Assembly (NCBI RefSeq): GCF_002813775.1 | Contig: NZ_CP020372.1 | Span: forward strand, 372,001-436,000 | DNA length: 64,000 nucleotides | From: Candidatus Thiodictyon syntrophicum | Lineage (GTDB): Bacteria > Pseudomonadota > Gammaproteobacteria > Chromatiales > Chromatiaceae | Reading direction: 5' to 3' | In this document: in pieces, positions 1-64,000 of the stretch | Layout: each line of letters starts with the position of its first letter | Position numbering within the stretch: position 1 is the first letter of the stretch | The notes under the pieces: generated by a model | Seen by the model: only the letters and a program-made list of their open reading frames with translations | The model's database searches: none | Told to the model about the DNA's origin: nothing | Translations under genes and position numbers: made by a program

Positions 1-1
1 C

Positions 2-865
2 GCCATCGCTGCCCGCATCCAGACCTCCCGCGCCCGACTCGACAACCCCAACAAGCCGATCGGCGTCTTCATGCTCGCCGGCCCCTCCGGCGTGGGCAAG
101 ACCGAGACCGGGCTCGCACTCGCCGAGGCACTCTACGGCGGCGAGCAGAACATCATCACCATCAACATGAGCGAGTTCCAGGAGGCCCATACCGTCTCCA
201 CCCTCAAGGGCGCGCCCCCCGGCTATGTCGGCTATGGCGAGGGCGGCATCCTCACCGAGGCCGTGCGCCGCAAGCCCTACAGCGTGGTGCTCCTGGATGA
301 GGTCGAGAAGGCCCACCCCGATGTCCACGAGATCTTCTTCCAGGTCTTCGACAAGGGCTGGATGGAGGACGCCGAGGGCCGCTATATCGACTTCCATAAC
401 ACCGTAATCCTGCTCACCACCAACGTGGGCACCGATCTCGTCATGGGACTGTGCAAAGACCCGGAGCTGATGCCGGATATGGAGGGACTGGCCCAGGCCC
501 TGCGCGCACCCTTGCTCAAGACCTTCCCGCCCGCGCTCCTGGGGCGCATCGTCACCATCCCCTATTACCCGTTGAGCGATGACATACTGGCGACCATCAT
601 CCGGCTCCAGCTCGAGCGGATCGTGCAGCGGATTGCCGACAACCATCGCGCCGAGCTGCGCTATGACGAGGCGGTGGTGGACCTGATCGCCAAGCGCTGC
701 GCGGAGGTCGAGAGCGGGGCCCGGGTGGTGGATGCCATACTCACCAATACGGTCCTGCCGGCCATCAGTCGGGAGATCCTCAACCGCACCATGGCGGGCA
801 AGGGGATCGAGCGGATCAGCATCGGGGTAGCGGAGGCGGGCTTCAGCTACTGCTTCGAGGGTTGA
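2..865 (+). CDS. clpV: ClpV/TssH, type VI secretion AAA+ ATPase (C-terminal part)
   Basis: The frame is open from base 2, so the true start lies outside the window; only the second AAA+ module and C-terminal domain are present (about 287 residues of a protein usually near 850-900). Visible are Walker A (GPSGVGKTET), the pore-loop region (GAPPGYVGYGEGG), Walker B (VVLLDEVEKAHPDV), sensor TTN and the arginine finger in LLGRI. The pore and lid sequence match ClpV rather than ClpB: this family disassembles contracted TssB/TssC sheaths of the type VI secretion system in the cytoplasm. No other T6SS gene is visible, since the rest would lie to the left. ClpB is the main alternative and is less likely because the C-terminal tail (SYCFEG end) is ClpV-like. 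Confidence 0.88.
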   Translation, partial: AIAARIQTSRARLDNPNKPIGVFMLAGPSGVGKTETGLALAEALYGGEQNIITINMSEFQEAHTVSTLKGAPPGYVGYGEGGILTEAVRRKPYSVVLLDEVEKAHPDVHEIFFQVFDKGWMEDAEGRYIDFHNTVILLTTNVGTDLVMGLCKDPELMPDMEGLAQALRAPLLKTFPPALLGRIVTIPYYPLSDDILATIIRLQLERIVQRIADNHRAELRYDEAVVDLIAKRCAEVESGARVVDAILTNTVLPAISREILNRTMAGKGIERISIGVAEAGFSYCFEG

Positions 866-944
866 ACGTTTCCCTAGTGCATGGGTATGCAGTACGATCC
901 GGGTGCCGGGCGCTCAAGCCCGGACGCTCGGGCCTCGTCTCTCG

Positions 945-988
945 TTTCCACGCTCCAGCGTGGGAATGCAGCGCGGGCGCTCCGCGTC
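945..988. repeat. Short palindromic repeat (TTCCACGCTCC/GCGTGGGAA family)
   Basis: A hairpin with arms TTCCCACGC/GCGTGGGAA is followed by GCGCGGGCGCTCCGCGTC. The same unit occurs at 23026-23069. It lies in the gene-free stretch 866-1392, which otherwise shows only the inverted repeat at 1147-1170. Confidence 0.7.
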
Positions 989-1146
989 CCGGACCAAGCT
1001 CCGGAAAATGCGGGAAAGGTGGCCTGGCTTGCTGGATTCCGCCTGGTGCCGAAGCCTTTCGGTCTCGCTGACCGGTCGCGCAAATCACGGTTGCGATCAG
1101 GTTAAGCGCCTGACTGGGTGCCCTTCGACTCTGGTCCAAGTTCTAG

Positions 1147-1170
1147 AACTATGGAATCCATTCCATAGTT
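1147..1170. repeat. Perfect inverted repeat, possible operator or terminator
   Basis: Ten-base arms AACTATGGAA/TTCCATAGTT are separated by TCCA. There is no following T-run, so a protein-binding site is as likely as a terminator. It lies about 220 bases upstream of the small gene at 1393. Confidence 0.45.
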
Positions 1171-1392
1171 GAGGCCGGCAATCGCCGCGGAAAACCGGGC
1201 CGCGCAGCCGACGCGGCGACACAAATAGCTGATTTATCTAGTTATTTCTGTTTCAGCAAGCAGTGTATGGTTGCTGGCACGCTCCGTGCTTCGTACCAGG
1301 CAAGAGACCGCGTCGGCAGGGCGCCACACCGGCAAGCCCTGAGCCGGACGGCCAAGACCTTCCCAGGGTTATGGCAAGTGTCAGAGAATCCC

Positions 1393-1635
1393 ATGAACAA
1401 CACGACTTACAGTTACCGGGACCCCCAAACCGCGATGATCGAAGAGGCGCTGGCGCTGATGCGTATCATTGATGCGGAGCACAGCAACGAACACATCAAC
1501 GAGGGTCTGGAGGCCCGCACGACGCGCCTGCTGCTGCGCGACACGGCCCGGCAGTTGGCGGCCGAGATGGTCGCGGAACTGCGCAAGCGCACCAGCGCAC
1601 AGACGCAGATACCCTGCTTTGCGATGGCGGCCTGA
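1393..1635 (+). CDS. Small hypothetical protein (80 aa)
   Basis: I do not recognise this protein. It starts MNNTTYSYRDPQT and is predicted to be mostly helical (EEALALMRIIDAEHSNEHIN, then RLLLRDTARQLAAEMVAELRK), with acidic and basic residues and no signal peptide or membrane segment. The ATG at 1393 was chosen over an upstream in-frame start at 1267, whose extra 42 residues are low in complexity and overlap the intergenic region. It stands alone between clpV and a leftward acetyltransferase gene. It could be a small regulatory or chaperone-like protein, but nothing in the sequence decides that. Confidence 0.5.
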   Translation: MNNTTYSYRDPQTAMIEEALALMRIIDAEHSNEHINEGLEARTTRLLLRDTARQLAAEMVAELRKRTSAQTQIPCFAMAA

Positions 1636-1684
1636 AGCCCTTGGGGCTCGCGGTCGCGCCAGGACGCAAGTGGACGAGCCACTG

Positions 1685-1771
1685 CCGTTGAGTCAAGCGC
1701 CGCGGCCCAAGCGCCTGGAGTCCAAGGCTTCAGCCTTGGAGCGCGCCAAGGCCGAAGCCTTGGACCCCAGG
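1685..1771. repeat. Palindromic repeat R1 (AAGGCTTCAGCCTTGG type)
   Basis: Two inverted copies of a GGAGTCCAAGGCTTCAGCC-like half-site form a long hairpin. Further copies are at 19342-19396, 45406-45460 and 51785-51840, with a half copy near 48807-48830. The copies here and at 45.4 kb also share an upstream flank of about 30 bases (AAGCGCCGCGGCCCAAGCGC). Confidence 0.85.
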
Positions 1772-1892
1772 CAGACAGTGAAGTGGACGAGCGGGAACGA
1801 AATCCACGGACCACTCCTACGCGGGGCGGCCTCATGAGGCCGCCGCCGACCGCGGCCCAAATGGCCGCTGCTACTTCACGGCGCGCACGACC

Positions 1893-2660
1893 TCAGGCCG
1901 CGGCGCGCCGCCGCCGGCCGCTCGCCGGGCGTCCCGCCTCCACGCCGTGACCGATCGCCTCGTTGGCGGCCGGGGGCCAGGCCGCAGACCGGCCCAGGCG
2001 TTCCCGCCAGGTCGCGATCCAGGGCTCCACCCAGACCCCCGGGTCCAGATAGGCAGGCAGCCCCAGGGGCAGCGCCCGCACCACCGGGTGCGCGGCCGGT
2101 CGCAGCGGCACGGATGCAGGGGCCGCGGGGCGGGACTCGGGCAGGCGGCAATCGTATTCCAGGGTCCCGTCGCCCACCCAGTGGGGCTCACCGCCGAGTT
2201 GCCACGCCAGCCGCCGCATGCCGGCGTTCTCCGCCAGCACCTCGAACCAGAAGCGGCGGATGCCCTGACGCCGGGCCGCCGCAATCAGATGGGACAGGAG
2301 CGCCGCACCCACCCCCTGGCCCTGTATCAGGTCCACCGTGGCGATCGAGAACTCGGCCACCTCGCCCCCGGGGGTCAGACGGATGCAACGGGCGAAGCCC
2401 AGGGGCTCCAACTCCCGCCCAGCCGCATCGATCCGCACCGCGGCGAAGGCAATGTGGTCGCGCCCGTCCACGGCGCAGAAGCGGTCCAGTTCATCCGGGG
2501 CCAGGGCCCGCCGGTCGTTGAAGAAGCGCAGGCGCCGGGATTGCGGCGAGAGCGACTCGAAGCAGCGGATCAGCAGTCCGCGGTCATCCGCACCGGAAGG
2601 CCGGATCCGGTAGGCCGAGCCGTCGGCCAGGCGCCGCTCGAAAGAGAGTCGACGAAACAT
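1893..2660 (-). CDS. GNAT-family N-acetyltransferase
   Basis: The ATG at 2660 is preceded at a good distance by AGGAGG (seen on the minus strand), which rejects the longer upstream start. The protein is 255 residues. The N-terminal two-thirds is a single GNAT domain: RLADGSAYRIRPSGADD at its start, the acceptor-side strand VAEFSIATVDLIQ and the acetyl-CoA pyrophosphate loop QGQGVGAALLSHL, followed by an AENAGMRRLAWQLGG helix. This resembles the GNAT domain found alone or fused to acyl-CoA synthetases that acetylate proteins (Pat-like), but no synthetase part is present. The C-terminal ~70 residues are Pro/Ala/Arg-rich and probably unstructured. The substrate cannot be told from sequence. It is transcribed alone. 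Confidence 0.85.
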   Translation of the reverse strand: MFRRLSFERRLADGSAYRIRPSGADDRGLLIRCFESLSPQSRRLRFFNDRRALAPDELDRFCAVDGRDHIAFAAVRIDAAGRELEPLGFARCIRLTPGGEVAEFSIATVDLIQGQGVGAALLSHLIAAARRQGIRRFWFEVLAENAGMRRLAWQLGGEPHWVGDGTLEYDCRLPESRPAAPASVPLRPAAHPVVRALPLGLPAYLDPGVWVEPWIATWRERLGRSAAWPPAANEAIGHGVEAGRPASGRRRRAAA

Positions 2661-3058
2661 AGAAAACCTCCTGCCATAACGGCAGGTCCCGGCGGCAGGC
2701 CGCGGGGCGGCCCGAGGGCGCCGGGACGAGTGAGTAATGCCAGGAGGATGGGCGCGCCAGGCGTTGCAGTCAAGCAACAATGTGCTTTTTTCGCCTCAAA
2801 CCTACGAATATTTAATATTCATCGCGATACAGTACACGCGAGATCTGCCGAGCGGGGCAGCCTGATCGGCTGTTTCTTTTTTGTTGCACAATCAGAGGCT
2901 AGACCGAAGTTCCAGCGAGAACCATTCTCATCTTCGTCGCAAGCCCTTGAAATTTTTGTTCAATAGGTACTTGTTGCCGTCATTCCGCTCTAAAGTGTAC
3001 CCATGTAAACGGTCGTAGATAGCTTGTTATTTCGAGTTTTCCTGCTATATTTTTTCCC
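2661..3058. other. AT-richer intergenic stretch, left flank of the IS1634-type element
   Basis: No gene is seen. The stretch becomes markedly AT-rich from about 2780, unlike its surroundings, and should contain the acetyltransferase promoter on the minus strand and the left end of the insertion sequence. I could not place terminal inverted repeats with confidence. Confidence 0.5.
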
Positions 3059-4765
3059 ATGTACATCGACATCGTTCCAAACCGCAGCTCGCCCCCTGCC
3101 ATCTTGCTCCGCGAGTCGTTTCGCGAAGGCAAGAAGATCCTTAAGCGCACCATCGCCAACCTCTCGGCCTTGTCGCTGTCACAAGCCGAGGCGATTCGTG
3201 CCGTTCTCAAAGGCAAGCCGTTGGCCGCCGTTGATGAGGTCTTTGAAATCATCCGCTCGCGCGCGCATGGTGCGGTCAATGCGATCAGGCTGGCGATGGA
3301 GCACCTGCGGCTGAGTGCGCTCTTGGGGCGCGAAGCCTGCCGAGAGCGGGATCTGGTGCTGGCGATGATCGCCGCCCGGGTGCTAGACCCGCAAAGCAAA
3401 CTGGCGACCACGCGCAGTTGGGAGCACAGCACCCTGGGCGAGCTGTTCGGGGTCAGTGATGCTGATGAAAATGAGCTGTACGCGGCCTTGGATTGGCTGC
3501 GGGAGCGTCAGGCGGTCATTGAGCAACGATTGGCCAAGCGCCACCTGCACGAGGGGGGCCGCGTGCTCTACGACCTCTCGTCGAGCTATTTCGAGGGTGA
3601 GTCCTGCCCCCTGGCCGCGCGTGGCTACTCCCGTGACGGGAAGAAGGGGCTGCTGCAAGTCAACTACGGCTTGCTGACTGATGCGCGCGGTTGTCCGGTG
3701 GCCATCTCGGCCTTTGCGGGCAATACCACTGACCCCGAGACCTTGATGGCGCAGGTGGATCAGCTGCAACACGACTTTGCCCTGCAATCGGTCATCCTGG
3801 TGGGGGATCGCGGAATGATCTCGCAAACCCAGGTTGAGGCCCTGCGGGAGCGTGCCGGAGTGGCGTGGATCACGGCACTCAAGAGCGGGGCGATTCGCCA
3901 ACTGGCGGCGGCCGGTACGCTCCAGATGGATTTATTCGACGAGCGCAATCTCTTTGAATGCACCGACGAGGACTTTCCCGGCGAGCGGCTGATCGCGTGT
4001 CGCAATCCGCAACTGGCGAAATTGCGTGCGGCTAAGCGGCGCCAGCTCCTCGCGGCCACCACCACCGAATTAGAGACGGTACAACGGATGGTCGCCAATG
4101 GCCGACTGAAGGATCCGGACAAGATCGGCGTGCGGGTCGGGCGCGTGATCAACAAGTACAAGATGGCCAAGCATGTCGTGCTGGACATCACCGCCACGCA
4201 GTTCGTTTTCCATATCGATGAGGAGTCGGTGGCCGCAGAGGCGGCGCTGGACGGGCTCTACGTCATTCGCACGCCCCTGCCGGTCGCGCAGGTCAGCAGC
4301 GCCGAGGTCGTACTCCATTACAAGGGGTTGAGTCACGTCGAGGCGGCGTTCCGCTCGTTGAAAAGCGATGATCTACAGATTCGTCCGATCTACCACCATA
4401 CCGAAGAGCGGGTGCGTGCCCATCTGTTTCTATGCATGCTCGCCTATTACGTCAAATGGCACATGGGCGAGGCGTGGCGCAGTCTTCTGTTCGCCGATGA
4501 AGATCAGGAGCGTCTCACCCAGCGCGATCCCGTGGCGCCCGCGACCCGTTCGGACGCGGCTTTGGAAAAAGTGGCGAGCAAGCGACTCGCCGACGGCTCA
4601 CCGGCGCACAGCTTCCGGACCCTTCTCAATGAACTAGCCACCATCGTTCGCAATACCTGCCGACGTAAACAGGCCAGTGCCGATGAGGCGCTGTTCAACA
4701 TCGACACCACTCCTAACCCCAAGCAGCAGACGGCATTCGATTTGATCAAAACGATCCGCGTGTAG
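3059..4765 (+). CDS. IS1634-family (IS4 superfamily) transposase
   Basis: A 568-residue DDE transposase of full length. Recognisable features are the N-terminal region with SLSQAEAIRAVLKGKPL, the conserved block VLYDLSSSYFEGESCPLAA, the DDE signature surroundings YGLLTDARGCPVAISAFAGN and ILVGDRGMIS (catalytic Asp), and a C-terminal VEAAFRSLKSDDLQIRPIYH with the catalytic Glu in the insertion/RNase-H fold typical of IS1634 proteins. It would cut and paste its own element. The frame is intact, so the copy may be active. The surrounding AT-rich flanks (2780-3058 and 4766-4830) probably carry the element ends; I could not define the inverted repeats or target duplication. Confidence 0.88.
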   Translation: MYIDIVPNRSSPPAILLRESFREGKKILKRTIANLSALSLSQAEAIRAVLKGKPLAAVDEVFEIIRSRAHGAVNAIRLAMEHLRLSALLGREACRERDLVLAMIAARVLDPQSKLATTRSWEHSTLGELFGVSDADENELYAALDWLRERQAVIEQRLAKRHLHEGGRVLYDLSSSYFEGESCPLAARGYSRDGKKGLLQVNYGLLTDARGCPVAISAFAGNTTDPETLMAQVDQLQHDFALQSVILVGDRGMISQTQVEALRERAGVAWITALKSGAIRQLAAAGTLQMDLFDERNLFECTDEDFPGERLIACRNPQLAKLRAAKRRQLLAATTTELETVQRMVANGRLKDPDKIGVRVGRVINKYKMAKHVVLDITATQFVFHIDEESVAAEAALDGLYVIRTPLPVAQVSSAEVVLHYKGLSHVEAAFRSLKSDDLQIRPIYHHTEERVRAHLFLCMLAYYVKWHMGEAWRSLLFADEDQERLTQRDPVAPATRSDAALEKVASKRLADGSPAHSFRTLLNELATIVRNTCRRKQASADEALFNIDTTPNPKQQTAFDLIKTIRV

Positions 4766-5016
4766 CCAGACGTTTGCACGACGATTTTCTGAAAAATAAA
4801 GAGAATCAATAGCCTATCGCTTAGGCGATGCTGGAACTTCGGGCTAGACGATGCTGCCGTACCCGCGCCCGCCCTTGCCCAGTTGACAGCGAGCCACTAA
4901 AGGCTATACACCTGAGCCGCGCCTGACCAAGTCCCTTGCGCTTCGCCGCCCGGCCGCACCGGCACCGGCGCCGACTCATCAACAACAAACGGCAGGAAGC
5001 CCAGGCTGTCTGCCGC
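4766..5016. other. Right flank of the IS and upstream region of the CRISPR operon
   Basis: No gene is seen. The first ~60 bases are AT-rich and belong to the insertion sequence; the rest should hold the promoter of the cas operon. No clear -35/-10 pair could be assigned. Confidence 0.4.
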
Positions 5017-5022
5017 AGGAGG
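5017..5022 (+). promoter_or_regulatory. Ribosome binding site fixing the TTG start of cas10
   Basis: A perfect AGGAGG lies 8 bases before TTG at 5031. No in-frame ATG or GTG is nearby, so the Shine-Dalgarno sequence decides the start. Confidence 0.75.
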
Positions 5023-5030
5023 CAGCTACC

Positions 5031-6875
5031 TTGGGCCTACCCGACGTACCCAACTGGATCGTGCGCATCGAGATCCAGCGCATCCAGACCTTCCTGTTCG
5101 CCGTCCCGCGCCTGCGGGCGATGCTCGGCGCCAATGCGCTGTTAGGGGACATGCTGCGCAGCGTCCTACCCGCACTTGTCTTGTCGAACACCTGCGCGTC
5201 CCCCTATGCGCCGCGGCGCGGCGACCCGCCCGATGGCGATCCACCAGAGGGTGATCCGCTGACCAAGGCGACGCCGCCAGGCCCCACCGGCCTGACGTCG
5301 CTGGACGACCCGACCGCCTGCTACCAGTACGGAATCCTGGCCCGTGACGGCGGACACCTCACGGTCGCCTTCGCGGACCGGGGTCAGGGTACGGCCGAGG
5401 CACGGGCCTTCATCGACGCGGCCTACGCGACACTCGCCAGGACACTCCCGGACCTGCCCGTCTCGATTCGGCTGATCGCGTGGGCCGACAAGGACAAGCC
5501 CGACGCGGGGCAGGAACAAGTGCCGAGCACCGCACAACTCGCCGAGCTCCCGCAGTTTCAGGGTTGCACGGAAAGCGGGTTCGGCGTTGCCGCGGCGGTG
5601 CGGGAAGATGACGAAACCGCGACGATGCGCTACCTCTCCCGAGCCTCGCAGGACAAGCTCGAGGCGGGTAAGTGGTTCCAAGACGATTACACCCGGTATC
5701 ATGATTTCGTCAGCCTCCTGGCCGCCCAGGGCCAACTGCCTGGCGACCGCGGCAAGGAACCCAAAAACCTCAAGGACCTCAGTGACGCCGGCGGCTACCT
5801 TGCCCTGATCCATGCCGACGGCAACCGCATCGGGCAGCGCCTCAACGCCTACCGTGAGCCCTTCAAAGGGGACCCGTTGCGGTACGAGATACAGACCGAG
5901 CACTTCTTTCACCACATGCGTGTCGCCGCCCGTGCCGCGGTCGTGACGGCCCTGGACGCAGTCTTCACGCCGGTGTTGCAGCACCACAAAAGGTGCATCC
6001 CCTACCAATTGCTGATGCTTGGCGGCGACGACCTGCTGCTGCTCTGTCAGCCGCAGTACGCCCTACCCTTCACCGTCGCCTACGCCCGCGCACTCAAGCG
6101 ACGGCCGGACCTGCCCGACCACAAACCGCTCAGCATCGGTGCCGGCATCGTGATTGCCAAGCACAGCCTGCCCTTTCATCGGCTCCATGCCTTGGCCGAG
6201 GGCCTCGCCTCCAGCGCCAAGCGGGCCTATCTGCGAAGGCAGCCGGACGGTACACACGTCGAACGCTCAGTGGCCGACTGGGCGGTCCTGACCACCAGTT
6301 GGGGTGACGATCCTGACAGCGCACGCCGGCACGATGATCTGGTCAGCTATCGGCTCGGCGACGGCCATACCGAAACCCTGGCACTGACCGCCAAGCCCTA
6401 TTTCGTGCTCCAAGAGGACCTGGCGACCCCGGCGGACGAGATCGCCCTGGAGCAATTGGTAAGCGCCGCCGATCAGTTGGCGCCGCCTCAACCAGGGGCC
6501 GGCGCGGGATCGGCGGCGCAATCAGCCGACCGCGGTGCCGACAACGGCCAGTCACCGAGCCTCCCCCGCGGCCAGATCAAAGACCTCTTGGGCGAGCTCG
6601 GCCAAGGACGGCGCTGGGCCGAGCTGCGCTACGCGGAGCTCAGGCAACAACTCGATGACCAACACCGCCGGACGCTCGACAGTTGCATCACGCGCGACGG
6701 CGCACTATGGCAACGGGTCACTGCCACCGACCATCGGTATCTGACCCACCTGCGCGACCTGATCGAGCTGACCGAGTTGCGCTACCTAGGTCGCCGCAAG
6801 CAAGCGCTCGACAGCGCCGAGGTAATGCAACAAGCCGCCGCCGCACCGGAGCAGGAGGAACAGCCCCATGACTGA
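5031..6875 (+). CDS. cas10: Cas10, type III CRISPR signal-making subunit (no HD domain)
   Basis: A 614-residue Cas10 starting directly with the first palm region (IEIQRIQTFLFAVPRLRAML), so the N-terminal HD nuclease of many Cas10 proteins is absent. The metal-binding DGN of a palm is at residues 263-265 (HADGNRIGQRL) and the catalytic GGDD at 331-334 (LMLGGDDLLLL), so cyclic oligoadenylate synthesis should be intact. A helical region from about residue 480 to the end would be the Cas11-like C-terminal domain. It sits first in an operon overlapping the next gene by 8 nt. By family knowledge it binds the crRNP and makes second messengers on target recognition; DNA cleavage through an HD site is not expected. 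TTG start with a strong ribosome binding site. Confidence 0.93.
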   Translation: MGLPDVPNWIVRIEIQRIQTFLFAVPRLRAMLGANALLGDMLRSVLPALVLSNTCASPYAPRRGDPPDGDPPEGDPLTKATPPGPTGLTSLDDPTACYQYGILARDGGHLTVAFADRGQGTAEARAFIDAAYATLARTLPDLPVSIRLIAWADKDKPDAGQEQVPSTAQLAELPQFQGCTESGFGVAAAVREDDETATMRYLSRASQDKLEAGKWFQDDYTRYHDFVSLLAAQGQLPGDRGKEPKNLKDLSDAGGYLALIHADGNRIGQRLNAYREPFKGDPLRYEIQTEHFFHHMRVAARAAVVTALDAVFTPVLQHHKRCIPYQLLMLGGDDLLLLCQPQYALPFTVAYARALKRRPDLPDHKPLSIGAGIVIAKHSLPFHRLHALAEGLASSAKRAYLRRQPDGTHVERSVADWAVLTTSWGDDPDSARRHDDLVSYRLGDGHTETLALTAKPYFVLQEDLATPADEIALEQLVSAADQLAPPQPGAGAGSAAQSADRGADNGQSPSLPRGQIKDLLGELGQGRRWAELRYAELRQQLDDQHRRTLDSCITRDGALWQRVTATDHRYLTHLRDLIELTELRYLGRRKQALDSAEVMQQAAAAPEQEEQPHD

Positions 6876-9165
6876 TGCCACCATCCCAAAACGCCGTTTC
6901 CGTCTCGTCATCGAACTGCTGGAAGACCTGCATACCGGCTGCGGCACCGGCTCCGGGGTGGTCGATCGCGCGCTCGCCCGTGACCCGGACGGCCGCCCGA
7001 TCATCCCCCGCAGTCATCTGCAGGGCATCTGGCGGGACAACGGCGAGCGGCTGCTTGCCATCAGCGAGACCAGCGACCTCGACCTGATCACGCAAGACCG
7101 CTGGCAGGCCCTGTTCGGCATGGCCGGCGGCCAGCGCGGCTGCCTCATCGCCCCGGAGCTCAAGCCGATCGCCGACCAGGGCGCCGTCTCGGACCCGCCG
7201 AGCTCCCCCGCCACGCTCGACTGGAATGCCACGGCCCGGCGCACGGGCAGCCGCGTACCCGACGATCACAGCCTGCGTCGCACTGAATACCTGCCGGCCG
7301 GCACCTGCCTGGCCGGTATCGGGTACCTGAACAGCGACGACCCGCAATTGGCGCTGGCCTTCGCCCAGGTGCGACGCATGACCGACCGCCTCGGGAGCGA
7401 GCGCACGCGCGGCAGCGGCCTGATCCGTATCGCCGATTTCCAATGGCTCGCGGCGGACGCCGGGTTCGCCCCGGCCGACCCCAACCAACCCGCGACCGGT
7501 CTGCGGCTCCTGCTGCGCGCGCTCGCCCCCCTGTGCATCCCCACCACCGGCTTCCCGGGCAACATCGTCCCCAGCGAGAGCCACATCCCGGGCCGGATGC
7601 TGTTCGGCAGCCTGGCGCGCTATGCCCTCGACCAGGGCCGGCACCCGGCCGCCCTGTTCGAACGCCGGGTGCGGATCGGCCCCGCCTATCCCCTGCCCCC
7701 GCAACACCGACCAGTGGACGCCGATGAACTGGCCGGGTTCCAGGTCCTGCCGCTGCCCTTGTGCCTCTACACCCCGAAGCCGGGCCTGGAGGATCACCGG
7801 GTCTGGCCGCACTGGGCCGGCCCGGCGCACCCGCACGCGCAGACAAGCCCAGGCTTCATCGACCAACTCGCGGACCCTGCCGAGCCCACCAGCGACGCGC
7901 CGCCCCAGGACAAGACCCGCGCAAAGCGACCAAAGCCCCAGGCCTACCTGTTCAGCGCAGACGGCGGCGAGTCCGGCTGGCACGCCTTCGATGCGACGGT
8001 CGGTCTGCGGATGCGCAACCAGCGCGGCACCTCACTCAGGGACATCAAAGAGACCGACACCGCCCTGTTCACCACGGAACAGATCCCGGCCGGCACCTGC
8101 TTTATTGCCGACCTGTCTGCCGACTCGACGAGCGACCTCAGAGAACTGCGCGACGTCCTCCCCGGCCTGTGCGGCACAGCGGGGCCGACCGGGGTACTGC
8201 GGGTCGGCCGGGGCGGCGGCCCGGTGGAGGTGATCGGCTGGTGCCTGCGTATCAGCGGCCAGACCGCCGAGCCGAGCGGCACGCACGCGCCGCTGCACCA
8301 GTGCGGTGAGGCCGAGACCGACCAACTGCGCATCACCCTGACCACCGACACCATCATCCGCGATCCGCTCAGGCTCGGCTTTCACACCCAGTTCAGCGTC
8401 GCGGCCCTCTGCGACGCCTTGGAGCCGGACCCACCGCCCGCGCAACACGCCAAGCAACGCCGCTTCAGCGACACCCAGCGCTACATCGGCTTCAATGCCG
8501 CATCCGGGCTGCCGATGGCCCCGAAGATCGCGCTCCGGCGCGGCTCGACCCTGCGCATCGATGGCCCCCTCGCCGGCCTGCTGCGCGACCGTCTCAAGGG
8601 CCGCGACGCCATCGGTGAGCGGCGCTGGGAGGGCTGCGGACGCTTCCTGCTCGACTTTGCCCCGGCGGCCGGGGATCTGGACGCCTTAGCGGCCCCGGCC
8701 CGGGACCCCGGCCACGCGGCCGGACGCGCGCGGATCGGCCGGCGCGAGGACCTGCTCGCAAGTGCCGAGCGCTATGCCGTCGAACTTGCCGCCGCCTTCG
8801 CCAACGACCCCGGCCGGTCCCGGGGTCTGACGCGCAGCCAGTGCGGCAACCTGCGCGGGGTGGTCGCAGGCCTGCCGCAGGGGGCCTCTTTCGCCGGCCT
8901 GAGCGAGGCCCTCCTTGACTACGCCAAGCGCGTCGGCAAACGCCGGGATGGCGGAACCTGGAGCAAGGTCTTCACGCCGACGCACGGCCTGATCGATGCC
9001 CTGCAACGCAGCTGCGTGAGCCCCGGGCGCGTTACGCAAGACGCCGACCTCTTCCTGCGTGAACTGCGACGGTACGCCGCAGCCGACGAGGAGGACCCCC
9101 AACCCACGGCGCCCGAGCCGGGGACCAACCCGCACGGGAGCACGTCTGAGGAGGCTGCCCAGTGA
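6868..9165 (+). CDS. Fused Cas7-Cas5-Cas11 effector subunit (type III-Dv)
   Basis: A 765-residue multi-RAMP protein. The first Cas7 domain covers about residues 8-190: LVIELLEDLHTGCGTGSG, Asp33 in VVDRALARD at the position of the catalytic Asp of Csm3, IIPRSHLQGIWRD, and a glycine-rich loop near 170-182. A second RAMP/Cas5-like region follows from ~212 to ~610 (LRLLLRALAPLCIP, HIPGRMLFGSLARYAL, TQFSVAALCDALE, RYIGFNAASGLPM). The last ~130 residues are helical (QCGNLRGVVAGLPQ, ALLDYAKRVGKR), as expected for Cas11. This order is that of the Cas7-Cas5-Cas11 fusion of the type III-Dv complex described from Synechocystis; domain limits are my estimate. It overlaps cas10 by 8 nt and the next gene by 4 nt. 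Confidence 0.82.
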   Translation: MTDATIPKRRFRLVIELLEDLHTGCGTGSGVVDRALARDPDGRPIIPRSHLQGIWRDNGERLLAISETSDLDLITQDRWQALFGMAGGQRGCLIAPELKPIADQGAVSDPPSSPATLDWNATARRTGSRVPDDHSLRRTEYLPAGTCLAGIGYLNSDDPQLALAFAQVRRMTDRLGSERTRGSGLIRIADFQWLAADAGFAPADPNQPATGLRLLLRALAPLCIPTTGFPGNIVPSESHIPGRMLFGSLARYALDQGRHPAALFERRVRIGPAYPLPPQHRPVDADELAGFQVLPLPLCLYTPKPGLEDHRVWPHWAGPAHPHAQTSPGFIDQLADPAEPTSDAPPQDKTRAKRPKPQAYLFSADGGESGWHAFDATVGLRMRNQRGTSLRDIKETDTALFTTEQIPAGTCFIADLSADSTSDLRELRDVLPGLCGTAGPTGVLRVGRGGGPVEVIGWCLRISGQTAEPSGTHAPLHQCGEAETDQLRITLTTDTIIRDPLRLGFHTQFSVAALCDALEPDPPPAQHAKQRRFSDTQRYIGFNAASGLPMAPKIALRRGSTLRIDGPLAGLLRDRLKGRDAIGERRWEGCGRFLLDFAPAAGDLDALAAPARDPGHAAGRARIGRREDLLASAERYAVELAAAFANDPGRSRGLTRSQCGNLRGVVAGLPQGASFAGLSEALLDYAKRVGKRRDGGTWSKVFTPTHGLIDALQRSCVSPGRVTQDADLFLRELRRYAAADEEDPQPTAPEPGTNPHGSTSEEAAQ

Positions 9166-10709
9166 CCGACGCCAAACGTTATAAGACCCTGATCCGGGCC
9201 ACGCTGGTGCAGACCACCGCACTCAGTATCGGGGGTAACGATCCCCATGCCATGGCCGATGCCCCACTCGCCCGCGACGGCCAGGACCGGCTCATCCTGC
9301 GTGGCACCGGGCTGGCCGGCGCCTTCATCGCCACCGCTCGGGCCATCGTCGGTGACGAACTACCCCCCAGTGTGACCGCCGGCAGCCCCGATGAGCAAGA
9401 CCGGGATCGTCGCGCGCTGCCACGGGGCACGCACCAGGACCGCCTGTTTGAATCCGTCTGGCGCTTCTACCACAGCCACCTCGAGGGGCCGCCGCCCAGG
9501 CCCGAGATCCGCACCGGGGTCGGCATCCGCCAGGACACCGGCGCCGCGGCCCATGGCACCAAGTTCGACACCGAAACCATCCCGGCCGGCACCCGTTGGC
9601 CCTTCCTCCTGGAGATCGACGAATACCGCGACACCAGCAATGGTTTGGCCTTATCCATCGCCCTGCACACCCTCGACGAATGGCAGCAGCAGCATCGCTG
9701 CTTCGTGGGGCGGGACGTCGCGCGCGGACTCGGCTGGTGCCTGCTCACGGATGTCCTGGTCTACCGGCTGCTCCCCGAGGACGTCCGGCACTGGCCGAAT
9801 GCCGAAGAGGAACCACTGAAGGCCATCGAGAAGATTCCGGCCGAACGCATCCAGTCGGACGGGGGCGCCGCCCTGAAGTCCGAGTGCCCGATCACGACCA
9901 GACCCCGCTTCATCCGCTCAGGCACCGGCACCATCCACATCGGGACCGAGCGTATCGGCAGCGGCACTGACACCCCCTGGGGTCTCGACACACTCTCACT
10001 CGGCGGCGGCGAGGCCATGCTCAGGATGCAGGACGACGCACTGAACAGCGCCTTTGCGCAACTGCCGACCGGCAAGGACGGCCAGCCGCCGGAGCCCGAC
10101 CTGATCCTGGCCTGGACCTGCCCGCGGGACGGCGCCGCCGGCGCCCCGCGACCATTCCTGCCCGGTTCCGGCCTGCGCGGCCCGCTGCGTCACACCCTGG
10201 CCTGGTGGGAGCGCCGCCGCGGCGACCACACCATCATCGACCCCAACACCCCGGCCGGCCTGCACAGCGCCCGGGCCAAGGACCGCGCTGCGCCGGACAG
10301 CGCCGTCGACCGCCTGTTCGGCACCGCCCGCTACAGCGCCGGGCTGCTGCTGTCCGACGCTGAACTCGAGGGCGAGGACCCGACACGCACCGGCGGCGCC
10401 TGGCTGATCGAGCAGCACGCCGAGGACGAATTCACCGCCTCCACCTGCGGTGCGCAGAAATTCAACCGCCTCGCGCTGATCAAAGGCGTCTTTCGCTTCC
10501 ACTACTTTATTGAGGCGCGCAACGCGAACGAGTTGGCCGACTTCGACCGGCTGATCGACACCCTGAGGCAACTCGGCGAACAACGCCAGGTCCCCATCGG
10601 CGGCGGCCAATGGCGCGGCCACGGCTGGGTGCGCTGGGAGTGGCAGCCGGACGCGTGCCCCGACGCCGCTGCGGGCGCCGACGATCAAACCGATGGAGTG
10701 ACACCATGA
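9162..10709 (+). CDS. Cas7-2x, double Cas7 effector subunit
   Basis: A 515-residue protein with two tandem RAMP domains. Domain one begins LIRATLVQTTALSIGGND, has Asp33 (AMADAPLARDGQD) as the candidate RNA-cutting residue, and the helix motif ILRGTGLAGAFIATAR; a GRDVARGLGWCLL loop closes it near residue 190. Domain two follows with PRPFLPGSGLRGPLRHTL near residue 330, SAVDRLFGTARYSAG, and a terminal glycine-rich loop VPIGGGQWRGHGWVRWEW. Two Cas7 units in one chain match Cas7-2x of type III-Dv complexes, where they form part of the crRNA-binding filament and cleave target RNA. The 4-nt ATGA overlaps on both sides indicate translational coupling. A two-gene-fusion Csm3/Cmr4 relative of another subtype is the alternative. 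Confidence 0.83.
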   Translation: MTDAKRYKTLIRATLVQTTALSIGGNDPHAMADAPLARDGQDRLILRGTGLAGAFIATARAIVGDELPPSVTAGSPDEQDRDRRALPRGTHQDRLFESVWRFYHSHLEGPPPRPEIRTGVGIRQDTGAAAHGTKFDTETIPAGTRWPFLLEIDEYRDTSNGLALSIALHTLDEWQQQHRCFVGRDVARGLGWCLLTDVLVYRLLPEDVRHWPNAEEEPLKAIEKIPAERIQSDGGAALKSECPITTRPRFIRSGTGTIHIGTERIGSGTDTPWGLDTLSLGGGEAMLRMQDDALNSAFAQLPTGKDGQPPEPDLILAWTCPRDGAAGAPRPFLPGSGLRGPLRHTLAWWERRRGDHTIIDPNTPAGLHSARAKDRAAPDSAVDRLFGTARYSAGLLLSDAELEGEDPTRTGGAWLIEQHAEDEFTASTCGAQKFNRLALIKGVFRFHYFIEARNANELADFDRLIDTLRQLGEQRQVPIGGGQWRGHGWVRWEWQPDACPDAAAGADDQTDGVTP

Positions 10710-11254
10710 CGACCCCCTGCGTACTCGCCCATGGCAGCCACCCCGGCGACATCCGCGACTGCATCGCCGCTCTGGACCTGCCGCAACCCCATCACTCCTG
10801 GTATGAACCCCGCCCCGGCAGCGGCCTCGACAAACCAGGCGAAACGAATGAGCGGCCCGCACCGGCCAAGCTCCATCCGCTCCTGCATCCCGGTCCGCTC
10901 AACCCGCCCGCCGGCATCGCCATCGACGAGGCCCGGCTCTTTTGGCCCTGGGGCAGCCTGTATCTCATCGACGAGGGTGATGGGGGCACGCGGTGGAGTT
11001 TTTGGGCCTTTGACGTCAACGCCGGGAGCGAACCACCCGACCCGGACGCCCGTCGCGCAATCGAGGCTACGCAGGCCCAACCAACACCTGGACTTACCCT
11101 GGACCCGGTCGACGCCTTGCTGTTGCAGGACCAACAGCGATTTTTCGGGATCAAGAACACGGCCGCTATTGAGACATTCGGCCTTAACCTGTTGCGCCGC
11201 GCCGGCGTCGTCATCGGCTGGACCTTAACGCAAACGAGGGGGCACAGATCATGA
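10706..11254 (+). CDS. csx19: Csx19-like type III-D subunit
   Basis: A 182-residue protein located exactly where csx19 sits in type III-D loci, between two Cas7-type genes and coupled to both by ATGA overlaps. The sequence starts MTTPCVLAHGSHPGDI and contains the tryptophan-rich block LFWPWGSLYLIDEGDG followed by RWSFWAFDV, resembling the beta-rich central part of Csx19 proteins. In the III-Dv complex Csx19 is a single-copy subunit; its exact job is not known to me. The call rests as much on gene order as on sequence, because this family is weakly conserved. The ATG at 10706 was chosen for its overlap with the upstream stop; an earlier in-frame start at 10610 lies inside cas7-2x. Confidence 0.65.
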   Translation: MTTPCVLAHGSHPGDIRDCIAALDLPQPHHSWYEPRPGSGLDKPGETNERPAPAKLHPLLHPGPLNPPAGIAIDEARLFWPWGSLYLIDEGDGGTRWSFWAFDVNAGSEPPDPDARRAIEATQAQPTPGLTLDPVDALLLQDQQRFFGIKNTAAIETFGLNLLRRAGVVIGWTLTQTRGHRS

Positions 11255-13827
11255 CCAGCGGAAAGATCCTGTCGATGGCACTGCCGAACAAACCCGGCGT
11301 CATCAAAGACTCCAACGGCAAGCAGTACGCCTTCACAAGAGACCACGTTGCCGCCGAGCAGCAGGGTATGAAGCTGCTCCCCAATACCCAAGTGCACTTC
11401 CACCCGAGTGACAATGACGGTGTCATGTACGCGACAGAGATCCGTCCTGCGCAGGGCAACCCGGGGCCGCATCCGGCTTATGCGGGCAAGCGCCCGGCCG
11501 AAGCAACGCCCAGCAACCGTAAGGCGCCCTACACCTTCGTACCGGTTATCATTGCGAGCAATGACACCAGCCGCCCTCTGTTTCCAGCCGTCTTCCACGA
11601 CGGTCAGGGAGCCGCAAAACGCCTCTCGGGCGAACTGCATTTAGAAGTGAAAGCGCTGACACCCCTGCTGGTCGGGCAGTATCGCTATCCCAAGCGACGC
11701 TCAGTACTCGACATTGATTACCCCGACGACAAGACGATTCTCGAGCCCGCCATACTGAATCTGACCGGGGCTAACCAGCTGGAGCAACCAGGCCGATCAC
11801 TCAGTGCCAACGACTGGACGAAGCGGCGCGTTCTGATCCCGGGTAGCAGCATCAAGGGTGTGCTGCGCCAATCGCTCGCAGCGATCCTGAACGCACCCAT
11901 GGAGCGTGTCGCCGATCATTGGTTCAGCTACCGGCCCAATCAGGAATGGCCGGAGGGCGCTTTGCGCTATTGCTGCCGCGAGGCCGTGGTCGTCGCAATC
12001 GATCCGCTTGAAATAGCCATTCTCGGCCCGGAACGTCAGGCGATTATGGTGCAGCAGGCCAGTGGCGATCAACTCCCGCTTAAACATGGCCATACGATTC
12101 CCGCCGGTACCCCGCTTTGCGATTACACCCTAAACGCCCAGAAGTACCGCCTCGAAACCCGCAAAGGTCAAACTATGCCAGGCTCCCGGCTTGATCAACT
12201 GGTTGTGGCGTACCGTGGCGGCACCGACGGTCGCGGTGAGCTTGCGCGGACATTCAGCAGCGACACCCATGCAACACCAAAGAAGACCTACAAGACGGCA
12301 CTGATTCCGCTTGAGTCACTCCAGCAAGCGGCGACGAAACCCGTCCCCGATCTGGTAATCGAGCAATATCGCGAAACCGCACACGAACTCGGCGACGAAA
12401 AATACGGCCACCTGGCCGGACATCCGGGTGATTTTGGTTCAGACGAGGCGCAGACCTCGGCCACCAAGAGCAGGATACGCGAAGCCTTGAAAGACACCTC
12501 GCAGGAATTTGTCCTGAATCAGCTCATCTATGTCGAGATCGATACCGCCGACAATGACTCAATCGTCTCGCTGGGTCACAATTTCCGCTATCGCTGGCGC
12601 TATGCGGATTCAGTGCGGAAACTCCAGAATGGAACAGGGGTCGAACGCCGGACACATAAGAACCGTGCGGAGCTAAGCCCCCTGGTCGGCGAACAGGTTG
12701 CCGACAGCACCGACAGTGCCGCCGGCAAACTCAGTGGCGCACGCCTCCTGTTCGGTTACGCGATCGACAGCAGCGACGAGTCAGGTAATGAGAGGATCGG
12801 CGAGCAGAACTTTGCGCGGCTTGCCGGCCGCATCGCCATCAATCATGCCATTGAGGTCGTCACGGACGACAAGTCAACCCCCGAGCATCGCTTCGTAAGG
12901 CTTGCCGGCGCGGCGGGCGACGCCGCATGGCTATTGCCGCTCAAGATCCTTGGTCAACCCAAGCCGAGCGCGGTGGAACACTACCTCGATCAGACCGGCG
13001 TCGAGGCGATCCCCGGCGCTACCAGAACCTATGGCGACCTACCCGGAATCCCCGGCGTCAAGTCCGGCGTACCGCTGAATGGTCGTAAGTTCTACCGACA
13101 CCAAGCGGTCGAGATCAATGACGGGGTTATCGCTTCCACCTCACCCTGTCTGGCCGTCGGCGATCAGGCGCGCGCGAGCGAGCAGGCGACCCTGGCCCGT
13201 TACGCGAGCCGACCGGAGACGTGCTTTCGCTTCACCCTGCGTTTTCGCGATCTGGAACCTTGGGAACTCGGTGCGGTGCTGGTCGCGCTGCAACCCGAAG
13301 TGCTGGCCGGGTTGGCGGATGGTCTCCTCGATAAGGAGACGAAGAAGATCAAGAAATGGGTCACTGAGGCATTGCAGAGGCAGCCGTCGGCAAAGCAACC
13401 GGCCTTCGCGCTCAAACTCGGCTACGCCCGCCCGCTTGGGTTCGGCAGCGTCGCTTTCAATCTGTCATCTGCACTATTGCTCGAGGCTTCACCCGACGAG
13501 GCAGCGGACGCTGGACCCCGCTTGGTAGCGATAGCTGACCTGGTCGATTGGCAAGCCCGCCAGGTGGATTCGTTTATCGCCGTCACCAAAGATAAGCGGT
13601 TGCAACTGAGGGATTGGTTGCGCGCCATTCGCTGGCAGCAGGATCAGAATGTTGCTTACCCGCTGTTGCGTCCGAAACCCGACGCCGAAGAAACCATCTA
13701 CAACTATCATACGGCGATCCGCCGTGCCCACTCGGACCAGCGTCGGCGCCCCCAACCGTTAGCGGATCAGCGCAATCTCGCCTGGCCGGTGTGGCCAGAC
13801 GAACAGCCATGGCAGCTCAGCGAATAG
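11251..13827 (+). CDS. Cas7 with large insertion and an N-terminal cold-shock-like domain
   Basis: An 858-residue RAMP protein ending the effector operon. Residues 1-66 read like a cold-shock/OB domain: NKPGVIKDSNGKQYAF (RNP1- and RNP2-like strands) then TRDHVAAEQQGMKLLPNTQV. A linker leads to the Cas7 core from ~126 (LHLEVKALTPLLVGQY), with VLIPGSSIKGVLRQSL near 191-206, a long insertion of several hundred residues, and a late glycine-rich loop (GYARPLGFGSVAFNL) near 723. Size, position and split core match the Cas7-insertion subunit of type III-Dv. The start ATG overlaps the csx19 stop, so the cold-shock-like part belongs to the protein and is not a separate gene. Codon use in this gene looks less extreme in GC than the three genes before it. 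Confidence 0.78.
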   Translation: MTSGKILSMALPNKPGVIKDSNGKQYAFTRDHVAAEQQGMKLLPNTQVHFHPSDNDGVMYATEIRPAQGNPGPHPAYAGKRPAEATPSNRKAPYTFVPVIIASNDTSRPLFPAVFHDGQGAAKRLSGELHLEVKALTPLLVGQYRYPKRRSVLDIDYPDDKTILEPAILNLTGANQLEQPGRSLSANDWTKRRVLIPGSSIKGVLRQSLAAILNAPMERVADHWFSYRPNQEWPEGALRYCCREAVVVAIDPLEIAILGPERQAIMVQQASGDQLPLKHGHTIPAGTPLCDYTLNAQKYRLETRKGQTMPGSRLDQLVVAYRGGTDGRGELARTFSSDTHATPKKTYKTALIPLESLQQAATKPVPDLVIEQYRETAHELGDEKYGHLAGHPGDFGSDEAQTSATKSRIREALKDTSQEFVLNQLIYVEIDTADNDSIVSLGHNFRYRWRYADSVRKLQNGTGVERRTHKNRAELSPLVGEQVADSTDSAAGKLSGARLLFGYAIDSSDESGNERIGEQNFARLAGRIAINHAIEVVTDDKSTPEHRFVRLAGAAGDAAWLLPLKILGQPKPSAVEHYLDQTGVEAIPGATRTYGDLPGIPGVKSGVPLNGRKFYRHQAVEINDGVIASTSPCLAVGDQARASEQATLARYASRPETCFRFTLRFRDLEPWELGAVLVALQPEVLAGLADGLLDKETKKIKKWVTEALQRQPSAKQPAFALKLGYARPLGFGSVAFNLSSALLLEASPDEAADAGPRLVAIADLVDWQARQVDSFIAVTKDKRLQLRDWLRAIRWQQDQNVAYPLLRPKPDAEETIYNYHTAIRRAHSDQRRRPQPLADQRNLAWPVWPDEQPWQLSE

Positions 13828-13891
13828 GTATGACATTTCGGTGAAACATCGCCGCTAACACCCCTCCACACACCGGCAAGGACTAATTCCC

Positions 13892-15808
13892 ATGCGCCCG
13901 CTCGACCTGGCACTCATCATCAGCACCGGCGATCAGGACATCAAGCGCCTGCTGCCGCCAAGCACTGACACGGATAGAGATCGCTTCCGCGACAGTCTGC
14001 GCGGACGCCGACTCCACGCGTGGCTCAAGAACGGTATCGTTGGCGGAGGATCTGATTTCTTGGGCTACCGGATTGTTTTGCCAACCGACCTGGACCGGTT
14101 GCGAAAGACGGACAGGATCAGCACGGTCACACATGAACAAGGGCTCGCCATCCGCACCAGCCATGTGATGCCGCTGCCAACCTGTAACGAGCGCCTGCTC
14201 GCCTTCCTTGATCAGCTGCAGCAAGGTGAGCGATTTTCACAAAGCCACGCGATGCTCTTGGACGATCAATGCAATCTACTGCTGACTCCGGCCAAGATCG
14301 AGCGTCTGATCCCCGAGATGATGGCCGCCAGGGATGAGCGAAAGCTCAGGGTCCGGCGCATCTTGGTATTTGCGACGGACCGGATCACCCCGCGCGAGTA
14401 CGAACTGCGACTCACCGCGGCGGGATCGCCCAATGTTACGGATGAGGTCAAGGAGTACGCCGGTAGCTACTTTAACAATGAGCCGTTCATGACAGGCGAG
14501 GTCCTCGCCCGGTGGCTGGCACCGCTGTTCGGACTCGACTATCTCGCGGACGGCAAGCCTTTTGACGGCCGCGACGGGGCGCGCTGGGTCAATCTGATGG
14601 CCGGTCTCTCGCATTTCGAGGGCAAGGCGGGCACCCCCGATCATCCCTTGCATCGACAACTCGCACGCCACATCGACGATGCCATTGCCGACGCCGGGCA
14701 CGACTTCGGAGCCGGATGCGCCCTGGTGGCCGTGACCGGCGGCTCCAACGACACCAAGGCATGCATCGTCGCGAGCGCCGAGCTGCGCTTTCCGACCCGT
14801 CGCCGCGAATACATCGAAACCGAGGGCGGGGGCGAATTCACCATCGCCATGTTTGACAAGGAGCCCCTGTTCGTCACACCGACGACATCGATTCTCGCAC
14901 GTGCACAATGTGGTCGACTGATCGCCCAGGGCGATATCTACGGGGCCTGGGGCACGGTCTCGCACCTACGGGGAAAGGGCGAAGATCAATGGCTCGAGGC
15001 GGTTGAGCGGATCGACCGTTTATTCCGCAGCGGGCGTTGTGACGAGGGACTGTTCAGCCAACCCCCGGCGGCCATCCTGCGGCCCGGCATTGCGACGCTT
15101 CTTCATCGCGCGTTTCAGGTCGAAGCGGCACTCCAAGGCGGGCGCCTTGATCGTCGCATACCCGACGCTCTCGCCGCTACCACTGCCTTTTCCGAGCACG
15201 CGCTGCACCTGATGCTCTGCCGCGCTATTCCCGCGGTCATCGACGCCATTGCCGAGGTCCGGGTCGATGACGGGGTCTATCTCGACGCGCGTGGCGCGCC
15301 GATCGGGCCTGGCGTCAACCGGCTCCTGCCCCCGCAGTTGCAGACCAACTACAAGCCCGAGCGCCTGGCCGTATTCGGAGCGCAAGCGAAAAAGGCCCGG
15401 TTATGGCTCCGGGAGCAACAGTTTAACATCGGAGGACCGGACTGGGATAAAATGGGACTTGCTATTGAGCAATTGGAGGGCTTCCTGCAACATGCCGTCG
15501 CTGGTGCGAGCCTGCGCGACCACCGTAATCAGCTAAGCCATGCCGCCCTGCGGGACGAAGGCATGGTGATCAAACTGGCAACCACGTCCTGTAACTGGAA
15601 GGGGACACCCATCGGCCCACTCTGGAACCTCGATCCTATAACTGAGGTACCGGGCGAACGCTTCCTGTCGACACCGCTGGTTACCAACGTATTCGACACC
15701 TTGGGCATCGAAAACCCGGCGGGGCTCTATGCGGACAGTCTCCGACGGGTCTACGAGGCACTCGGCAGTCGCTTGCCGGACAGGTATCCCAGCGAGGATA
15801 TCAGGTAA
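13892..15808 (+). CDS. Putative CARF-HEPN ancillary ribonuclease of the type III system
   Basis: A 638-residue protein between effector and adaptation genes. Near the C-terminus, residues 545-550 are RNQLSH in a helical setting (LRDHRNQLSHAAL), the Rx4-6H signature of HEPN RNases such as Csm6/Csx1. Upstream, ALVAVTGGSNDTKACIVASA looks like the glycine-rich nucleotide-binding turn of a Rossmann/CARF-type sensor, and RRILVFATDR a beta strand before it. Family knowledge: such proteins are switched on by the cyclic oligoadenylate made by Cas10 and degrade RNA. I do not recognise the particular family; the N-terminus (LALIISTGDQDIKRLL) is unusual for Csm6 or Csx1. The ATG at 13892 is 64 nt after the previous stop and precedes the cas6-RT-cas1 gene by 13 nt, so co-transcription is likely. 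Confidence 0.62.
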   Translation: MRPLDLALIISTGDQDIKRLLPPSTDTDRDRFRDSLRGRRLHAWLKNGIVGGGSDFLGYRIVLPTDLDRLRKTDRISTVTHEQGLAIRTSHVMPLPTCNERLLAFLDQLQQGERFSQSHAMLLDDQCNLLLTPAKIERLIPEMMAARDERKLRVRRILVFATDRITPREYELRLTAAGSPNVTDEVKEYAGSYFNNEPFMTGEVLARWLAPLFGLDYLADGKPFDGRDGARWVNLMAGLSHFEGKAGTPDHPLHRQLARHIDDAIADAGHDFGAGCALVAVTGGSNDTKACIVASAELRFPTRRREYIETEGGGEFTIAMFDKEPLFVTPTTSILARAQCGRLIAQGDIYGAWGTVSHLRGKGEDQWLEAVERIDRLFRSGRCDEGLFSQPPAAILRPGIATLLHRAFQVEAALQGGRLDRRIPDALAATTAFSEHALHLMLCRAIPAVIDAIAEVRVDDGVYLDARGAPIGPGVNRLLPPQLQTNYKPERLAVFGAQAKKARLWLREQQFNIGGPDWDKMGLAIEQLEGFLQHAVAGASLRDHRNQLSHAALRDEGMVIKLATTSCNWKGTPIGPLWNLDPITEVPGERFLSTPLVTNVFDTLGIENPAGLYADSLRRVYEALGSRLPDRYPSEDIR

Positions 15809-15821
15809 GGGGTATCCAGCC

Positions 15822-18800
15822 ATGAATTCCCCCTTGCCTATCCTCCCCATCCGCGGCCTCCACCTGACCTTCACCCTCACCGCCCCCACCCGCCTGCGGT
15901 TCTTCCACCAGCCGCTCGTAGGCGCGCTGGTGCGCCACCTGATGGGCGACGCGCTCGCGGACGAGGCGCGGCTGTGGCTGGAGGCGCCGGAGAGTGGTCG
16001 GGTGCCCTTTGCCCAGGGCGACAGCTACCGGATCACGCTCTGGGCCTGCCGCGGGGGCGAGACGCTGCTGGAGACCCTGGTGGAGCGCCTGCGCCGCCTG
16101 CCCGCCGGGCTCCCGGGGGCCGTCCACGGCCTGGCGCTCGGGGCCAATCTGCGCTTCGTGTCCGCGGCCGACGCACTCACCGGCGGGCGCTATGAGGGGG
16201 TCGCGCGGCTCTTGCCCTATGACGCGGCGGCCCTGGCGCGCGAACTGGACTTCTATCTCGCGCACCCGCCCACCACCCTGCGCCTGCTCGCCCCGGCGCG
16301 ACTCCTGCGCCCCAAGCAGGCCGGGCGCCCGACCAAGGGCGAGGGGCGCTATGTGCATGACCGCGGCGAACTGGTCGGCGACCTGCTTGGCCAACGCATC
16401 GACGACACCCTGGGCGCCCTGCTCAGCGCCGTCGGGGCCGCCGCCCAGCCCCGCGGGGCCTCGCGCGTCCTGGTCACCGAGGACGACATCGGCTGGTTCG
16501 ACACCGCCTATTACGACGCCGACGGCGATGCCAACCCCATGGGCGGGGTCATCGGCCGGGCGACGCTCGACCTGATCGACGCCGCCGCCCTGCCCGCCCT
16601 GGTGCTGGGTCAATATGTCGGCATCGGCCAGCGGCGCACCTTCGGCTGGGGCCGCTACCGGCTGGAGACCGCCACCGGCGCCGGTACCAGGCCGCCGCGG
16701 CGCCCGTCGCGCGGCGTCCTGGCACGCGCCGCCGAGCCGGCCAATGTCGAACTCGCCTACCGCAGCATCCGCGCCAACGCCGATGGCCGGGCCGCGCCGG
16801 AGCTGGACCCGCTGGACGAGGACCTGTCCGCGCTCGCCTGGTCCGAACACACGGCACCCATCGACGAACTGCTCGATGCGGTCGCCCAGGGGCTGCGCGC
16901 CGCCGCACTCGCCCCGCCCGCGCCGGGGCCCGCCGACGCCTTACCCGACGCGGCCGACCCGGCGGCGTCCGCACCGCCGCCGCACCGCGCCCAGGCCCCC
17001 GCCTATGGCCCCCGGGCCGAGCCGTTGCGCGGCTGGATCCTGCAGCGCGAGGGCAAGTCGGCGCGCCCGCTCGCCGTCCCGCCCTTCGCCGAGCGCGTCG
17101 CCCAGCGGGCCGTCCTGCAGGTCCTGCGCACCGATTTGGACCCCCTGCTCTCCGCCGCCAGCTTCGGCTACCGGCGCGGCCTCTCCCGCCGGGACGCCCG
17201 CGACCGCCTCCAGGCCCTCTACCGCCAGGGCTACGAATGGGTGTACGAGGCCGACATCGACGACTTTTTCGACAGCGTCTCCCATGCCCGGCTCGACACC
17301 CGCCTGCGCAGCCTGCTCCCCGACGACCCGGTGGTGGACCAGCTCATGGCCTGGGTCGCGGCGCCGGTGGGCTTTCGCGGCGAACAGATCGAGCGCCCCG
17401 CCGGGCTCCCCCAGGGCGCCCCCTTGAGCCCCCTGCTGGCCAATCTGCTCCTGGATGACTTCGACGCCGACCTGGAGGTCATGGGCTTTCGGCTGGTGCG
17501 CTTCGCCGACGATTTCGTCATCGCCTGCCGCTCGCGCGAGGAGGCCGAGGCCGCCGCCGCGCGGGTGCGCCAGTCACTCGCCGAGATCGATCTGAGTCTC
17601 AACGAGGACAAGAGCGGCATCACCCGCTTCGACCGCGGCTTCCGCTTCCTCGGCTACACCTTCCTGCGCGACCTGGCGGTCGACGTCGCCAAGGCCGCCC
17701 GCCAGGTGGACGCCCCGCTGCGCCTGGACGACCTGCCCCCCGCCTCCTGGCTGGCGCGGCTGGCGCACCGCGTCCCGCGCGTGCTGGACAACGCGCCCAT
17801 CACCTACCTGCCGGCCGTCCCCGCCGGGAACCGCGCTCCCCCCGCGCCGGCCGCCCGCCCGGCCGCCCGCCCGGCCGCGGACCCGGGCGGCCGTCCACCA
17901 CCGGACCCGGCCGCCGCCACATCCCCGGCACCCGGCGCCCAACCCGTGCAGCGGCTCGTCGCGCCCGAAGCCATGAGCGACGAACCCTGCACCCTGCTGG
18001 TCGCCACCGAGGGCAGCCTGCTGAGCACCAGCAACGGCCGGCTGCACATCGCGAGCCCCGCGGGCCAGACCCACGAGCAACCGCTGGCCGCGATCGGCGC
18101 CGTGCTGCTCATCGGCCGCCAGCGCATCACCGGCCCCACCCTCACCGCCGCGCTCGAGGCCGGGGTGCCGATCCATTTCGCCAGCCGCGGCGGGCGCTAT
18201 CAGGGCGTACTCAGCAACCAATGGCCCGGACCCGAGGGCGCCGCCCTCTGGCTGCGTCAGCGCGCGTCCTTCATCAACCCCGCCTTCGCCCTCCCCCTGG
18301 CCCGCGAGGTGGTCAGCGCCCGCATCCACAACCAGGTCGAGGTCCTGCGCCAACGCGCCCGCACCGACGCCGACCTGGAGCTGGCACTGGCGTCCCTGCG
18401 CGCCCTGCCCCAGCGGGTCCCGGGGGCCGCCGGACTCATGGAACTCAACGGCATCGAGGGCCTCGCCGCCGCCCATTTCTTTCAAGGGATAGTGCGCATC
18501 CTGCCCCCCGACTTCGGCTTCACCAACCGGCGCCGCCGCCCGCCGCCGGACCCCTTCAACGCCCTGCTCTCGCTGGGCTATACCCTGATCTACCAACGCG
18601 CCGACGCCGTCCTGCGCGCCGCCGGCCTCCTGCCCAGCCAGGGCTTCTATCACCAGGGCCACGGCCGCCACGCCGCGCTGGCCTCCGATCTCATGGAGTG
18701 CTTCCGCCACCTGGTCGAACGCCAGGCGCTCAGCATGATCAATCGCGGCGAATTGAAACCCGGTGACTTCCTGCTCGACCCGCAACAGGGCTGCCGGCTC

Positions 18801-18980
18801 AGCCGCCCCGCCCTGCACAGCTACCTCGCCGCCCTCTCCGCCCGCCTCATCGCACCCCTGGACAACGCCGCCGACGGCAGCCGCGGCACCCTCTATGACC
18901 ACCTGTGGCGCATGGCCCGCACCCTCATCGCCCAGCTCAACGGCCGCGAGGGCCAGTTCCAGGCCTTCCGCATCAAGTGA
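15822..18980 (+). CDS. Cas6-reverse transcriptase-Cas1 fusion
   Basis: A 1052-residue three-domain protein. Residues ~1-285 are Cas6 (HLTFTLTAPTRLRFFHQP start, glycine-rich end VGIGQRRTFGWGRYRLE), for crRNA processing. Residues ~385-630 are a group-II-intron-like reverse transcriptase: EADIDDFFDSVSH, GLPQGAPLSPLLANLLLDD and the active-site box FADD at 561-564 (F replaces the common Y). Residues ~720-1052 are Cas1 with catalytic Glu879 (LNGIEG), His944 (GFYHQG) and Asp956 (ALASDLME). Pro/Ala-rich linkers near 365-385 and 665-710 join them. All three active sites look intact, so spacer capture from RNA is plausible. The ATG at 15822 lies 13 nt after the HEPN gene. An earlier in-frame start (15729) would overlap that gene. 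Confidence 0.95.
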   Translation: MNSPLPILPIRGLHLTFTLTAPTRLRFFHQPLVGALVRHLMGDALADEARLWLEAPESGRVPFAQGDSYRITLWACRGGETLLETLVERLRRLPAGLPGAVHGLALGANLRFVSAADALTGGRYEGVARLLPYDAAALARELDFYLAHPPTTLRLLAPARLLRPKQAGRPTKGEGRYVHDRGELVGDLLGQRIDDTLGALLSAVGAAAQPRGASRVLVTEDDIGWFDTAYYDADGDANPMGGVIGRATLDLIDAAALPALVLGQYVGIGQRRTFGWGRYRLETATGAGTRPPRRPSRGVLARAAEPANVELAYRSIRANADGRAAPELDPLDEDLSALAWSEHTAPIDELLDAVAQGLRAAALAPPAPGPADALPDAADPAASAPPPHRAQAPAYGPRAEPLRGWILQREGKSARPLAVPPFAERVAQRAVLQVLRTDLDPLLSAASFGYRRGLSRRDARDRLQALYRQGYEWVYEADIDDFFDSVSHARLDTRLRSLLPDDPVVDQLMAWVAAPVGFRGEQIERPAGLPQGAPLSPLLANLLLDDFDADLEVMGFRLVRFADDFVIACRSREEAEAAAARVRQSLAEIDLSLNEDKSGITRFDRGFRFLGYTFLRDLAVDVAKAARQVDAPLRLDDLPPASWLARLAHRVPRVLDNAPITYLPAVPAGNRAPPAPAARPAARPAADPGGRPPPDPAAATSPAPGAQPVQRLVAPEAMSDEPCTLLVATEGSLLSTSNGRLHIASPAGQTHEQPLAAIGAVLLIGRQRITGPTLTAALEAGVPIHFASRGGRYQGVLSNQWPGPEGAALWLRQRASFINPAFALPLAREVVSARIHNQVEVLRQRARTDADLELALASLRALPQRVPGAAGLMELNGIEGLAAAHFFQGIVRILPPDFGFTNRRRRPPPDPFNALLSLGYTLIYQRADAVLRAAGLLPSQGFYHQGHGRHAALASDLMECFRHLVERQALSMINRGELKPGDFLLDPQQGCRLSRPALHSYLAALSARLIAPLDNAADGSRGTLYDHLWRMARTLIAQLNGREGQFQAFRIK

Positions 18981-18982
18981 CC

Positions 18983-19264
18983 ATGTACACCTATCTGATC
19001 TGTTACGATATCGAAGACGACCGCGAGCGCACCCGCGTCGCCAAATTATTGGAACGCTATGGCGAGCGGGTACAATACTCGGTGTTCGAGGTCCATCTGG
19101 CACGCCAGGGCGAACTCGCGGCGATCAAGGAGCAATTGCGCGCCATCCTCGCCGCGGCCGACGCCGAGGTCCGCTTCTACCGCCTGACCGCCGATGCGCT
19201 GGCGGACTCGCACCGGCTGGACGGCGCGCCTTTGGGACGGCGGGACCTGGTGGTGATCCTGTGA
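18983..19264 (+). CDS. cas2: Cas2 adaptation protein
   Basis: A 93-residue Cas2. It opens with the ferredoxin-like first strand and its metal-binding Asp (MYTYLICYDIEDDRERTRVA), then the second core strand VQYSVFEVHLAR, and ends with DLVVIL. The length is normal. The ATG follows the cas1 stop by 2 nt, and the array leader begins at its end. With the Cas1 part of the upstream fusion it forms the spacer-integration complex. Confidence 0.95.
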   Translation: MYTYLICYDIEDDRERTRVAKLLERYGERVQYSVFEVHLARQGELAAIKEQLRAILAAADAEVRFYRLTADALADSHRLDGAPLGRRDLVVIL

Positions 19265-19740
19265 GCGGGGGACTGGACCCGGCCCCCCGGTCGCGCTTGC
19301 ACAAGGGGGCCTGGTGGCCCTGGTCATAGTTCCGGCCGGCCGGAGTCCAAGGCTTCAGCCTTGGATGGGCACGCCAAGGCTGAAGCCTTGGACTCCAACT
19401 GCGCATCGCCGGCCGCAACGATGAACGAGGCCGGCCTGGTGACGCACGACAGACCGCGCATCGCGCGCCGGCGGTCAGGCCCTCGCCGGTGATCCGGGAA
19501 CCTCCCGGGCCGGCCGGCGCGGGTGTCGGCCGCCGACCGCAAGTCCAGCAGAACCAGCACACTACGGAAAGGACCTCAGGACGACTCCGGTCAGAGGTTC
19601 CCGGCTCTTTAACAATCAGCATCTTAGCGCCTGCACCCAGGCCCCGGCGGACGCCGGGACCGCCCGCCCGGCCGCGACTTCCGCAGGTTCCCGATTCCGG
19701 CTTGCAAGGCGCGGGGCGGACTGGCAAAATGAAGTCCGGA
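19265..19740 (+). promoter_or_regulatory. CRISPR leader region
   Basis: The gene-free stretch between cas2 and the first repeat. Repeat polarity (repeat ends in ATTGAAAC) and the decay of repeats at the far side place the leader here. It contains R1 hairpin 19342-19396 and a less GC-rich piece around 19605-19625. No reliable promoter boxes were recognised. Confidence 0.6.
19342..19396. repeat. Palindromic repeat R1 inside the CRISPR leader
   Basis: Same long hairpin as at 1.7, 45.4 and 51.8 kb, with arms GGAGTCCAAGGCTTCAGCC and its complement separated by about 15 bases. Its presence inside the leader means it was probably inserted there after the locus formed. Confidence 0.85.
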
Positions 19741-21104
19741 GTAGCGCTACTCCGAGCCGCAAAGGCTATTGAAACCCCAAGCACCACATTGAATACCCAT
19801 GCCAGCACTCCGTAGCGCTACTCCGAGCCGCAAAGGCTATTGAAACTCCATCGGCGAAAGTAAAACCGTCTGCTGCGCCGTTGTAGCGCTACTCCGAGCC
19901 GCAAAGGCTATTGAAACCCAGGAACCATCTTTGTAGACGAAAACATAAGGTGTAGCGCTACTCCGAGCCGCAAAGGCTATTGAAACTAGGAGGGAGTGCA
20001 AAGTTACCAATTCGTAGACTTGTAGCGCTACTCCGAGCCGCAAAGGCTATTGAAACAGGGTATCCTCACCGTCCAGGAGCTGCCGAAGTTGGTAGCGCTA
20101 CTCCGAGCCGCAAAGGCTATTGAAACCTTTCGCCAGGATATTGAGACTCTCCTCAAGATCGTAGCGCTACTCCGAGCCGCAAAGGCTATTGAAACAGCAT
20201 CTGGAAGGACGTTATTCCGATCCCGCACCAGTAGCGCTACTCCGAGCCGCAAAGGCTATTGAAACATCAGGGCGGCGATGGTTCTCAGGACGGGGTTGCT
20301 GCGTAGCGCTACTCCGAGCCGCAAAGGCTATTGAAACAGCGAAAGGGCACTCCACGCCGACAAGGCGAAAAACGTAGCGCTACTCCGAGCCGCAAAGGCT
20401 ATTGAAACTTTTCCGGATTTCCGCAGGCCTTGGCGATTACAAGGGTAGCGCTACTCCGAGCCGCAAAGGCTATTGAAACAATCGCTGTTGCGTCCGTCCA
20501 CGAACGTGCGCCCCGTAGCGCTACTCCGAGCCGCAAAGGCTATTGAAACAATCTGATACTCGGAAGGATTCCCCGCTGCCGTAGCGCTACTCCGAGCCGC
20601 AAAGGCTATTGAAACTTTTCACTCATGATCGTCTCCGAACAGGTTGGGTAGTAGCGCTACTCCGAGCCGCAAAGGCTATTGAAACGAGACGTTGAACAGC
20701 TGGTTGATAACATCGGAATTGAGTAGCGCTACTCCGAGCCGCAAAGGCTATTGAAACGGACACTGTGACCACCCCGGCCGCCACCATTACGTAGCGCTAC
20801 TCCGAGCCGCAAAGGCTATTGAAACCATAGCAACCTCTATAATCTCACCTAGCTTAGGGGTAGCGCTACTCCGAGCCGCAAAGGCTATTGAAACTGTCGC
20901 TCACGACACGCTTGATGTCAAAACCGAACACGTAGCGCTACTCCGAGCCGCAAAGGCTATTGAAACTTTCCGAAATTCTCCGATTGGGCAACATCAGGAA
21001 GGTAGCGCTACTCCGAGCCGCAAAGGCTATTGAAACCGTGACGGGCTCCCAGCCAAGCCGGTCCCAACAGTAGCGCTACTCCGAGCCGCAAAGGCTATTG
21101 AAAC
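19741..21104 (+). CRISPR. CRISPR array, 20 repeats of 35 bp and 19 spacers
   Basis: All 20 repeats appear identical. Each starts with the perfect palindrome GTAGCGCTAC, continues TCCGAGCCGCAAAGGCT and ends ATTGAAAC, the last 8 bases being the expected 5' handle of a Cas6-processed type III crRNA. Spacers are 31-37 nt (in order 36, 36, 34, 35, 35, 34, 35, 37, 36, 36, 35, 31, 35, 37, 33, 34, 37, 35, 33) and all differ. Variable spacer length is usual for type III. The leader lies on the cas2 side, so the newest spacers should be at the left. Decayed repeats of the same family at 21991-22077 and 22468-22489 suggest the array once reached further. Confidence 0.98.
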
Positions 21105-21129
21105 TTCATCTTGCAAACCCTTGACTCTC

Positions 21130-21398
21130 GAGCCGTCGGGTGCGCGGTGCGCACGGTGGCGCCGCCCGGGGCACTCACCACCGCACGCGGGCGCGACCTC
21201 TCAAGGTGCGCGCGGCGCACCCTACGCCCAATGGGCTGCACAATTGCGCCTGGTGGTACTCGGGGGCCGCGATCATCGCGCCGACACTGGGAGCGCCGCA
21301 CCCCAGTGCGGCCCGGGCTATCCGTAACACGCCACGCCGCGGTCGCACGCGAGGCCGCGCCGCACTGGGGTGCGGCGCTCCCAGGGGGCGGCGCGCAT
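21130..21398. repeat. Long direct repeat, copy 1 (~269 bp)
   Basis: A non-coding segment immediately beyond the array that recurs with few differences at 22656-22923. It contains GGTGCGCGCGGCGCACCCTA (the R2 motif also found at 45.1 and 46.5 kb) and GCCGCACTGGGGTGCGGCGC hairpins. No gene in either copy is convincing. Confidence 0.85.
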
Positions 21399-21564
21399 CC
21401 AGGTCAGGAGGCGCGCGGCCGTGGCGACAAGCAATTCGACTGTCACCTTGCAAAGCCACACAGGGCGCATTGCCGCTCTGATTAATCGGCTATTTTTCAG
21501 CCAGGAGCTCAGCCCGCGGCGCAGCGGCGTGCTAAACTGATGAGAAGACTAGTCATTAGTGGGG

Positions 21565-21828
21565 ATGCCCGTGCAAACTTGGCCTGTTCAGAACGCGAAG
21601 GCACGCTTGCGCAAACTCCTCGACACCTGCCTGGCGGAGGGTCCACAAATGGTAACCAGGCGCGGGGCCGAGGCGGCGGTGCTGGTGTCCATCGACGAGT
21701 GGCGGCGGCTCACGGCAGCCGCCAGGCCTTCGCTCAAGGAACTGTTGCTGCATGAGTCCGCGCGCGCCGATTTCTCCATCCCCGCGCGCGGCAATGCACG
21801 CAGGCGTTCGGTGACTGCGCTCGGTTGA
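21565..21828 (+). CDS. Phd/YefM-type antitoxin
   Basis: About 85-87 residues. It has the Phd/YefM pattern: QTWPVQNAKARLRKLLDTC, then GPQMVTRRGAEAAVLVSIDEW, with a C-terminal toxin-binding tail. The start may be ATG 21565 or, better matching the family (MQTWPVQ), GTG 21571, which has GGGG upstream. It would bind its own promoter and neutralise a VapC/PIN toxin. The toxin gene directly downstream is only a fragment, so this is now an orphan antitoxin. It lies between the functional array and decayed distal repeats. Confidence 0.85.
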   Translation: MPVQTWPVQNAKARLRKLLDTCLAEGPQMVTRRGAEAAVLVSIDEWRRLTAAARPSLKELLLHESARADFSIPARGNARRRSVTALG

Positions 21829-21930
21829 ACAAGGTGTTCTTGGCACTCGTTCACGGACTGGTCGTAGTGACGAGAAACGTGTCGGATTTCTTGCCTTTCG
21901 ATGCGGCATTGGTGAATCCATTCAAGGGGA
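21828..21930 (+). pseudogene. VapC/PIN-domain toxin, C-terminal remnant
   Basis: In the frame after the antitoxin stop, the sequence reads LALVHGLVVVTRNVSDFLPF then DAALVNPFKG, the conserved last ~30 residues of VapC/FitB-like PIN toxins including the TRN and D that contribute to the active site. The first ~100 residues, with the other acidic residues, are missing, so an internal deletion fused the antitoxin to the toxin's tail region. It is not expected to be active. Confidence 0.75.
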
Positions 21931-21979
21931 GTAAAGGGGTCAGTACCCTTTAAGGGAGTAAAGGGGTCAGTACCCTTTA
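21927..21979. repeat. Tandem duplication of a 26-27 bp unit
   Basis: The unit GGGAGTAAAGGGGTCAGTAC plus CCTTTA occurs twice in a row. Each unit contains the inverted repeat AAAGGGGT/ACCCTTT. It lies between the toxin remnant and the first decayed CRISPR repeat. Confidence 0.8.
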
Positions 21980-21990
21980 CGAGTCAACCC

Positions 21991-22077
21991 GTAGCGCTAC
22001 TCCAAGCCGCAAAGGCTTTTGAAACGTCTTCCCGACCGCGGGGAAACCGCATATGATCGGTAGCGTTACTCCGAGCC
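21991..22077 (+). CRISPR. Decayed CRISPR repeats with one 34-nt relic spacer
   Basis: A full-length repeat with two mismatches (CCAAG for CCGAG, CTTTTG for CTATTG) is at 21991-22025. A 34-nt spacer-like segment follows, then the first 18 bases of another repeat with one mismatch at 22060-22077, cut off by a palindromic repeat. This is the leader-distal end of the old array, about 890 bases from the last intact repeat. Confidence 0.88.
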
Positions 22078-22435
22078 TGACACAACGGCGGGGTTCCTTA
22101 TGTCACGCCCTTTCAGGGCTGGGGTCTGTTATCCGTCATACCCAGGGCGTTGCCCTGGGCTGGTATGTCGCGCCCCTTCGGGGCTTAGCTCCAGGTTCTC
22201 GTACCCCATTCCACCTTATGTTGTATACCGACCCCAACGGGGTCGAACATACCAGCCCAGGGCAACGCCCTGGGTTAAGATTGTTTTTTCGGTCCAGCCC
22301 TGAAAGGGCGTCACACAACGGCGGGGTTCCTTATGTCAGGCCCTTTCAGGGCTGGGGTCTGTTATCCGTCATAGCCAGGGCGTTGCCCTGGGCTGGTATG
22401 TCGCGCCCCTTCGGCGCTTGAGCGGCGCAAGATTA
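22078..22435. repeat. Cluster of R6 palindromic repeats with a ~108-bp direct duplication
   Basis: R6 is built from three hairpins: GCCCTTTCAGGGC, CCCAGGGCGTTGCCCTGGG and a CCCCTTCGGGG or CCCCGTTGGGG type. The segments 22081-22187 and 22314-22420 are near-identical direct copies; an oppositely oriented unit lies between them. The first copy interrupts a CRISPR repeat. Related units occur at 32.8, 35.7, 42.3, 47.5, 47.7, 51.9 and 52.0 kb. Confidence 0.85.
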
Positions 22436-22467
22436 GGCGCAACAAGGTACTAGCATGTGTATGCTAT

Positions 22468-22489
22468 GTAGCGCTACTCCGAGCCGCAA
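22468..22489 (+). CRISPR. Partial CRISPR repeat (first 22 bases)
   Basis: GTAGCGCTACTCCGAGCCGC plus AA matches the repeat exactly and then diverges. Together with 22060-22077 it suggests that the old array end was broken up by R6 elements. Confidence 0.85.
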
Positions 22490-22655
22490 GAGAAGACCGG
22501 GCACAGAGCAGGAAGAGCCGAAAAGAACCGGGCACAGACCCTGAGGTATCCCCACGAATCTGGACGAGGCATCAGGGGAAGAATCGGCGACAGACCGCGG
22601 TTTACCGCTCATGGGAAAAGTGCTCGCCGTTGGCACATTGCCCGGGATAATGACC

Positions 22656-22923
22656 GAGCCGTCGGGTTCGCCGTGCGCACCATGGCGCCGCCGGAGACAC
22701 TCACCACGGCACGCGGGCGCGGCCTCTCAAGGTGCGCGCGGCGCACCCTACCCCAACGGACCGCACAATTGCGCCTGGTGGTACTCGAGGGCCGCGATCA
22801 TCGCTCCGGCACTGGGAGCGCCGCACCCCAGTGCGGCCCGGCCTATCCGCAGCACGCCACGCCGCGGTCGCACGCGAGGCCGCGCCGCACTGGGGTGCGG
22901 CGCTCCCAGGGGGCGGCGCGCAT
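22656..22923. repeat. Long direct repeat, copy 2
   Basis: Near-identical to 21130-21398. The two copies bracket the toxin-antitoxin remnant and decayed CRISPR repeats, so recombination between them could delete or duplicate that segment. Confidence 0.85.
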
Positions 22924-23025
22924 GCCGTTCACCGGCGCGGCCTGGCCGGGATTTTGATCAAGGCCGGACCAGGTGTACCGCAATGCCGTCGAGTCAAGTA
23001 CGCGGCTACCCGGTATGGGCTTCTC

Positions 23026-23069
23026 GTTCCCACGCTCCGCGTGGGAATGCCGCGCGGGCGCTCCGCGTC
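23026..23069. repeat. Short palindromic repeat (TTCCCACGCTCC family)
   Basis: Second copy of the unit at 945-988: CGTTCCCACGCTCCGCGTGG, then the tail GCGCGGGCGCTCCGCGTC. Confidence 0.7.
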
Positions 23070-23108
23070 ATCAACCGGAATCCGGATCAACCAGTGAGGA
23101 TATGACCG

Positions 23109-23386
23109 ATGGGCAGTCTACGTCAGGGCGTCTCAATTGAGCTCTTCAATGAACGGGGAGCCGAGTATCTGCCCGGCTACCTGGGCATCGAGATGCTTGA
23201 GTTGAAGTTGAACTCAAGAGCAATCACCTGGGCACCGTCAAGGAAGGCAGTATTGCCTGCCTCGCCACGGCGCAGCACTTGGGACGCACGACCCAGGTCT
23301 GGGATGCAGTGGTCACCGATGAGGCCGACGGGCGCAAGATCGCCCTGTTCCGCTGTACTCAGATGATTCTGTGGCCCAGGACCTGA
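23109..23386 (+). pseudogene. PaaI-type hotdog thioesterase, internally deleted and frameshifted
   Basis: The first frame gives the family's N-terminus (VSIELFNERGAEYLPGYLGI). A second frame then gives its C-terminal half: VELKSNHLGTVKEG, LATAQHLGRTTQVWDAVVTD, ALFRCTQMILWPRT and stop at 23386. The roughly 50 residues in between, containing the catalytic hotdog helix, are missing. The join is near 23200. Intact relatives hydrolyse acyl- or aryl-CoA thioesters. The remnant is probably not functional. Confidence 0.8.
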
Positions 23387-23404
23387 GCCCCGTCGCCATA
23401 CCCA

Positions 23405-24772
23405 TCAACCCCAGGCAACAAAGCGCGGCGTCGTGCGGGCCGTCGACAGCAGGATCGCGGCCCGCTTGCCGTCGGTGAAGTACGGATCGCCCGTCAGGTT
23501 GTGCCGGGGCGCGGCGGCGGCGCAGGCGCCGGCGCCGTCGACATAGCCGGCCGCGACCACCCGTTCGGCCTGGGTCAGGTCTTCGATCAGGTAGTCGCGT
23601 GACTCATCGACATCGGGATCGATGCGATGGGTCGTGAGGTTCCAGGCCCGGCTGGTCAGGCGCACCCCGATGTCGCGGCTGATCTGCCCGACCCAGACAC
23701 CCCGCCCATGAAGGCGCAGGGGCGTCAGCCACAGGCGCAGATGCAGCCGCTCGTTGATCGAGCGGCGGCTGCGCTGCAACGCCACGTCCTGGCTGCGGCC
23801 GAAGAGGTACAGCGGACTGACCGGCGAGTAGCGGTACTGGGCGCCGAGCAGGAAGGCGCGGGCGGTCTTCGCGCAGGTGGCCAGCGTCAGGGTCTCACTC
23901 TCGTCCCAGCGCGCCGCCAGCGCACTGAGCAGGGTCTCGAACTCGCCGACCACCACCAGGTTCAGGGGGTCACCGGTGCGCGTCTGCCGCCGGTTCGTGG
24001 TGGCGACCGGCAGCGCCGCCAGCCGTTCCAGCAAGGTCGGCACATCGCAATCGATGAGCGAATCAGGCGGATTGAGATCGGCGAAGTCGCGGCGCAGATA
24101 GTCGGCGTCAATGCCGGGCACCGCGAGCGCGAAGGTGAAATTGACCGCCGCGGCGGCCGTCGCCGGTGGGGCGGCAGGGGCGGGCGCCGCCTCGCGGACC
24201 GCGTGCTCCCGCACCGCGCAGGCAAGCGACTCGCCCGTCTCATGCAGGCAGACGTGGACGATCTTGGTGCCTGAATCGAGCGGCGTGAACACGAAGCCCT
24301 CCGTCGCCGCCCCGGGCGGGATCGGCCGCAGGTGGAAGGCCTGCGCGCAAAAGCACTCGTCCATCCGGCGGTTGGCCCGCCGCGCCGTGATCAGCCTGGT
24401 GGGCAGGAGCACCAACAGCGGCAGGAAGAGCCAGCCGGCGACCCCGAACGCGGACAATTGCCTGACGATCGAAAAGTGATTGAGCCCGGCGGCCTCCAGC
24501 GGTGTGAAATAGTTGGGACTGATACTGGACAGTTGCAGGCGCAACGGCACTGTGCCGCGATTCTCGACCCGCAGATACACCGGCTGAATGCCCCGTCGCG
24601 CCAGCGGCACGCCAAACACCTGCGCGCTGTCGGCCGCATCCAGGACCACCGCGGTCACCTGCGCCGAGCGGTCCGCCTGGACCTGGGCCCGCGACAGAAA
24701 GCCGCGCAGCAGCGGCAGCGGCCGATACCGCGTCGTGAACAGGCGGTGCAGCAGGGCGAGGGTCCGTGACAT
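23405..24772 (-). CDS. LssY C-terminal domain protein (membrane-associated)
   Basis: About 455 residues. The last ~200 carry the LssY_C pattern: PLNLVVVGEFETLLSALAAR, SPLYLFGRSQDVALQRSR, LHLRLWLTPL, VWVGQISRDIGVRL and TTHRIDPDVDESRDYLIEDL. One clear membrane segment lies near residues 108-130 (FGVAGWLFLPLLVLLPTRL). LssY-type domains occur next to or fused with PAP2 phosphatases and are found beside secretion genes; their activity is not established to my knowledge. The start is ATG 24772 (a GTG codon directly before it is possible). It is transcribed alone, convergent with the thioesterase remnant. Confidence 0.8.
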   Translation of the reverse strand: MSRTLALLHRLFTTRYRPLPLLRGFLSRAQVQADRSAQVTAVVLDAADSAQVFGVPLARRGIQPVYLRVENRGTVPLRLQLSSISPNYFTPLEAAGLNHFSIVRQLSAFGVAGWLFLPLLVLLPTRLITARRANRRMDECFCAQAFHLRPIPPGAATEGFVFTPLDSGTKIVHVCLHETGESLACAVREHAVREAAPAPAAPPATAAAAVNFTFALAVPGIDADYLRRDFADLNPPDSLIDCDVPTLLERLAALPVATTNRRQTRTGDPLNLVVVGEFETLLSALAARWDESETLTLATCAKTARAFLLGAQYRYSPVSPLYLFGRSQDVALQRSRRSINERLHLRLWLTPLRLHGRGVWVGQISRDIGVRLTSRAWNLTTHRIDPDVDESRDYLIEDLTQAERVVAAGYVDGAGACAAAAPRHNLTGDPYFTDGKRAAILLSTARTTPRFVAWG

Positions 24773-25166
24773 CACCGGCAGCTCAGGGTCGTCATGGGCG
24801 TGGGTTCGCGGTCAGGCATTGGGCGATTCTGGCCAGACGGCCGCGCCGATGCAAGCCGCTCGAGCCGACCCGCGGCGGTCGCGAGGTCCCGGGCGGGGGC
24901 TGGTCCTCCTCCCGGAGCCTCGCCCCGAGCTTCCGCCAGGGTCCCGATCATGACCTTTATCCGGCCGGGCTTGACCTGGACCAACGAACGCAGTAATTGA
25001 GCGTCGCCCGGTGACACCGGTGCGCTGCGTCACCCGGCCGGCGGGTCCTCTGCGAACAAAAAAAAGAATGTTGGGAATGACCTTGCCAAGAGGTCGACAT
25101 GATCTAAACTCAGGCGTATTGCCGGGCGGTGCGCGCCGGCCAGTTGGGTGAATCGTCAGGTAACGA

Positions 25167-25233
25167 GTCAAGAAAAGCTAAACACGAACACAATCGTTGT
25201 CGTTGTCGGCAGTTCCTAATGGAGTTATTTAAC
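25167..25233 (-). repeat. R7 (GTTGTC) hairpin element, shortened copy
   Basis: On the minus strand it reads AACTCCATTAGGAACTGCC, then GACAACGACAACGATTG and TTCTTGACTCGTTA, the outer parts of the R7 element whose full copies are at 39435-39640 and 42471-42633. The central hairpin is missing. It lies in the otherwise gene-free stretch 24776-25283. Confidence 0.75.
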
Positions 25234-25283
25234 TTACAGTAAACCGTTCCCTAACGACATTACCTCGAGTTGGAGATCACACC

Positions 25284-25982
25284 ATGTATACCGTGAAATT
25301 CTATAAGGGCGACTACATCGACCGTCAGCGCGAGGCGAACCGCGATCAAGCGGTAGCCTATGTCGAGCACCACTTCAACAGTAGCGCATCGGCACAGGCG
25401 GATTATGCGGTCGTGGTGGTGGGGTCCAATGCCTCGCAGACCAGCCGCAATTGGGGGCGTTGGTACGCCAAGGAGGTGGCCACGCACTTTGGTACCAGGA
25501 TCGGCGGAGACCAGGGCCTCCTGGTCGGCGGCTGGAATGGCCGTGGCGACGCTAACGTCAAGTACACCAGTATGCCGGCGGTGCTGCTGGAGCCGCTGTT
25601 CGCAAGCAATCCGCAACGGGCGGACATCATTCGCAGCGACAGCGGGCAGGCGGCGCTGGCCCGGCTGCTGTACGAGAGCATCCAGCGGTGCTTTCCCGCC
25701 GGCGGCCTGATCGCCTTCAGCGTCGGCCACAAGTACAAACGGAGCAGGCCGAACGACCGCGGTGCGGCGCTCGCCGGTGGTGGTTGGGAGGCGGATTACG
25801 CCGAGAAGGTATTGGAGCAGACGGCCGCGCTGCTGCAGACCTCAGCGCGTGGCGACGAGGCCGCCGTAGGCCGGAAACTGCGCGTGATGCAGGGCGACCT
25901 GGTGCTGTTCGAGACGGCCGTCGATGAGGATGTGACGCTGGTCTGGTCTTCGGAGCGCAACCTGCTGTCGATCCCGGACTGA
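25284..25982 (+). CDS. N-acetylmuramoyl-L-alanine amidase-like protein
   Basis: A 232-residue protein with features of the Amidase_3 fold: an early VEHHFNSS with a His followed by Asn-Ser, typical of the zinc site, and later YTSMPAVLLEPLFASNPQ, the PAVLVEpgFlsN motif around the catalytic Glu. The GHKYKRSRPNDRGA stretch is unusual. No signal peptide is seen, so either it acts inside the cell or is exported differently. A ribosome binding site (GGAG) precedes ATG 25284. It lies 2 nt before the GerMN gene, an unusual pairing that points to a shared envelope function. The fold call is reasonably safe, the substrate less so. Confidence 0.55.
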   Translation: MYTVKFYKGDYIDRQREANRDQAVAYVEHHFNSSASAQADYAVVVVGSNASQTSRNWGRWYAKEVATHFGTRIGGDQGLLVGGWNGRGDANVKYTSMPAVLLEPLFASNPQRADIIRSDSGQAALARLLYESIQRCFPAGGLIAFSVGHKYKRSRPNDRGAALAGGGWEADYAEKVLEQTAALLQTSARGDEAAVGRKLRVMQGDLVLFETAVDEDVTLVWSSERNLLSIPD

Positions 25983-25984
25983 CG

Positions 25985-26587
25985 ATGACCGCCGCGAGAT
26001 CCATGGCGCGTCGGTCGTGGTACCGCGGGTGCGGCGACCGGGCCGCCGGCCCCATGTGGGCGGCGGCCCTGTCGCTGCTGATGACGTTCGCCGCGGCGGG
26101 CGCCGCGCCGGTGGACGCCAACCTGACCAGCTTCACACTGTACTTCAACAACGATGGCCTGAACACCGATGCGCGGGACTGCGCGGCGGTGTTTCCGGTC
26201 ACCCGCACCGTACCCCGCACCGCGGCGGTGGCCACGACGGCGTTACGCGGCCTGTTTGCCGGTCCCACGCCGGATGAGCGCCAGGCCGGGTACTATTCGT
26301 TTTTTTCGTCCGCCACCGCCGGTCTGCTCAAGCGGGTTCGCATTGCCTCCGGCACGGCCTACGTGGACCTTAACGATCCGCGTGACCTGCTGTCCGGGGC
26401 AACCTCGAGTTGCGGAGCCGCGCAGTTGCGCACCCAACTGGACCGCACCTTGCGCCAGTTCCCAAGCGTCGAGCGGGTGCGGTACGCGATCGACGGCGAC
26501 CCCCGCGCCTTTTACGAGTGGTTGAACGAGCCCTGCGCCGCGGCCAACGACCACTGTGACCCGCGGCCCTTTCACCCGCACCGCTGA
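25985..26587 (+). CDS. GerMN-domain exported protein
   Basis: A 200-residue protein with an N-terminal signal sequence (WAAALSLLMTFAAAGAAPV) and one GerMN domain: FTLYFNNDGLNTD, then VFPVTRTVP, TALRGLFAGPTPDERQAGYY, IASGTAYVDLNDP, LRTQLDRTLRQFPSVERVRY and AIDGDP. GerMN domains occur in spore germination protein GerM and in envelope lipoproteins of non-sporulating bacteria; the ligand is unknown but is likely in the cell wall. It follows the amidase-like gene by 2 nt, so the two are co-expressed. The far upstream start gives an unusually long, Arg-rich n-region; an internal start is possible. Confidence 0.75.
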   Translation: MTAARSMARRSWYRGCGDRAAGPMWAAALSLLMTFAAAGAAPVDANLTSFTLYFNNDGLNTDARDCAAVFPVTRTVPRTAAVATTALRGLFAGPTPDERQAGYYSFFSSATAGLLKRVRIASGTAYVDLNDPRDLLSGATSSCGAAQLRTQLDRTLRQFPSVERVRYAIDGDPRAFYEWLNEPCAAANDHCDPRPFHPHR

Positions 26588-26771
26588 TTTGTCAGACGCT
26601 TTACAGCCCGCGCGCGCGATCTTTCGCTGACTTCCAAAGGCACGCCGTTTGGGGGATACTGCCGCGCCCCACCGGTTCGTCATCGGTGAGCGCCGTACTC
26701 GGTCTTTGGCCTGGTGATGGGCGCTGCCGCACGGGCACCTTCTTGCCAATCAGACTTGGGACTTGAACAAC

Positions 26772-27728
26772 ATGCCTGAATCCCTAGCCCCCGCGCGGCG
26801 GCCGGACCCCGCGACCGGATCGAGCGCCCGCGCCCTTTGCGTGGCCGCCGGACTCACCGCCGCCCTGGGCCTGGCCCCGCCCGTCGCGGCCACCGAAGGG
26901 GGCGGCGGCCATTATCCCAATGGCGCTGAGGACTTCATGGTCGGGGCGCTGCCGCCACCCGGCAACTATTTCCTCAACTATTTGAGTTGGTACAACGCCT
27001 CATCCTTCCGTGACGACAGCGGCGAGCGGCTCTTCACGGATTTCAACCTCAACGTCGTCGCCGACACGCTACGCCTGATCCATGTCAGTAAGTTCCAGAT
27101 CTTGGGGGCGAACTGGGCGGCCCACCTCTTCGTGCCGCTGGTCAACGTCGAGGTGTCGCGCCGGATCGCGGCGCCCTTCGCCCGGGAGACCGACTCCCGT
27201 TTCGGCGTCGGTGACCTGATCATCGACCCCTTTATCCTCGGCTGGCACGGCAAGAACTGGCATGTGACGACCGGCCTCGACATCTATGTGCCGACCGGCG
27301 ATTTCAATCAGCACAACCTGGCCAATGTCGGGCGGAATTATTGGACCTTCGAGCCCATCTTCGCCTTCACGTATTTGAGTGACGGCGGGTTGGAACTGTC
27401 CGCCAAGCTGATGTACGATTTCAATACCGAGAACCACGACACCAATTACCAATCGGGCCAGGAATTCCACCTGGACTATACGGTGGGTTATCACACCGGC
27501 CCCTGGAGCCTCGGCGTCGGCGGCTACTACTACCAGCAGACCACGGATGACGAACTCAATGGCTACAGCTTCCTGAACGGCTTCCGCGGCCAGGTCTTCG
27601 CCGTCGGTCCCCAGGTCAAATACGACTACCGCAACATGGCGTTCACGCTGAAATATCAGGCGGAGACACAGGTCGAGAACCGCCCGCAGGGCAACACCCT
27701 CTGGTTCAAGTTCCTCTATGCCTTTTGA
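26772..27728 (+). CDS. Outer-membrane beta-barrel protein of the SphA/MetA-type transporter family
   Basis: A 318-residue protein with a cleavable signal peptide (ALCVAAGLTAALGLAPPVAA) followed by the typical start GGHYPNGAEDFMVGALPPPG. Alternating amphipathic strands such as WHVTTGLDIYVPTGDF, YWTFEPIFAFTYLSDGG and FALKYQAETQVENRPQG-like repeats end in LWFKFLYAF, with a terminal aromatic as in outer-membrane barrels. This family is annotated as 'transporter' and is often near aromatic-degradation or steroid-uptake genes, which are not seen here. ATG 26772 was chosen; an in-frame TTG lies 9 nt upstream. Confidence 0.8.
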   Translation: MPESLAPARRPDPATGSSARALCVAAGLTAALGLAPPVAATEGGGGHYPNGAEDFMVGALPPPGNYFLNYLSWYNASSFRDDSGERLFTDFNLNVVADTLRLIHVSKFQILGANWAAHLFVPLVNVEVSRRIAAPFARETDSRFGVGDLIIDPFILGWHGKNWHVTTGLDIYVPTGDFNQHNLANVGRNYWTFEPIFAFTYLSDGGLELSAKLMYDFNTENHDTNYQSGQEFHLDYTVGYHTGPWSLGVGGYYYQQTTDDELNGYSFLNGFRGQVFAVGPQVKYDYRNMAFTLKYQAETQVENRPQGNTLWFKFLYAF

Positions 27729-27800
27729 GCCGGCCGGTGCTATCCGCCCGCCCCATTGCGTCGGATGGGGGCCAGTCAACCCCGAAGGACGGACCCGCGC

Positions 27801-30800
27801 GTGACCCGGCACCACCCAGGCGATCCCATCCGCATCCTGCACCTCTCGGACCTGCACTTTCGCGCCGATCGCGCCTGGGACTCGGACCCGGTGCTGCGCG
27901 ACCTGGCCCGCTTCATCGCCGCCGAGGTCCGGCAAGGGCTGGTGCCGGACCTGGTGGCCGTCACCGGCGACCTGGCCTTCTCGGGCAAGGCGGACGAGTA
28001 CCGCCGCGACCCGGACCAGCCGGACGACCGCCCGCACTGCACCGCCTCGGACTGGCTGACGGATGAACTGTGACCGGCGCTCGCGCCGGACCCGGCGCGG
28101 CCACTGCCGCGCGAACGGCTGCTGCTGGTGCCCGGCAATCACGACGCCGATCGCCGCCAGGTCGACCTGATCGCCCGCATGGCCCAGCAAGGGCTGCTGG
28201 CCGCCGCGGATCAGGACCAGATCGCCACCGTCCTGGCCGATCCCGGCCAAGGCGCAGTGCTGTTCAAGCGTCACGCCGCCTACCTCGCCTTCTACGGCGC
28301 CTGGTTGGGGACGGCACAAACCCTGCCCTGGTGGCAGCGCACCATCGAGATCCGCGGGCAACGGCTGCACCTCGCCGGGCTCGACTCCGCCTGGATGGCC
28401 TGCGACGACCAGGACTATGGCCGCCTCCTGCTCAGCCATTATCAGATCAACCAGACCGTCGATGTCCGCGCCGCCGCCGGTGCCGATTGGCGGATCGCCC
28501 TGCTGCACCACCCCTGGGACCATCTCGCCCCCTTCGACGGCACCGCGGCGCGCCAGGCCATCCACCTGCACCGCGACCTGGTCCTGCGCGGCCACCGCCA
28601 CGAGTCCGAGGCCTTCCGGGTACTCTCGCCCGACCCGGCCCGCGCCTGTCTGGAACTGGCCGCCGGCTGCGTCTATGACGGCAGCCGCTATCCCAACGCC
28701 TTCCAATGGATCGAACTCTACGCGGACCCTCCCGTCGGAGCGGCCCCCGGCCGCGACGCCCCCAAGCGGGTAAGGGTGCACTTTCGCGCCTGGGTCCAAG
28801 GCGCCTGGCAGACCGACCGCAATCAACCGGGCTGCCCGGACGGCCACGCCGAGTTCGACCTCGACCGACCCGCCGCCGCGCCTGGCAAGCGGCCGCCGCC
28901 CCCCGCCGACCCGCGCAAATACCTGGAGGACCTCGCCACCGACACCGGCTCGATCGACATCCGCGGCCTGGTCACCGGCCGCCCCGAGGCCCACCGCTTC
29001 CCCATCGCGGAGCTTTACATCGAACTCCAGGCAACCGGCACCGGGGCCGCGGCGGCGGACCAGACCGGCGCCGACCGCACCCACCCCCGCGCCACCCTGC
29101 TGCGCGAGGCCCTGGTCAACCCGCGCCTGGTCATCGTCGGCGACCCCGGCTGCGGCAAGACCACCTTCCTGCGCTGGGTCGCCCACTGCCTGGCCGCGGA
29201 CCGGCTGGGGCGCGACCCCGGGGCCGCTGCCCGCCGGCTCGGTCTCGCCCCGGGCGCGGCCGGGCCGCGCCTGCCGCTGCTGATCCCCATCGCCGACTGG
29301 CTCGACTATATCGAGCGCACCAAGGCCCAGAAGACGGGCCCGACCCTACCCAACGGCGCCGCCTGGCTCCCCGCCTATCTCAGCGCGCGTGCCGGCGACG
29401 CCAACCAGGCCCTCGGCGCGGACGACTTCCGCCGCCTGCTGGACGAGGGCCAGGCCCTGATCCTGCTCGACGGCCTGGACGAGGCCCCCGACCGGCTCCA
29501 GCGCGAGCGCGCCGTGCGGCGCATCGAACGCCTGGCCCAGGCCTGGCCACGCTGCCCCCTGGTCGTCACCAGCCGCCCGGCCGCCTACCAGGACAGGGCT
29601 GTGCTCGCCGGTTTCGCCCACACGACCATCGAGGCCCTGGACGCCGCCGCCATCGACGGCTTCCTCGCCCGCTGGGGCCGGGCACTCTTCCCCGAGCGCC
29701 CGGACCGGGCCGCCGCCCACCACCGGGAACTGGCCGCCGCGCTCGCCTCCCGCCGGGAGATCCGCCAACTCGCCCGCAACACCGTCATGCTGACCGCGCT
29801 CGCCGTCGTGCACTGGAACGACAAGCGACTGCCCGAGCAGCGCGCCGAACTCTACGAATCCATCGTCCGCTGGCTGATCGAGGCGCGCGAACAGCGCCCC
29901 GGCCGGGAGCGCTCCCAGCGCTGCCGCCAACTCCTGGCGGACTTGGCGCTCGCCATGCAGACCGACCCCAAGGGCCGCCAGGTCCAGGTCACCCGCCGCT
30001 GGGCGGCCGAGCGCATCGCACCCCGTTGCGACCGGGGCCAGGCCGGCGACACGGCCGGGGACCCCATTGAGCGCGCCGAGTCCTTCCTGGCCGCCGAGGA
30101 GATCGACAGCGGCATCCTGGTGCGCCGCGGCCACCAACTGCGCTTCTGGCACCTGACCTTCCAGGAATATCTCGCCGCCCAGGCCCTGGCCGGTCGGCCG
30201 AACGCCGAGCGTGCCGAGTTGCTGCTGGGGGCAGCGGGTGAGGACGGCGCCGCACTCTATCGGCCGGAGTGGCGCGAGACCGTCCTCCTGCTCGCCGGCG
30301 TGCTCTACCTGCAGGGCGAGGACAAGGTGGAGTGCCTGATCGCCGGCGTCCTCGACCGGCTCGGACCGACCCCCACGCTGGCCCGACAGGCGCGCGCCGC
30401 CGGTCTCCTGGGCGCCCTGGTGCGGGATCTCAGCCCCTTCGGCTACCGTCCCGCCAACCCCCGCTATGCGCGGGTCCTCGACGCCGCCCTGGCCGTCTTC
30501 GATCCCGCGCAAGCCCCGACCATCCCGCTGGCGGACCGCATCGCCGCCGCCGATGCGCTTGCACAGGCGGGCGATCCGCGGCTGGGCTGGACCCAGCCGG
30601 GGCGCTGGGTGGAACTGCCGGGCGGAAGCTTCACGATGGGTGCGCAGAACCAGGACCAGGCGGCGCCGGGCTACGACCCCGAGGCACGCGACCTTGAGTA
30701 CCCGGTTCACGTCGTCAATGTCACCGCCTTCCGTATCGCCCGATTTCCGGCAGCCGTCCAGGAATTTGCCGAGTTTCTGGACGACGAGGACCACGCCGAC

Positions 30801-31427
30801 CCCCGCTGGTGGCGGGCCGGCGGGGCGGGTCAGCATCCGGAGCCGGACGACTGGCAGTCCCAACGGGCCTACCCCAGCCGGCCGGTCGTCAATCTTTCCT
30901 GGTATCAGGCCATGGCCTTCTGCGCATGGCTGACCGTTAAGTTGGCCCGGCCCCAGGGCGCGAAGGGCACTGTGTGGCTGCCCCCGGGGCTGGTGGTTCG
31001 CCTACCGACCGAGGCGGAGTGGGAATACGCCGCCCGCGGTGAGTCCGGCCGACGCCATCCCTGGGGCGACGAGCCGCCCGACGCGCAGCGCGCCAATTAC
31101 ATCGACACCCGGATCGGCCACGCCATCCCGGTCGGAATCCTCACCGGCGACTGCACACCAAACGGTGTGCTGGACCTCGCCGGCAACGTCTGGGAATGGT
31201 GCCTTGACGCTTACAGCGCGGATTTCTACGGCTGGTGCCAGCGTCAAGGACCGTTGGCCGACCCCTTGGCCCGAGGCGACGGCGATTCGCCGCGCGTGCT
31301 GCGCGGTGGTGCATTCGAGTATCGGGCCAGGTACCTACGTTCAACGGACCGGGGCTGGGTCGGGCCTGTGAACCGCGACCGGTTCATCGGGTTCCGCTGC
31401 GTCCTGGCCGCGCCCCGCCAGCCTTGA
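27801..31427 (+). pseudogene. Metallophosphoesterase-NACHT-FGE-like conflict protein A, interrupted by TGA
   Basis: Read through, the frame encodes 1208 residues. Residues ~9-300 are a calcineurin-like phosphoesterase (LHLSDLHF, VTGDLAFSG, PGNHDAD, LLHHPWDH, GHRHE). A NACHT-type STAND NTPase follows, with Walker A GDPGCGKTTF near 447 and Walker B LILLDGLDEAP at 553. Residues ~936-1208 are a formylglycine-generating-enzyme-like lectin-fold domain (GGSFTMG, PTEAEWEYAARG, LDLAGNVWEWCLD, VLRGGAF, GFRCV). Codon 91 (28071-28073) is TGA where the paralog at 36-39 kb has TGG (Trp), a single-base nonsense change. The remaining 1100+ codons are undamaged, so the mutation is recent or the downstream part is translated from an internal start (GTG 28128). 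The GTG start at 27801 is a choice; ATG 27756 is possible. Presumed role: phage or invader sensing. Confidence 0.85.
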
Positions 31428-31428
31428 C
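31314..31428 (+). other. Candidate DGR variable region and conserved 3' end of protein A
   Basis: The last codons of gene A differ from gene B at nearly every position from 31314 to 31388, often as pairs of NNC codons (TAC/GGC, CGT/TGC, GTC/TAC, AAC/GGC, GAC/TAC, TTC/GGC), the mark of adenine-directed change at AAC-type codons. From 31388 the two genes become almost identical again (GGGTTCCGCTGCGTCC to the stop), as expected for the initiation site of mutagenic homing. No template repeat or matching reverse transcriptase is in this window. Confidence 0.5.
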
Positions 31429-31503
31429 CCTTTGACCCTTCGACCCTTTCTTCACAACGGACCGCGCAGCAGTCCGTTCGCGATTGACCATGGAATGACA
31501 CTT

Positions 31504-31538
31504 TGTCAGTGTAAGTGTCACTGTCAATCACACTGACA
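31504..31538. repeat. Inverted repeat TGTCAGTGT/ACACTGACA, possible operator
   Basis: Nine-base perfect arms at 31504-31512 and 31530-31538, with another TGTCACTGTCA between them. It lies just upstream of the helix-turn-helix gene remnant at 31557, so it may have been that gene's operator. Confidence 0.5.
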
Positions 31539-31556
31539 CGGGCTGTCAGCCCCGCC

Positions 31557-31603
31557 ATGCAACTCACCCTCGAACAAGCCGCGGACCGGCTGGGCAAGCT
31601 CGT
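31557..31603 (+). pseudogene. Remnant of an excisionase/MerR-like DNA-binding gene
   Basis: ATG 31557 begins MQLTLEQAADRLGKLV, the start of a family of small helix-turn-helix proteins often paired with VapC toxins. The match ends after ~16 residues, where a palindromic GTAGGGT-type repeat begins at 31604. Only the 5' end is left. Confidence 0.4.
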
Positions 31604-31752
31604 AGGGTCAATAAGGCGCGCCGCACAGCGCTGCGGACCGGGCACGGCGCTGCATCGCGCCGCATCCACCAGCGAAGGTATCGGCGGCGCTGGTGGATGC
31701 GCTGCGCGGCCTTGATCACAACTCCGGCCACCCTGCCGGGCGGGGGGTCGCT

Positions 31753-31806
31753 GGTCCGCACAGCGGACCCTACGGGCGCGGGGCCGTAGGGTCCGCTGTG
31801 CGGACC
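31753..31806. repeat. R3 hairpin (GTAGGGTCCGCTGTGCGGACC)
   Basis: Two inverted copies of GTAGGGTCCGCTGTGCGGAC form a long hairpin. The same arrangement is at 51549-51602; single arms are near 33079-33099 and 40531-40551. It lies in the gene-poor stretch 31428-31930. Confidence 0.8.
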
Positions 31807-31930
31807 ACCGACCTCGCGGTTAGCTGATGGGCCGGGATTATGATCAAGGCCCGCTGCGCTTATCCACCCTACATCGTCCCCGCGACCACATCAGTCTTGC
31901 CCGCACCCGGATGCGTTGATGATGACCGCA

Positions 31931-32209
31931 TCAATCCGCATCGCGCAATTCCTCACTCAGGTCCTCTTCGCTGTATTGGAAGGGGCTGACCCGATAGCGC
32001 GACAGGGCATCGATAAAGGCCGCGCGGGTCAGGCCGGCGATCTCGGCCGCCCGGCCCTGCGAGATGCGCTCCAACTCATACCACTTGACCGCCGCGGCCA
32101 CGCGCATCTCCTGCGCGAATTCCGTGGGGGCCTGGTACAGCGTGGCAAACGCCGATTCGGGTATGCCCAGGGTCAATCGGGTCATCCAGGTCTCCGGTGC
32201 TTGGGTCAT
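31931..32209 (-). CDS. UPF0175-family antitoxin, orphan copy
   Basis: About 92 residues: LTLGIPESAFATLYQAPTEF, then AQEMRVAAAVKWYELERIS and QGRAAEIAGLTRAAFIDALS. This is the UPF0175 pattern, a helix-turn-helix-like antitoxin usually followed by a DUF3368 PIN toxin. ATG 32209 was taken; 32185 is an alternative. No toxin gene is recognisable downstream (below 31931), whereas the related pair at 53.3 kb keeps both. It is therefore a solitary antitoxin. Confidence 0.8.
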   Translation of the reverse strand: MTQAPETWMTRLTLGIPESAFATLYQAPTEFAQEMRVAAAVKWYELERISQGRAAEIAGLTRAAFIDALSRYRVSPFQYSEEDLSEELRDAD

Positions 32210-32300
32210 CTGCGCTGAAATCCCGGCCTTGATCACGATCCCGGCCGCCAAATCTCACGCCGTGGTCGTGACACCGCTCCCGCGGCGGGACGAGTATCCC

Positions 32301-32390
32301 CGTAGGATGGGTAGAGCGCAGCGAAACCCATCATTGGCACGCGCACAAGGCGCTGATTGCTGGGTTTCGCTGCGCTCTACCCAGCCTACG
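32301..32390. repeat. Palindromic repeat GTAGGATGGGTAGAGCGCAG type
   Basis: Arms GGGTAGAGCGCAGCGAAACC and its complement at the two ends form a hairpin. It overlaps the last bases of the leftward antitoxin gene at 32386, where a toxin gene would have begun. Confidence 0.75.
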
Positions 32391-32661
32391 GATCGCTCGC
32401 TGACAATGGCTCGAAGGTCCCGTCAGGGCCATAGCCCAGGATCGCGTCAGGGGCGCTGGGGTCGAGGTCCGGGAAGGCGGCGCAGCGGTGCGCGGCGGCC
32501 CGGATTCGGGCGAGTGCAAGCGCCTTGGCCCGTTGCCCGCGCAACCGGCAGGCCCGCTGTTGCAGTGCCTCCAGGATCACCTGGGCGACCGGCTCCCCGG
32601 TCTCCCACGCAAGCTCTTGCGCCAGAGGTTCCGTCTCATCATGGCTGATCGTCAGTGCCAT
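32386..32661 (-). CDS. VapB-type antitoxin (Rv0623-like), orphan
   Basis: 91 residues from ATG 32661: MALTISHDETEPLAQELAWE, TGEPVAQVILEALQQRACRL and the tail AILGYGPDGTF. This is the ribbon-helix-helix-like PSK/VapB family that normally precedes a VapC PIN toxin. The toxin reading frame is missing; a palindromic repeat occupies its place. The longer frame to 32817 is rejected because its extra residues are Arg/Pro-rich and unlike the family. Confidence 0.78.
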   Translation of the reverse strand: MALTISHDETEPLAQELAWETGEPVAQVILEALQQRACRLRGQRAKALALARIRAAAHRCAAFPDLDPSAPDAILGYGPDGTFEPLSASDP

Positions 32662-32836
32662 CGTCTGGGTCACTCCGCGGGCGGGGCTGGTGTCGGTCAG
32701 GGTAATGATAATACGACGGGGGCGATGATGCCGGGAGGACCAGGCCCGCGCAGGGCGGAACTCGGCAGGAGGTTCCGCCGATGTCGCGGGAGTCGTGGCG
32801 GATCGTCCTGCGGACATCCGCCCTACGGGCTACGGG

Positions 32837-33076
32837 CTTGTCTTGCGATCCCCAAGCCCCGAAGGGGCGCGACATACCAGCCCAGGGCAACGCCCTGGGG
32901 TAGCGTTGTTTATTCGGCCTAGCCCTGAAAGGGCGTGACACAAGGAGCCATGCCGTTATGTCACGCCCTTTCAGGGCTAAGCTCCGCGGATAACCCATAC
33001 CCAGGGCGTTGCCCTGGGCTGGTATGTTCGACCCCGTTGGGGTCGATACGCAAGATCAGCTGAAACCGGGTACTAG
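32837..33076. repeat. 240-bp R6 repeat, left copy flanking the IS91-type element
   Basis: Nearly identical over 240 bp, in the same orientation, to 35704-35943. It contains the R6 hairpins (GCCCCGAAGGGGC, CCCAGGGCAACGCCCTGGG, GCCCTGAAAGGGC) and their inverted partners, and ends GGGTACTAG. The remainder of the gene-free stretch to 33521 holds an R3 arm and the inverted repeat at 33171-33243. Confidence 0.85.
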
Positions 33077-33170
33077 ACCGTAGGGTCCGCTGTGCGGACC
33101 GCCGCCCGCAGCGCCCCAGCGCCACGGCGGGTTCCGCGGCTCGGGTTGGTCGCGCCGGTCTAACGAATAA

Positions 33171-33243
33171 GCGTTTATCCGTCGTGCGCGCCCAACTGAC
33201 CCCGAGTCGGAGCGCGACGCCGCGCGCGCACGACGGATAAACG
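33171..33243. repeat. Inverted repeat with 21-base arms
   Basis: Arms GCGTTTATCCGTCGTGCGCG and GCGCGCACGACGGATAAACG surround about 30 bases. It lies downstream of the IS91-type transposase and may mark the element's terminus region. Confidence 0.7.
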
Positions 33244-33521
33244 TTTGTTGGACTAATCCGCTCCTGGCACGACGCCTGCTGCGGCCGCGGTCCTCTTTAA
33301 GAGAGGGAATTGTATCCCTGAGGCCGGGGCGCCGGTCGGTCCCGGACCACGTTGCAGCACCCGGATGCCGCTCGGTGCGGCACCAAGCGGGCCTCCGCAG
33401 GGCTCCGCGGGGCTGGACAACGGGCTATTGAGGACGAAGTGTAGCCCATTTCCCGGATGTTGGGCGAGCGCGAACGCAGGCCGCGGGCGGCCTGTCCCGG
33501 ACGGCCGGCGGGCGCTGAGGC

Positions 33522-34679
33522 TTAGCAGGTGGCGGGCATCAGCGAAACCCCCTGACCACGCCGTAGCGGGGCCAGGTGCGCGGTGACGTGCAAGCGCCCA
33601 GTGCGGCACTTGGGACAGGGATAGCCGTCAAAGGGCGCCGTCGCCGCCGGTGCCGTGGCGGGTTCCGGCGTCGGCGGCGGGGCCGCCAGCGCCGCACGGA
33701 TCAGCGCCAGACAGCGCGCCCGGCAGCGGTTGGCCAGGAAACCGAAATGACGAACGCGCATGAACCCTTTGGGTAAGACGTGCAGCAGGAAGCGCCGGAT
33801 CAGTTCCTCGCCGGTCAGGGTCATGACCTTGTTGCGACTGCCGTCGCGGTAGTCCTTGTAGCGGACGTCCACCGTGTCGTCCTCTTCATCGAAGGCCAGC
33901 AGCCGCCGGTCCGACAGGGCGATGCGATGGCTGTAGCGGCCCAAGTACTCGATCACGGTGTCGGTGCGCGCCAGACAAGGCTTGGAATAGACCACCCACT
34001 CGGGCTGCATCAGGGCGTTGAGGACGCGGTCAACCTCCGCGGCCGTGAGGCGCGACAGTCGCCCGTCTTTGAAGGCCCGGCGCAACCGGCTGACCAAACC
34101 GCCGCGGAAGTGCCGCGACAGCGCCCGCACCGGGAACAGATAGGTACTCTTGGCCGGATGCCAGGTCCCGTCGGCGCCAAAGGCCCCGCCCGGCACCAGA
34201 CAGTGCAGGTGGACATGGCGTACCAGCGTCTGCCCCCAGGTGTGCAGCATCGCCGTCATCCCCAACTGCCCGTCCAGGCGCTTGGGGTCCTCAGCGAAGG
34301 CGGACAGGGTCGCCCACACCGTCTCGAACAGCAAGGCGTAGATCACCTCGGGGTGGACCTCGACCCAGCCGTTGAGGGTGTCGGGTAGCGTGAAGACCAG
34401 ATGGTGATAGGTCACCGGCAGCACCGCCGCACGCTGGCGTTCGACCCATTCCTCGGAGGCCCGGCGTTGGCAGCGCGGGCAATGGCGATCACGGCAGGCG
34501 TGATAGAGGAAGGGGCAATCCCCACACTGGTCGCATTCCAGGGCGAAGCCGCCCAGCGCGGCGGTACGACAGTCCAGGATGTGATGACAGACCTGCCATT
34601 GGTGCGGGCTCAACGGGTGATGTTCGGCATAACCGGACAGGCACGCCGCCATGACCGCTTGCAGGGAGGTATTAGCCAT
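33522..34679 (-). CDS. IS91-family HUH transposase
   Basis: 385 residues from ATG 34679. It has the N-terminal zinc-binding domain (CDQCGDCPFLYHACRDRHCP), the HUH metal site (RHVHLHCLVPGG) and the catalytic tyrosine region (IEYLGRYSHRIALSDRR), followed by a C-terminal CPKCRTGR zinc motif. IS91-type enzymes move by rolling-circle replication and can carry adjacent DNA. Its ATG overlaps the stop of the tyrosine recombinase gene, so the two are translated together. The frame is intact. The element lies between the 240-bp direct copies. Confidence 0.92.
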   Translation of the reverse strand: MANTSLQAVMAACLSGYAEHHPLSPHQWQVCHHILDCRTAALGGFALECDQCGDCPFLYHACRDRHCPRCQRRASEEWVERQRAAVLPVTYHHLVFTLPDTLNGWVEVHPEVIYALLFETVWATLSAFAEDPKRLDGQLGMTAMLHTWGQTLVRHVHLHCLVPGGAFGADGTWHPAKSTYLFPVRALSRHFRGGLVSRLRRAFKDGRLSRLTAAEVDRVLNALMQPEWVVYSKPCLARTDTVIEYLGRYSHRIALSDRRLLAFDEEDDTVDVRYKDYRDGSRNKVMTLTGEELIRRFLLHVLPKGFMRVRHFGFLANRCRARCLALIRAALAAPPPTPEPATAPAATAPFDGYPCPKCRTGRLHVTAHLAPLRRGQGVSLMPATC

Positions 34680-35538
34680 GGCCGGCCTCCAATTGGGCAA
34701 GCAGGTCCAGGGTCCCTTCGCCCTCGCTGGCACTGGGCAGCCAATGCACATAGCGCAGGGTGGTCTGGATGCTGCGGTGGCCCATCAACCGTTGCAGGCG
34801 CTCCACCGACAACCCGCCCGCCAATTGATGGGTGGCGTAGGCGTGGCGCAGCCCATGGATCCCGCCGACCGTGGTTACGCCGGCCTGGCGCTTGGCGTCG
34901 GTGAAGGCCTTCTGCAAGCCGGTCGGCGACAGCGGCGTCCCGGCGCGCCCGGCGAACAGCCAATCCGCTGGCCGATAGAGGCGCCAATAGTCCCGCAACG
35001 CCTCCAGCAGGGTCGGTGAGAGTGGGACCAGGCGGTCCTTCGCCCCCTTGCCCTGGGTGATCCGCAGCAGTCGGCGCTCGCCGTCGATGTCCTGCACCCG
35101 CAGGGCCAGGACTTCGCTCAGGCGCAGTCCGCAGCCATAGCAGACCGTCAACATCATGCGGTAACGCGGATTGTCGCAGGCGGCCAGGATGGCGGCGACC
35201 GCGCCGCGGGTGAGCAGCTCCGGGATGCGCTGCGGGCGCTTGGGTAAGGTGACCTCCAGGTCGACCGTCGGCCAGCCGAGCACCCGCAGATAGAAGAAGC
35301 GGATGCCGTTGTACATCAGCCGCACGCTGGCCGGGGCCAAACTGCGCTGCACCACCAGATGCTCGAAGTAGCGCGTGAGATCGGCGTGCTCCAGGGTGTC
35401 CGGGGAGCGCCGGGTGAATTTGGCGAGGTCACGCACCGCGTCGAGATAGCTTTCGTGGGTGCGCGGCGAGAAGCCATGCATCTGCATGGCCGTGATCATC
35501 TGCTGACGCAGGGGTGTCATCGTCTGGTTCTCGGTCAA
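34672..35538 (-). CDS. Tyrosine recombinase/integrase of the IS91-type element
   Basis: 288 residues. The N-terminal core-binding domain (FSPRTHESYLDAVRDLAKFT) is followed by the catalytic domain with Arg in GCGLRLSEVLAL, the box GGIHGLRHAYATHQLAGG and Tyr in TTLRYVHW. It resembles integron-type integrases that accompany many IS91-like transposases. It probably helps resolve or integrate the circular intermediate; this is an inference. It is the first gene of a two-gene operon overlapping the transposase by 8 nt. Confidence 0.9.
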   Translation of the reverse strand: MTENQTMTPLRQQMITAMQMHGFSPRTHESYLDAVRDLAKFTRRSPDTLEHADLTRYFEHLVVQRSLAPASVRLMYNGIRFFYLRVLGWPTVDLEVTLPKRPQRIPELLTRGAVAAILAACDNPRYRMMLTVCYGCGLRLSEVLALRVQDIDGERRLLRITQGKGAKDRLVPLSPTLLEALRDYWRLYRPADWLFAGRAGTPLSPTGLQKAFTDAKRQAGVTTVGGIHGLRHAYATHQLAGGLSVERLQRLMGHRSIQTTLRYVHWLPSASEGEGTLDLLAQLEAGHG

Positions 35539-35703
35539 CGACCCGGAGTGGGCCGTTACGAGTGTGGACGATGGGGGACGGGGCGGGGCCGCGGGTAACC
35601 GTGGGACGGCTGGGCTTATCCGCGCTTCATTCGCTATTCAATGGCGCTGCGGGATGGCCGCGGAAGGCCCCGCGGAGCGGATTAGTTCAACAGGGCGTTT
35701 CGT

Positions 35704-35943
35704 CTTGTCTTGCGATCCCCAAGCCCCGAAGGGGCGCGACATACCAGCCCAGGGCAACGCCCTGGGATAGCGTTGTTTATTCGGCCTAGCCCTGAAAGGG
35801 CGTGACATAAGGAGCCATGCCGTTATGTCACGCCCTTTCAGGGCTAAGCTCCGCGGATAACCCAGACCCAGGGCGTTGCCCTGGGCTGGTATGTTCGACC
35901 CCGTTGGGGTCGATACGCAAGATCAGCTGAAACCGGGTACTAG
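35704..35943. repeat. 240-bp R6 repeat, right copy
   Basis: Second copy of 32837-33076 in direct orientation. It ends 3 bases short of the stop codon of the leftward NACHT gene at 35947, so whatever followed that gene originally has been displaced or copied over. Confidence 0.85.
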
Positions 35944-35946
35944 GGG

Positions 35947-38900
35947 TCAAGGCTGGCGGGGCGCGGCCCGGACGCAGCGGAACCCGACGCCCTCGTACCG
36001 GCCCCCGGGCTGGTACTTGACCCGGTCCGAGGCGCACAGGCCCCCAGCCCCGATGAAGAAGGCACCGCCGCGCAATACGACCGGCGACCCGACCGTCCGC
36101 TCGTACCCAGCGTAGAAATCGTCACACCACTCCCAGCAGTTGCCGGCCAAGTCCTCAATCCCCAACCGCGCCTGGCGTGAGCGGGGAAAGGACCCAACCG
36201 GGGAGGTAGCCCCGAAACCAGCCGCGGCGCTGTTGCAGATCCCGTCCTCCCACTCACCGCCCCAAGGGTATTCGTGGCCTTCCGGACCACGGGCGGCGGC
36301 CTCCCATTCGCGCTCCTTTGGCAAGCGTCCGCCGGCCCAGCGGCAGCAAGCCTGCGCCTCCCAGAAGGAAACTCCGACCACCGGCTGATTGGGGGCGTTC
36401 CAGCGGCGGTCTTGCCAGAATCTCGGCTCGGTGACGCCTTCCTGTTGCAGCCAGCCCCAGCCCTCGTCGAACCACCAGTCGCGGTTCGCATAGCCGCCGT
36501 CCTCCATGAAGGCACGGTATTGCCCGTTGGTCGTCGGGTACCGGGCCAGCAAGAAGGGGGTCGCGACGCGGACCTGTTTGCCCTTTTTTCCGTAGGGGTA
36601 CTCGCCTGCCGGGACTTCGACATAGGCCGCCGGGTCACGAAGATCCAAGATGCGCGGGTCCCCGAGCCGCCCCAGACAGAGCCCCAAGGCCTGGCGGGCG
36701 GGGATGGCGATCTCATCGGCAATGGCGTCCAGGCAGGTCTGCCGGAAGCGCCCGGCGAGCCCCGCCGGGACCGCGTAACCCTTGGCGAGACACAGGTCCA
36801 GGCATTCAGCGACCAGCACGGCGGGGGCCGGGTTGGCCTTGACCCCGGCGCGCCCGAGGTCGGCGCTGAGTTGGGTCAGGAGATCCAGGCCCCACTGGGC
36901 GCTGCGGTAATTGAAGACCCCGGCGGCGAACAGGAAGAGGAGCGTCGGGCGCCACTCCGGGACGGGACCGCGTGCGCGAAAGACCAACTCCAGCGCGGCG
37001 CGGTCCTCGCTGGTGCGGCTGATCCGCTCGGCGGCCAGGAACTCCTGGAAGCTCAGGTGATAGAAGGCGGCGCGCCGGCCGGGGCGGGGCAGCAGCAGGC
37101 CGGAGCGGGTCAACAGTTCTTCGCGCTGGACGGCGGGCGCGACGCGGCCCTGCTCGTAGGCGGGCTCGAGCCGGGCGAAGGCGCGCAGCAGGCGCTCGAT
37201 CTCGGTATCGCTGGCCTCGGGGCTCGGAGTCTGCCGGTCTTCGTCCAGGTCCGCGCCGGTGTGCATGCCATAGGCGATGGCCTCGAGCCGGGCCTTGACC
37301 GGCTCGCGTTGCCGGGCGTCGCCCGGGTAACGGTTGTAGAGCACGTTGTCGATGATCTTCTGGTAGAGGTGATAGCGGTCCTGGGGCAGGCGCCGGCCGT
37401 TGCCGTAGATGACACAGAGCGCGGTGAGCAGCATGGGGTTGCCGGCGAGCCCGCTCAGGTCGTCGCGGCCCTGGATGGTGGCGATCAGACCGGCGGCCAG
37501 GTCGGGCTGGTCCAGGGTGTGGAACCAGCGGCCGATGAACAGGTGCTGCAGCGGCTCGGGCAGGGGCTCCAGGGGGGCGCGCGGCAGGCCGAGTTTGAGC
37601 AGGCCCGCCTCGTCCAGGCCATAGGGGCGGCTGGTGAGCAGGGTGCGGTTGCCGGTCCGCTCCCAGGTCGGCAGTGCATCCGCGAGTCCCGAGAGCAGGA
37701 GCGCCCGCGGGTAGAGGGTGATGCCGTCGCGGGGTTGGGAGACCGGGACCTCGTCCAGTCCGTCGAGCAGCAGGAAGGCGCTGCCGGCCGCCAGGTGCGC
37801 CTTGAGCAGGGCGCCGGTCAGGCCCTCGGGCGGGGCCCGGTCGATCCAGTCGGCCAGGGCCTGTTCCAACTCGGTGCGGTGCCAGGTCAGGCAGCCCTGG
37901 CCGCAGTCCATGGTCCGCCAGAATTCGCGCAGCGGGACCAGGAGCGGCAGGCGGGTGCGCAGGTTGGCGGGCGATGGCTCGGCGAATCCCTCCGGCGGCG
38001 GCACCGGATGGGCGGGGGCGCTGCCGGGGATACTCTGGAGCGCGGCCCAGCGGCAGAAGGTGGACTTGCCGGCCCCGGGCGGGGCGGGGCAATAGAGCGA
38101 TTCCTGGTCGATGCGCGCCAGCAGCAGCGCGGGCGGCGGGTCTTTGCGGTCGGCGTCCGGCGGTTCCGTGGGGGGCGCCGGGGTGGTGACGGCGGGGCAA
38201 TAGACTTGGCTGAGGGTCACTGACTGGCCTTGCTGGGCGTCCTGACCGAGCAGGTCGACACCGCCGTGGGTGCGGCGCAGCCAGGCGAGATAGTCGGGGG
38301 GGATGATCGGCGCTTGCCGGACAGTTGGCCGCACGCCCGCGGCGGCGGGTGGCGCGAGCGGGAACTCGGCCGAGCCGTCCGGGCAGCCGGGCTGGTTGCG
38401 GTCGACATCCCAGGCCCCCTTGTACCAGTGGCGGAACAAGACCCGCACCCGCCGCGGTGCCGCCGGGGTCTGCGGCCAGAGTTCGATCCATTGGAAGGCG
38501 TTGGGGTGGCGGCTGCCGTCGTAGACGCAGCCGGCGGCCAGTTCCAGGCAGGCGCGGGCCGGGTCTGCCGGCCGGATGAAGGCGGCCTCGCCCTCGTGCA
38601 GGTGGCCGCGCAGGACGAGATCCCGGTGCAGGTGGATTGCCTGGCGGGCCGCGGGGCCGTCGAAGGGTGCGAGATGGTCCCAGGGGTGGTGCAGCAGGGC
38701 GATCCGCCAGTCGGCACCCGCGGCGGCGCGGACATCGACGGTCTGGTTGATCTGGTAATGGCTGAGCAGGAGGCGGCCATAGTCCTGGTCGTCACAGGCC
38801 ATCCAGGCGGAGTCGAGCCCGGCGAGGTGCAGGCGTTGCCCGCGAATCTGGATGCTGCGCTGCCACCAGGGTAAGGTATGCGGCGTCCCCAGCCAGGCGC

Positions 38901-39405
38901 CGTAGAAGGCGAGATAAGCGGCGTGGCGCTTGAACAGCACGGCGCCTTGGATGGGATCGGCCAGCACGGTGGCGAGTTGGGCCTGATCCGCGGCGCCCAG
39001 CAGGCCTTGCTGGACCAAGCGGGCGATCAGGTCGACCTGGCCGCGATCGGCATCGTGATTACCGGGTACGAGCAGCAGTCGCTCGTGCGGCAGCGGCCGC
39101 GACGGGTCCGGCGCCAGGGCTGGCCACAACTCGTCCGTCAGCCAGTCCCAGGCGGTGACGCGCGGGCGGTCGTCCGCTTGGTCGTCCGGCTGCTGCGGGG
39201 CGCGGCGGTACTCGTCCGCCTTGCCCGAAAACGCCAGGTCCCCGGTGACGGCGACCAGGTCCGGCACCAGCCCTTGCCGGACCTCGCCGGCGATGAAGCG
39301 GGCCAGGTCACGCAGCACCGGGTCCGAGTCCCAGGCCGTGTCGGCCCGAAAGTGGATGTCGGACAGGTGCAGGAGGCGGATGGGACTGGCGTCGTCGTTT
39401 GGCAT
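35947..39405 (-). CDS. Metallophosphoesterase-NACHT-FGE-like conflict protein B
   Basis: 1152 residues, intact. The phosphoesterase domain (LLHLSDIHF, VTGDLAFSG, VPGNHDAD, LLHHPWDH, GHLHEGE) is very close to that of protein A. The NACHT part differs more: Walker A APPGAGKSTF near 440 and Walker B AFLLLDGLDEVPV. The C-terminal FGE-like domain is shorter (AGEYPYGKKG, LPKEREWEAAARG, EDLAGNCWEWCDD, VLRGGAF, GFRCVRAAPRQP). The expected logic, from STAND proteins generally, is that the lectin-fold domain senses a ligand, the NTPase oligomerises, and the N-terminal phosphoesterase is the effector, possibly acting on nucleic acid or nucleotides. ATG 39405 is preferred to TTG 39423. The two paralogs are convergent with mobile DNA in between. 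Confidence 0.85.
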   Translation of the reverse strand: MPNDDASPIRLLHLSDIHFRADTAWDSDPVLRDLARFIAGEVRQGLVPDLVAVTGDLAFSGKADEYRRAPQQPDDQADDRPRVTAWDWLTDELWPALAPDPSRPLPHERLLLVPGNHDADRGQVDLIARLVQQGLLGAADQAQLATVLADPIQGAVLFKRHAAYLAFYGAWLGTPHTLPWWQRSIQIRGQRLHLAGLDSAWMACDDQDYGRLLLSHYQINQTVDVRAAAGADWRIALLHHPWDHLAPFDGPAARQAIHLHRDLVLRGHLHEGEAAFIRPADPARACLELAAGCVYDGSRHPNAFQWIELWPQTPAAPRRVRVLFRHWYKGAWDVDRNQPGCPDGSAEFPLAPPAAAGVRPTVRQAPIIPPDYLAWLRRTHGGVDLLGQDAQQGQSVTLSQVYCPAVTTPAPPTEPPDADRKDPPPALLLARIDQESLYCPAPPGAGKSTFCRWAALQSIPGSAPAHPVPPPEGFAEPSPANLRTRLPLLVPLREFWRTMDCGQGCLTWHRTELEQALADWIDRAPPEGLTGALLKAHLAAGSAFLLLDGLDEVPVSQPRDGITLYPRALLLSGLADALPTWERTGNRTLLTSRPYGLDEAGLLKLGLPRAPLEPLPEPLQHLFIGRWFHTLDQPDLAAGLIATIQGRDDLSGLAGNPMLLTALCVIYGNGRRLPQDRYHLYQKIIDNVLYNRYPGDARQREPVKARLEAIAYGMHTGADLDEDRQTPSPEASDTEIERLLRAFARLEPAYEQGRVAPAVQREELLTRSGLLLPRPGRRAAFYHLSFQEFLAAERISRTSEDRAALELVFRARGPVPEWRPTLLFLFAAGVFNYRSAQWGLDLLTQLSADLGRAGVKANPAPAVLVAECLDLCLAKGYAVPAGLAGRFRQTCLDAIADEIAIPARQALGLCLGRLGDPRILDLRDPAAYVEVPAGEYPYGKKGKQVRVATPFLLARYPTTNGQYRAFMEDGGYANRDWWFDEGWGWLQQEGVTEPRFWQDRRWNAPNQPVVGVSFWEAQACCRWAGGRLPKEREWEAAARGPEGHEYPWGGEWEDGICNSAAAGFGATSPVGSFPRSRQARLGIEDLAGNCWEWCDDFYAGYERTVGSPVVLRGGAFFIGAGGLCASDRVKYQPGGRYEGVGFRCVRAAPRQP
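35983..36060 (-). other. Candidate DGR variable region of protein B
   Basis: Counterpart of 31314-31388. Codons after the shared VLRGGAF differ from gene A at 20 or more positions while start (VLRGGAF) and end (VGFRCV) are conserved. Beyond it, toward 35947, the DNA is nearly identical to gene A including the stop. Confidence 0.5.
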
Positions 39406-39434
39406 CCGGTGCGGTCTCGGCAATGGCTGAGGAG

Positions 39435-39640
<206 letters not shown>

Positions 39641-39644
39641 CCGA

Positions 39645-40301
39645 TCAGTCCATAAACCCTGCGATAGTCCGCGCCAGGAACCCCAGGCGCTGCTCAAGCA
39701 CCACCGGTCTGGTGCAAAGGAAGCCGATCGACTTCTCCCGTTCGTCGAAGACCCGCTCCTCCAGCGTCAGCCGTTCCTTGAGGGCCGCCCGCTCCTTGGC
39801 CGCCGCCTCGGAGGGATCGCGCTCCAGTGCGACCATCTGGTCCAATTCCAGGCCCAGGGCCTCGGCACGGCGCGCCTGGTCCTGGGAATAGCGCCTGATG
39901 CCGTCGAGTTGCTGGGCACGCTCCTGATCGAGGACCTCCAGGACGCCCGCGAAGACCAGGGTCAGCAGCAGCGCCCGCTCGGCCGGGGCCAGGCCCTGGG
40001 CGAAGGCGGCGACGGCGGACCCGGCCGCCTCCTCGCTGAGGCCGGGTTGGGTCAAGCGGCCGACCAGGTCCGCCACCGGGGCGTTCGCCCGCCAGGCGAG
40101 TCCGTCCACCGGCGGTCCGTCCCAGAGGGTCGCGGCGGCGATCCGGGGGACCAGAATCTGGTCGCAGGGCCAGTCGGGGTCTGCGGCCTGGGCGTCTTCA
40201 TCGGCCGCCGCGGGGGCGGCGGTGAGTGCGAGGGCGCAGAGGGTCAGGATCAGGGGCCTGAACAGGGTCACGCGGGGGGCTCCTTGGAGGTGTTTGGTCA
40301 T
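39645..40301 (-). CDS. Periplasmic hypothetical protein linked to the quinoprotein ABC genes
   Basis: 218 residues from ATG 40301. A signal peptide (LILTLCALALTAAPAAA) is followed by DPDWPCDQILVPRIAAATLW and a long helical, charged region (LDQMVALERDPSEAAAKERA and onward) likely to form a coiled coil, with a second Cys in IGFLCTRP. It lies 3' of the ABC permease gene on the same strand, with a 280-base gap containing an inverted repeat. I recognise the start WPCDQILVPRI as typical of unnamed proteins beside PQQ-linked ABC systems; no activity is known to me. Confidence 0.6.
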   Translation of the reverse strand: MTKHLQGAPRVTLFRPLILTLCALALTAAPAAADEDAQAADPDWPCDQILVPRIAAATLWDGPPVDGLAWRANAPVADLVGRLTQPGLSEEAAGSAVAAFAQGLAPAERALLLTLVFAGVLEVLDQERAQQLDGIRRYSQDQARRAEALGLELDQMVALERDPSEAAAKERAALKERLTLEERVFDEREKSIGFLCTRPVVLEQRLGFLARTIAGFMD

Positions 40302-40359
40302 GGGTGGATCGGCGAGCGGCGATTGCACCACGGAAGTTTAGCCCGGAAAAAGCAGTTTA

Positions 40360-40489
40360 GCCGCAAATGAACGCAAATTGACGCAAATAATCAGAGACTT
40401 GGGCTTTACTGCATGTTCGCCGTTCGGGTAACGCCCGCGACGATGCTAACCAGCAGCGTTATTTGCGCTTATTTGCGTTCATTTGCGGC
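40360..40489. repeat. Inverted repeat with 31-base arms (GCAAATGAACGCAAAT type)
   Basis: Arms at 40360-40390 and 40459-40489 match with about 3 differences. They contain tandem ACGCAAATAA-like units. It lies between the ABC permease and the periplasmic protein gene, and could act as a transcription stop or be a small mobile repeat. Confidence 0.8.
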
Positions 40490-40583
40490 CAAATACTCTT
40501 TTTCGGTTTAGGGGAGGTGCGGGGCCAGCCGTAGGGTCCGCTGTGCGGACCAACCCCCGCCAGGCGTGCCCGAATGATCCGAT

Positions 40584-41390
40584 TCAGCCCCCGCCCTGCT
40601 TGAAGCGCATCATACCGCGCCCGGGGTCATAGCCCCAGAGGGCGGCGGCGAGGAACAGGGCCAGGGCGGCGGCGACGCCGGCCAGGGCGTACCAGTTCAG
40701 TTGGGCATAGAGTGAGAAGCGGATCAGTTCCACGCCCCAGGTGAAGGGATTGAAACGGCAGATCTCATAGAGCGGGATGCTGGAATCGCGGATGCGCCAG
40801 AGCGGATAGAGTGCGGAGGAGGCGAAGAAGAGCGGGAAGATGACGAAGTTCATCACCCCGGCGAAGTTCTCCAGTTGGCGGATCACCGAGGAGAGAAAGA
40901 GCCCCAGTGCGCCCAGCATCAGGGCGGTGAGCAACAGGGCGGGCAGGACCAGCAGGTAGCCGATCGGCGGCGGCTGTACGCCCCAGAACCAGGCGATGGC
41001 GAGGAACAGATAGACCTGGAGTACCGCCACCAGGGCCCCCGCCAACAGCTTGCACAGCAGAAGCCACCAGCGGGGGAAGGGACTGACCATCAGGAGCCGC
41101 ATACTCCCCAGTTCCCGGTCATAGACCATCGAGAGTGAACTCTGCATCCCGCCGAAGAGCAGGATCATCGCCGCCAGGCCCGGGGCTATATATTCCTCAT
41201 AGAGGATATAGGTCTCATAGGGCGGGATGATGGAGATCCCCAGCACGGCGCGGAAGCCGGCCGCGAAGATGAAGAGCCAGACCAGCGGACGCACCAGGGC
41301 ACCGAGGAAGCGCTCGCGCTGGTGCAGGAAGCGCAGCCCCTCGCGGGCGAGGATGCCGATGAGGACGAGCAGGTATTGACGTGGGCTCAC
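40584..41390 (-). CDS. ABC-2 type permease of a PQQ/quinoprotein-associated transporter
   Basis: 268 residues starting with GTG 41390, which overlaps the ATPase stop (GTGA). An ABC-2 membrane protein with about six segments: FLGALVRPLVWLFIFAAGFR, YIAPGLAAMILLFGGMQSSL, LLAGALVAVLQVYLFLAIAW, LVLPALLLTALMLGALGLFL, FAGVMNFVIFPLFFASSALY and ALAGVAAALALFLAAALW. Such permeases (PedC-like) occur in clusters with PQQ-dependent alcohol dehydrogenases; what is moved is not known. The long upstream frame to 41960 is a shadow of the ATPase gene and is left out. Confidence 0.82.
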   Translation of the reverse strand: MSPRQYLLVLIGILAREGLRFLHQRERFLGALVRPLVWLFIFAAGFRAVLGISIIPPYETYILYEEYIAPGLAAMILLFGGMQSSLSMVYDRELGSMRLLMVSPFPRWWLLLCKLLAGALVAVLQVYLFLAIAWFWGVQPPPIGYLLVLPALLLTALMLGALGLFLSSVIRQLENFAGVMNFVIFPLFFASSALYPLWRIRDSSIPLYEICRFNPFTWGVELIRFSLYAQLNWYALAGVAAALALFLAAALWGYDPGRGMMRFKQGGG

Positions 41391-42178
41391 GCCGCCTCCT
41401 GCGCGCCGGTGAGACGGTTGAAGGCCTGGTGGACGGTGGCCGACCCGGTGTCGGTCAGGAGCCGTGCCGCGGTGCCCCGATGCAGCACCCGGCCGCGGTG
41501 CAGCAGGACGACCTGGTCGGTCGGTTCCACCTCGTCCACCAGGTGGGTCGCCCACAGGACCGCGACCCCGTCCTCGCGACAGCGCGCCCGCACCTGGGCG
41601 ATGATGGCCTGGCGACTGTGCACGTCGAGCCCCACGGTCGGTTCGTCCGCCAGCAGGACCCGGGGCCGATGCAGCAGGGCGCGGGCCAGTTCCAGGCGGC
41701 GGCGCTGACCGCCGCTCAGTTGCCGCGCCCGCTCGCCGGCCCGCTCCGAGAGGTCCACCCCGGCCAGCGCGGACTCGATGCGCGGGCGCATCGCCGCCGG
41801 GTCCAGCCCGTGCAGGGCGCAGTGATAGCGCAGGTTCTGTCGCAGGGTGAGATCCAGATCCAGGGTCGGCTGCTGGAAGACCACGCCAAGGGCGGCCAGG
41901 GCCCGCGCGCCCTGCCGGCTGAGGTCCTGGCCCAGGATGCGGATGGACCCGGTGCGGCACAGAAAGAGTCGGGTGATGAGTGAGAAGAGCGTGGTCTTAC
42001 CGGCGCCGTTCACCCCCAGGAGAACGCAGAAGCCGCCCGGCGGGACCCCGAATGAGACGCCGGCCAGCACCTCGCGTCCGGGGTAGGCGAAGGCGATGTC
42101 GCAGACCTCGAGGGCGACGTCGTCGGCGGTGGTTGAGCCCGGCCTGTCATCCTGACCACGATCACTATCTGCGCTCAT
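41387..42178 (-). CDS. ABC transporter ATP-binding protein, PQQ-associated type
   Basis: 263 residues with all ABC motifs: Walker A LLGVNGAGKTTLF, Q-loop VFQQPTLD, signature RQLSGGQRRRLELARALL, Walker B VLLADEPTVGLD and the switch His in LWATHLVDEVE. It is the ATPase partner of the permease that overlaps its stop. The organisation with a beta-propeller gene and a periplasmic binding protein upstream on the same strand is that of the PQQ-dependent alcohol-dehydrogenase-linked ABC system. A 455-base repeat-filled gap separates it from the beta-propeller gene. Confidence 0.88.
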   Translation of the reverse strand: MSADSDRGQDDRPGSTTADDVALEVCDIAFAYPGREVLAGVSFGVPPGGFCVLLGVNGAGKTTLFSLITRLFLCRTGSIRILGQDLSRQGARALAALGVVFQQPTLDLDLTLRQNLRYHCALHGLDPAAMRPRIESALAGVDLSERAGERARQLSGGQRRRLELARALLHRPRVLLADEPTVGLDVHSRQAIIAQVRARCREDGVAVLWATHLVDEVEPTDQVVLLHRGRVLHRGTAARLLTDTGSATVHQAFNRLTGAQEAA

Positions 42179-42251
42179 TCGTAACAGACCCCCGATGATT
42201 TCCCGGCACCTGATGGCGAAGCAGGGCTTTGCTCTGCGTCCACTATTGCGA

Positions 42252-42462
42252 ACGCCGCCAGCCCCAAAGGGGCGTTACATACCAGCCCAGGGCAGCGCCC
42301 TGGGTCGGTCGATGATGAAATTCAGCCCTGAAAGGGCGTGACATCCGGTGCCCGCTTCCGTATTCGACACCGATGTCACGCCCCTTCAGGGCTGGGGCAT
42401 TGACTGACCCAGGGCGTTGCCCTGGGCTGGTATGTGTGACCCCGTTGGGGTCACTCATCACC
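42252..42462. repeat. R6 palindromic repeat unit
   Basis: Contains GCCCCAAAGGGGCG, CCCAGGGCAGCGCCCTGGG, GCCCTGAAAGGGCG, then the inverted partners and GACCCCGTTGGGGTC. It lies between the ABC ATPase and beta-propeller genes. Confidence 0.85.
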
Positions 42463-42470
42463 TTCGGAAC

Positions 42471-42633
42471 GGTTCACTAACTATCCATTAGGGACCACCC
42501 AGAGCGCCATTGTCGTTGTCGTTGTCGAGATTGTCGTAGCACCCTGGATTCTCCCACACCAAATTGCATCGGTTCTCCGATTACGACAACGACAACGACA
42601 ACGATTGCGTTCAACTTGCTCTTGACTCTTTAC
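42471..42633. repeat. R7 hairpin element, second full copy
   Basis: Same outline as 39435-39640 but with ATTGTCGTTGTCGTTGTC on one arm and three GACAAC units on the other. It ends at the stop codon of the beta-propeller gene. Confidence 0.8.
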
Positions 42634-43626
42634 TCAAGGCGCAACCACCACCCCCCAAAGCAGACGCCCGACCGGGATGCTCTTGCGCACCTTGAGACTC
42701 GCAAGGTCGATAACGGACATGTCATTGCTGACGCCGTTGGTCGTGAACATCCGCTGCTGATCGGGGGAGAAGTCCAGGTTCCACACCCGTTGGCCGACCA
42801 ATAGATATTTCTCGACCGCGAAGGTCGCGGTGTCGACCACCGCGACCCGGGCGGCGGGGCCCAGGGCGACATAGGCGCGCTTGCCGTCGGCGCTCAAACG
42901 GATGCCGACCGGCTGTATCGACTCCGGGCGCAGCCCCGGGACCTCGAAGCGGATGACCTTGAGCTTCTCTTTGGTTGCCGTGTCGATCACGCTCACGGTG
43001 CCGCCGATCTCGGAGGAGACCCAGACCTGTTTGCTGTCCGGGGTGAATTGGGCGACCCGCGGGCGCGGGTCCACCAGCACATTGGCGACCACCTCGCGGG
43101 TGGCGAGATCGATGAAATGGGCCATGTTAGTGGTCTCTGAGGTATTGACCAGCCACTTGCCGTCCGGGCTCAGGCCCATGCCCTCGGGCTCGACCCCGAC
43201 CTGGATCTCGGCCACCTTGGTGCGCCCCTCCACGTCTACCACGGTGACCATGTTGTCGTCTTCATTGGCGACATAGAGCAGGCGTCCGTCGGGCGCCAGG
43301 GCCAGGAGTTCCGGGTCCGGACCCGAGGGGAGGCTATGGGTGACCTTGAGGCTCGCCAAATCCAGCACCTCGATATGGTCGGCGTCGCTGGTGCAGACAT
43401 ACAGTGACTTGAAATCCTTGCTGAGCGCAATACCCCGGGGTCTGGGTCCGACCTTCACGCTGGCCTTGATCGCAAGGGTCTCGCCATCCACCACGGTGAT
43501 GGTGTTGTCCTTTTCGCTGGAGACATAGACTGTATAGGCACCGGCCGCGCCGGGCCAGGCCAGGACGAGGATCGCCAAGAGCGCCGCGGCGCGGCTGATT
43601 GCAGACAGTGATTGACTGATCGACAT
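42634..43626 (-). CDS. Periplasmic YVTN beta-propeller protein, PQQ-associated
   Basis: 330 residues with a signal peptide (AALLAILVLAWPGAAGAYTV). Seven YVTN-type blades repeat, for example YVSSEKDNTITVVDGETLAI, VANEDDNMVTVVDVEGRTKV, WVSSEIGGTVSVIDTATKEK, and the last MSVIDLASLKVRKSIPVG. This matches the family of beta-propellers found with PQQ-dependent catabolism ABC systems. It probably binds a partner protein or ligand in the periplasm. ATG 43626 is 3 nt from the end of the binding-protein gene, so both are co-transcribed. Confidence 0.87.
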   Translation of the reverse strand: MSISQSLSAISRAAALLAILVLAWPGAAGAYTVYVSSEKDNTITVVDGETLAIKASVKVGPRPRGIALSKDFKSLYVCTSDADHIEVLDLASLKVTHSLPSGPDPELLALAPDGRLLYVANEDDNMVTVVDVEGRTKVAEIQVGVEPEGMGLSPDGKWLVNTSETTNMAHFIDLATREVVANVLVDPRPRVAQFTPDSKQVWVSSEIGGTVSVIDTATKEKLKVIRFEVPGLRPESIQPVGIRLSADGKRAYVALGPAARVAVVDTATFAVEKYLLVGQRVWNLDFSPDQQRMFTTNGVSNDMSVIDLASLKVRKSIPVGRLLWGVVVAP

Positions 43627-43629
43627 GTG

Positions 43630-44895
43630 CTATTTCATCCCGCAGGTGGTTTCCGCCCGGTCATAGCCCAGGGTGTCGAGCGTGGAGAACTGGTGCAGGA
43701 ATCCCTCTTGCGGCGACACCGAGACCAGGACCCGGGGCGAGACGATCAGCAGCGGCTGGCGCAATTGCCCATTCCAGTCGCGAAAGGACGCCGGCACCCC
43801 CTTGAAGGCGGCGAGTTTGAAGTCAGGACCCAACAGGTAGGCGCGCAAGGGCCCGGGGTCGGGTGAGCCGGTGCGGGTCGCGGCCTCGCCGATACTGCGC
43901 ACCGCGAGCCAGGCGGCATAGTCCAGGGGGGTCATGAAGCGCCCGGTGCGCTCGCGGAAACGGCGCTGGAACTGGGTCGCGCCCCATTGCTCCGAAACAC
44001 CGCTCCAGGCGGCGGCGCTGAGCCCCCGGGTCCCGCCCACCGGCCGCGCGAGGAAGCTGCGGTAATTCAGATACTCACCGAAGGTGTCTGACTCGTCTGC
44101 CACCAGCAGGATATCGTAGTCCGCCACCTGGGTGAAGGCGTTGGCCTCCTGCTGCTCGGTGAAGTGCCCGGAGTCGGTGCGTGAGGCCCCGGCCTCGAAG
44201 GTCCAGGGCTTCTCCACCAGGATCCTGGCACCGAAGCGCTTGGCCGCGCGCCGCAGGGCCGCCGCATAGGCCTGATCGCCCGGGGTGGGTCCGACCACCA
44301 GGAACCAGCGCGTCCAGCGCTTCCAGGCGAGGTATTGGGCCAGGGCGTCCGCCAGCATGGCGCGGCTCGGGGCCGTGTGCAGCAGGTTGCGGCGGCAGTC
44401 AGTCACACGCAGGCGGTCGTCCGGCGCGCCGATGTTGAACAGCAGTGAGTCCCGGGCCTCCGGCAGGTCCGCCAGGGCCAGCAGGTCGGGGGCCGGGAGA
44501 TTGATCAGAAAGACCCGCAGGCCCTGGCCGTGCAGGTCGCGGAAGGCCGCGGCGGCCGGGGTCCCGGGTGCGACCCGCGTCGGAACCAGCTCGAACGCCT
44601 GGCCGGTGAAGCGTCCGGTGGTGGCGTTGTCGCGGATACCCTGACGCGCGCCCTCCAGGCCGTCATCGACGATCGGCGGCAGCAGGGCGGAGAGGGGGGG
44701 CGCCGCGGCGGGCGCCTGGTCGATCAGGCCGATGCGCAGCGTGAATTCCGCGGCCTCGACGCCCGTCGCGAGGGTCAGGGCGAGGAGTAAGAGGGTCAAG
44801 CGGGACCGGGCGCCCGCGGGACCAGCGCTGCGCGTCAGGGCCGCAGGCCGGCTCCGCGAACCCGGATGGAATGTTGAGCCTAAGGGTTGCGTCAT
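43630..44895 (-). CDS. Periplasmic binding-protein-like component, PQQ-associated ABC type
   Basis: 421 residues from ATG 44895, which has GGGAGA upstream; the earlier in-frame start at 45084 would add 63 residues running into repeats. Signal peptide LTLLLLALTLATGVEA. The body is a type 1 periplasmic-binding fold like the branched-chain amino acid receptors: LRIGLIDQAPAAAPPL, RWTRWFLVVGPTPGDQAYAA, ADYDILLVADESDTFGEYLN and WAAWLAVRSIGEAATRT-like segments (MTPLDYAAWLAVRSIGEAAT). It resembles the substrate-binding member of PQQ-dependent alcohol-dehydrogenase systems. It is the first gene of the leftward cluster. Confidence 0.83.
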   Translation of the reverse strand: MTQPLGSTFHPGSRSRPAALTRSAGPAGARSRLTLLLLALTLATGVEAAEFTLRIGLIDQAPAAAPPLSALLPPIVDDGLEGARQGIRDNATTGRFTGQAFELVPTRVAPGTPAAAAFRDLHGQGLRVFLINLPAPDLLALADLPEARDSLLFNIGAPDDRLRVTDCRRNLLHTAPSRAMLADALAQYLAWKRWTRWFLVVGPTPGDQAYAAALRRAAKRFGARILVEKPWTFEAGASRTDSGHFTEQQEANAFTQVADYDILLVADESDTFGEYLNYRSFLARPVGGTRGLSAAAWSGVSEQWGATQFQRRFRERTGRFMTPLDYAAWLAVRSIGEAATRTGSPDPGPLRAYLLGPDFKLAAFKGVPASFRDWNGQLRQPLLIVSPRVLVSVSPQEGFLHQFSTLDTLGYDRAETTCGMK

Positions 44896-45061
44896 TCGCT
44901 TGGGTCTCTCCCGGTCGACTGATCGCGGACCCCGACCTGGGACGAACAGGGCAGCCGACGGATCGTCCAGTGCGACAGCAAGACTCACGCCAGCACCCGG
45001 CCGCCGCGGGTGACCGAGGGCCGTGATAGAAATGCCCGGTCCATTGGCCATGCCGATACCC

Positions 45062-45152
45062 GTAGGGTGCGCCGCGCGCACCACGGCGCTGATCGAGACT
45101 CACGCCATTTCGTTCAACCGCAGCCCCTCAAGGTGCGCGCGGCGCACCCTAC
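45062..45152. repeat. R2 hairpin (GTAGGGTGCGCCGCGCGCACC)
   Basis: Arms GTAGGGTGCGCCGCGCGCAC and its complement at the two ends. A second full copy is at 46515-46604, and single arms lie in the long repeats at 21.2 and 22.7 kb. It is part of the repeat-filled gap 44896-45672, which also holds R4 and R1 units. Confidence 0.85.
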
Positions 45153-45281
45153 GCCGGTGGTTCGAGCCATTCCGAGCAGCGGCACCAAGGCGGCGGGTCG
45201 CCATCCGCCGGGCAAGGCGGCCTGGGACACTGCGTGTCACTTCTGACACGTCAGCAGGAACCGCGCCCGGGGTCGGGCCGG

Positions 45282-45356
45282 TAGGGTGGACGAGCGGGAG
45301 CGAAGTCCACCGCAGCCGACGCCGCCGTTGATGGACTGCGCTGCGCTTGTCCACCC
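45282..45356. repeat. R4 hairpin (GTAGGGTGGAC...GTCCACC)
   Basis: GTAGGGTGGACGAGCGGGAG and a complementary CGCTTGTCCACCC end. Similar units are at about 51681-51752 and 52221-52290. Confidence 0.75.
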
Positions 45357-45405
45357 CAGCATCCAGGGCACTGCCGTTAAGTTAAGCGCCGCAACCCAAG
45401 CGCCT

Positions 45406-45460
45406 GGAGTCCAAGGCTTCAGCCTTGGAGCGCGCCAAGGCTGAAGCCTTGGACTCCAGG
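45406..45460. repeat. Palindromic repeat R1
   Basis: Closest to the copy at 1.7 kb, including the upstream flank GTTAAGCGCCGCAACCCAAG. Confidence 0.85.
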
Positions 45461-45672
45461 CCGAGGCGACGCGGTCGGCGGGTGCGCCTTGACTTGATGG
45501 CAGTGTACGATCCAGGGTCGTAATGGCCGCACTGATCGAGGGCACCAGTCGCGCGGCCGTCAGGCAGAGCCGAGACCGAACCCGGACGAATCGGCACACT
45601 CTTTGCGTCAACGTGGCGAAATCGCCTCCCCGCACCCCGTATTCGCCCTCGCCCCCCGGAGTCACGCCATTG

Positions 45673-46215
45673 ATGAAATCATCGGTCGCCCTCGCCTTGA
45701 CCCTGGCCTCGCTGATCGCCGTTCCCGCCGCCCTCCGGGCCGCCGGTCCCGCGCGCCAGGACCTCACCCTCAAAGAGACCATCGCGGCCCCGCCCGAGCG
45801 GGTCTGGGCGGTCATCGCCGACTTCCAGGACATGGGCTGGCACCCGGCAATCACCAAGACCGCGGGCCGCGGCGGCAATGCCCCGCGGGCGGTCCGCACC
45901 CTGACCCTCACCGGCGGGGGCCAGATCGTCGAGGAATTGCAGACCTACGACGCGGCGGCCCACACCTTCTCCTACCGCATCCTGGAGGTCGACCCCAAGG
46001 TCCTGCCGGTGACCGACTACAGCTCCTCACTCGCGGTCGCGCCGGCAGCCGATGGCGGCAGTATCGTCACCTGGAAGGGGTCCTTCGGCCGCGGCGACCC
46101 GCACGAGAACCCGCCCGCCGGGCTCACCGACGAGGCCGCGGTGGACGCCGTGACCAAGGTCTACCAGGCGGGCCTGACCAACCTCAAGGCGCTGGCCGAG
46201 AAAAAGGCTCAATAG
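45673..46215 (+). CDS. Periplasmic SRPBCC-domain protein (MxaD-like)
   Basis: 180 residues from ATG 45673. A signal peptide (ALALTLASLIAVPAALRAAG) is followed by one START/SRPBCC domain: LTLKETIAAPPERVWAVIAD, FQDMGWHPAITK, VRTLTLTGGGQIVEELQTYD, HTFSYRILEVDPKVLPVTDY and IVTWKGSFGRGD. Exported SRPBCC proteins of this kind (MxaD type) accompany methanol/alcohol quinoprotein dehydrogenases. The upstream in-frame start at 45523 is rejected because it would place 50 repeat-like residues before the signal peptide. It begins a rightward group of four genes. Confidence 0.82.
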   Translation: MKSSVALALTLASLIAVPAALRAAGPARQDLTLKETIAAPPERVWAVIADFQDMGWHPAITKTAGRGGNAPRAVRTLTLTGGGQIVEELQTYDAAAHTFSYRILEVDPKVLPVTDYSSSLAVAPAADGGSIVTWKGSFGRGDPHENPPAGLTDEAAVDAVTKVYQAGLTNLKALAEKKAQ

Positions 46216-46257
46216 GCCGGGCTTCGCCACCCGATCGCACGACACAGGAGCATACCG

Positions 46258-46485
46258 ATGAGCAATCCCCTCGACCTCGATCAGCCGCTCACCGATTCCG
46301 TGCTGCGCCGCCACTATGAACAGTTGCGGGCGGCGCGGTCAGCGGCACCGCCGGCCGCCGCGCCGAGTCCGACCCCCAGGCCAGCGCTTGCGCCTGCGCC
46401 GACCCGCGCAGCGCCCCCCGCGGCACCACCCGAGCCGCCGGCGCAGGGCGTGCGCGGTTGGCTCGGGCGACTCTTCGGCGGCTGA
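46258..46485 (+). CDS. Small Ala/Pro-rich hypothetical protein
   Basis: 75 residues. A short N-terminal helix (LDLDQPLTDSVLRRHYEQLR) is followed by a Pro/Ala-rich linker and a C-terminal VRGWLGRLFGG amphipathic end. I do not recognise it. It follows the SRPBCC gene by 42 nt with GGAG upstream of the ATG, so translation is likely; a membrane-tethering or partner-binding peptide is one guess. Confidence 0.5.
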   Translation: MSNPLDLDQPLTDSVLRRHYEQLRAARSAAPPAAAPSPTPRPALAPAPTRAAPPAAPPEPPAQGVRGWLGRLFGG

Positions 46486-46514
46486 CGCCGGGCGCATCGG
46501 CTCGGACCACTGGC

Positions 46515-46604
46515 GTAGGGTGCGCCGCGCGCACCATGAGCGATGCGCTTGAGCGCCACGGCCAGGGTTTCGCTTGGCGCCATGGTGCGCGCGGCGCACC
46601 CTAC
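46515..46604. repeat. R2 hairpin, second full copy
   Basis: GTAGGGTGCGCCGCGCGCAC with its inverted partner 70 bases on. It lies directly upstream of the next gene and may sit in that gene's promoter region. Confidence 0.85.
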
Positions 46605-46662
46605 GGTAGCGGCGCCAGCACGCCGCTCGCACGAACGGCCCGCTATGATTACGAGTCCATTT

Positions 46663-47391
46663 ATGTCGGCATCAGCCACCCGTACCGCACTATTGGCCGT
46701 TCTCCTGGCGACAGGCGCGGCGGCCGCCGCGCCTGATGGAACCCCGGCCGCGGCACCCCAAGCCGACCAGGAACCGGCCCCGAAACTCACTCAGGCCCAA
46801 CAGCTCGTCTTCGCCAATGACCTGATGCAGAAGGTCCCCGCCGGAAGCGTCCCGGAATACCGCTTCACCCGTCATGGCAAGGACCTGCCGGACTACCAGG
46901 ACCGGGTGATCGTCACGGTGACGCGCGTCGCGGACGACGGCAAACGTGACCTGCAATTCGATTTCCTGAGCGGCGGTCACCACCTGGACTTTCAGCCCGC
47001 CACCGCCTACCGGGGCAACCCGGTGCCGATCCAGTTCCTGGAGCGCGACATCAAGGAGTTGGCCGCTGCGACCGAGGGCGCCAGCGGATACTTTCGCAAT
47101 CGCCTGCGGGCCGCCTTCGCCAAAGCGCAGAGCGAACCGGTCAAGATCCCGCTCGGCGGCCAGGAGGTGCCGGGCGTGCGGATTACCCTCAAGCCCTTTG
47201 CCGGGGACCCCAACAGCGCGCGTTTCAAGGACTACGCCGACAAGGGCTATGAATTCCTGTTCTCGGAGCAGGTCCCCGGCGGGCTCTACCAGATCAGCAC
47301 CAGGGTCCCGTCCGCGGGCAGTGACGCGCCCCTGATCGAGGAACAACTGACCTTTCACCACCGGAACCCGGACACCCCAATCGCCCATTAG
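46663..47391 (+). CDS. Exported hypothetical protein of the quinoprotein cluster
   Basis: 242 residues from ATG 46663 (ATG 46645 possible). Signal peptide TRTALLAVLLATGAAAAAPD. The mature part begins with a Pro/Ala linker, then KLTQAQQLVFANDLMQKVPA, GSVPEYRFTRHGKDLPDYQD, a beta-rich section and a phrase FLFSEQVPGGLYQISTRVP. I do not recognise a named domain. The phrase around VPEYRFTR and the exported nature recall unnamed proteins encoded near PQQ-dependent dehydrogenases. It is probably periplasmic. Confidence 0.6.
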   Translation: MSASATRTALLAVLLATGAAAAAPDGTPAAAPQADQEPAPKLTQAQQLVFANDLMQKVPAGSVPEYRFTRHGKDLPDYQDRVIVTVTRVADDGKRDLQFDFLSGGHHLDFQPATAYRGNPVPIQFLERDIKELAAATEGASGYFRNRLRAAFAKAQSEPVKIPLGGQEVPGVRITLKPFAGDPNSARFKDYADKGYEFLFSEQVPGGLYQISTRVPSAGSDAPLIEEQLTFHHRNPDTPIAH

Positions 47392-47451
47392 CCCTGGTAG
47401 CATCAAGTGCAGAGCCCGATACTATTGGAGCATTACCTTGATCGCCAGAAG

Positions 47452-47788
47452 ATGTCACGCCCTTTCAGGGCTGGGATCCTTAGCAACAGACCACCCAGGG
47501 CGTTGCCCTGGGCTGGTATGTCAGGCCCCTTCGGGGCTTAAGTAACCCAGCAAGAATTACTTGAACATTGAGCCCCGCGCTTGCCGCATTGCGCAATATA
47601 GTCCACTCGGAAAGTGTTCAACTTGTCCCTGCCAGCATACGAAGGCTCGCGGCGATGGTAGGTACCCCCGCGTGAAACCAAGGCGTTCGGGCGGGAGGAT
47701 TGACCCCAACGGGGTCGCACATACCAGCCCAGGGCAACGCCCTGGGTTGTGCACAGAGATACTCTTAGCCCTGAAAGGGCGTGACAGA
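47452..47788. repeat. Two R6 repeat units flanking ~150 bases of unique DNA
   Basis: Units at 47452-47543 and 47698-47788 in opposite orientation, each with GCCCTTTCAGGGC, CCCAGGGCGTTGCCCTGGG and a CCCCTTCGGGG or CCCCAACGGGG hairpin. They bracket a stretch without a convincing gene and account for most of the gap 47392-47889. Confidence 0.85.
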
Positions 47789-47889
47789 TGGCCGCATCGA
47801 CACCGGCTGAGTTTCGACGCTAATCACCTATCCTGTAAGTTATTCGCCGACCAACCCACTTTCCTGGATCACAAGACCCATAGGTCCCC

Positions 47890-48273
47890 ATGCACAAAAC
47901 CTCGCTGCCCTTGAGCCCATTCCTTGGCCTGGCGCTCGCCGCCGTCATCGGCGGCGTGAGTGCCGCCGATGGCCCGGAACCGGCCGCCCCCAAGCCCGCG
48001 CCCTACCCCACCACCGCGCTCGCCGACTATGTGCTCGGCTGCATGATCGCCAACGGCAAGAATCCGGACACCCTGCGCAAATGCTCCTGCAGCATCGACT
48101 TCATCGCCGCCGCCATCCCCTACGCGGACTACGAGCGGATCGAGACTCTGATGCGACTCCAGCAGATGGAAGGCGCCGGCCGCAACGCGGTCTACAAGGG
48201 CAGCACCTGGGCCAAAGACGCCGTGACCCACTTCAAGGAGATCCAGGCGGAGTCGACACTGCGCTGCTTCTAA
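47890..48273 (+). CDS. Small exported cysteine-containing protein
   Basis: 127 residues. A signal peptide (LGLALAAVIGGVSAAD) is followed by YVLGCMIANGKNPDTLRKCS, then CSIDFIAAAIPYADYERIET and a terminal TLRCF. Four cysteines (C, C-x-C, C) suggest disulfides or metal binding in the periplasm. I do not recognise a named family; its position after the other exported proteins suggests a role in quinoprotein maturation or electron transfer, which is a guess. Confidence 0.6.
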   Translation: MHKTSLPLSPFLGLALAAVIGGVSAADGPEPAAPKPAPYPTTALADYVLGCMIANGKNPDTLRKCSCSIDFIAAAIPYADYERIETLMRLQQMEGAGRNAVYKGSTWAKDAVTHFKEIQAESTLRCF

Positions 48274-48861
48274 AGGCCCCACCGGCGCTCCGGCGGGCAA
48301 TCCCGACTGACTGACAGTGGGTGCCGCCGCAGCTTGCCGATGGCGGCCATAGCCTCTAGGCTAAGGGCCCTGGCAGCCAGACCGGCTACCCCGGAAGCTG
48401 AAAGGCCCCCGTGGGAGCGGCTTCAGCCGCCACGAGGCCCCGGTAGCTTGCGAGATCGCGTTGCGGCTAACGGCCATGGAAGGAACATCAGCCACCCCGG
48501 TCGATGAGATGCGTGGCGGGGAGCGGCTTGCAACCGTGTTGCGAGGGCGCGGTTATCTGCGACGTTGCGGACACTTGCGAGGCCTCGTCGCGGCTGAAGC
48601 CGCTCCCACAGCGTCGCTGCGCGACTCTTACGGCAACCCGCCGCGGCCGGGGGCAGCTCCTACGGCGTAGGAGCGGCCCCCGGCCGCGACGGATTCACCC
48701 TCGAGATAGCCGGAATAACGATGAAGGCTGCCCGCTGGGTGTTCAGGCGGGGAAGGATAGCGAATTCGTGTGGTCGGCGCAGGATCGAGGTCGGCGGTGG
48801 ACGTCCAAGGCTGAAGCCTTGGACTCCAGGGTGGGGGCCGCAATGGTGCTCGAGGCGGCGC
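48274..48861. other. Gene-free stretch with R5 and R1 repeat pieces
   Basis: Holds GTGGGAGCGGCTTCAGCCGC near 48411-48432, its complement near 48586-48610 (R5 family, also 53043-53113) and half an R1 unit near 48807-48830. No coding region is supported. Confidence 0.6.
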
Positions 48862-49388
48862 CTAACCGCCCCCCGTCACTGCAATCGGAAAGGTCTGCTC
48901 GAAGCGGCGCCCGATGCTGTCCTTCACCTCGACCCGCAGGTCACCGGCGGCGGCCGGGATGAGACCGAAGCGGATGCTGGGGTCCTCGCTGATCGAGATA
49001 TTGGAGTCGACACTGAACAGGGGTTAGCCCTGGTAGGCGAGGTCGATGCGCTGGATATAGTCCGCCGGGATGAAGTGACGCGCGACCTGATCGAACTGGA
49101 GCCCCGAACTGTTGGGGTGCTTGATCATGAGTTGGGCGGTCAGGCGCTCGCCGGGCTTGATCTGCTCCGGGAGCACCAGCTTCATCCGCCCCAATTGCGC
49201 CGCCGCGGCGGCCGGGTCCTTCAGGGACGGGGCTGAGCAGCCGCCGGCCGCCTTGACGAAGTTGGCGACCGTGAAGAGTCGGCCGTCGTCGGTCTGGGCC
49301 ACCGCCCGCACGTTCGTATAGGCGTTGACGCGGACCCGGGTGGCGAGCCGGTCCCAGGCCGTGGGACCCGGAAAGTGGAAGGTGGCCG
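48862..49388 (-). pseudogene. Quinoprotein-associated SoxYZ-like carrier, truncated and with a nonsense codon
   Basis: In one minus-strand frame: FPGPTAWDRLATRVRVNAYT, LFTVANFVKAAGGCSAPSLK (SoxY-type swinging-arm Cys), IKPGERLTAQLMIKHPNSSG, then TAA at 49024-49026, then PLFSVDSNISISEDPSIRFG, RVEVKDSIGRRFEQTFPIAV and stop at 48862. The second half is the SoxZ-like domain. The TAA replaces what should be a sense codon, and the N-terminal ~100 residues including the signal peptide are gone: the frame ends near 49388 where the oppositely directed ABC gene fragment begins. Intact relatives are periplasmic carrier proteins beside methanol/quinoprotein dehydrogenases. Confidence 0.82.
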
Positions 49389-49868
49389 CTCATCGGCGAG
49401 CAATTGAAACAGGGGCGCGTGGATGCCGTCGTCACCTACTGGCACTATGCCGCGCGCCTCACCGCCGCCGGCCTCCCCCAGGCGCTGGGCGTCCGGGAGG
49501 CGCTCCGGGCGCTGGGGATCACGACCGACCTGCCGATGATCGGCTACTGCTTCGACGAGACCTGGGCGGCCGGCCACCGGGAGGCGCTGCGGCGGTTCCT
49601 GAGCGCCGCCGACCAGGCGCGGACCCTGCTGCGCGACTCCGATGCCGAATGGGAGGCCCTGCGACCCCTGATGGCGGCCCCGGACGAGGCGACCTTCATC
49701 GCCCTACGCGACGGCTACCGGGCCGGCATCCCCACCCGCTGGGGGGCGGCGGAGCGCGCCGATGCGCAGCGGCTCTATGTGCTCCTGCGCGCGCTGAGCG
49801 GCGCCGACCTGGTGGGCGAGGCCGCGCAGTTGCCGGCCGGGACCTTCTGGGACGGGGCGCCGGACTGA
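49386..49868 (+). pseudogene. ABC substrate-binding protein (NMT1/TauA-like), N-terminus deleted
   Basis: The frame enters as PLIGEQLKQGRVDAVVTYWH, then LPMIGYCFDETWAAGHREAL, and ends in GTFWDGAPD; only the last ~160 residues of a protein of usually 320-340 remain. No start or ribosome binding site fits, and the signal peptide is missing. The break coincides with the break in the SoxYZ-like gene on the other strand, so one deletion or rearrangement removed both 5' ends. Without the signal peptide it cannot serve the downstream permease, whose gene follows by 9 nt. Confidence 0.8.
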
Positions 49869-49877
49869 GCCCGCCGC

Positions 49878-50627
49878 GTGACGCGTGCGGCACCGCGCCT
49901 GCTGCGGCTCGGCTCCGCCCTGTCGCTGGTGCTGCTGTGGCAGGTCGCCGCCTGGTGGTGGCCGAGCAGCCTCCTGCCGACGCCGCTCGCGGTGCTGGAT
50001 CTCGCGGTGCACGACGCCCTGCACGGCCCCCTGCTGCACGACCTGGGGGCGACGCTGCGCCGGGTCGCCCTCGCCTTCCTGATCGCCATGCTGGCGGGCA
50101 GCGCCATCGGTATCCTCATGGGCCGGCGGCGCACCCTCGACCTGCTGCTCGACCCCTGGCTGATGCTGTTCCTGAACCTGCCGGCCCTGGTCGTGATCAT
50201 CCTCGCCTATGTCTGGTTCGGGCTCGCGGAGTCCACCGCGGTGCTGGCCATCGCCGTCAACAAGGTCCCCCAGGTCGTGCTCACCCTGCGCGAAGGGGCG
50301 CGCACCCTGGAGCCGGACTATCAGGAGCTGGCCCAGAGCTTCCGCCTGGGGTGGTACAAGCGGCTGCGCTACGTCACCCTGCCCCAGTTGCTGCCCTATG
50401 TCGCGCTGGCCGCCCGCTCCGGGCTGTCCTTGATCTGGAAGCTGGTGCTGGTGGCGGAACTGCTGGGGCGCAACGACGGGATCGGGTTCGCGTTGCACCT
50501 CTTCTTTCAACTCTTCAACGTCACCGGGATCCTGGCCTACAGCCTGGCCTTCATCCTGGTCATGCTGGCGATCGAGTATGGGCTGCTGCAACCACTTGAA
50601 CGCGCTGCCAACCGCTGGCGACGCTGA
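49878..50627 (+). CDS. ABC transporter permease (TauC/SsuC-like)
   Basis: 249 residues, GTG start at 49878. A BPD_transp_1 membrane protein with about six segments (LSLVLLWQVAAWWWPSSLLP, ALAFLIAMLAGSAIGILMGR, WLMLFLNLPALVVIILAYVW and others) and the EAA loop ELAQSFRLGWYKRLRYVTLP. It belongs to the nitrate/sulfonate/taurine-type importers; a version is found in quinoprotein dehydrogenase clusters. Its binding protein upstream is truncated. It overlaps the ATPase gene by about 50 bases. Confidence 0.85.
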   Translation: MTRAAPRLLRLGSALSLVLLWQVAAWWWPSSLLPTPLAVLDLAVHDALHGPLLHDLGATLRRVALAFLIAMLAGSAIGILMGRRRTLDLLLDPWLMLFLNLPALVVIILAYVWFGLAESTAVLAIAVNKVPQVVLTLREGARTLEPDYQELAQSFRLGWYKRLRYVTLPQLLPYVALAARSGLSLIWKLVLVAELLGRNDGIGFALHLFFQLFNVTGILAYSLAFILVMLAIEYGLLQPLERAANRWRR

Positions 50628-51447
50628 GGACGCACCCGGCGGCCCGCGCCCGTCGCTCGCGGACATCCTGGTCGCACGCAAGGTCTATCCGGACCCCGCC
50701 ACCGGCCACGAGCGGCTCATCCTGGACCAGGTCGCCTTCACCCTGGGTCCCGCGGAGTTCGTCGCCCTGGTGGGCCCCTCGGGCTGCGGCAAGAGCACCC
50801 TGCTGCACCTGATCGCCGGGCTGGATCAGGCCTTCACCGGGTCCATCCGCTGGCCCGGCACGCCCGACGGCCGCCGCCCGCAGTTGGGCTACTGCTTCCA
50901 GAACCCGCGGCTGCTGCCCTGGCTGACCCTGCGGGGCAACATCGACCTGGTGCTGGACGACCCCGCCGCCCGCGCCGCCGCGGTCGACACCCTGCTGACC
51001 ACCATGGGGCTCGCGGCCGTCGGGCACTTCCCCGCCAACCGCCTCTCGGTCGGGATGCAGCGGCGCGCCGCCCTGGCCCGCGCCTTCGCCGTGCAGCCGC
51101 GCCTGCTCCTGATGGACGAGCCCTTCGTCTCGCTCGACGCCCCAACGGCCGGGCAACTGCGCGGCCTGCTCCTGGATCTTTGCGAGCGACAGCGCCCCAC
51201 CGTCATCTTCGTCACCCACGACCTGTACGAGGCCACCCTGCTGGCGGACCGGCTGCTGTTCCTGTCGGCCCCACCCACCCGGGTCATCGGCACGGTCGAG
51301 GTCGGCATCGCACGCGATCGGCGGCGGGAGGTCTTGGTGGACGCGCGTTATGGCGAACTCAAGGCGCTGTTCCGGGCGCTGTATCAGGATGCCGCGGGCG
51401 GGCCTGAACAACCGGTGACGGACGGTACCGATGCCCGGCTGGGCTGA
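50578..51447 (+). CDS. ABC transporter ATP-binding protein (TauB/SsuB-like)
   Basis: 289 residues. Walker A LVGPSGCGKSTLLHLIAG, Q-loop GYCFQNPRLLPW, an altered signature NRLSVGMQRRAALARAF (LSVGM in place of LSGGQ, as in this transporter class), Walker B LLLMDEPFVSLD and the switch His in FVTHDLYEATLLADR. It energises the permease encoded just upstream. ATG 50578 overlaps the permease; TTG 50596 is another possible start. The C-terminal ~40 residues are poorly conserved. Confidence 0.87.
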   Translation: MGCCNHLNALPTAGDAEDAPGGPRPSLADILVARKVYPDPATGHERLILDQVAFTLGPAEFVALVGPSGCGKSTLLHLIAGLDQAFTGSIRWPGTPDGRRPQLGYCFQNPRLLPWLTLRGNIDLVLDDPAARAAAVDTLLTTMGLAAVGHFPANRLSVGMQRRAALARAFAVQPRLLLMDEPFVSLDAPTAGQLRGLLLDLCERQRPTVIFVTHDLYEATLLADRLLFLSAPPTRVIGTVEVGIARDRRREVLVDARYGELKALFRALYQDAAGGPEQPVTDGTDARLG

Positions 51448-52396
51448 GGTCGCACGGGGACTCCGGCGACCGCAACGTCTGACGGCGCGGCGCTGCGGCT
51501 CGTGGCCCCTGGTCATAATCCCGGCCTATCAGCGAACGGCGCGTCTGCGGTCCGCACAGCGGACCCTACGGTCTCGCTCCCGTAGGGTCCGCTGTGCGGA
51601 CCAGCGCCCCCGGTGCAGTCAGAGTAGCCGGATGTATGATCGAGGCCATCATCACCCCGCCCACATCGATTGCCGGGCGCCGTAGGGTGGACAAGCGAAG
51701 CGCAGTCCACCAACAGCCCCGCGGCCCTCGGTGCACCCCCCTCCCGCCGGCCTCGATCATCGTTCCGGCCAGCGGCCATCTTCTGGAGTCCAAGGCTTCA
51801 GCCTTGGTTCAGTACATCCAAGGCTGAAGCCTTGGACTTCCGGCCCGGGGCGGCCGGAACGATGATCAAGGGCGCGATCTGTCACGCCCTTTCAGGGCTA
51901 AGATTATCTCTGCGGACGACCCAGGGCGTTGCCCTGGGCTGATATATGTGACCCCGTTGGGGTCAATCCTCCCGCCCGGACGCCTTGATCCCGTGCGGTG
52001 GGTGCCTGCCGTCGCCGCGACCCCTAAGCCCCGAAGGGGCGCGACATACCAGCCCAGGGCAACGCCCTGGGTGGTCTATTGTTAAGGAGCCCAGCCCTGA
52101 AAGGGCGTGACATCCCCAGACCGCGGGGCCTCGATCATAACTCCGGCCACCTCACGGGGGACATCCGTCGCGGCCTGGGGGCGTGCCCGGCGTTATGATC
52201 AAGGCCGCCCGCGGGACAGCGCCGTAGGGTGGACAAGCGCAGCGCAGTCCACCAACAGCGCCGCAAGCCCCGGTGGACCGCGCCCCCGCTCGTCCCCCGG
52301 GCCGCAATGACGATCAAGGCCCGCACACGCCATCCACCAAGGGTCCCGCAAGGCCCCCAAACTCACCACCACCGCCAACCCCCTGAGGCAAACCCC
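51448..52396. other. Gene-free block of palindromic repeats between ABC and fae genes
   Basis: Nearly 950 bases made largely of repeats: R3 hairpin 51549-51602, R4 about 51681-51752, R1 51785-51840, R6 units 51879-51966 and 52022-52112 in opposite orientation, and R4 52221-52290. Short TATGATCAAGGC/CGATCATAAC motifs recur between them. No coding region is supported. A Shine-Dalgarno GAGG precedes the fae start at its right end. Confidence 0.75.
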
Positions 52397-52951
52397 ATGT
52401 CCAGCAAGATAATTTTCAAGGCCGGCGAAGCCACCGTCTTCACCGAAGGCAAGGACGTCACCGCCGCCATGCCGGAAATCCTGATCGGCGCCGTCGACGG
52501 CCCGGTCGGCCACGCCTTCGCCAACATGATGGCCCAGAGCAAGGGCCACACGGCCATGTTCGCCGTGCGCGACATCAATCAACTGGTGCGCCCGGCGACC
52601 ATCATGGTCCCGAAGGTCACCCTCAAGCATACCGCACAGGTCGAACTCTTCGGCGGCCTGGTGCAATCCGCCACGGCCGACGCCGTACTCGACTGCGTAA
52701 TCGAAGGCATCATCCCGCGCGACCAGGCCAATGACCTGTGCATCATCACCCTGGTATGGATCGACCCAGGCTGCGCCGCGCTGGCAAAGAAAGGCAAGCT
52801 CGACAAGGCCGACATGTACAAGAACAACTACGAGGCCACCAAGCTGGCCATCCAGCGTGCCCTCAACGACGAGCCATCCATCGATGAACTGATCAAGAAC
52901 CGGCATACTGTCAAGCACTGCATGTGGGAGGAGAGTTGGAACCAGCAGTAA
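52397..52951 (+). CDS. fae: Formaldehyde-activating enzyme (Fae) family protein
   Basis: 184 residues from ATG 52397 with GAGG upstream. The Fae pattern is clear: IGAVDGPVGHAFANMMAQSK, GHTAMFAVRDINQLVRPATI, VPKVTLKHTAQVELFGGLVQ, AVLDCVIEGIIPRDQANDLC and YKNNYEATKLAIQRALNDEP. Fae joins formaldehyde to tetrahydromethanopterin (or a related pterin) in C1 oxidation. Compared with canonical Fae, the N-terminus and the active-site region are changed and there is a C-terminal extension (HTVKHCMWEESWNQQ), so this may be one of the Fae paralogs of uncertain substrate. It stands alone after the repeat block but fits the quinoprotein theme of the region. Confidence 0.85.
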   Translation: MSSKIIFKAGEATVFTEGKDVTAAMPEILIGAVDGPVGHAFANMMAQSKGHTAMFAVRDINQLVRPATIMVPKVTLKHTAQVELFGGLVQSATADAVLDCVIEGIIPRDQANDLCIITLVWIDPGCAALAKKGKLDKADMYKNNYEATKLAIQRALNDEPSIDELIKNRHTVKHCMWEESWNQQ

Positions 52952-53042
52952 CCCCTATCGCTGGTTTACCGGAATTTGCCGATTCTCAATACACGCGATA
53001 CCGACACCCGGCCCCTTACCGTGATAATCAGGCCGCGACCCG

Positions 53043-53113
53043 GTGGGAGCGGCTTCAGCCGCGACGCGACCGCGCAAGCTGCCGTGGCTTGGTCGCGGCT
53101 GAAGCCGCTCCCA
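53043..53113. repeat. R5 hairpin (GTGGGAGCGGCTTCAGCCGCGAC)
   Basis: Arms GTGGGAGCGGCTTCAGCCGC and complement with a ~25-base middle. It lies in the gene-free stretch 52952-53317, whose right part (53185-53230) holds GGAATTCC/CCGGAATTCCCGG repeats and an AT-rich piece likely to be the promoter of the toxin-antitoxin pair. Confidence 0.8.
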
Positions 53114-53317
53114 CGGGGGGGCTTTCTTGGCGGAACCTCCTGCGGAGATCCGCCTTACGCGCACTGCCGACAAAACTGTTCCCCGGAACGCTGGAATTCC
53201 CTAGCCCCGGAATTCCCGGGAACTCGATATACTGTCCCTGAAATTTTGAATAAAATTTCTGGCTGACAAAGACTTGGCTGACGCGACATCGAAAGCAACT
53301 CAACCCTGGGGCCGCAC

Positions 53318-53569
53318 ATGGCAACGATCAGTTTCGAGTTTGAACCCTCTACTTTCAGCGCCCTACGCCTGGCACCGATGGAGTTTGCACGCGAGATGCG
53401 CATCGCGGCGGCGGTGCAGTGGTACGCTCAGGGCATCGTCTCCCAAGGCAAAGCTACGGAATTAGCAGGGTTGACCCGCTCGGAGCTGCTTGAAGAGCTT
53501 TTCCGACGCAGGGTCCCGGCCTGCCAAGTAACCGCAGACGAACTGGTGGACGAAATCCATGGGGTCTAA
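53318..53569 (+). CDS. UPF0175-family antitoxin
   Basis: 83 residues: ISFEFEPSTFSALRLAPMEF, AREMRIAAAVQWYAQGIVSQ, GKATELAGLTRSELLEELFR. It is the same family as the orphan at 31.9 kb. UPF0175 proteins are proposed antitoxins of DUF3368 PIN toxins. It overlaps the toxin gene by 11 nt. The toxin is split by an insertion, so the antitoxin may have no target now. Confidence 0.87.
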   Translation: MATISFEFEPSTFSALRLAPMEFAREMRIAAAVQWYAQGIVSQGKATELAGLTRSELLEELFRRRVPACQVTADELVDEIHGV

Positions 53570-53882
53570 CTCCTGGGTGGTAAACGCCTCGCCGCTGATT
53601 CTACTGGGTAAGACCCAACACCTGGACTTACTCGCCGCTCTGGCGGGTGTCGTTGTCGTCCCCCAGGCGGTCGCCACCGAGGTTGGCGCGAAGGCCGATG
53701 GCGGGGCGATCCTTGCGGAGTTGACCGGAAACTCGGCCTCCCGCTTCGCCGCCTTTGAGCCCGCGCCCCCCGAAGCCCTCGCCTGGGACCTGGGACCCGG
53801 AGAGACGCAGGTCGTCTCCTATGCACTGCGCCATCGCGCCGACCGGGTAGTCCTCGACGACCTGGAAGCACGCCGTTGCGCG
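53559..53882 (+). pseudogene. DUF3368 PIN-domain toxin, 5' part (split by IS66)
   Basis: Residues 1-108: NSWVVNASPLILLGKTQHLD, VVVVPQAVATEVGAKADG, PGETQVVSYALRHRADRVVL, DDLEARRCA. The PIN acidic residues (NASPLI region, Glu in ATEV, DD in LDDLEAR) are visible. The frame is cut at 53882 by the IS66 left end after the direct-repeat target GTTGCGCG. The remaining part of the gene resumes at 59859. The intact gene would encode about 160 residues. Confidence 0.88.
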
Positions 53883-53969
53883 GTAAGCGTCCGGCGAATT
53901 GCATCTTTCCCGGCCAGCCCCGGGCCGGGATGATAGCCCCCGAACAGAGCAACTTCGGGGGAATTCAGC

Positions 53970-54305
53970 ATGGCACAACGGCGACGTACGCGCGAGCAGT
54001 GGCGGGAACTGGTTGAGGGTTGGCCGCGCAGCGGCTTGACGCAGCAGGCGTACTGCGAGCGCCACGGCGTCGCGCCGGGTAGCCTGCAACGCTGGCGGGA
54101 GGTATTCCGCCAGGCGCGTGCCCGCGGCCATGACCAGACCGCGGAGGCGGTGCGGCTGGTGCCGGTGCAGTGGGTCGACGCCCTGCCGACGGTCGTGACG
54201 CCACTGATCCTGGTGCTGGCGGATGGGCAGCGCCTGGAGATCGCCCCGGACTTCGATACCGCCACCCTCAAACGGGTGTTGACGGTGCTGCAGGAGGCGG
54301 CATGA
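53970..54305 (+). CDS. tnpA: IS66 accessory protein TnpA
   Basis: 111 residues. Starts with the DNA-binding region RTREQWRELVEGWPRSGLTQ, then QAYCERHGVAPGSLQRWREV, the helix-turn-helix of IS66 TnpA, and ends LILVLADGQRLEIAPDFD, TLKRVLTVLQ. It is needed for IS66 transposition with TnpB and TnpC. It overlaps tnpB by 4 nt. Confidence 0.9.
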   Translation: MAQRRRTREQWRELVEGWPRSGLTQQAYCERHGVAPGSLQRWREVFRQARARGHDQTAEAVRLVPVQWVDALPTVVTPLILVLADGQRLEIAPDFDTATLKRVLTVLQEAA

Positions 54306-54655
54306 TCGCATTCGACAGCCATACCCAGGTTTATCTGGCGCTGGGGCCAACGGACATGCGCAAGTCCATCGACGGCCTGGCGGTGCTGGTCACTGAGGTG
54401 CTGGCGGCCGACCCCTTCTCCAGTCATCTGTTCGTTTTTTGTAATCGCGCACGCGATAAAGTAAAGCTGCTGTTCTGGCATAACAACGGCTTCTGGCTGT
54501 GGTACCGGCGCCTGGAGCGACAACGCTTCTGGTGGCCAAGTGAATCCACTGGCGGCGCGATAACACTCTCGGTACGCGAGTTGGGGTGGTTACTGGAGGG
54601 CCTGGATCCGCGGCGGGTTGAGGCGCATCGGCGGACCGACTTTTCATTGCTCTAA
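54302..54655 (+). CDS. tnpB: IS66 accessory protein TnpB
   Basis: 117 residues from ATG 54302. The family pattern is plain: VYLALGPTDMRKSIDGLAVL, PFSSHLFVFCNRARDKVKLL, FWHNNGFWLWYRRLERQRFW. It is intact and overlaps tnpA (ATGA). This is the IS66 TnpB, not the RNA-guided TnpB nuclease of IS200/IS605. Confidence 0.92.
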   Translation: MIAFDSHTQVYLALGPTDMRKSIDGLAVLVTEVLAADPFSSHLFVFCNRARDKVKLLFWHNNGFWLWYRRLERQRFWWPSESTGGAITLSVRELGWLLEGLDPRRVEAHRRTDFSLL

Positions 54656-54703
54656 TGGCTTATCCGGGTGACTTCTCATCACCCCTCTGCTATGATTGGC
54701 GAC

Positions 54704-56158
54704 ATGCTCAATAGCACGCCATTGCCACCCACTGACCCGATGCTCCTGCAAGGAATCATCGCGCAGTTGCATGAGCAATTGGATGAGCAGATGGCCGCCA
54801 TGCAGCGGGAGCGGGCGCACCATGTCGCCACCCTGGAGCAGCAACGCCAGCGGATTGATCAGCTCCTGGAATACATCGAACTGCTGCGGCGCAAGCGCTT
54901 CGGTCCCAGTGCCGATCGGGTTCCTGACGCCCAGTTGAAGCTCTTCGATGAAGCCGAGTTGGAAGCGCTGATCGGTGAGCTGGAGGCCCAACTGCCGGCC
55001 GCCGCACCGCCGCCGCCGAAAGACACCATCCCGGACCCGACGCTGCCACCCAAGCGTCAGCCGGTGCGCCGCCCCTTACCCGCGCATCTGCCACGGGTGG
55101 AGCGCATCCTCGATCTGTCTGCCGATGAGAAGGCGGCCCTGGGTGCGGACTGGACCTTCATCGGTTACGACACCTCCGAGCAACTGGCGGTCATCCCGCG
55201 CCAGACCTATGTCATCGAATATAAGCGCGCCAAGTATGTGGCGCGCGATGAGGACGTGCCCGGCGCTGAGGTCGGGGTAAAGATCGCCCCGCGCCCGGTG
55301 CAAATCATCCCCAAGTCGATCGCCCACAGCTCGCTGCTGGCGGCCATCGTCACCGCCAAGTTCGTCGATGCCCTGCCGTTGTATCGGCAGGAGAAGATCT
55401 TTGCCCGTGAGGGCATCGAACTGAGTCGCCAGACCATGGCCGGGCTGCTCATACAACTGCACACCGCGCTCACGCCGGTGGCCGCCGCACTGCACGACCT
55501 GCTGCGCCAAGGGCCGGTGATCCATATCGACGAGACCCCGGTGCAGGTGCTGCGCGAGCCCGGACGCACGGCCGAGCAGAAGTCCTACATGTGGGTCTTC
55601 TGTGGCGGACCGCCAGGAGCGCCGGTGCGCTGGTTCAAATACGCCCCGAGTCGTGCCGCCACGGTGCCGCAAGCGGTGCTGTTCCCGCCCGCCGCGGACC
55701 CACCGACCGACGCACCACCGCTCTCCTTCTACCTGCAATCCGACGGCTACAGCGCTTATCACGTCCTGGCCAACGCGCCCGGCGTGCTGGGCCATGCCGG
55801 GTGTTGGGCGCACGTGCGCCGCAAATTCGTCGAGGCCGCCGCCGGGCGCAACGCCAGCGCCGCCCAGCAGATGGTCGCCTTGATCGGCGAACTCTATAGC
55901 GTGGAGCGCAGTGTCCGCGGCGCCGCCCCGGCGATCCGCCACGCCGCACGGCAGGCGCGCAGTCGCCCGATCCTCGACACGATCAAGCAGTGGCTCGACA
56001 CCACCGCCCCGCGGGTCCTGCCCAAGAGCTTGCTTGGGCGCGCGATCGGCTATGCCCTCGGGCAATGGCCGACGCTGACGACCTTCCTGGATGACGGCCG
56101 CCTTGAGATCGACAACAACACCGCGGAGAACTGCATCCGGCCCTTCGTCACCGGTCGG
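54704..56158 (+). pseudogene. tnpC: IS66 transposase TnpC, 5' part (split by RIT element)
   Basis: 485 codons remain on this side. The N-terminal leucine-zipper-like helix (LEQQRQRIDQLLEYIELLRR) is followed by the zinc-binding/HTH part, then the DDE domain with VIHIDETPVQVLREPG (Asp), SDGYSAYHVL (Asp) and RLEIDNNTAENCIRPFVTG (Glu). The frame breaks after GR at 56158; in other copies KNWLF follows, which is found at 59616. ATG 54704 was chosen; 54668 and 54692 are in frame. Confidence 0.93.
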
Positions 56159-56307
56159 AATTATGTGCAGCTCCGGATTATGCGCAGTTGCCGGTTCGGT
56201 GACTGCCGCGGTACGTTGATACAGCGAGTGTTTCCGTCTGCGGCAGTCGCCCCGGCTGCGCATAAGACTGTGGGTACCCCTAGATCTCCCGATGACGGAG
56301 GGTACCC

Positions 56308-57504
56308 ATGTCAGAGCAGCTTCTTGGCGATTTCCGTTCGTACCTGGCGGCGCGGGGTCACACCCCCGGAACGCAGCACCAGTACGCGGCGGTGGCGGCT
56401 CACTTCCTCGCCTGGCTGGGCGAGCAGCCGCCCGATCGGCAGCAGATCGACGCACCAGCAGTACAGGTCTTTCTCTACGAGCACCTGCCTGCTTGCCGCT
56501 GCCCACCGCCGAACCCGAAACACCGCAAGAGCGTCCGCGCCGCGCTGAACCGACTGCTGGTGATGGGCGGCGAAACGCGCCTGCGCCCACGAAGTCCACC
56601 GTCCAGTCCGAGCATTGAGGCCATGGTGGCGCGCTTCGATACGTACCTCCGCGACGTGTGCGGCTTGGCCGACGCGACGCGCTGGTACCGCCGCCGTTAC
56701 GTGCGTGCCTTCTTGGCCGGTCAGTTTGGGGATGGACCGGTCACGGTCGGCCGGATCGCTCCAGACGCCCTGATCCGGTTCGTGACCGAGCAAGCGCACC
56801 TCCAGCGACCCGGCAGCGTCGGCGTCCTGGCCTATTCGTTGCGTAGCTTTCTGCGCTTTCTTCAGTTTGAAGGGGAGCTGCCGGCCGACCTGACCGGCGC
56901 GGTACCGACACCGCCACACTGGTCGCTCGCCCCACTACCGCCCAGCCTGAGCGCGGCGGAACTCGCACGCCTCTGGGGCGCCTTCGATCGCGCGACCGCG
57001 CTCGGGCGCCGGGACTATGCCATGGCCCGCTGTCTGGCCGATCTGGGCCTGCGGTGCCAGGAAGTGGCCGCGTTACGGCTCGACGACATCGATTGGCGAA
57101 CGGGAGTCCTGCATCTGCGGCCCGGCAAGAGCCGCCAAGCCGCGCAGTTGCCGCTCCCCGCGCCGACCGGGGCGGCCCTGGCCGATTATCTGCGCCACGG
57201 GCGACCCACGACGCCGAGTCGGGCGCTTTTCGTCCAGCACCGCGCACCGGTGGGCGAGGTCGCCGCCAAGACCACGGTGCGCGGCGCGATCCGCCGGGCC
57301 TTCGCGCGCGCGGGCCTGCCGTGGTCTGGGACCCACATCCTGCGCCACACTGCCGCCGCGCGCATGGTCCAGGGCGGCAGTTCACTGAAGCTCGTGGCCG
57401 ACGTGCTGCGCCATCGCAGCATCGACACGACCGCGATCTACGCCAAGGTGGACCTGCCCAATCTGTCGCGCGTGGCCCTGCCCTGGCCGGGGAGGTCGTT
57501 ATGA
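56308..57504 (+). CDS. RIT tyrosine recombinase A
   Basis: 398 residues. An N-terminal SAM-like region (LLGDFRSYLAARGHTPGTQH) and a second core-binding stretch precede the catalytic domain: Arg in LGLRCQEVAALRLDDI, Lys in HLRPGKSRQA, HILRHTAAARMV and Tyr in TTAIYAKVDL. GGAGGG precedes ATG 56308. It is the first of three overlapping recombinases, each probably acting together in moving the element. It overlaps the second gene by 4 nt. Confidence 0.92.
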   Translation: MSEQLLGDFRSYLAARGHTPGTQHQYAAVAAHFLAWLGEQPPDRQQIDAPAVQVFLYEHLPACRCPPPNPKHRKSVRAALNRLLVMGGETRLRPRSPPSSPSIEAMVARFDTYLRDVCGLADATRWYRRRYVRAFLAGQFGDGPVTVGRIAPDALIRFVTEQAHLQRPGSVGVLAYSLRSFLRFLQFEGELPADLTGAVPTPPHWSLAPLPPSLSAAELARLWGAFDRATALGRRDYAMARCLADLGLRCQEVAALRLDDIDWRTGVLHLRPGKSRQAAQLPLPAPTGAALADYLRHGRPTTPSRALFVQHRAPVGEVAAKTTVRGAIRRAFARAGLPWSGTHILRHTAAARMVQGGSSLKLVADVLRHRSIDTTAIYAKVDLPNLSRVALPWPGRSL

Positions 57505-58457
57505 GCCACTGGTCGACCATGCAGGAACGAGTGACGGCCTATCTGACAGCGCGCCGTCGGTTGGGGTATGCCCTGCGCATCGAAGGTGAGCAGTTGCAGC
57601 GCTTTGCCCAGTTCGCCGATGCCCGCGGGCACAACGGCCCCATCACGGCACAGTTGGCCCTGGAGTGGGCCTGTGCCTCCGCGCGGAGCGGCCCGATTGG
57701 CCGGGCGCGCCGGTTGGAGGTGGTCCATCCCTTCGCCAAGTTCTGTGCGGCGTTCGAGGCAGAGACCCAGATCCCACCGGCCGGTGCGCTTGGGCCGGCC
57801 CATCGCCGGCTGACGCCCCACATCTACACCGATGAGGAAATCGATCAACTGCTGGCGGGGGCCGGCGCACTGACTCCAGCCCGGGGGCTGCGACCAGCCA
57901 GCATGCAGTGTCTGCTGGGGCTCCTGGCGGCCACCGGCCTGCGCGTCTCGGAGGCACTGCACCTGCAGCGCACGGACGTGGATCTGGCGCGCGGCCTGCT
58001 GTGCGTGCGCCAGACCAAGTTCTGCAAGTCCCGGTATGTGCCCTTGCACCCCACCGCCAGCGCCGCGCTGCGCGAGTATGCGCAGTTGCGCGACCGGCGC
58101 TTGCCGCTGAGCCGCGAGCCAGCCTTCTTTCTGCGCGACGACGGTCGCCCCCTGGGCTACGCGCAAGCGCTCTATGCCTTTCATTGCATCCGCACCCGAC
58201 TCGGATGGGACCGCGCGCCCGAAGGCCGGCCCCGGCTCTATGATCTGCGCCATACCTTCGCCTGTCGCCGACTGCTCGCCTGGTACCAGGAAGGCATCGA
58301 TCTGGCCTGGGCCGTCCCGCTGTTGTCGACCTATCTGGGGCACGTCAAGGTCACCGATACCTATTGGTACCTCACCGGCATTCCGGCGCTGATGGGCATC
58401 GCCGGGGAGCGCTTCCAGCGACTGGCGCAGTCTGGCGGCGCGGAGGCGACACCATGA
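57501..58457 (+). CDS. RIT tyrosine recombinase B
   Basis: 318 residues from ATG 57501, which overlaps the first recombinase stop. Catalytic-domain features: Arg in ATGLRVSEALHLQRTDVD, Lys in VRQTKFCKSRYVPL, LYDLRHTFACRRL and a Tyr in DTYWYLTG. The earlier in-frame start at 57054 lies inside recombinase A and is not used. It ends with a 4-nt overlap into recombinase C. Confidence 0.92.
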   Translation: MSHWSTMQERVTAYLTARRRLGYALRIEGEQLQRFAQFADARGHNGPITAQLALEWACASARSGPIGRARRLEVVHPFAKFCAAFEAETQIPPAGALGPAHRRLTPHIYTDEEIDQLLAGAGALTPARGLRPASMQCLLGLLAATGLRVSEALHLQRTDVDLARGLLCVRQTKFCKSRYVPLHPTASAALREYAQLRDRRLPLSREPAFFLRDDGRPLGYAQALYAFHCIRTRLGWDRAPEGRPRLYDLRHTFACRRLLAWYQEGIDLAWAVPLLSTYLGHVKVTDTYWYLTGIPALMGIAGERFQRLAQSGGAEATP

Positions 58458-59461
58458 ACGCCCCGCAGTGTCCAACCGATTTGGCCCGCCTGCTCCAGGC
58501 CTTCTTCTGTCAGCACCTCATGCAGCAGCGCGGCGCGAGCCGCCAGACGATCAACGGGTATCGGGATACCTTTCGACTCTTGCTGCGGTTTGCCGAAACC
58601 TCTTGCGGGAAGTCCATCGGCGAGTTGGCTCTGGCCGATCTGGACGCCGCGCTGGTGCTGGCGTTTCTCGAGGATCTGGAGACCCGTCGGCATAACACGG
58701 TGCGCACCCGCAATGCCCGGCTCGCCGCTATCCGCGCCTTCGTGCACTATGCCGGTCTGCAAGAGCCCGCGGCGCTGCCGGTGATACAACGGATCTTGGC
58801 GATCCCGGCCAAACGCTTCGACCGGCCCGTGGTCGGCTTTCTGTCCCGCGCAGAGATCGAGGCGATCTTGCAGGCGCCGGATGCGCGCACCTGGAGCGGC
58901 CAGCGTGACCGTGCCTTGCTGACGGCGATGTACAACACCGGCGCCCGCGTGTCGGAGCTGGTCGCGGCGCGGCGCGTGGACTTGGAAAGCGAACACTGCC
59001 AGGCCCTGCATCTGCATGGCAAGGGCCGCAAGGAGCGGGTCGTGCCGCTGTGGGCGCGGACGACGAAGCTGCTGCGCGACTGGTTGGCGCGGATCGGAGC
59101 GGAGCCTCAGCAGCCCTTGTTTCCGAACCGCCAGGGGCAACCGATGACTCGCTCCGGGGTCGCTTCGCGCCTGGCGCGCAGCGTGCGGGCCGCCAGTTCC
59201 TGCTGTCCCTCGCTCCAGGATAGGCGGGTATCGCCGCACTCGGTGCGGCACACCACCGCGATGCATCTGCTCCAGGCCGGGGTGGACCTGACCGTGATCG
59301 CCCTGTGGCTGGGGCACGAAAGCGTGGAGACGACCCACCAGTATATGGAAGCGGACTTGCGAATGAAGGAGCAGGCGCTGGCGACCCTTCAGGCACCGCC
59401 CGTCGGTCCGCCGCGCTTTGTGGCGTCGCCGACGTTGCTGGCCTTCTTGGACGGCCTCTGA
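58454..59461 (+). CDS. RIT tyrosine recombinase C
   Basis: 335 residues from ATG 58454 (ATGA overlap). N-terminal core-binding part RGASRQTINGYRDTFRLLLR; catalytic Arg in YNTGARVSELVAARRVDLES, Lys in LHLHGKGRKERVVPL, SPHSVRHTTAMHLLQAG, LGHESVETTHQYMEADL with the nucleophile Tyr. Complete. The region after it (59462-59586) has several ATTATGCGCA-type sites likely bound by the recombinases. Confidence 0.92.
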   Translation: MNAPQCPTDLARLLQAFFCQHLMQQRGASRQTINGYRDTFRLLLRFAETSCGKSIGELALADLDAALVLAFLEDLETRRHNTVRTRNARLAAIRAFVHYAGLQEPAALPVIQRILAIPAKRFDRPVVGFLSRAEIEAILQAPDARTWSGQRDRALLTAMYNTGARVSELVAARRVDLESEHCQALHLHGKGRKERVVPLWARTTKLLRDWLARIGAEPQQPLFPNRQGQPMTRSGVASRLARSVRAASSCCPSLQDRRVSPHSVRHTTAMHLLQAGVDLTVIALWLGHESVETTHQYMEADLRMKEQALATLQAPPVGPPRFVASPTLLAFLDGL

Positions 59462-59612
59462 TTATGCGCAGGCGGCGCTGACGCCGCCGCCTGACCAGGG
59501 TCTGAAACCCAAGCTGCTCCGCCAGTTGCCTTCCCGGAAACCAGAGGTGCTGGCGGAACTGCGCATAATCCGGAGCTGCACATAATTCCGATTATGCCGA
59601 GCTCGGCATAAT

Positions 59613-59834
59613 CGGAAAAACTGGCTCTTCTCCGGCAGCCCCAAGGGTGCTGAGGTCAGCGCCACCCTCTACAGCCTGGTGGAAACGGCCAAGGCCAACG
59701 GCCTGGAACCCTGGGTGTACCTCAACCACCTCTTCGAGCACCTGCCGACGGCCAAGACCCCGGAGGCCATCGCCGCGCTGCTGCCTCACAATTTGAAATT
59801 AGACGACCTGAAACGGGAAGGGTCAATCCTGTAG
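59613..59834 (+). pseudogene. tnpC: IS66 transposase TnpC, 3' part
   Basis: 73 codons: RKNWLFSGSPKGAEVSATLY, SLVETAKANGLEPWVYLNHL, FEHLPTAKTPEAIAALLPHN, stop at 59834. It continues exactly where the 5' part stops at 56158, so precise excision of the RIT element would restore the gene. Confidence 0.93.
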
Positions 59835-59858
59835 TTGCCCGGACGCTTACGTTGCGCG

Positions 59859-60023
59859 AAGGCCATGGGGCTACGAGTCATCGGAACGCTTGGCGTCGTC
59901 GGCCGCGCCAAGTCCGCGGGACGGATCGCCGCCGCCGTGCCCGTCATCGAACACCTGCGTAGGACCGGGCTCTATATCTCGGATGCACTGGTGCGGCATA
60001 TTTTGGAGCAGGTTGGCGAGTAA
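59859..60023 (+). pseudogene. DUF3368 PIN-domain toxin, 3' part
   Basis: After the second GTTGCGCG the original frame resumes: KAMGLRVIGTLGVVGRAKSA, GRIAAAVPVIEHLRRTGLYI, SDALVRHILEQVGE and stop. This is the conserved C-terminal third of DUF3368 proteins (GLxVIGTLGVL, AKxxGxI). Joined to residues 1-108 it gives a normal-length toxin. Confidence 0.88.
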
Positions 60024-60210
60024 ACTGCCCGCCGAAGCGGGCGTGGGCGGAGGGGCAGAGGGTCAAGAGGCAGTGGGTTAGGTCTTGCATTTCGCCTGAC
60101 AGGAGACAAAAGGCAAGACCTGACCCATGCCACCTGAAATAGCCGAAAACACCATTTATGTGAAGTGGGGAGAAGGGGCGGATGTCCTTGGATGTCCGAC
60201 ACTGCTTTCC

Positions 60211-61065
60211 TCACCAGTCGTATGCGCCTCCACGTGCGAGAAATCTTTCGACGTCGTAGTTCATGTCCGCGATGGCTAACTCTACACCAACATCGAGAAT
60301 CTTTCGACTGGCGGTATATTTTCCGGACGCGTTCTCAAGGAATCGACCAGCAGGATCCACCATTACATAGCTGCCCAGCATATCATCATTTCCTTCTATA
60401 ACTACAGTGACTCTAAAATCGAGTCGCGAGTTTCGATCAACGAAGCGGGCGAAAGACTCGGTACTGACCGAAAGGGTGTCCACGATGTGATCATTCTCGC
60501 CCGCAATTGGCAGTACCCGCATGATCTTCCAGCGGTCGGGCTTAATTCTTTCCATCGTTTGGCCCAAATTCTCCGAAACGTTAACTCTAGTTACAACGGA
60601 ATTTACTCTAAGCTTTATTCCAACCTCACGAGCCACATCTGCAATCTCGACAAGGCGATCTACAGAGATTACATGTCGTCCAGCTACGGCTCGCCCATGC
60701 ACTAGATTAGTACGAGTCTCGGCGGAGTCGATGCTTAAGACAAGCCAGTTCAAACTCTTGGACAAGGCGCGGACGCGCCGCGACTCAAGCAGACTGCCAT
60801 TTGTGACTAGGACGGTGATCATTCCAGCCTGCGACGCGACTTGGATTATCTCGTCGAGCCAAGGACAGAGTGTTGGTTCTCCGCCGGCAAAGGTGATCTT
60901 CTTAAAGCCAAACCGTGCGAGTAACTTCACCACGAGCTCAGCGTCTGAAAATGGTAAGCCACGAGTATAATTAGCATCAAGAACGCTATCGTACTTCGCG
61001 AAGCAAAAGGCGCATCGCATATTGCATTTGCGCCATAGGTGATAGTTAACTGCCTCTATTCTCAT
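60211..61065 (-). CDS. Prokaryotic viperin homolog (radical SAM nucleotide dehydratase)
   Basis: 284 residues. The radical SAM cluster ligands are Cys14, Cys18 and Cys21 in NYHLWRKCNMRCAFCFA, matching viperin's NYHxTRxCNxxCxFCF. Further viperin marks: TFAGGEPTL, VTNGSLL, LSIDS, LRVNSVVTRVNVSENL, IKPDRWKIMRVLPIAGEN, MLGSYVMVDPAGRFLEN, SRKILDVGVELAI and the end FLARGGAYDW. Viperins convert CTP or other NTPs to 3'-deoxy-3',4'-didehydro nucleotides that terminate phage RNA synthesis. It is the last gene of a leftward operon, 78 nt after the phosphatase-family gene. The GC content is far lower than in the rest of the window, pointing to horizontal transfer. The nucleotide it acts on cannot be read from the sequence. 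Confidence 0.93.
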   Translation of the reverse strand: MRIEAVNYHLWRKCNMRCAFCFAKYDSVLDANYTRGLPFSDAELVVKLLARFGFKKITFAGGEPTLCPWLDEIIQVASQAGMITVLVTNGSLLESRRVRALSKSLNWLVLSIDSAETRTNLVHGRAVAGRHVISVDRLVEIADVAREVGIKLRVNSVVTRVNVSENLGQTMERIKPDRWKIMRVLPIAGENDHIVDTLSVSTESFARFVDRNSRLDFRVTVVIEGNDDMLGSYVMVDPAGRFLENASGKYTASRKILDVGVELAIADMNYDVERFLARGGAYDW

Positions 61066-61143
61066 GGAAACTATTTCCGCGCAAATCCGGCTGGCCAGAA
61101 CAGAATATACAGCGCCAAGAGTCGATTCACTGAGCGATACTGC

Positions 61144-61968
61144 TTAACGAATATCTCGTATAGCGCTGAGAATTTCCGCACACAAAATATAATTCCCAGA
61201 GGCTACGAAAGTTACTGGTAGATCTGGATTGATTTCATGGATATTCATTTCTGCCCCATCTAGATTTGTGATGACTCCGCCAGCCTCGGATATTAGCAGT
61301 AGTCCGCTGCAGACGTCGCCAAAAAGAGCGTTAAAACAAACCATGGCGTCCAGTTGGCCGTCAGCAATGCGAGCAAGGTCGGCCGCTGGAGCCCACATGG
61401 TTACAACTCGACGCGCCCTTCTGCTTAGAGCCAAGTACGCCGTCTCTCCCATCTTTCTGTCGGAAATAGAGTAACCGGTTACTAAGCTAACTGTTGCAGC
61501 TTGCATACTTTTCGCGGCGTCAAGGTGCAGGCGGTTACCATCGCAAGTGGCGCCAGCGGACAATCTCGCAACATATGTATGAGAAGTTATGGGATCATGA
61601 ATGACTCCTACGAGCAGGCGCTGACGTGAACGGAGACATATTGATACCGCGATGTAAGGAATGCCAACGGCGAAGTTGTTTGTGCCATCTAGTGGATCAA
61701 CAATCCAAACAGTGTCCTGCGCCCAATTAGGCTTTGCTGTCATTTCCTCCGAAATAACAGGAATGCTTGGATACTGGTCTGTTAAGAGAGAAATAATGAG
61801 TTCCTCGGACTGTATGTCAATATCCAGTTGAACGTCAAAGTTGCCTTTAGGTGTGGGCTCTGATAGATAACCAAAGCGAGATATGATGAGCGCCCCAGCT
61901 TCACTCGCGATCCGCGCCGCGGCGTTTGACACTTGATCAAGATCGATGTCCGCTGGTGACCTTTTCAC
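61144..61968 (-). CDS. Inositol monophosphatase-family enzyme in the viperin operon
   Basis: 274 residues from GTG 61968, which overlaps the upstream stop (GTGA) and has GGAG at a good distance; the longer frame to 62163 overlaps the upstream gene and is rejected. The metal-binding motifs are complete: PVISEEMT, VWIVDPLDGTNNFAVGIPYI and WAPAADLARIADGQLDAMV. The family includes inositol, fructose-1,6-bis- and 3'(2'),5'-bisphosphate (CysQ-like) phosphatases, all Mg-dependent. In this setting a nucleotide-related substrate is plausible but unproven. GC content matches the viperin gene. Confidence 0.88.
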   Translation of the reverse strand: MKRSPADIDLDQVSNAAARIASEAGALIISRFGYLSEPTPKGNFDVQLDIDIQSEELIISLLTDQYPSIPVISEEMTAKPNWAQDTVWIVDPLDGTNNFAVGIPYIAVSICLRSRQRLLVGVIHDPITSHTYVARLSAGATCDGNRLHLDAAKSMQAATVSLVTGYSISDRKMGETAYLALSRRARRVVTMWAPAADLARIADGQLDAMVCFNALFGDVCSGLLLISEAGGVITNLDGAEMNIHEINPDLPVTFVASGNYILCAEILSAIRDIR

Positions 61969-62909
61969 TCTCTTATTCTCCGTAGCTTGAATTCTTCTGC
62001 GGCCAGTTGGTAGAGAAAGGGTACGAATCCTGCGACGAGAGCGACCCCCAATGACCCTAAGACTTGGCCAATTACTGATATGCTTTTCGTGGTTTCTCCC
62101 AGGGTCATTAATAGCAGGAGGCAGACGAAAAATGTCAAGGCAGAGTTCCAAATATACAGCCATTTACTGGGCCGAGATCTCCCATATGCGGCAAGGCCTT
62201 TGGCTTGGTCAAAACCGGAAAACGCGCGTGTCCACGCCAAATCGATTTCCGATTTTCTAAAGTCGGCGATCAGTAGTTCGGCAACGTTCTCGATTGCTGT
62301 TTGCCGAGCGGCATTCAAAGCGTACAAGGCGTCGTGAGTGGCCCAAATGGGCTCGTGTCCAGGCGTCAAGACAGACGACCAGTAGCCCAAAGTGTGTTGC
62401 TGATGCAGCAGCCATTGCATTGATGCCACACAGGTAAAGCTGCTTATTGGCCGCCGCGCCGCAAGCAGCGCCGCCAAAACCCAGGGAGTGCTAGAGTGTC
62501 GAAAATCAATGGCGGCGTCTGTGTCGACGACCTCCATCTCAGATGTACTTGGCCAGGGCTCAGGTTCGGCAGGGTGAAATGTGGCGTCGAGGTAGTTGAG
62601 TGCCTTTTCAACTTGTTCATCGTCCGCGCTTTGACCGCCGGCAAGGAGCGCGAGGATGGCATGCGCTGTGTGAATTGATGTCGATGCGCGTCCGGCACTT
62701 GGGTCAGTGCCTGGCAATGCTCCCCAACCGCCGTCGCCATTCTGTGCGCTTCGAAGCCACGCCAAACCGGCTCTCACCGCTGGCGAGCTTGGAAAGAACT
62801 CAGACAAAAATCGCAATGCGAAAGCGGTGGGGTATACCCGGGGGCGCGGGCAGCCGGGAATGGAGCCCCATCCGCCAGAGTCGTGTTGTGCAGATTCAAC
62901 CCATTCCAT
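61965..62909 (-). CDS. Alpha/alpha-toroid (prenyltransferase/squalene-oxidase repeat) protein with two membrane segments
   Basis: 314 residues from ATG 62909, but the same frame stays open to about 63030 (…NTATYAYSKYNAVTRG before MEWVES), so the N-terminus may be longer or lost at the IS630 insertion. Toroid-type repeats are seen in SAQHDSGGWGSIPG, LRSAQNGDGGWGALPGTD and IWATHDALYALNAARQ. The C-terminus has two hydrophobic segments (ALTFFVCLLLLMTLG and GSLGVALVAGFVPFLYQL). The QxxDGGWG repeats are those of terpene cyclases and prenyltransferases, but no cyclase DxDD motif is seen here. It heads the operon, so it is probably a membrane-bound sensor or effector. Confidence 0.6.
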   Translation of the reverse strand: MEWVESAQHDSGGWGSIPGCPRPRVYPTAFALRFLSEFFPSSPAVRAGLAWLRSAQNGDGGWGALPGTDPSAGRASTSIHTAHAILALLAGGQSADDEQVEKALNYLDATFHPAEPEPWPSTSEMEVVDTDAAIDFRHSSTPWVLAALLAARRPISSFTCVASMQWLLHQQHTLGYWSSVLTPGHEPIWATHDALYALNAARQTAIENVAELLIADFRKSEIDLAWTRAFSGFDQAKGLAAYGRSRPSKWLYIWNSALTFFVCLLLLMTLGETTKSISVIGQVLGSLGVALVAGFVPFLYQLAAEEFKLRRIRE

Positions 62910-63037
62910 TCCTCGCGTTACTGCATTATACTTGCTATAGGCATAAGTTGCGGTATTATAGATAGCATTTTCCCTGCCGCCCGAGCAAGCTAGGGAGGTG
63001 GCCCCTCCTAATCTTTGAATTCTTATGGAGCCATGAC

Positions 63038-64000
63038 ATGTACAATTGCGAGTTCCCTAATCGAGATAAGGATATCATTGAGAAGGCTCGTCTCTACGAT
63101 TCATCTCCGGTAATTCGCAAGCGCATGAGTATTCTTTGGTATAAGTCACTTGGATATTCTCATCATGAAATCGCTCGGCTTAGCAGTGCTTCTGGAAATA
63201 CGATTATAACCACGATTCGTAGCTATATAGATGGTGGGCTCAACAAAGTTATGAAGCGGCGACCGTATCGCCCTCAAAGCGAATTACAAGACCACCGTTA
63301 TCTCCTAAAGAAACATTTTTCTGAACATCCGCCTGGCAGCTTAAAGGAGACCGCTTCTGAAATTGAAAAACTAACCGGTATCAAGCGTAGTCTCGGTAGC
63401 GTTCGCACCTTCTTGCTTTCTATCGGCATGTATCGGAGAAAAGTCGGGATGGTTCCAGCAAAAGGTGATCCCGACGAACAGGAAGCATTTATAAACAATA
63501 AGTTACAACCAATTCTGAATGAGGCGATAGCCGGGAATCGTCACGTCTATTTCGTTGATGCCGCCCATTTTGTACTTGCTCCATTTTTGGGTTTCCTGTG
63601 GTCATTTACGCGCCTATTTATCAAAGCGCCTGCTGGCCGTAAGCGATTTAATGTCTTGGGTGCCCTGAATGCTGTGACCCATGACATCGTCACGGTCACC
63701 AATGATACATATATTGACGCGATCAGTGTTTGCGCGCTCCTACGTAAGATTGCTGCATGTCACATTGGCGAAGCCATCACACTGATCTTAGATAATGCAA
63801 AATACCAAAAATGTCGCATTGTGGCTGAGCTTGCACAAGAGCTGAAAATCGATCTGCTTTATCTACCTCCCTACTCACCAAATCTTAATCTGATCGAAAG
63901 ATTATGGAAATACGTAAAGAAAAAGGCACTTTATTCAAAATATTACGAGGATTTTCCGAAATTCAAGAGCGCAATATCAAACTGCTTGAGCGATGCGAAC
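63038..64000 (+). CDS. IS630-family transposase (3' end outside window)
   Basis: 321 codons are visible without a stop, running off the right edge. ATG 63038 has GGAG upstream. The N-terminal half is helix-turn-helix (LWYKSLGYSHHEIARLSSAS, then SLKETASEIEKLTGIKRSLG). DDE residues: VYFVDAAHF (Asp), LILDNAKYQ (Asp) and NLNLIERLWKYVKKK (Glu) following YLPPYSPN. This is the IS630/Tc1-mariner pattern. GC content is low, as in the viperin operon. The left end of the element should lie between about 62910 and 63030; IS630 elements target TA. Confidence 0.9.
   Translation, partial: MYNCEFPNRDKDIIEKARLYDSSPVIRKRMSILWYKSLGYSHHEIARLSSASGNTIITTIRSYIDGGLNKVMKRRPYRPQSELQDHRYLLKKHFSEHPPGSLKETASEIEKLTGIKRSLGSVRTFLLSIGMYRRKVGMVPAKGDPDEQEAFINNKLQPILNEAIAGNRHVYFVDAAHFVLAPFLGFLWSFTRLFIKAPAGRKRFNVLGALNAVTHDIVTVTNDTYIDAISVCALLRKIAACHIGEAITLILDNAKYQKCRIVAELAQELKIDLLYLPPYSPNLNLIERLWKYVKKKALYSKYYEDFPKFKSAISNCLSDAN

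Follow-up and report, generated by a model that had tools for sequence, protein, structure and literature searches.

Plasmid pTs485 of 'Thiodictyon syntrophicum' Cad16T (484,824 bp, 65.59% GC) carries a viperin gene together with genes for an IMPase-family phosphatase and a toroid protein, and we propose that such sets encode a multi-gene viperin system in which a regulatory membrane nucleotide receptor and a phosphatase, the latter in the place of a kinase, accompany the viperin enzyme. We assign this reading a probability of about 0.43; the defence function, the substrates, the sensing, and the order of events are the parts that we infer. Bacterial viperins have mostly been treated as lone enzymes, sometimes with an adjoining nucleotide kinase. 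We did not find a viperin system of the present type described in the literature searched, in agreement with the initial annotation, which knew of no described system with this composition.

The three genes lie close together at one end of the window, which is the whole stretch of 64,000 nucleotides that was analyzed (Table 1). As the initial annotation had noted from the letters, the toroid stop and the IMPase start share the 4 nt GTGA (61965-61968), and the spacer between the IMPase and viperin genes comprises 78 nt (61066-61143). The low GC content that had been pointed out was also found, with 0.498 for viperin, 0.490 for the IMPase, and 0.554 for the toroid part versus 0.669 in the window region 54001-60000. 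Mobile DNA does surround the locus, namely IS66 and three tyrosine recombinases, but the replicon is the plasmid and not the chromosome that had been assumed. Similarly, the proposed operon span up to 63030 contains the three genes, but its upper end takes in the end of an insertion element.

Table 1. Features of the viperin locus and of the element inserted in its toroid gene, in window numbering.
Feature	Position	Strand	Description
Prokaryotic viperin (radical SAM nucleotide dehydratase)	60211..61065	-	284 aa; PADLOC, NF038283
IMPase-family phosphatase	61144..61968	-	274 aa; GTG start at 61968; PF00459, 9.7e-44
Toroid gene, 3' part (C-terminal toroid half and two membrane segments)	61965..62928	-	SQHop_cyclase_C, 1.1e-12
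IS630-type element (presumed)	62929..64000, on to about 64085 past the window	+	1.16 kb; DDE_3, 1.4e-25

The toroid gene is split by this DDE_3 element, which we take to belong to IS630 and whose transposase is encoded by the open reading frame 63038-64081. TA is duplicated at both ends of the element, and three further genomic copies with 98.8-98.9% identity have the same ends. A 7-bp duplication around the insertion had been considered and was dropped because the common ends of the four copies show TA. When the element is taken out, its two flanks share one reading frame, and they align along the relative L083; the 5' part of the gene is at about 64088-64827, past the window end. In the alignment with the toroid protein of the actinobacterial locus L032, residues 260-591 match the window part and residues 124-256 match the DNA beyond the insertion. 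The initial annotation had described a toroid protein with two membrane helices. The frame 61965-62909 (minus strand) exists, and both the toroid match and two hydrophobic C-terminal segments are present, but this is only a C-terminal remnant, and the listed ATG at 62909 is probably not the natural start because the element splits a longer gene. An element-borne promoter for the IMPase and viperin genes was rejected, as there was no minus-strand match near the element edge that faces the IMPase gene; promoter consensus matches were weakly above shuffles (10 vs 5.8, sd 2.3). As the toroid gene is split, the system in Cad16T is probably impaired or cut down to viperin and IMPase. Intact copies of the three-gene cassette are present in actinobacteria.

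The co-occurrence of the three genes, whose absence elsewhere the initial annotation had named as a refutation, was indeed observed in other genomes. Among eight genomes found by the toroid alone, viperin adjoins in seven, IMPase in seven, and all three genes are together in six; G142, G143, and G144 were left out of this count because they had been found through their viperin. The full set is present in 8 of all 12 toroid-positive genomes, in two gene orders and on two viperin lineages. Three of the 12 have toroid and viperin without IMPase (L021, L029, and L090), an absence that refers to the stretches read and not to whole genomes, and one, G770, has toroid and IMPase, with no viperin found in the genome at E 1e-25. 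The suggested conserved three-gene unit is thus supported by the complete sets and qualified by the loci in which IMPase or viperin is missing. In the wide genome searches, 3-5 candidates were scored per genome. A second, frame-split toroid copy in L021 was not counted separately, and two Pseudomonadota matches, G1531 and G1304 (2e-11 and 6e-11), were excluded from the counts; they span only query residues 230-372 within frames of 660-667 aa and look like ordinary cyclases.

The complete sets occupy four genomic contexts: a shared actinobacterial locus, L081, L083, and the window. Because the five actinobacterial sets (L032, L071, L078, L079, and L080) share their flanks, with a universal stress protein gene on one side and a small gene on the other, they represent a single inherited chromosomal locus and neither five separate events nor a mobile defence island. 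All 12 gene junctions of the six viperin-first loci are 4-nt overlaps. The three window proteins are 50, 44, and 46% identical to those of L083, and for each of the three the window and L083 versions are closer to each other than either is to that of L032. No IMPase was found at 51 viperin loci without a toroid gene, a number that includes two repeats (L010 in L049 and L014 in L054); 7 of the 54 loci were shorter than 8 kb. A plasmid search with the window toroid part and the L032 and L083 toroids yielded nothing, as did a phage search with the L032 toroid, and viral contigs contained one viperin (L065) and no toroid. The evidence for mobility of this variant therefore does not extend past the host plasmid.

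As had been claimed, the window viperin is, by its sequence, a clear member of the prokaryotic viperin (pVip) family. It matches the PADLOC pVip models with 1e-87 to 7e-76 (1.6e-82 for the pVip model itself); the best match is the fusion model pVip-kinase, of which only the viperin part (180-460 of 474) is covered. With 288.5 bits, it passes the NF038283 cut-off of 180, the radical SAM motif CxxxCxxC is present with conserved cluster cysteines C14, C18, and C21, and among the closest sequences of solved structure are viperins and viperin-like enzymes, with 1.9e-43 for the best of these matches. In a tree of 57 rows, all of them viperin homologues without a non-viperin outgroup and after removal of five fragments below 240 aa (L056-L060), the window and L083 viperins form a pair with support of 100/99 inside a starred group of 28 rows, although the program warns that two long branches meet in this pair.

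The operon has the same radical SAM enzyme as pVip systems (also SAND) with a nucleotide kinase, but it has the pseudo-Nudix-toroid and IMPase genes instead. No adjacent or fused nucleotide kinase was seen in the operons of the window, L032, L071, L081, and L083; L078-L080 were checked for the three operon genes and the flanks only. Related viperins do adjoin a kinase. In L009 and L010 its annotation is deoxynucleoside or thymidylate kinase, in L022 it is cytidylate-kinase-like, and in L024 deoxynucleotide-monophosphate-kinase-like, which supports the earlier remark that a phosphatase is found where related viperins have a nucleotide kinase. A PfkB sugar-kinase gene lies two genes off on the other strand in L081. 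Viperin can also have HicA or RelE toxin neighbours (PMC10865869). These loci likewise place pVip in a multi-gene context, but the partners differ, and neither the toroid nor the IMPase gave a significant toxin-domain match.

The phosphatase had been assigned to the IMPase family, and by homology it is a member of this superfamily with retained metal ligands: E74/E75, D91, D94, and D218, which we presume to bind the metals, do not vary among the nine operon homologues (9 of 9), and catalysis is favoured for this reason. The operon enzymes share the fold, these ligands, and the DPLDGT motif with SuhB and inositol monophosphatase. They differ in that WAPAxDL and [KR]GxxDVQL are common to all nine, and in that the window member falls well short of the cut-off for each of the six NCBIfam equivalogs listed (SuhB, CysQ, HisN, FBPase/IMPase).

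The toroid partner is probably a nucleotide-binding membrane protein. Its structure models were built on alignments of 4 sequences, with a mean pLDDT of 72 for the full-length protein. The intact protein of about 500-600 aa seems to consist of a pseudo-Nudix domain, an alpha/alpha toroid, and, in the IMPase-linked copies, a two-helix membrane hairpin, an architecture of which we saw no description in the literature searched. The modelled N-terminal domain (pLDDT 87) resembles Nudix hydrolases in its fold, with Foldseek matches that include NUDT7/12/18, ADP-ribose pyrophosphatases, and MutT2 (best E 7.9e-6; TM-scores about 0.42-0.61 over the query). The 5' part of the window gene aligns to this domain in the relative's model and would by homology encode the pseudo-Nudix domain and the first toroid half. 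Pfam gave no Nudix domain match in the toroid proteins. The Nudix box is GX5EX7REUXEEXGU, and unlike in the hydrolases, this catalytic box is present in none of the 11 rows with this domain; a loose RE..E is seen inside it in L079 only, at 61. As the predicted fold comes without the catalytic box, binding is suggested. In Cad16T, this most revealing part of the protein would be encoded outside the window.

An alpha/alpha toroid with DGGW repeats is shared with class II terpene cyclases, and the toroid model matches drimenyl diphosphate synthase and squalene-hopene cyclase, with E 1.9e-8 as the best value. The acid motif of class II terpene cyclases is DxDD. The reading of the toroid as a terpene cyclase was dropped because this motif is not conserved: L083 has DRDD (residue 346), and none of the other 11 rows has the motif. 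The operon toroid further differs from these cyclases by its additional N-terminal Nudix-fold domain and C-terminal hairpin. T242, E243, R405, and H406 are conserved in the toroid; L090 was not part of alignment A3. The C-terminal hydrophobic pair, with hydropathy peaks at 253 and 277 in the window part, is found in all nine toroids that are linked to an IMPase, weakly in one of them, versus 0 of 3 toroids without IMPase.

It is conceivable that the cassette is biosynthetic, with viperin making a ddh-nucleotide, the IMPase dephosphorylating it, and the toroid serving as carrier or enzyme. The outcome would be a ddh-nucleoside or a modified lipid that acts as an antibiotic or as a shared antiviral. 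Natural-product clusters commonly contain IMPase-family genes, AprG (titled transaldolase in the PDB) is also among the matches of the toroid model, and the four conserved toroid residues could form an active site. The five copies at one stable chromosomal locus would fit as well, as would a polyprenyl synthetase gene that lies past the operon at L032 and L071. However, this gene was not found at the other ten of the 12 toroid loci at 1e-10, and inspection by eye revealed no recurrent transporter or resistance gene beside L071, L081, L082, and L083. As the predicted Nudix fold without its box suggests binding and the viperin of the window is scored as a defence protein by the pVip models, we regard a biosynthetic function as a serious but improbable alternative.

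Other readings concern the phosphatase or the grouping itself. SuhB is a Nus factor of the IMPase fold, and a SuhB-like IMPase might prevent ddh-nucleotides from halting the host RNA polymerase, whereas the phage polymerase would stop. The solved structures nearest to the window IMPase are SuhB/IMPase entries, including 6tqn and 6tqo, which we take to be transcription complexes, and others named Nus factor SuhB. Such a function is nevertheless quite unlikely, as the similarity amounts to just 104 bits over a generic fold, a profile of all nine IMPases has 5zhh as its first match (by less than 1 bit), and the invariant metal ligands favour catalysis. The phosphatase might also clear an inhibitory by-product, for example 3',5'-bisphosphate nucleotides in a CysQ-like manner, with the toroid as the membrane anchor of viperin. 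Weak matches to the CysQ model were obtained for all nine IMPases, but the window member reaches 82.3 bits against a cut-off of 228.8. Animal viperin is membrane-held by its own N-terminal extension (PMC9279394), but the toroid has no membrane hairpin in three loci, and we give this explanation little credence. That viperin, toroid, and IMPase are independent neighbours, adjacent by chance or shared mobility without a joint function, is very unlikely. Insertion elements and recombinases do surround the window locus, and five of the remaining sets go back to a single inherited locus. However, the set recurs in two gene orders and four contexts, the genes of the viperin-first loci overlap by 4 nt, and IMPase is found at none of the 51 toroid-free viperin loci.

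In the system with a membrane receptor and a phosphatase that we propose, viperin would, as its family suggests, convert NTP to 3'-deoxy-3',4'-didehydro-NTP and thereby terminate phage RNA synthesis. The pseudo-Nudix-toroid protein would be a membrane-held nucleotide receptor or regulator for the viperin substrate, the product, or an infection signal, and would set the activity of viperin. The viperin product can halt the cell's own transcription. The IMPase-family enzyme, in place of the nucleotide kinase beside related viperins, would strip phosphate from a metabolite of the viperin pathway, clearing product or by-product, and the host would be spared. A tentative, more specific version is built-in product sensing, in which the membrane-anchored dead-Nudix/toroid receptor would bind the chain terminator or its precursor and gate the output of viperin or set off a membrane response, with the IMPase as eraser. 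If this were true, the ddh-nucleotide would act not only as a poison but also as a regulated signal. A conserved receptor-like partner together with a phosphatase would make the control of viperin directly testable, and such a partner could reveal ddh-nucleotides as signals. As a side aspect, human antiviral viperin has a bacterial relative in this cassette.

The three leftward genes proposed in the initial annotation as a candidate new defence operon proved to be coupled, low in GC and embedded in mobile DNA, as had been described. The stop of the toroid gene and the start of the inositol monophosphatase (IMPase)-family gene overlap by 4 bases, 78 bases separate the IMPase gene from the viperin gene, the three pieces have a GC content of 49–55% in comparison to 66.9% in window 54001–60000, and an IS66 transposase and three tyrosine recombinases lie to the left. 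The viperin scored 288.5 bits (curated NCBIfam cut-off 180) and its PADLOC pVip matches ranged from 1e-87 to 7e-76, the top model being a viperin-kinase fusion of which the viperin part alone aligned. The IMPase matched its Pfam family at 9.7e-44. The toroid match was also reproduced (1.1e-12), but the supposed complete protein is only a C-terminal remnant, as an insertion splits the gene. The full-length toroid protein of Thermomonospora echinospora (locus L032) matched the host in two pieces, with residues 260–591 in the window and residues 124–256 past the insertion. The insertion encodes a DDE_3 transposase, is flanked by a TA duplication and has three further copies in the genome with matching ends, whose 98.8–98.9% identity suggests a recent spread. 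In the reconstructed empty site, both toroid parts were in frame and aligned along the toroid protein of L083, a relative of the window set. The operon copy in the window is broken. A transposase-family gene was also seen beyond the window.

The host genome comprises 7,738,984 bases in three contigs and the window replicon 484,824 bases, in agreement with the values in PMC5944118 for 'Thiodictyon syntrophicum' Cad16T and its plasmid pTs485. Cad16T belongs to the purple sulfur bacteria, in the family Chromatiaceae. The viperin locus is thus carried by a plasmid. A CRISPR array in the window agrees in position with the CRR5 array of pTs485 in the same paper.

Coordinates of genes and other features in the window and at loci (L-numbers) elsewhere
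Sequence	Feature	Positions	Strand	Remark
Window	viperin	60211–61065	−	NCBIfam and PADLOC pVip
Window	IMPase-family gene	61144–61968	−	GTG start; PF00459
Window	toroid gene, part only	61965–62928	−	squalene-hopene cyclase C-terminal domain match
Window	CRISPR array	19723–21104		20 repeats
L066 (host, past window end)	PD-(D/E)XK transposase-family gene	8299–9279	+	PF12784; past toroid 5' part
L081	NUDIX-domain gene	9952–10437	−	1.1e-21
L082	toroid and IMPase pair	6038–8665	−	genome G770
L032	polyprenyl synthetase gene	12144–13184	−	remaining flanks shared with L071
L071	polyprenyl synthetase gene	4422–5459	+	remaining flanks shared with L032
L023	viperin and AIR-synthase-like gene	8840–11707		Nonomuraea
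L058	viperin and AIR-synthase-like gene	8839–10739		Streptosporangium
L026	viperin and overlapping reading frame	8809–11442		Chloroflexota
L037	viperin and overlapping reading frame	8836–11433		Chloroflexota
L015	second viperin-like frame	2417–3364	−	no Pfam match at 0.001

The initial annotation had made its proposal dependent on the three genes occurring together elsewhere, and they do. A viperin-alignment scan of genome contigs gave 47 loci, and 7 others brought these to 54, two being repeats. The window toroid was found at three of them (L021, L029 and L032) and the window IMPase at one (L032), while the 51 toroid-free loci had no IMPase at 1e-3. Searches with the L032 toroid at 1e-15 found 2/394 genomes of its class and 8/297 of its family, with G142 and G492 counted in both, as well as 3/249 genomes in the family of L029. 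With the L083 toroid, the host was the sole match among 369 genomes of its class (1e-12), and 398 genomes of its phylum (1e-10) yielded the host and two partial cyclase-like matches. In the eight genomes identified through the toroid search (G492, G611, G630, G645, G648, G650, G770 and G856), the toroid gene adjoined a viperin gene in seven, an IMPase gene in seven and the full set in six; for all 12 toroid-carrying genomes, the respective numbers were 11, 9 and 8, including the host, whose toroid gene is divided. In G770, the toroid and IMPase genes are present and no viperin was found in the genome at 1e-25, and at L021, L029 and L090 toroid and viperin occur with no IMPase found within the stretch read. 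L021 is labelled Rhodococcus rhodnii, probably wrongly, with a 12.4-Mb genome that appears in a Kibdelosporangium-centred family search.

Five of the full sets (L032, L071, L078, L079 and L080) are bounded by the same pair of genes, one for a universal stress protein and the other small, and go back to a single inherited chromosomal locus, so that these genomes are not independent events. Neither flanking gene was found at 1e-10 beside L081, L083 or the window set, and with the five loci counted once there are thus four contexts for the full set. The toroid and IMPase pair of L082 provides a fifth context.

The order viperin-toroid-IMPase occurs in six loci (L032, L071 and L078–L081) with 4-base overlaps at 12/12 junctions, the IMPase starts of L079 and L080 being set by homology; in L032, the toroid protein has 595 residues. 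L083 and the window have the order toroid-IMPase-viperin. When 57 viperins were placed in a tree, those linked to a toroid formed two lineages, window plus L083 and the actinobacterial remainder, and the toroid label required three changes versus 10.2 in shuffles. The program flagged the window–L083 pairing as two long branches meeting, and the pairing is echoed by the identities of the three proteins (50.4, 44.3 and 45.9% versus 43.8, 40.3 and 35.5% to L032). The L023 viperin is nested within the actinobacterial lineage, and its genome has no toroid at 1e-5. That the set occurs on separate branches, with its genes in two different orders, speaks for the genes working as a unit. The set is a real, conserved variant of the prokaryotic viperin system, and apparently an undescribed one: in agreement with the initial annotation, which knew of no such system, the PubMed Central full-text matches listed on viperin neighbours, a scope largely outside subscription literature, did not describe it, and no PubMed Central full text combined viperin, inositol monophosphatase and bacteriophage. 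PADLOC has no model for the toroid protein (0/12 rows).

The N-terminal domain of the L032 toroid protein (about 100 residues) was modelled alone with a mean pLDDT of 87. Its top Foldseek match was 3rh7, titled putative oxidoreductase (E 7.9e-6), and further matches were NUDT7, NUDT12, NUDT18, ADP-ribose pyrophosphatases, MutT2 and MutY, the Nudix matches having TM-scores over the query of about 0.42–0.61. Pfam found no Nudix domain in this predicted Nudix fold, and the Nudix box is absent in 11/11 rows. A long helix leads to the alpha/alpha toroid, which resembles drimenyl diphosphate synthase and squalene-hopene cyclase by Foldseek (best 1.9e-8) but has no conserved DxDD, with a single DRDD in L083. 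The conserved residues T242, E243, R405 and H406 possibly form a ligand site. Two hydrophobic segments end the protein in 9/9 IMPase-linked copies, the second being weak in L083 (1.49), whereas the L021, L029 and L090 toroids have no such pair at the C-terminus (L029 has a single weak peak, 1.35). The toroid partner looks like a nucleotide binder rather than an enzyme, and like a membrane-tied one in copies with the phosphatase. At L081, a true NUDIX-domain gene directly adjoins the complete operon with its box-less toroid protein.

As the metal ligands E74/E75, D91, D94 and D218 (window numbering) are invariant in 9/9 IMPases, these are probably active phosphatases. Among solved structures, SuhB and IMPase entries are the nearest, and the window member scores far below each of the six listed NCBIfam equivalog cut-offs.

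Enzymes of the viperin family produce a ddhNTP, which stops phage RNA synthesis. Nucleotide kinases adjoin related viperins at L009 and L010 (annotation) and at L022 and L024 (Pfam), whereas none was seen in the toroid operons read. We infer a scheme in which the viperin would halt phage RNA synthesis through ddhNTP, the toroid protein would act as receptor or regulator, and the phosphatase would clear a viperin-pathway metabolite. That the genes instead form a biosynthetic cassette is somewhat favoured by the polyprenyl synthetase genes past the operon in L032 and L071 and by the stable chromosomal locus, and we regard it as unlikely. Still less probable is a PAP phosphatase paired with a membrane anchor, and we give little credence to a protector of RNA polymerase resembling SuhB.

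The toroid-clade viperins of L023 and L058 adjoin an AIR-synthase-like gene and a protein read as phosphoribosyltransferase-like, with an additional PfkB kinase in L023, which is possibly another viperin partner set. In two Chloroflexota loci, the viperin is followed by a frame of some 870 codons that overlaps it. The second viperin-like frame that adjoins the viperin of L015 has, by eye, lost the middle cysteine of CxxxCxxC and is perhaps a degenerate tandem paralogue.
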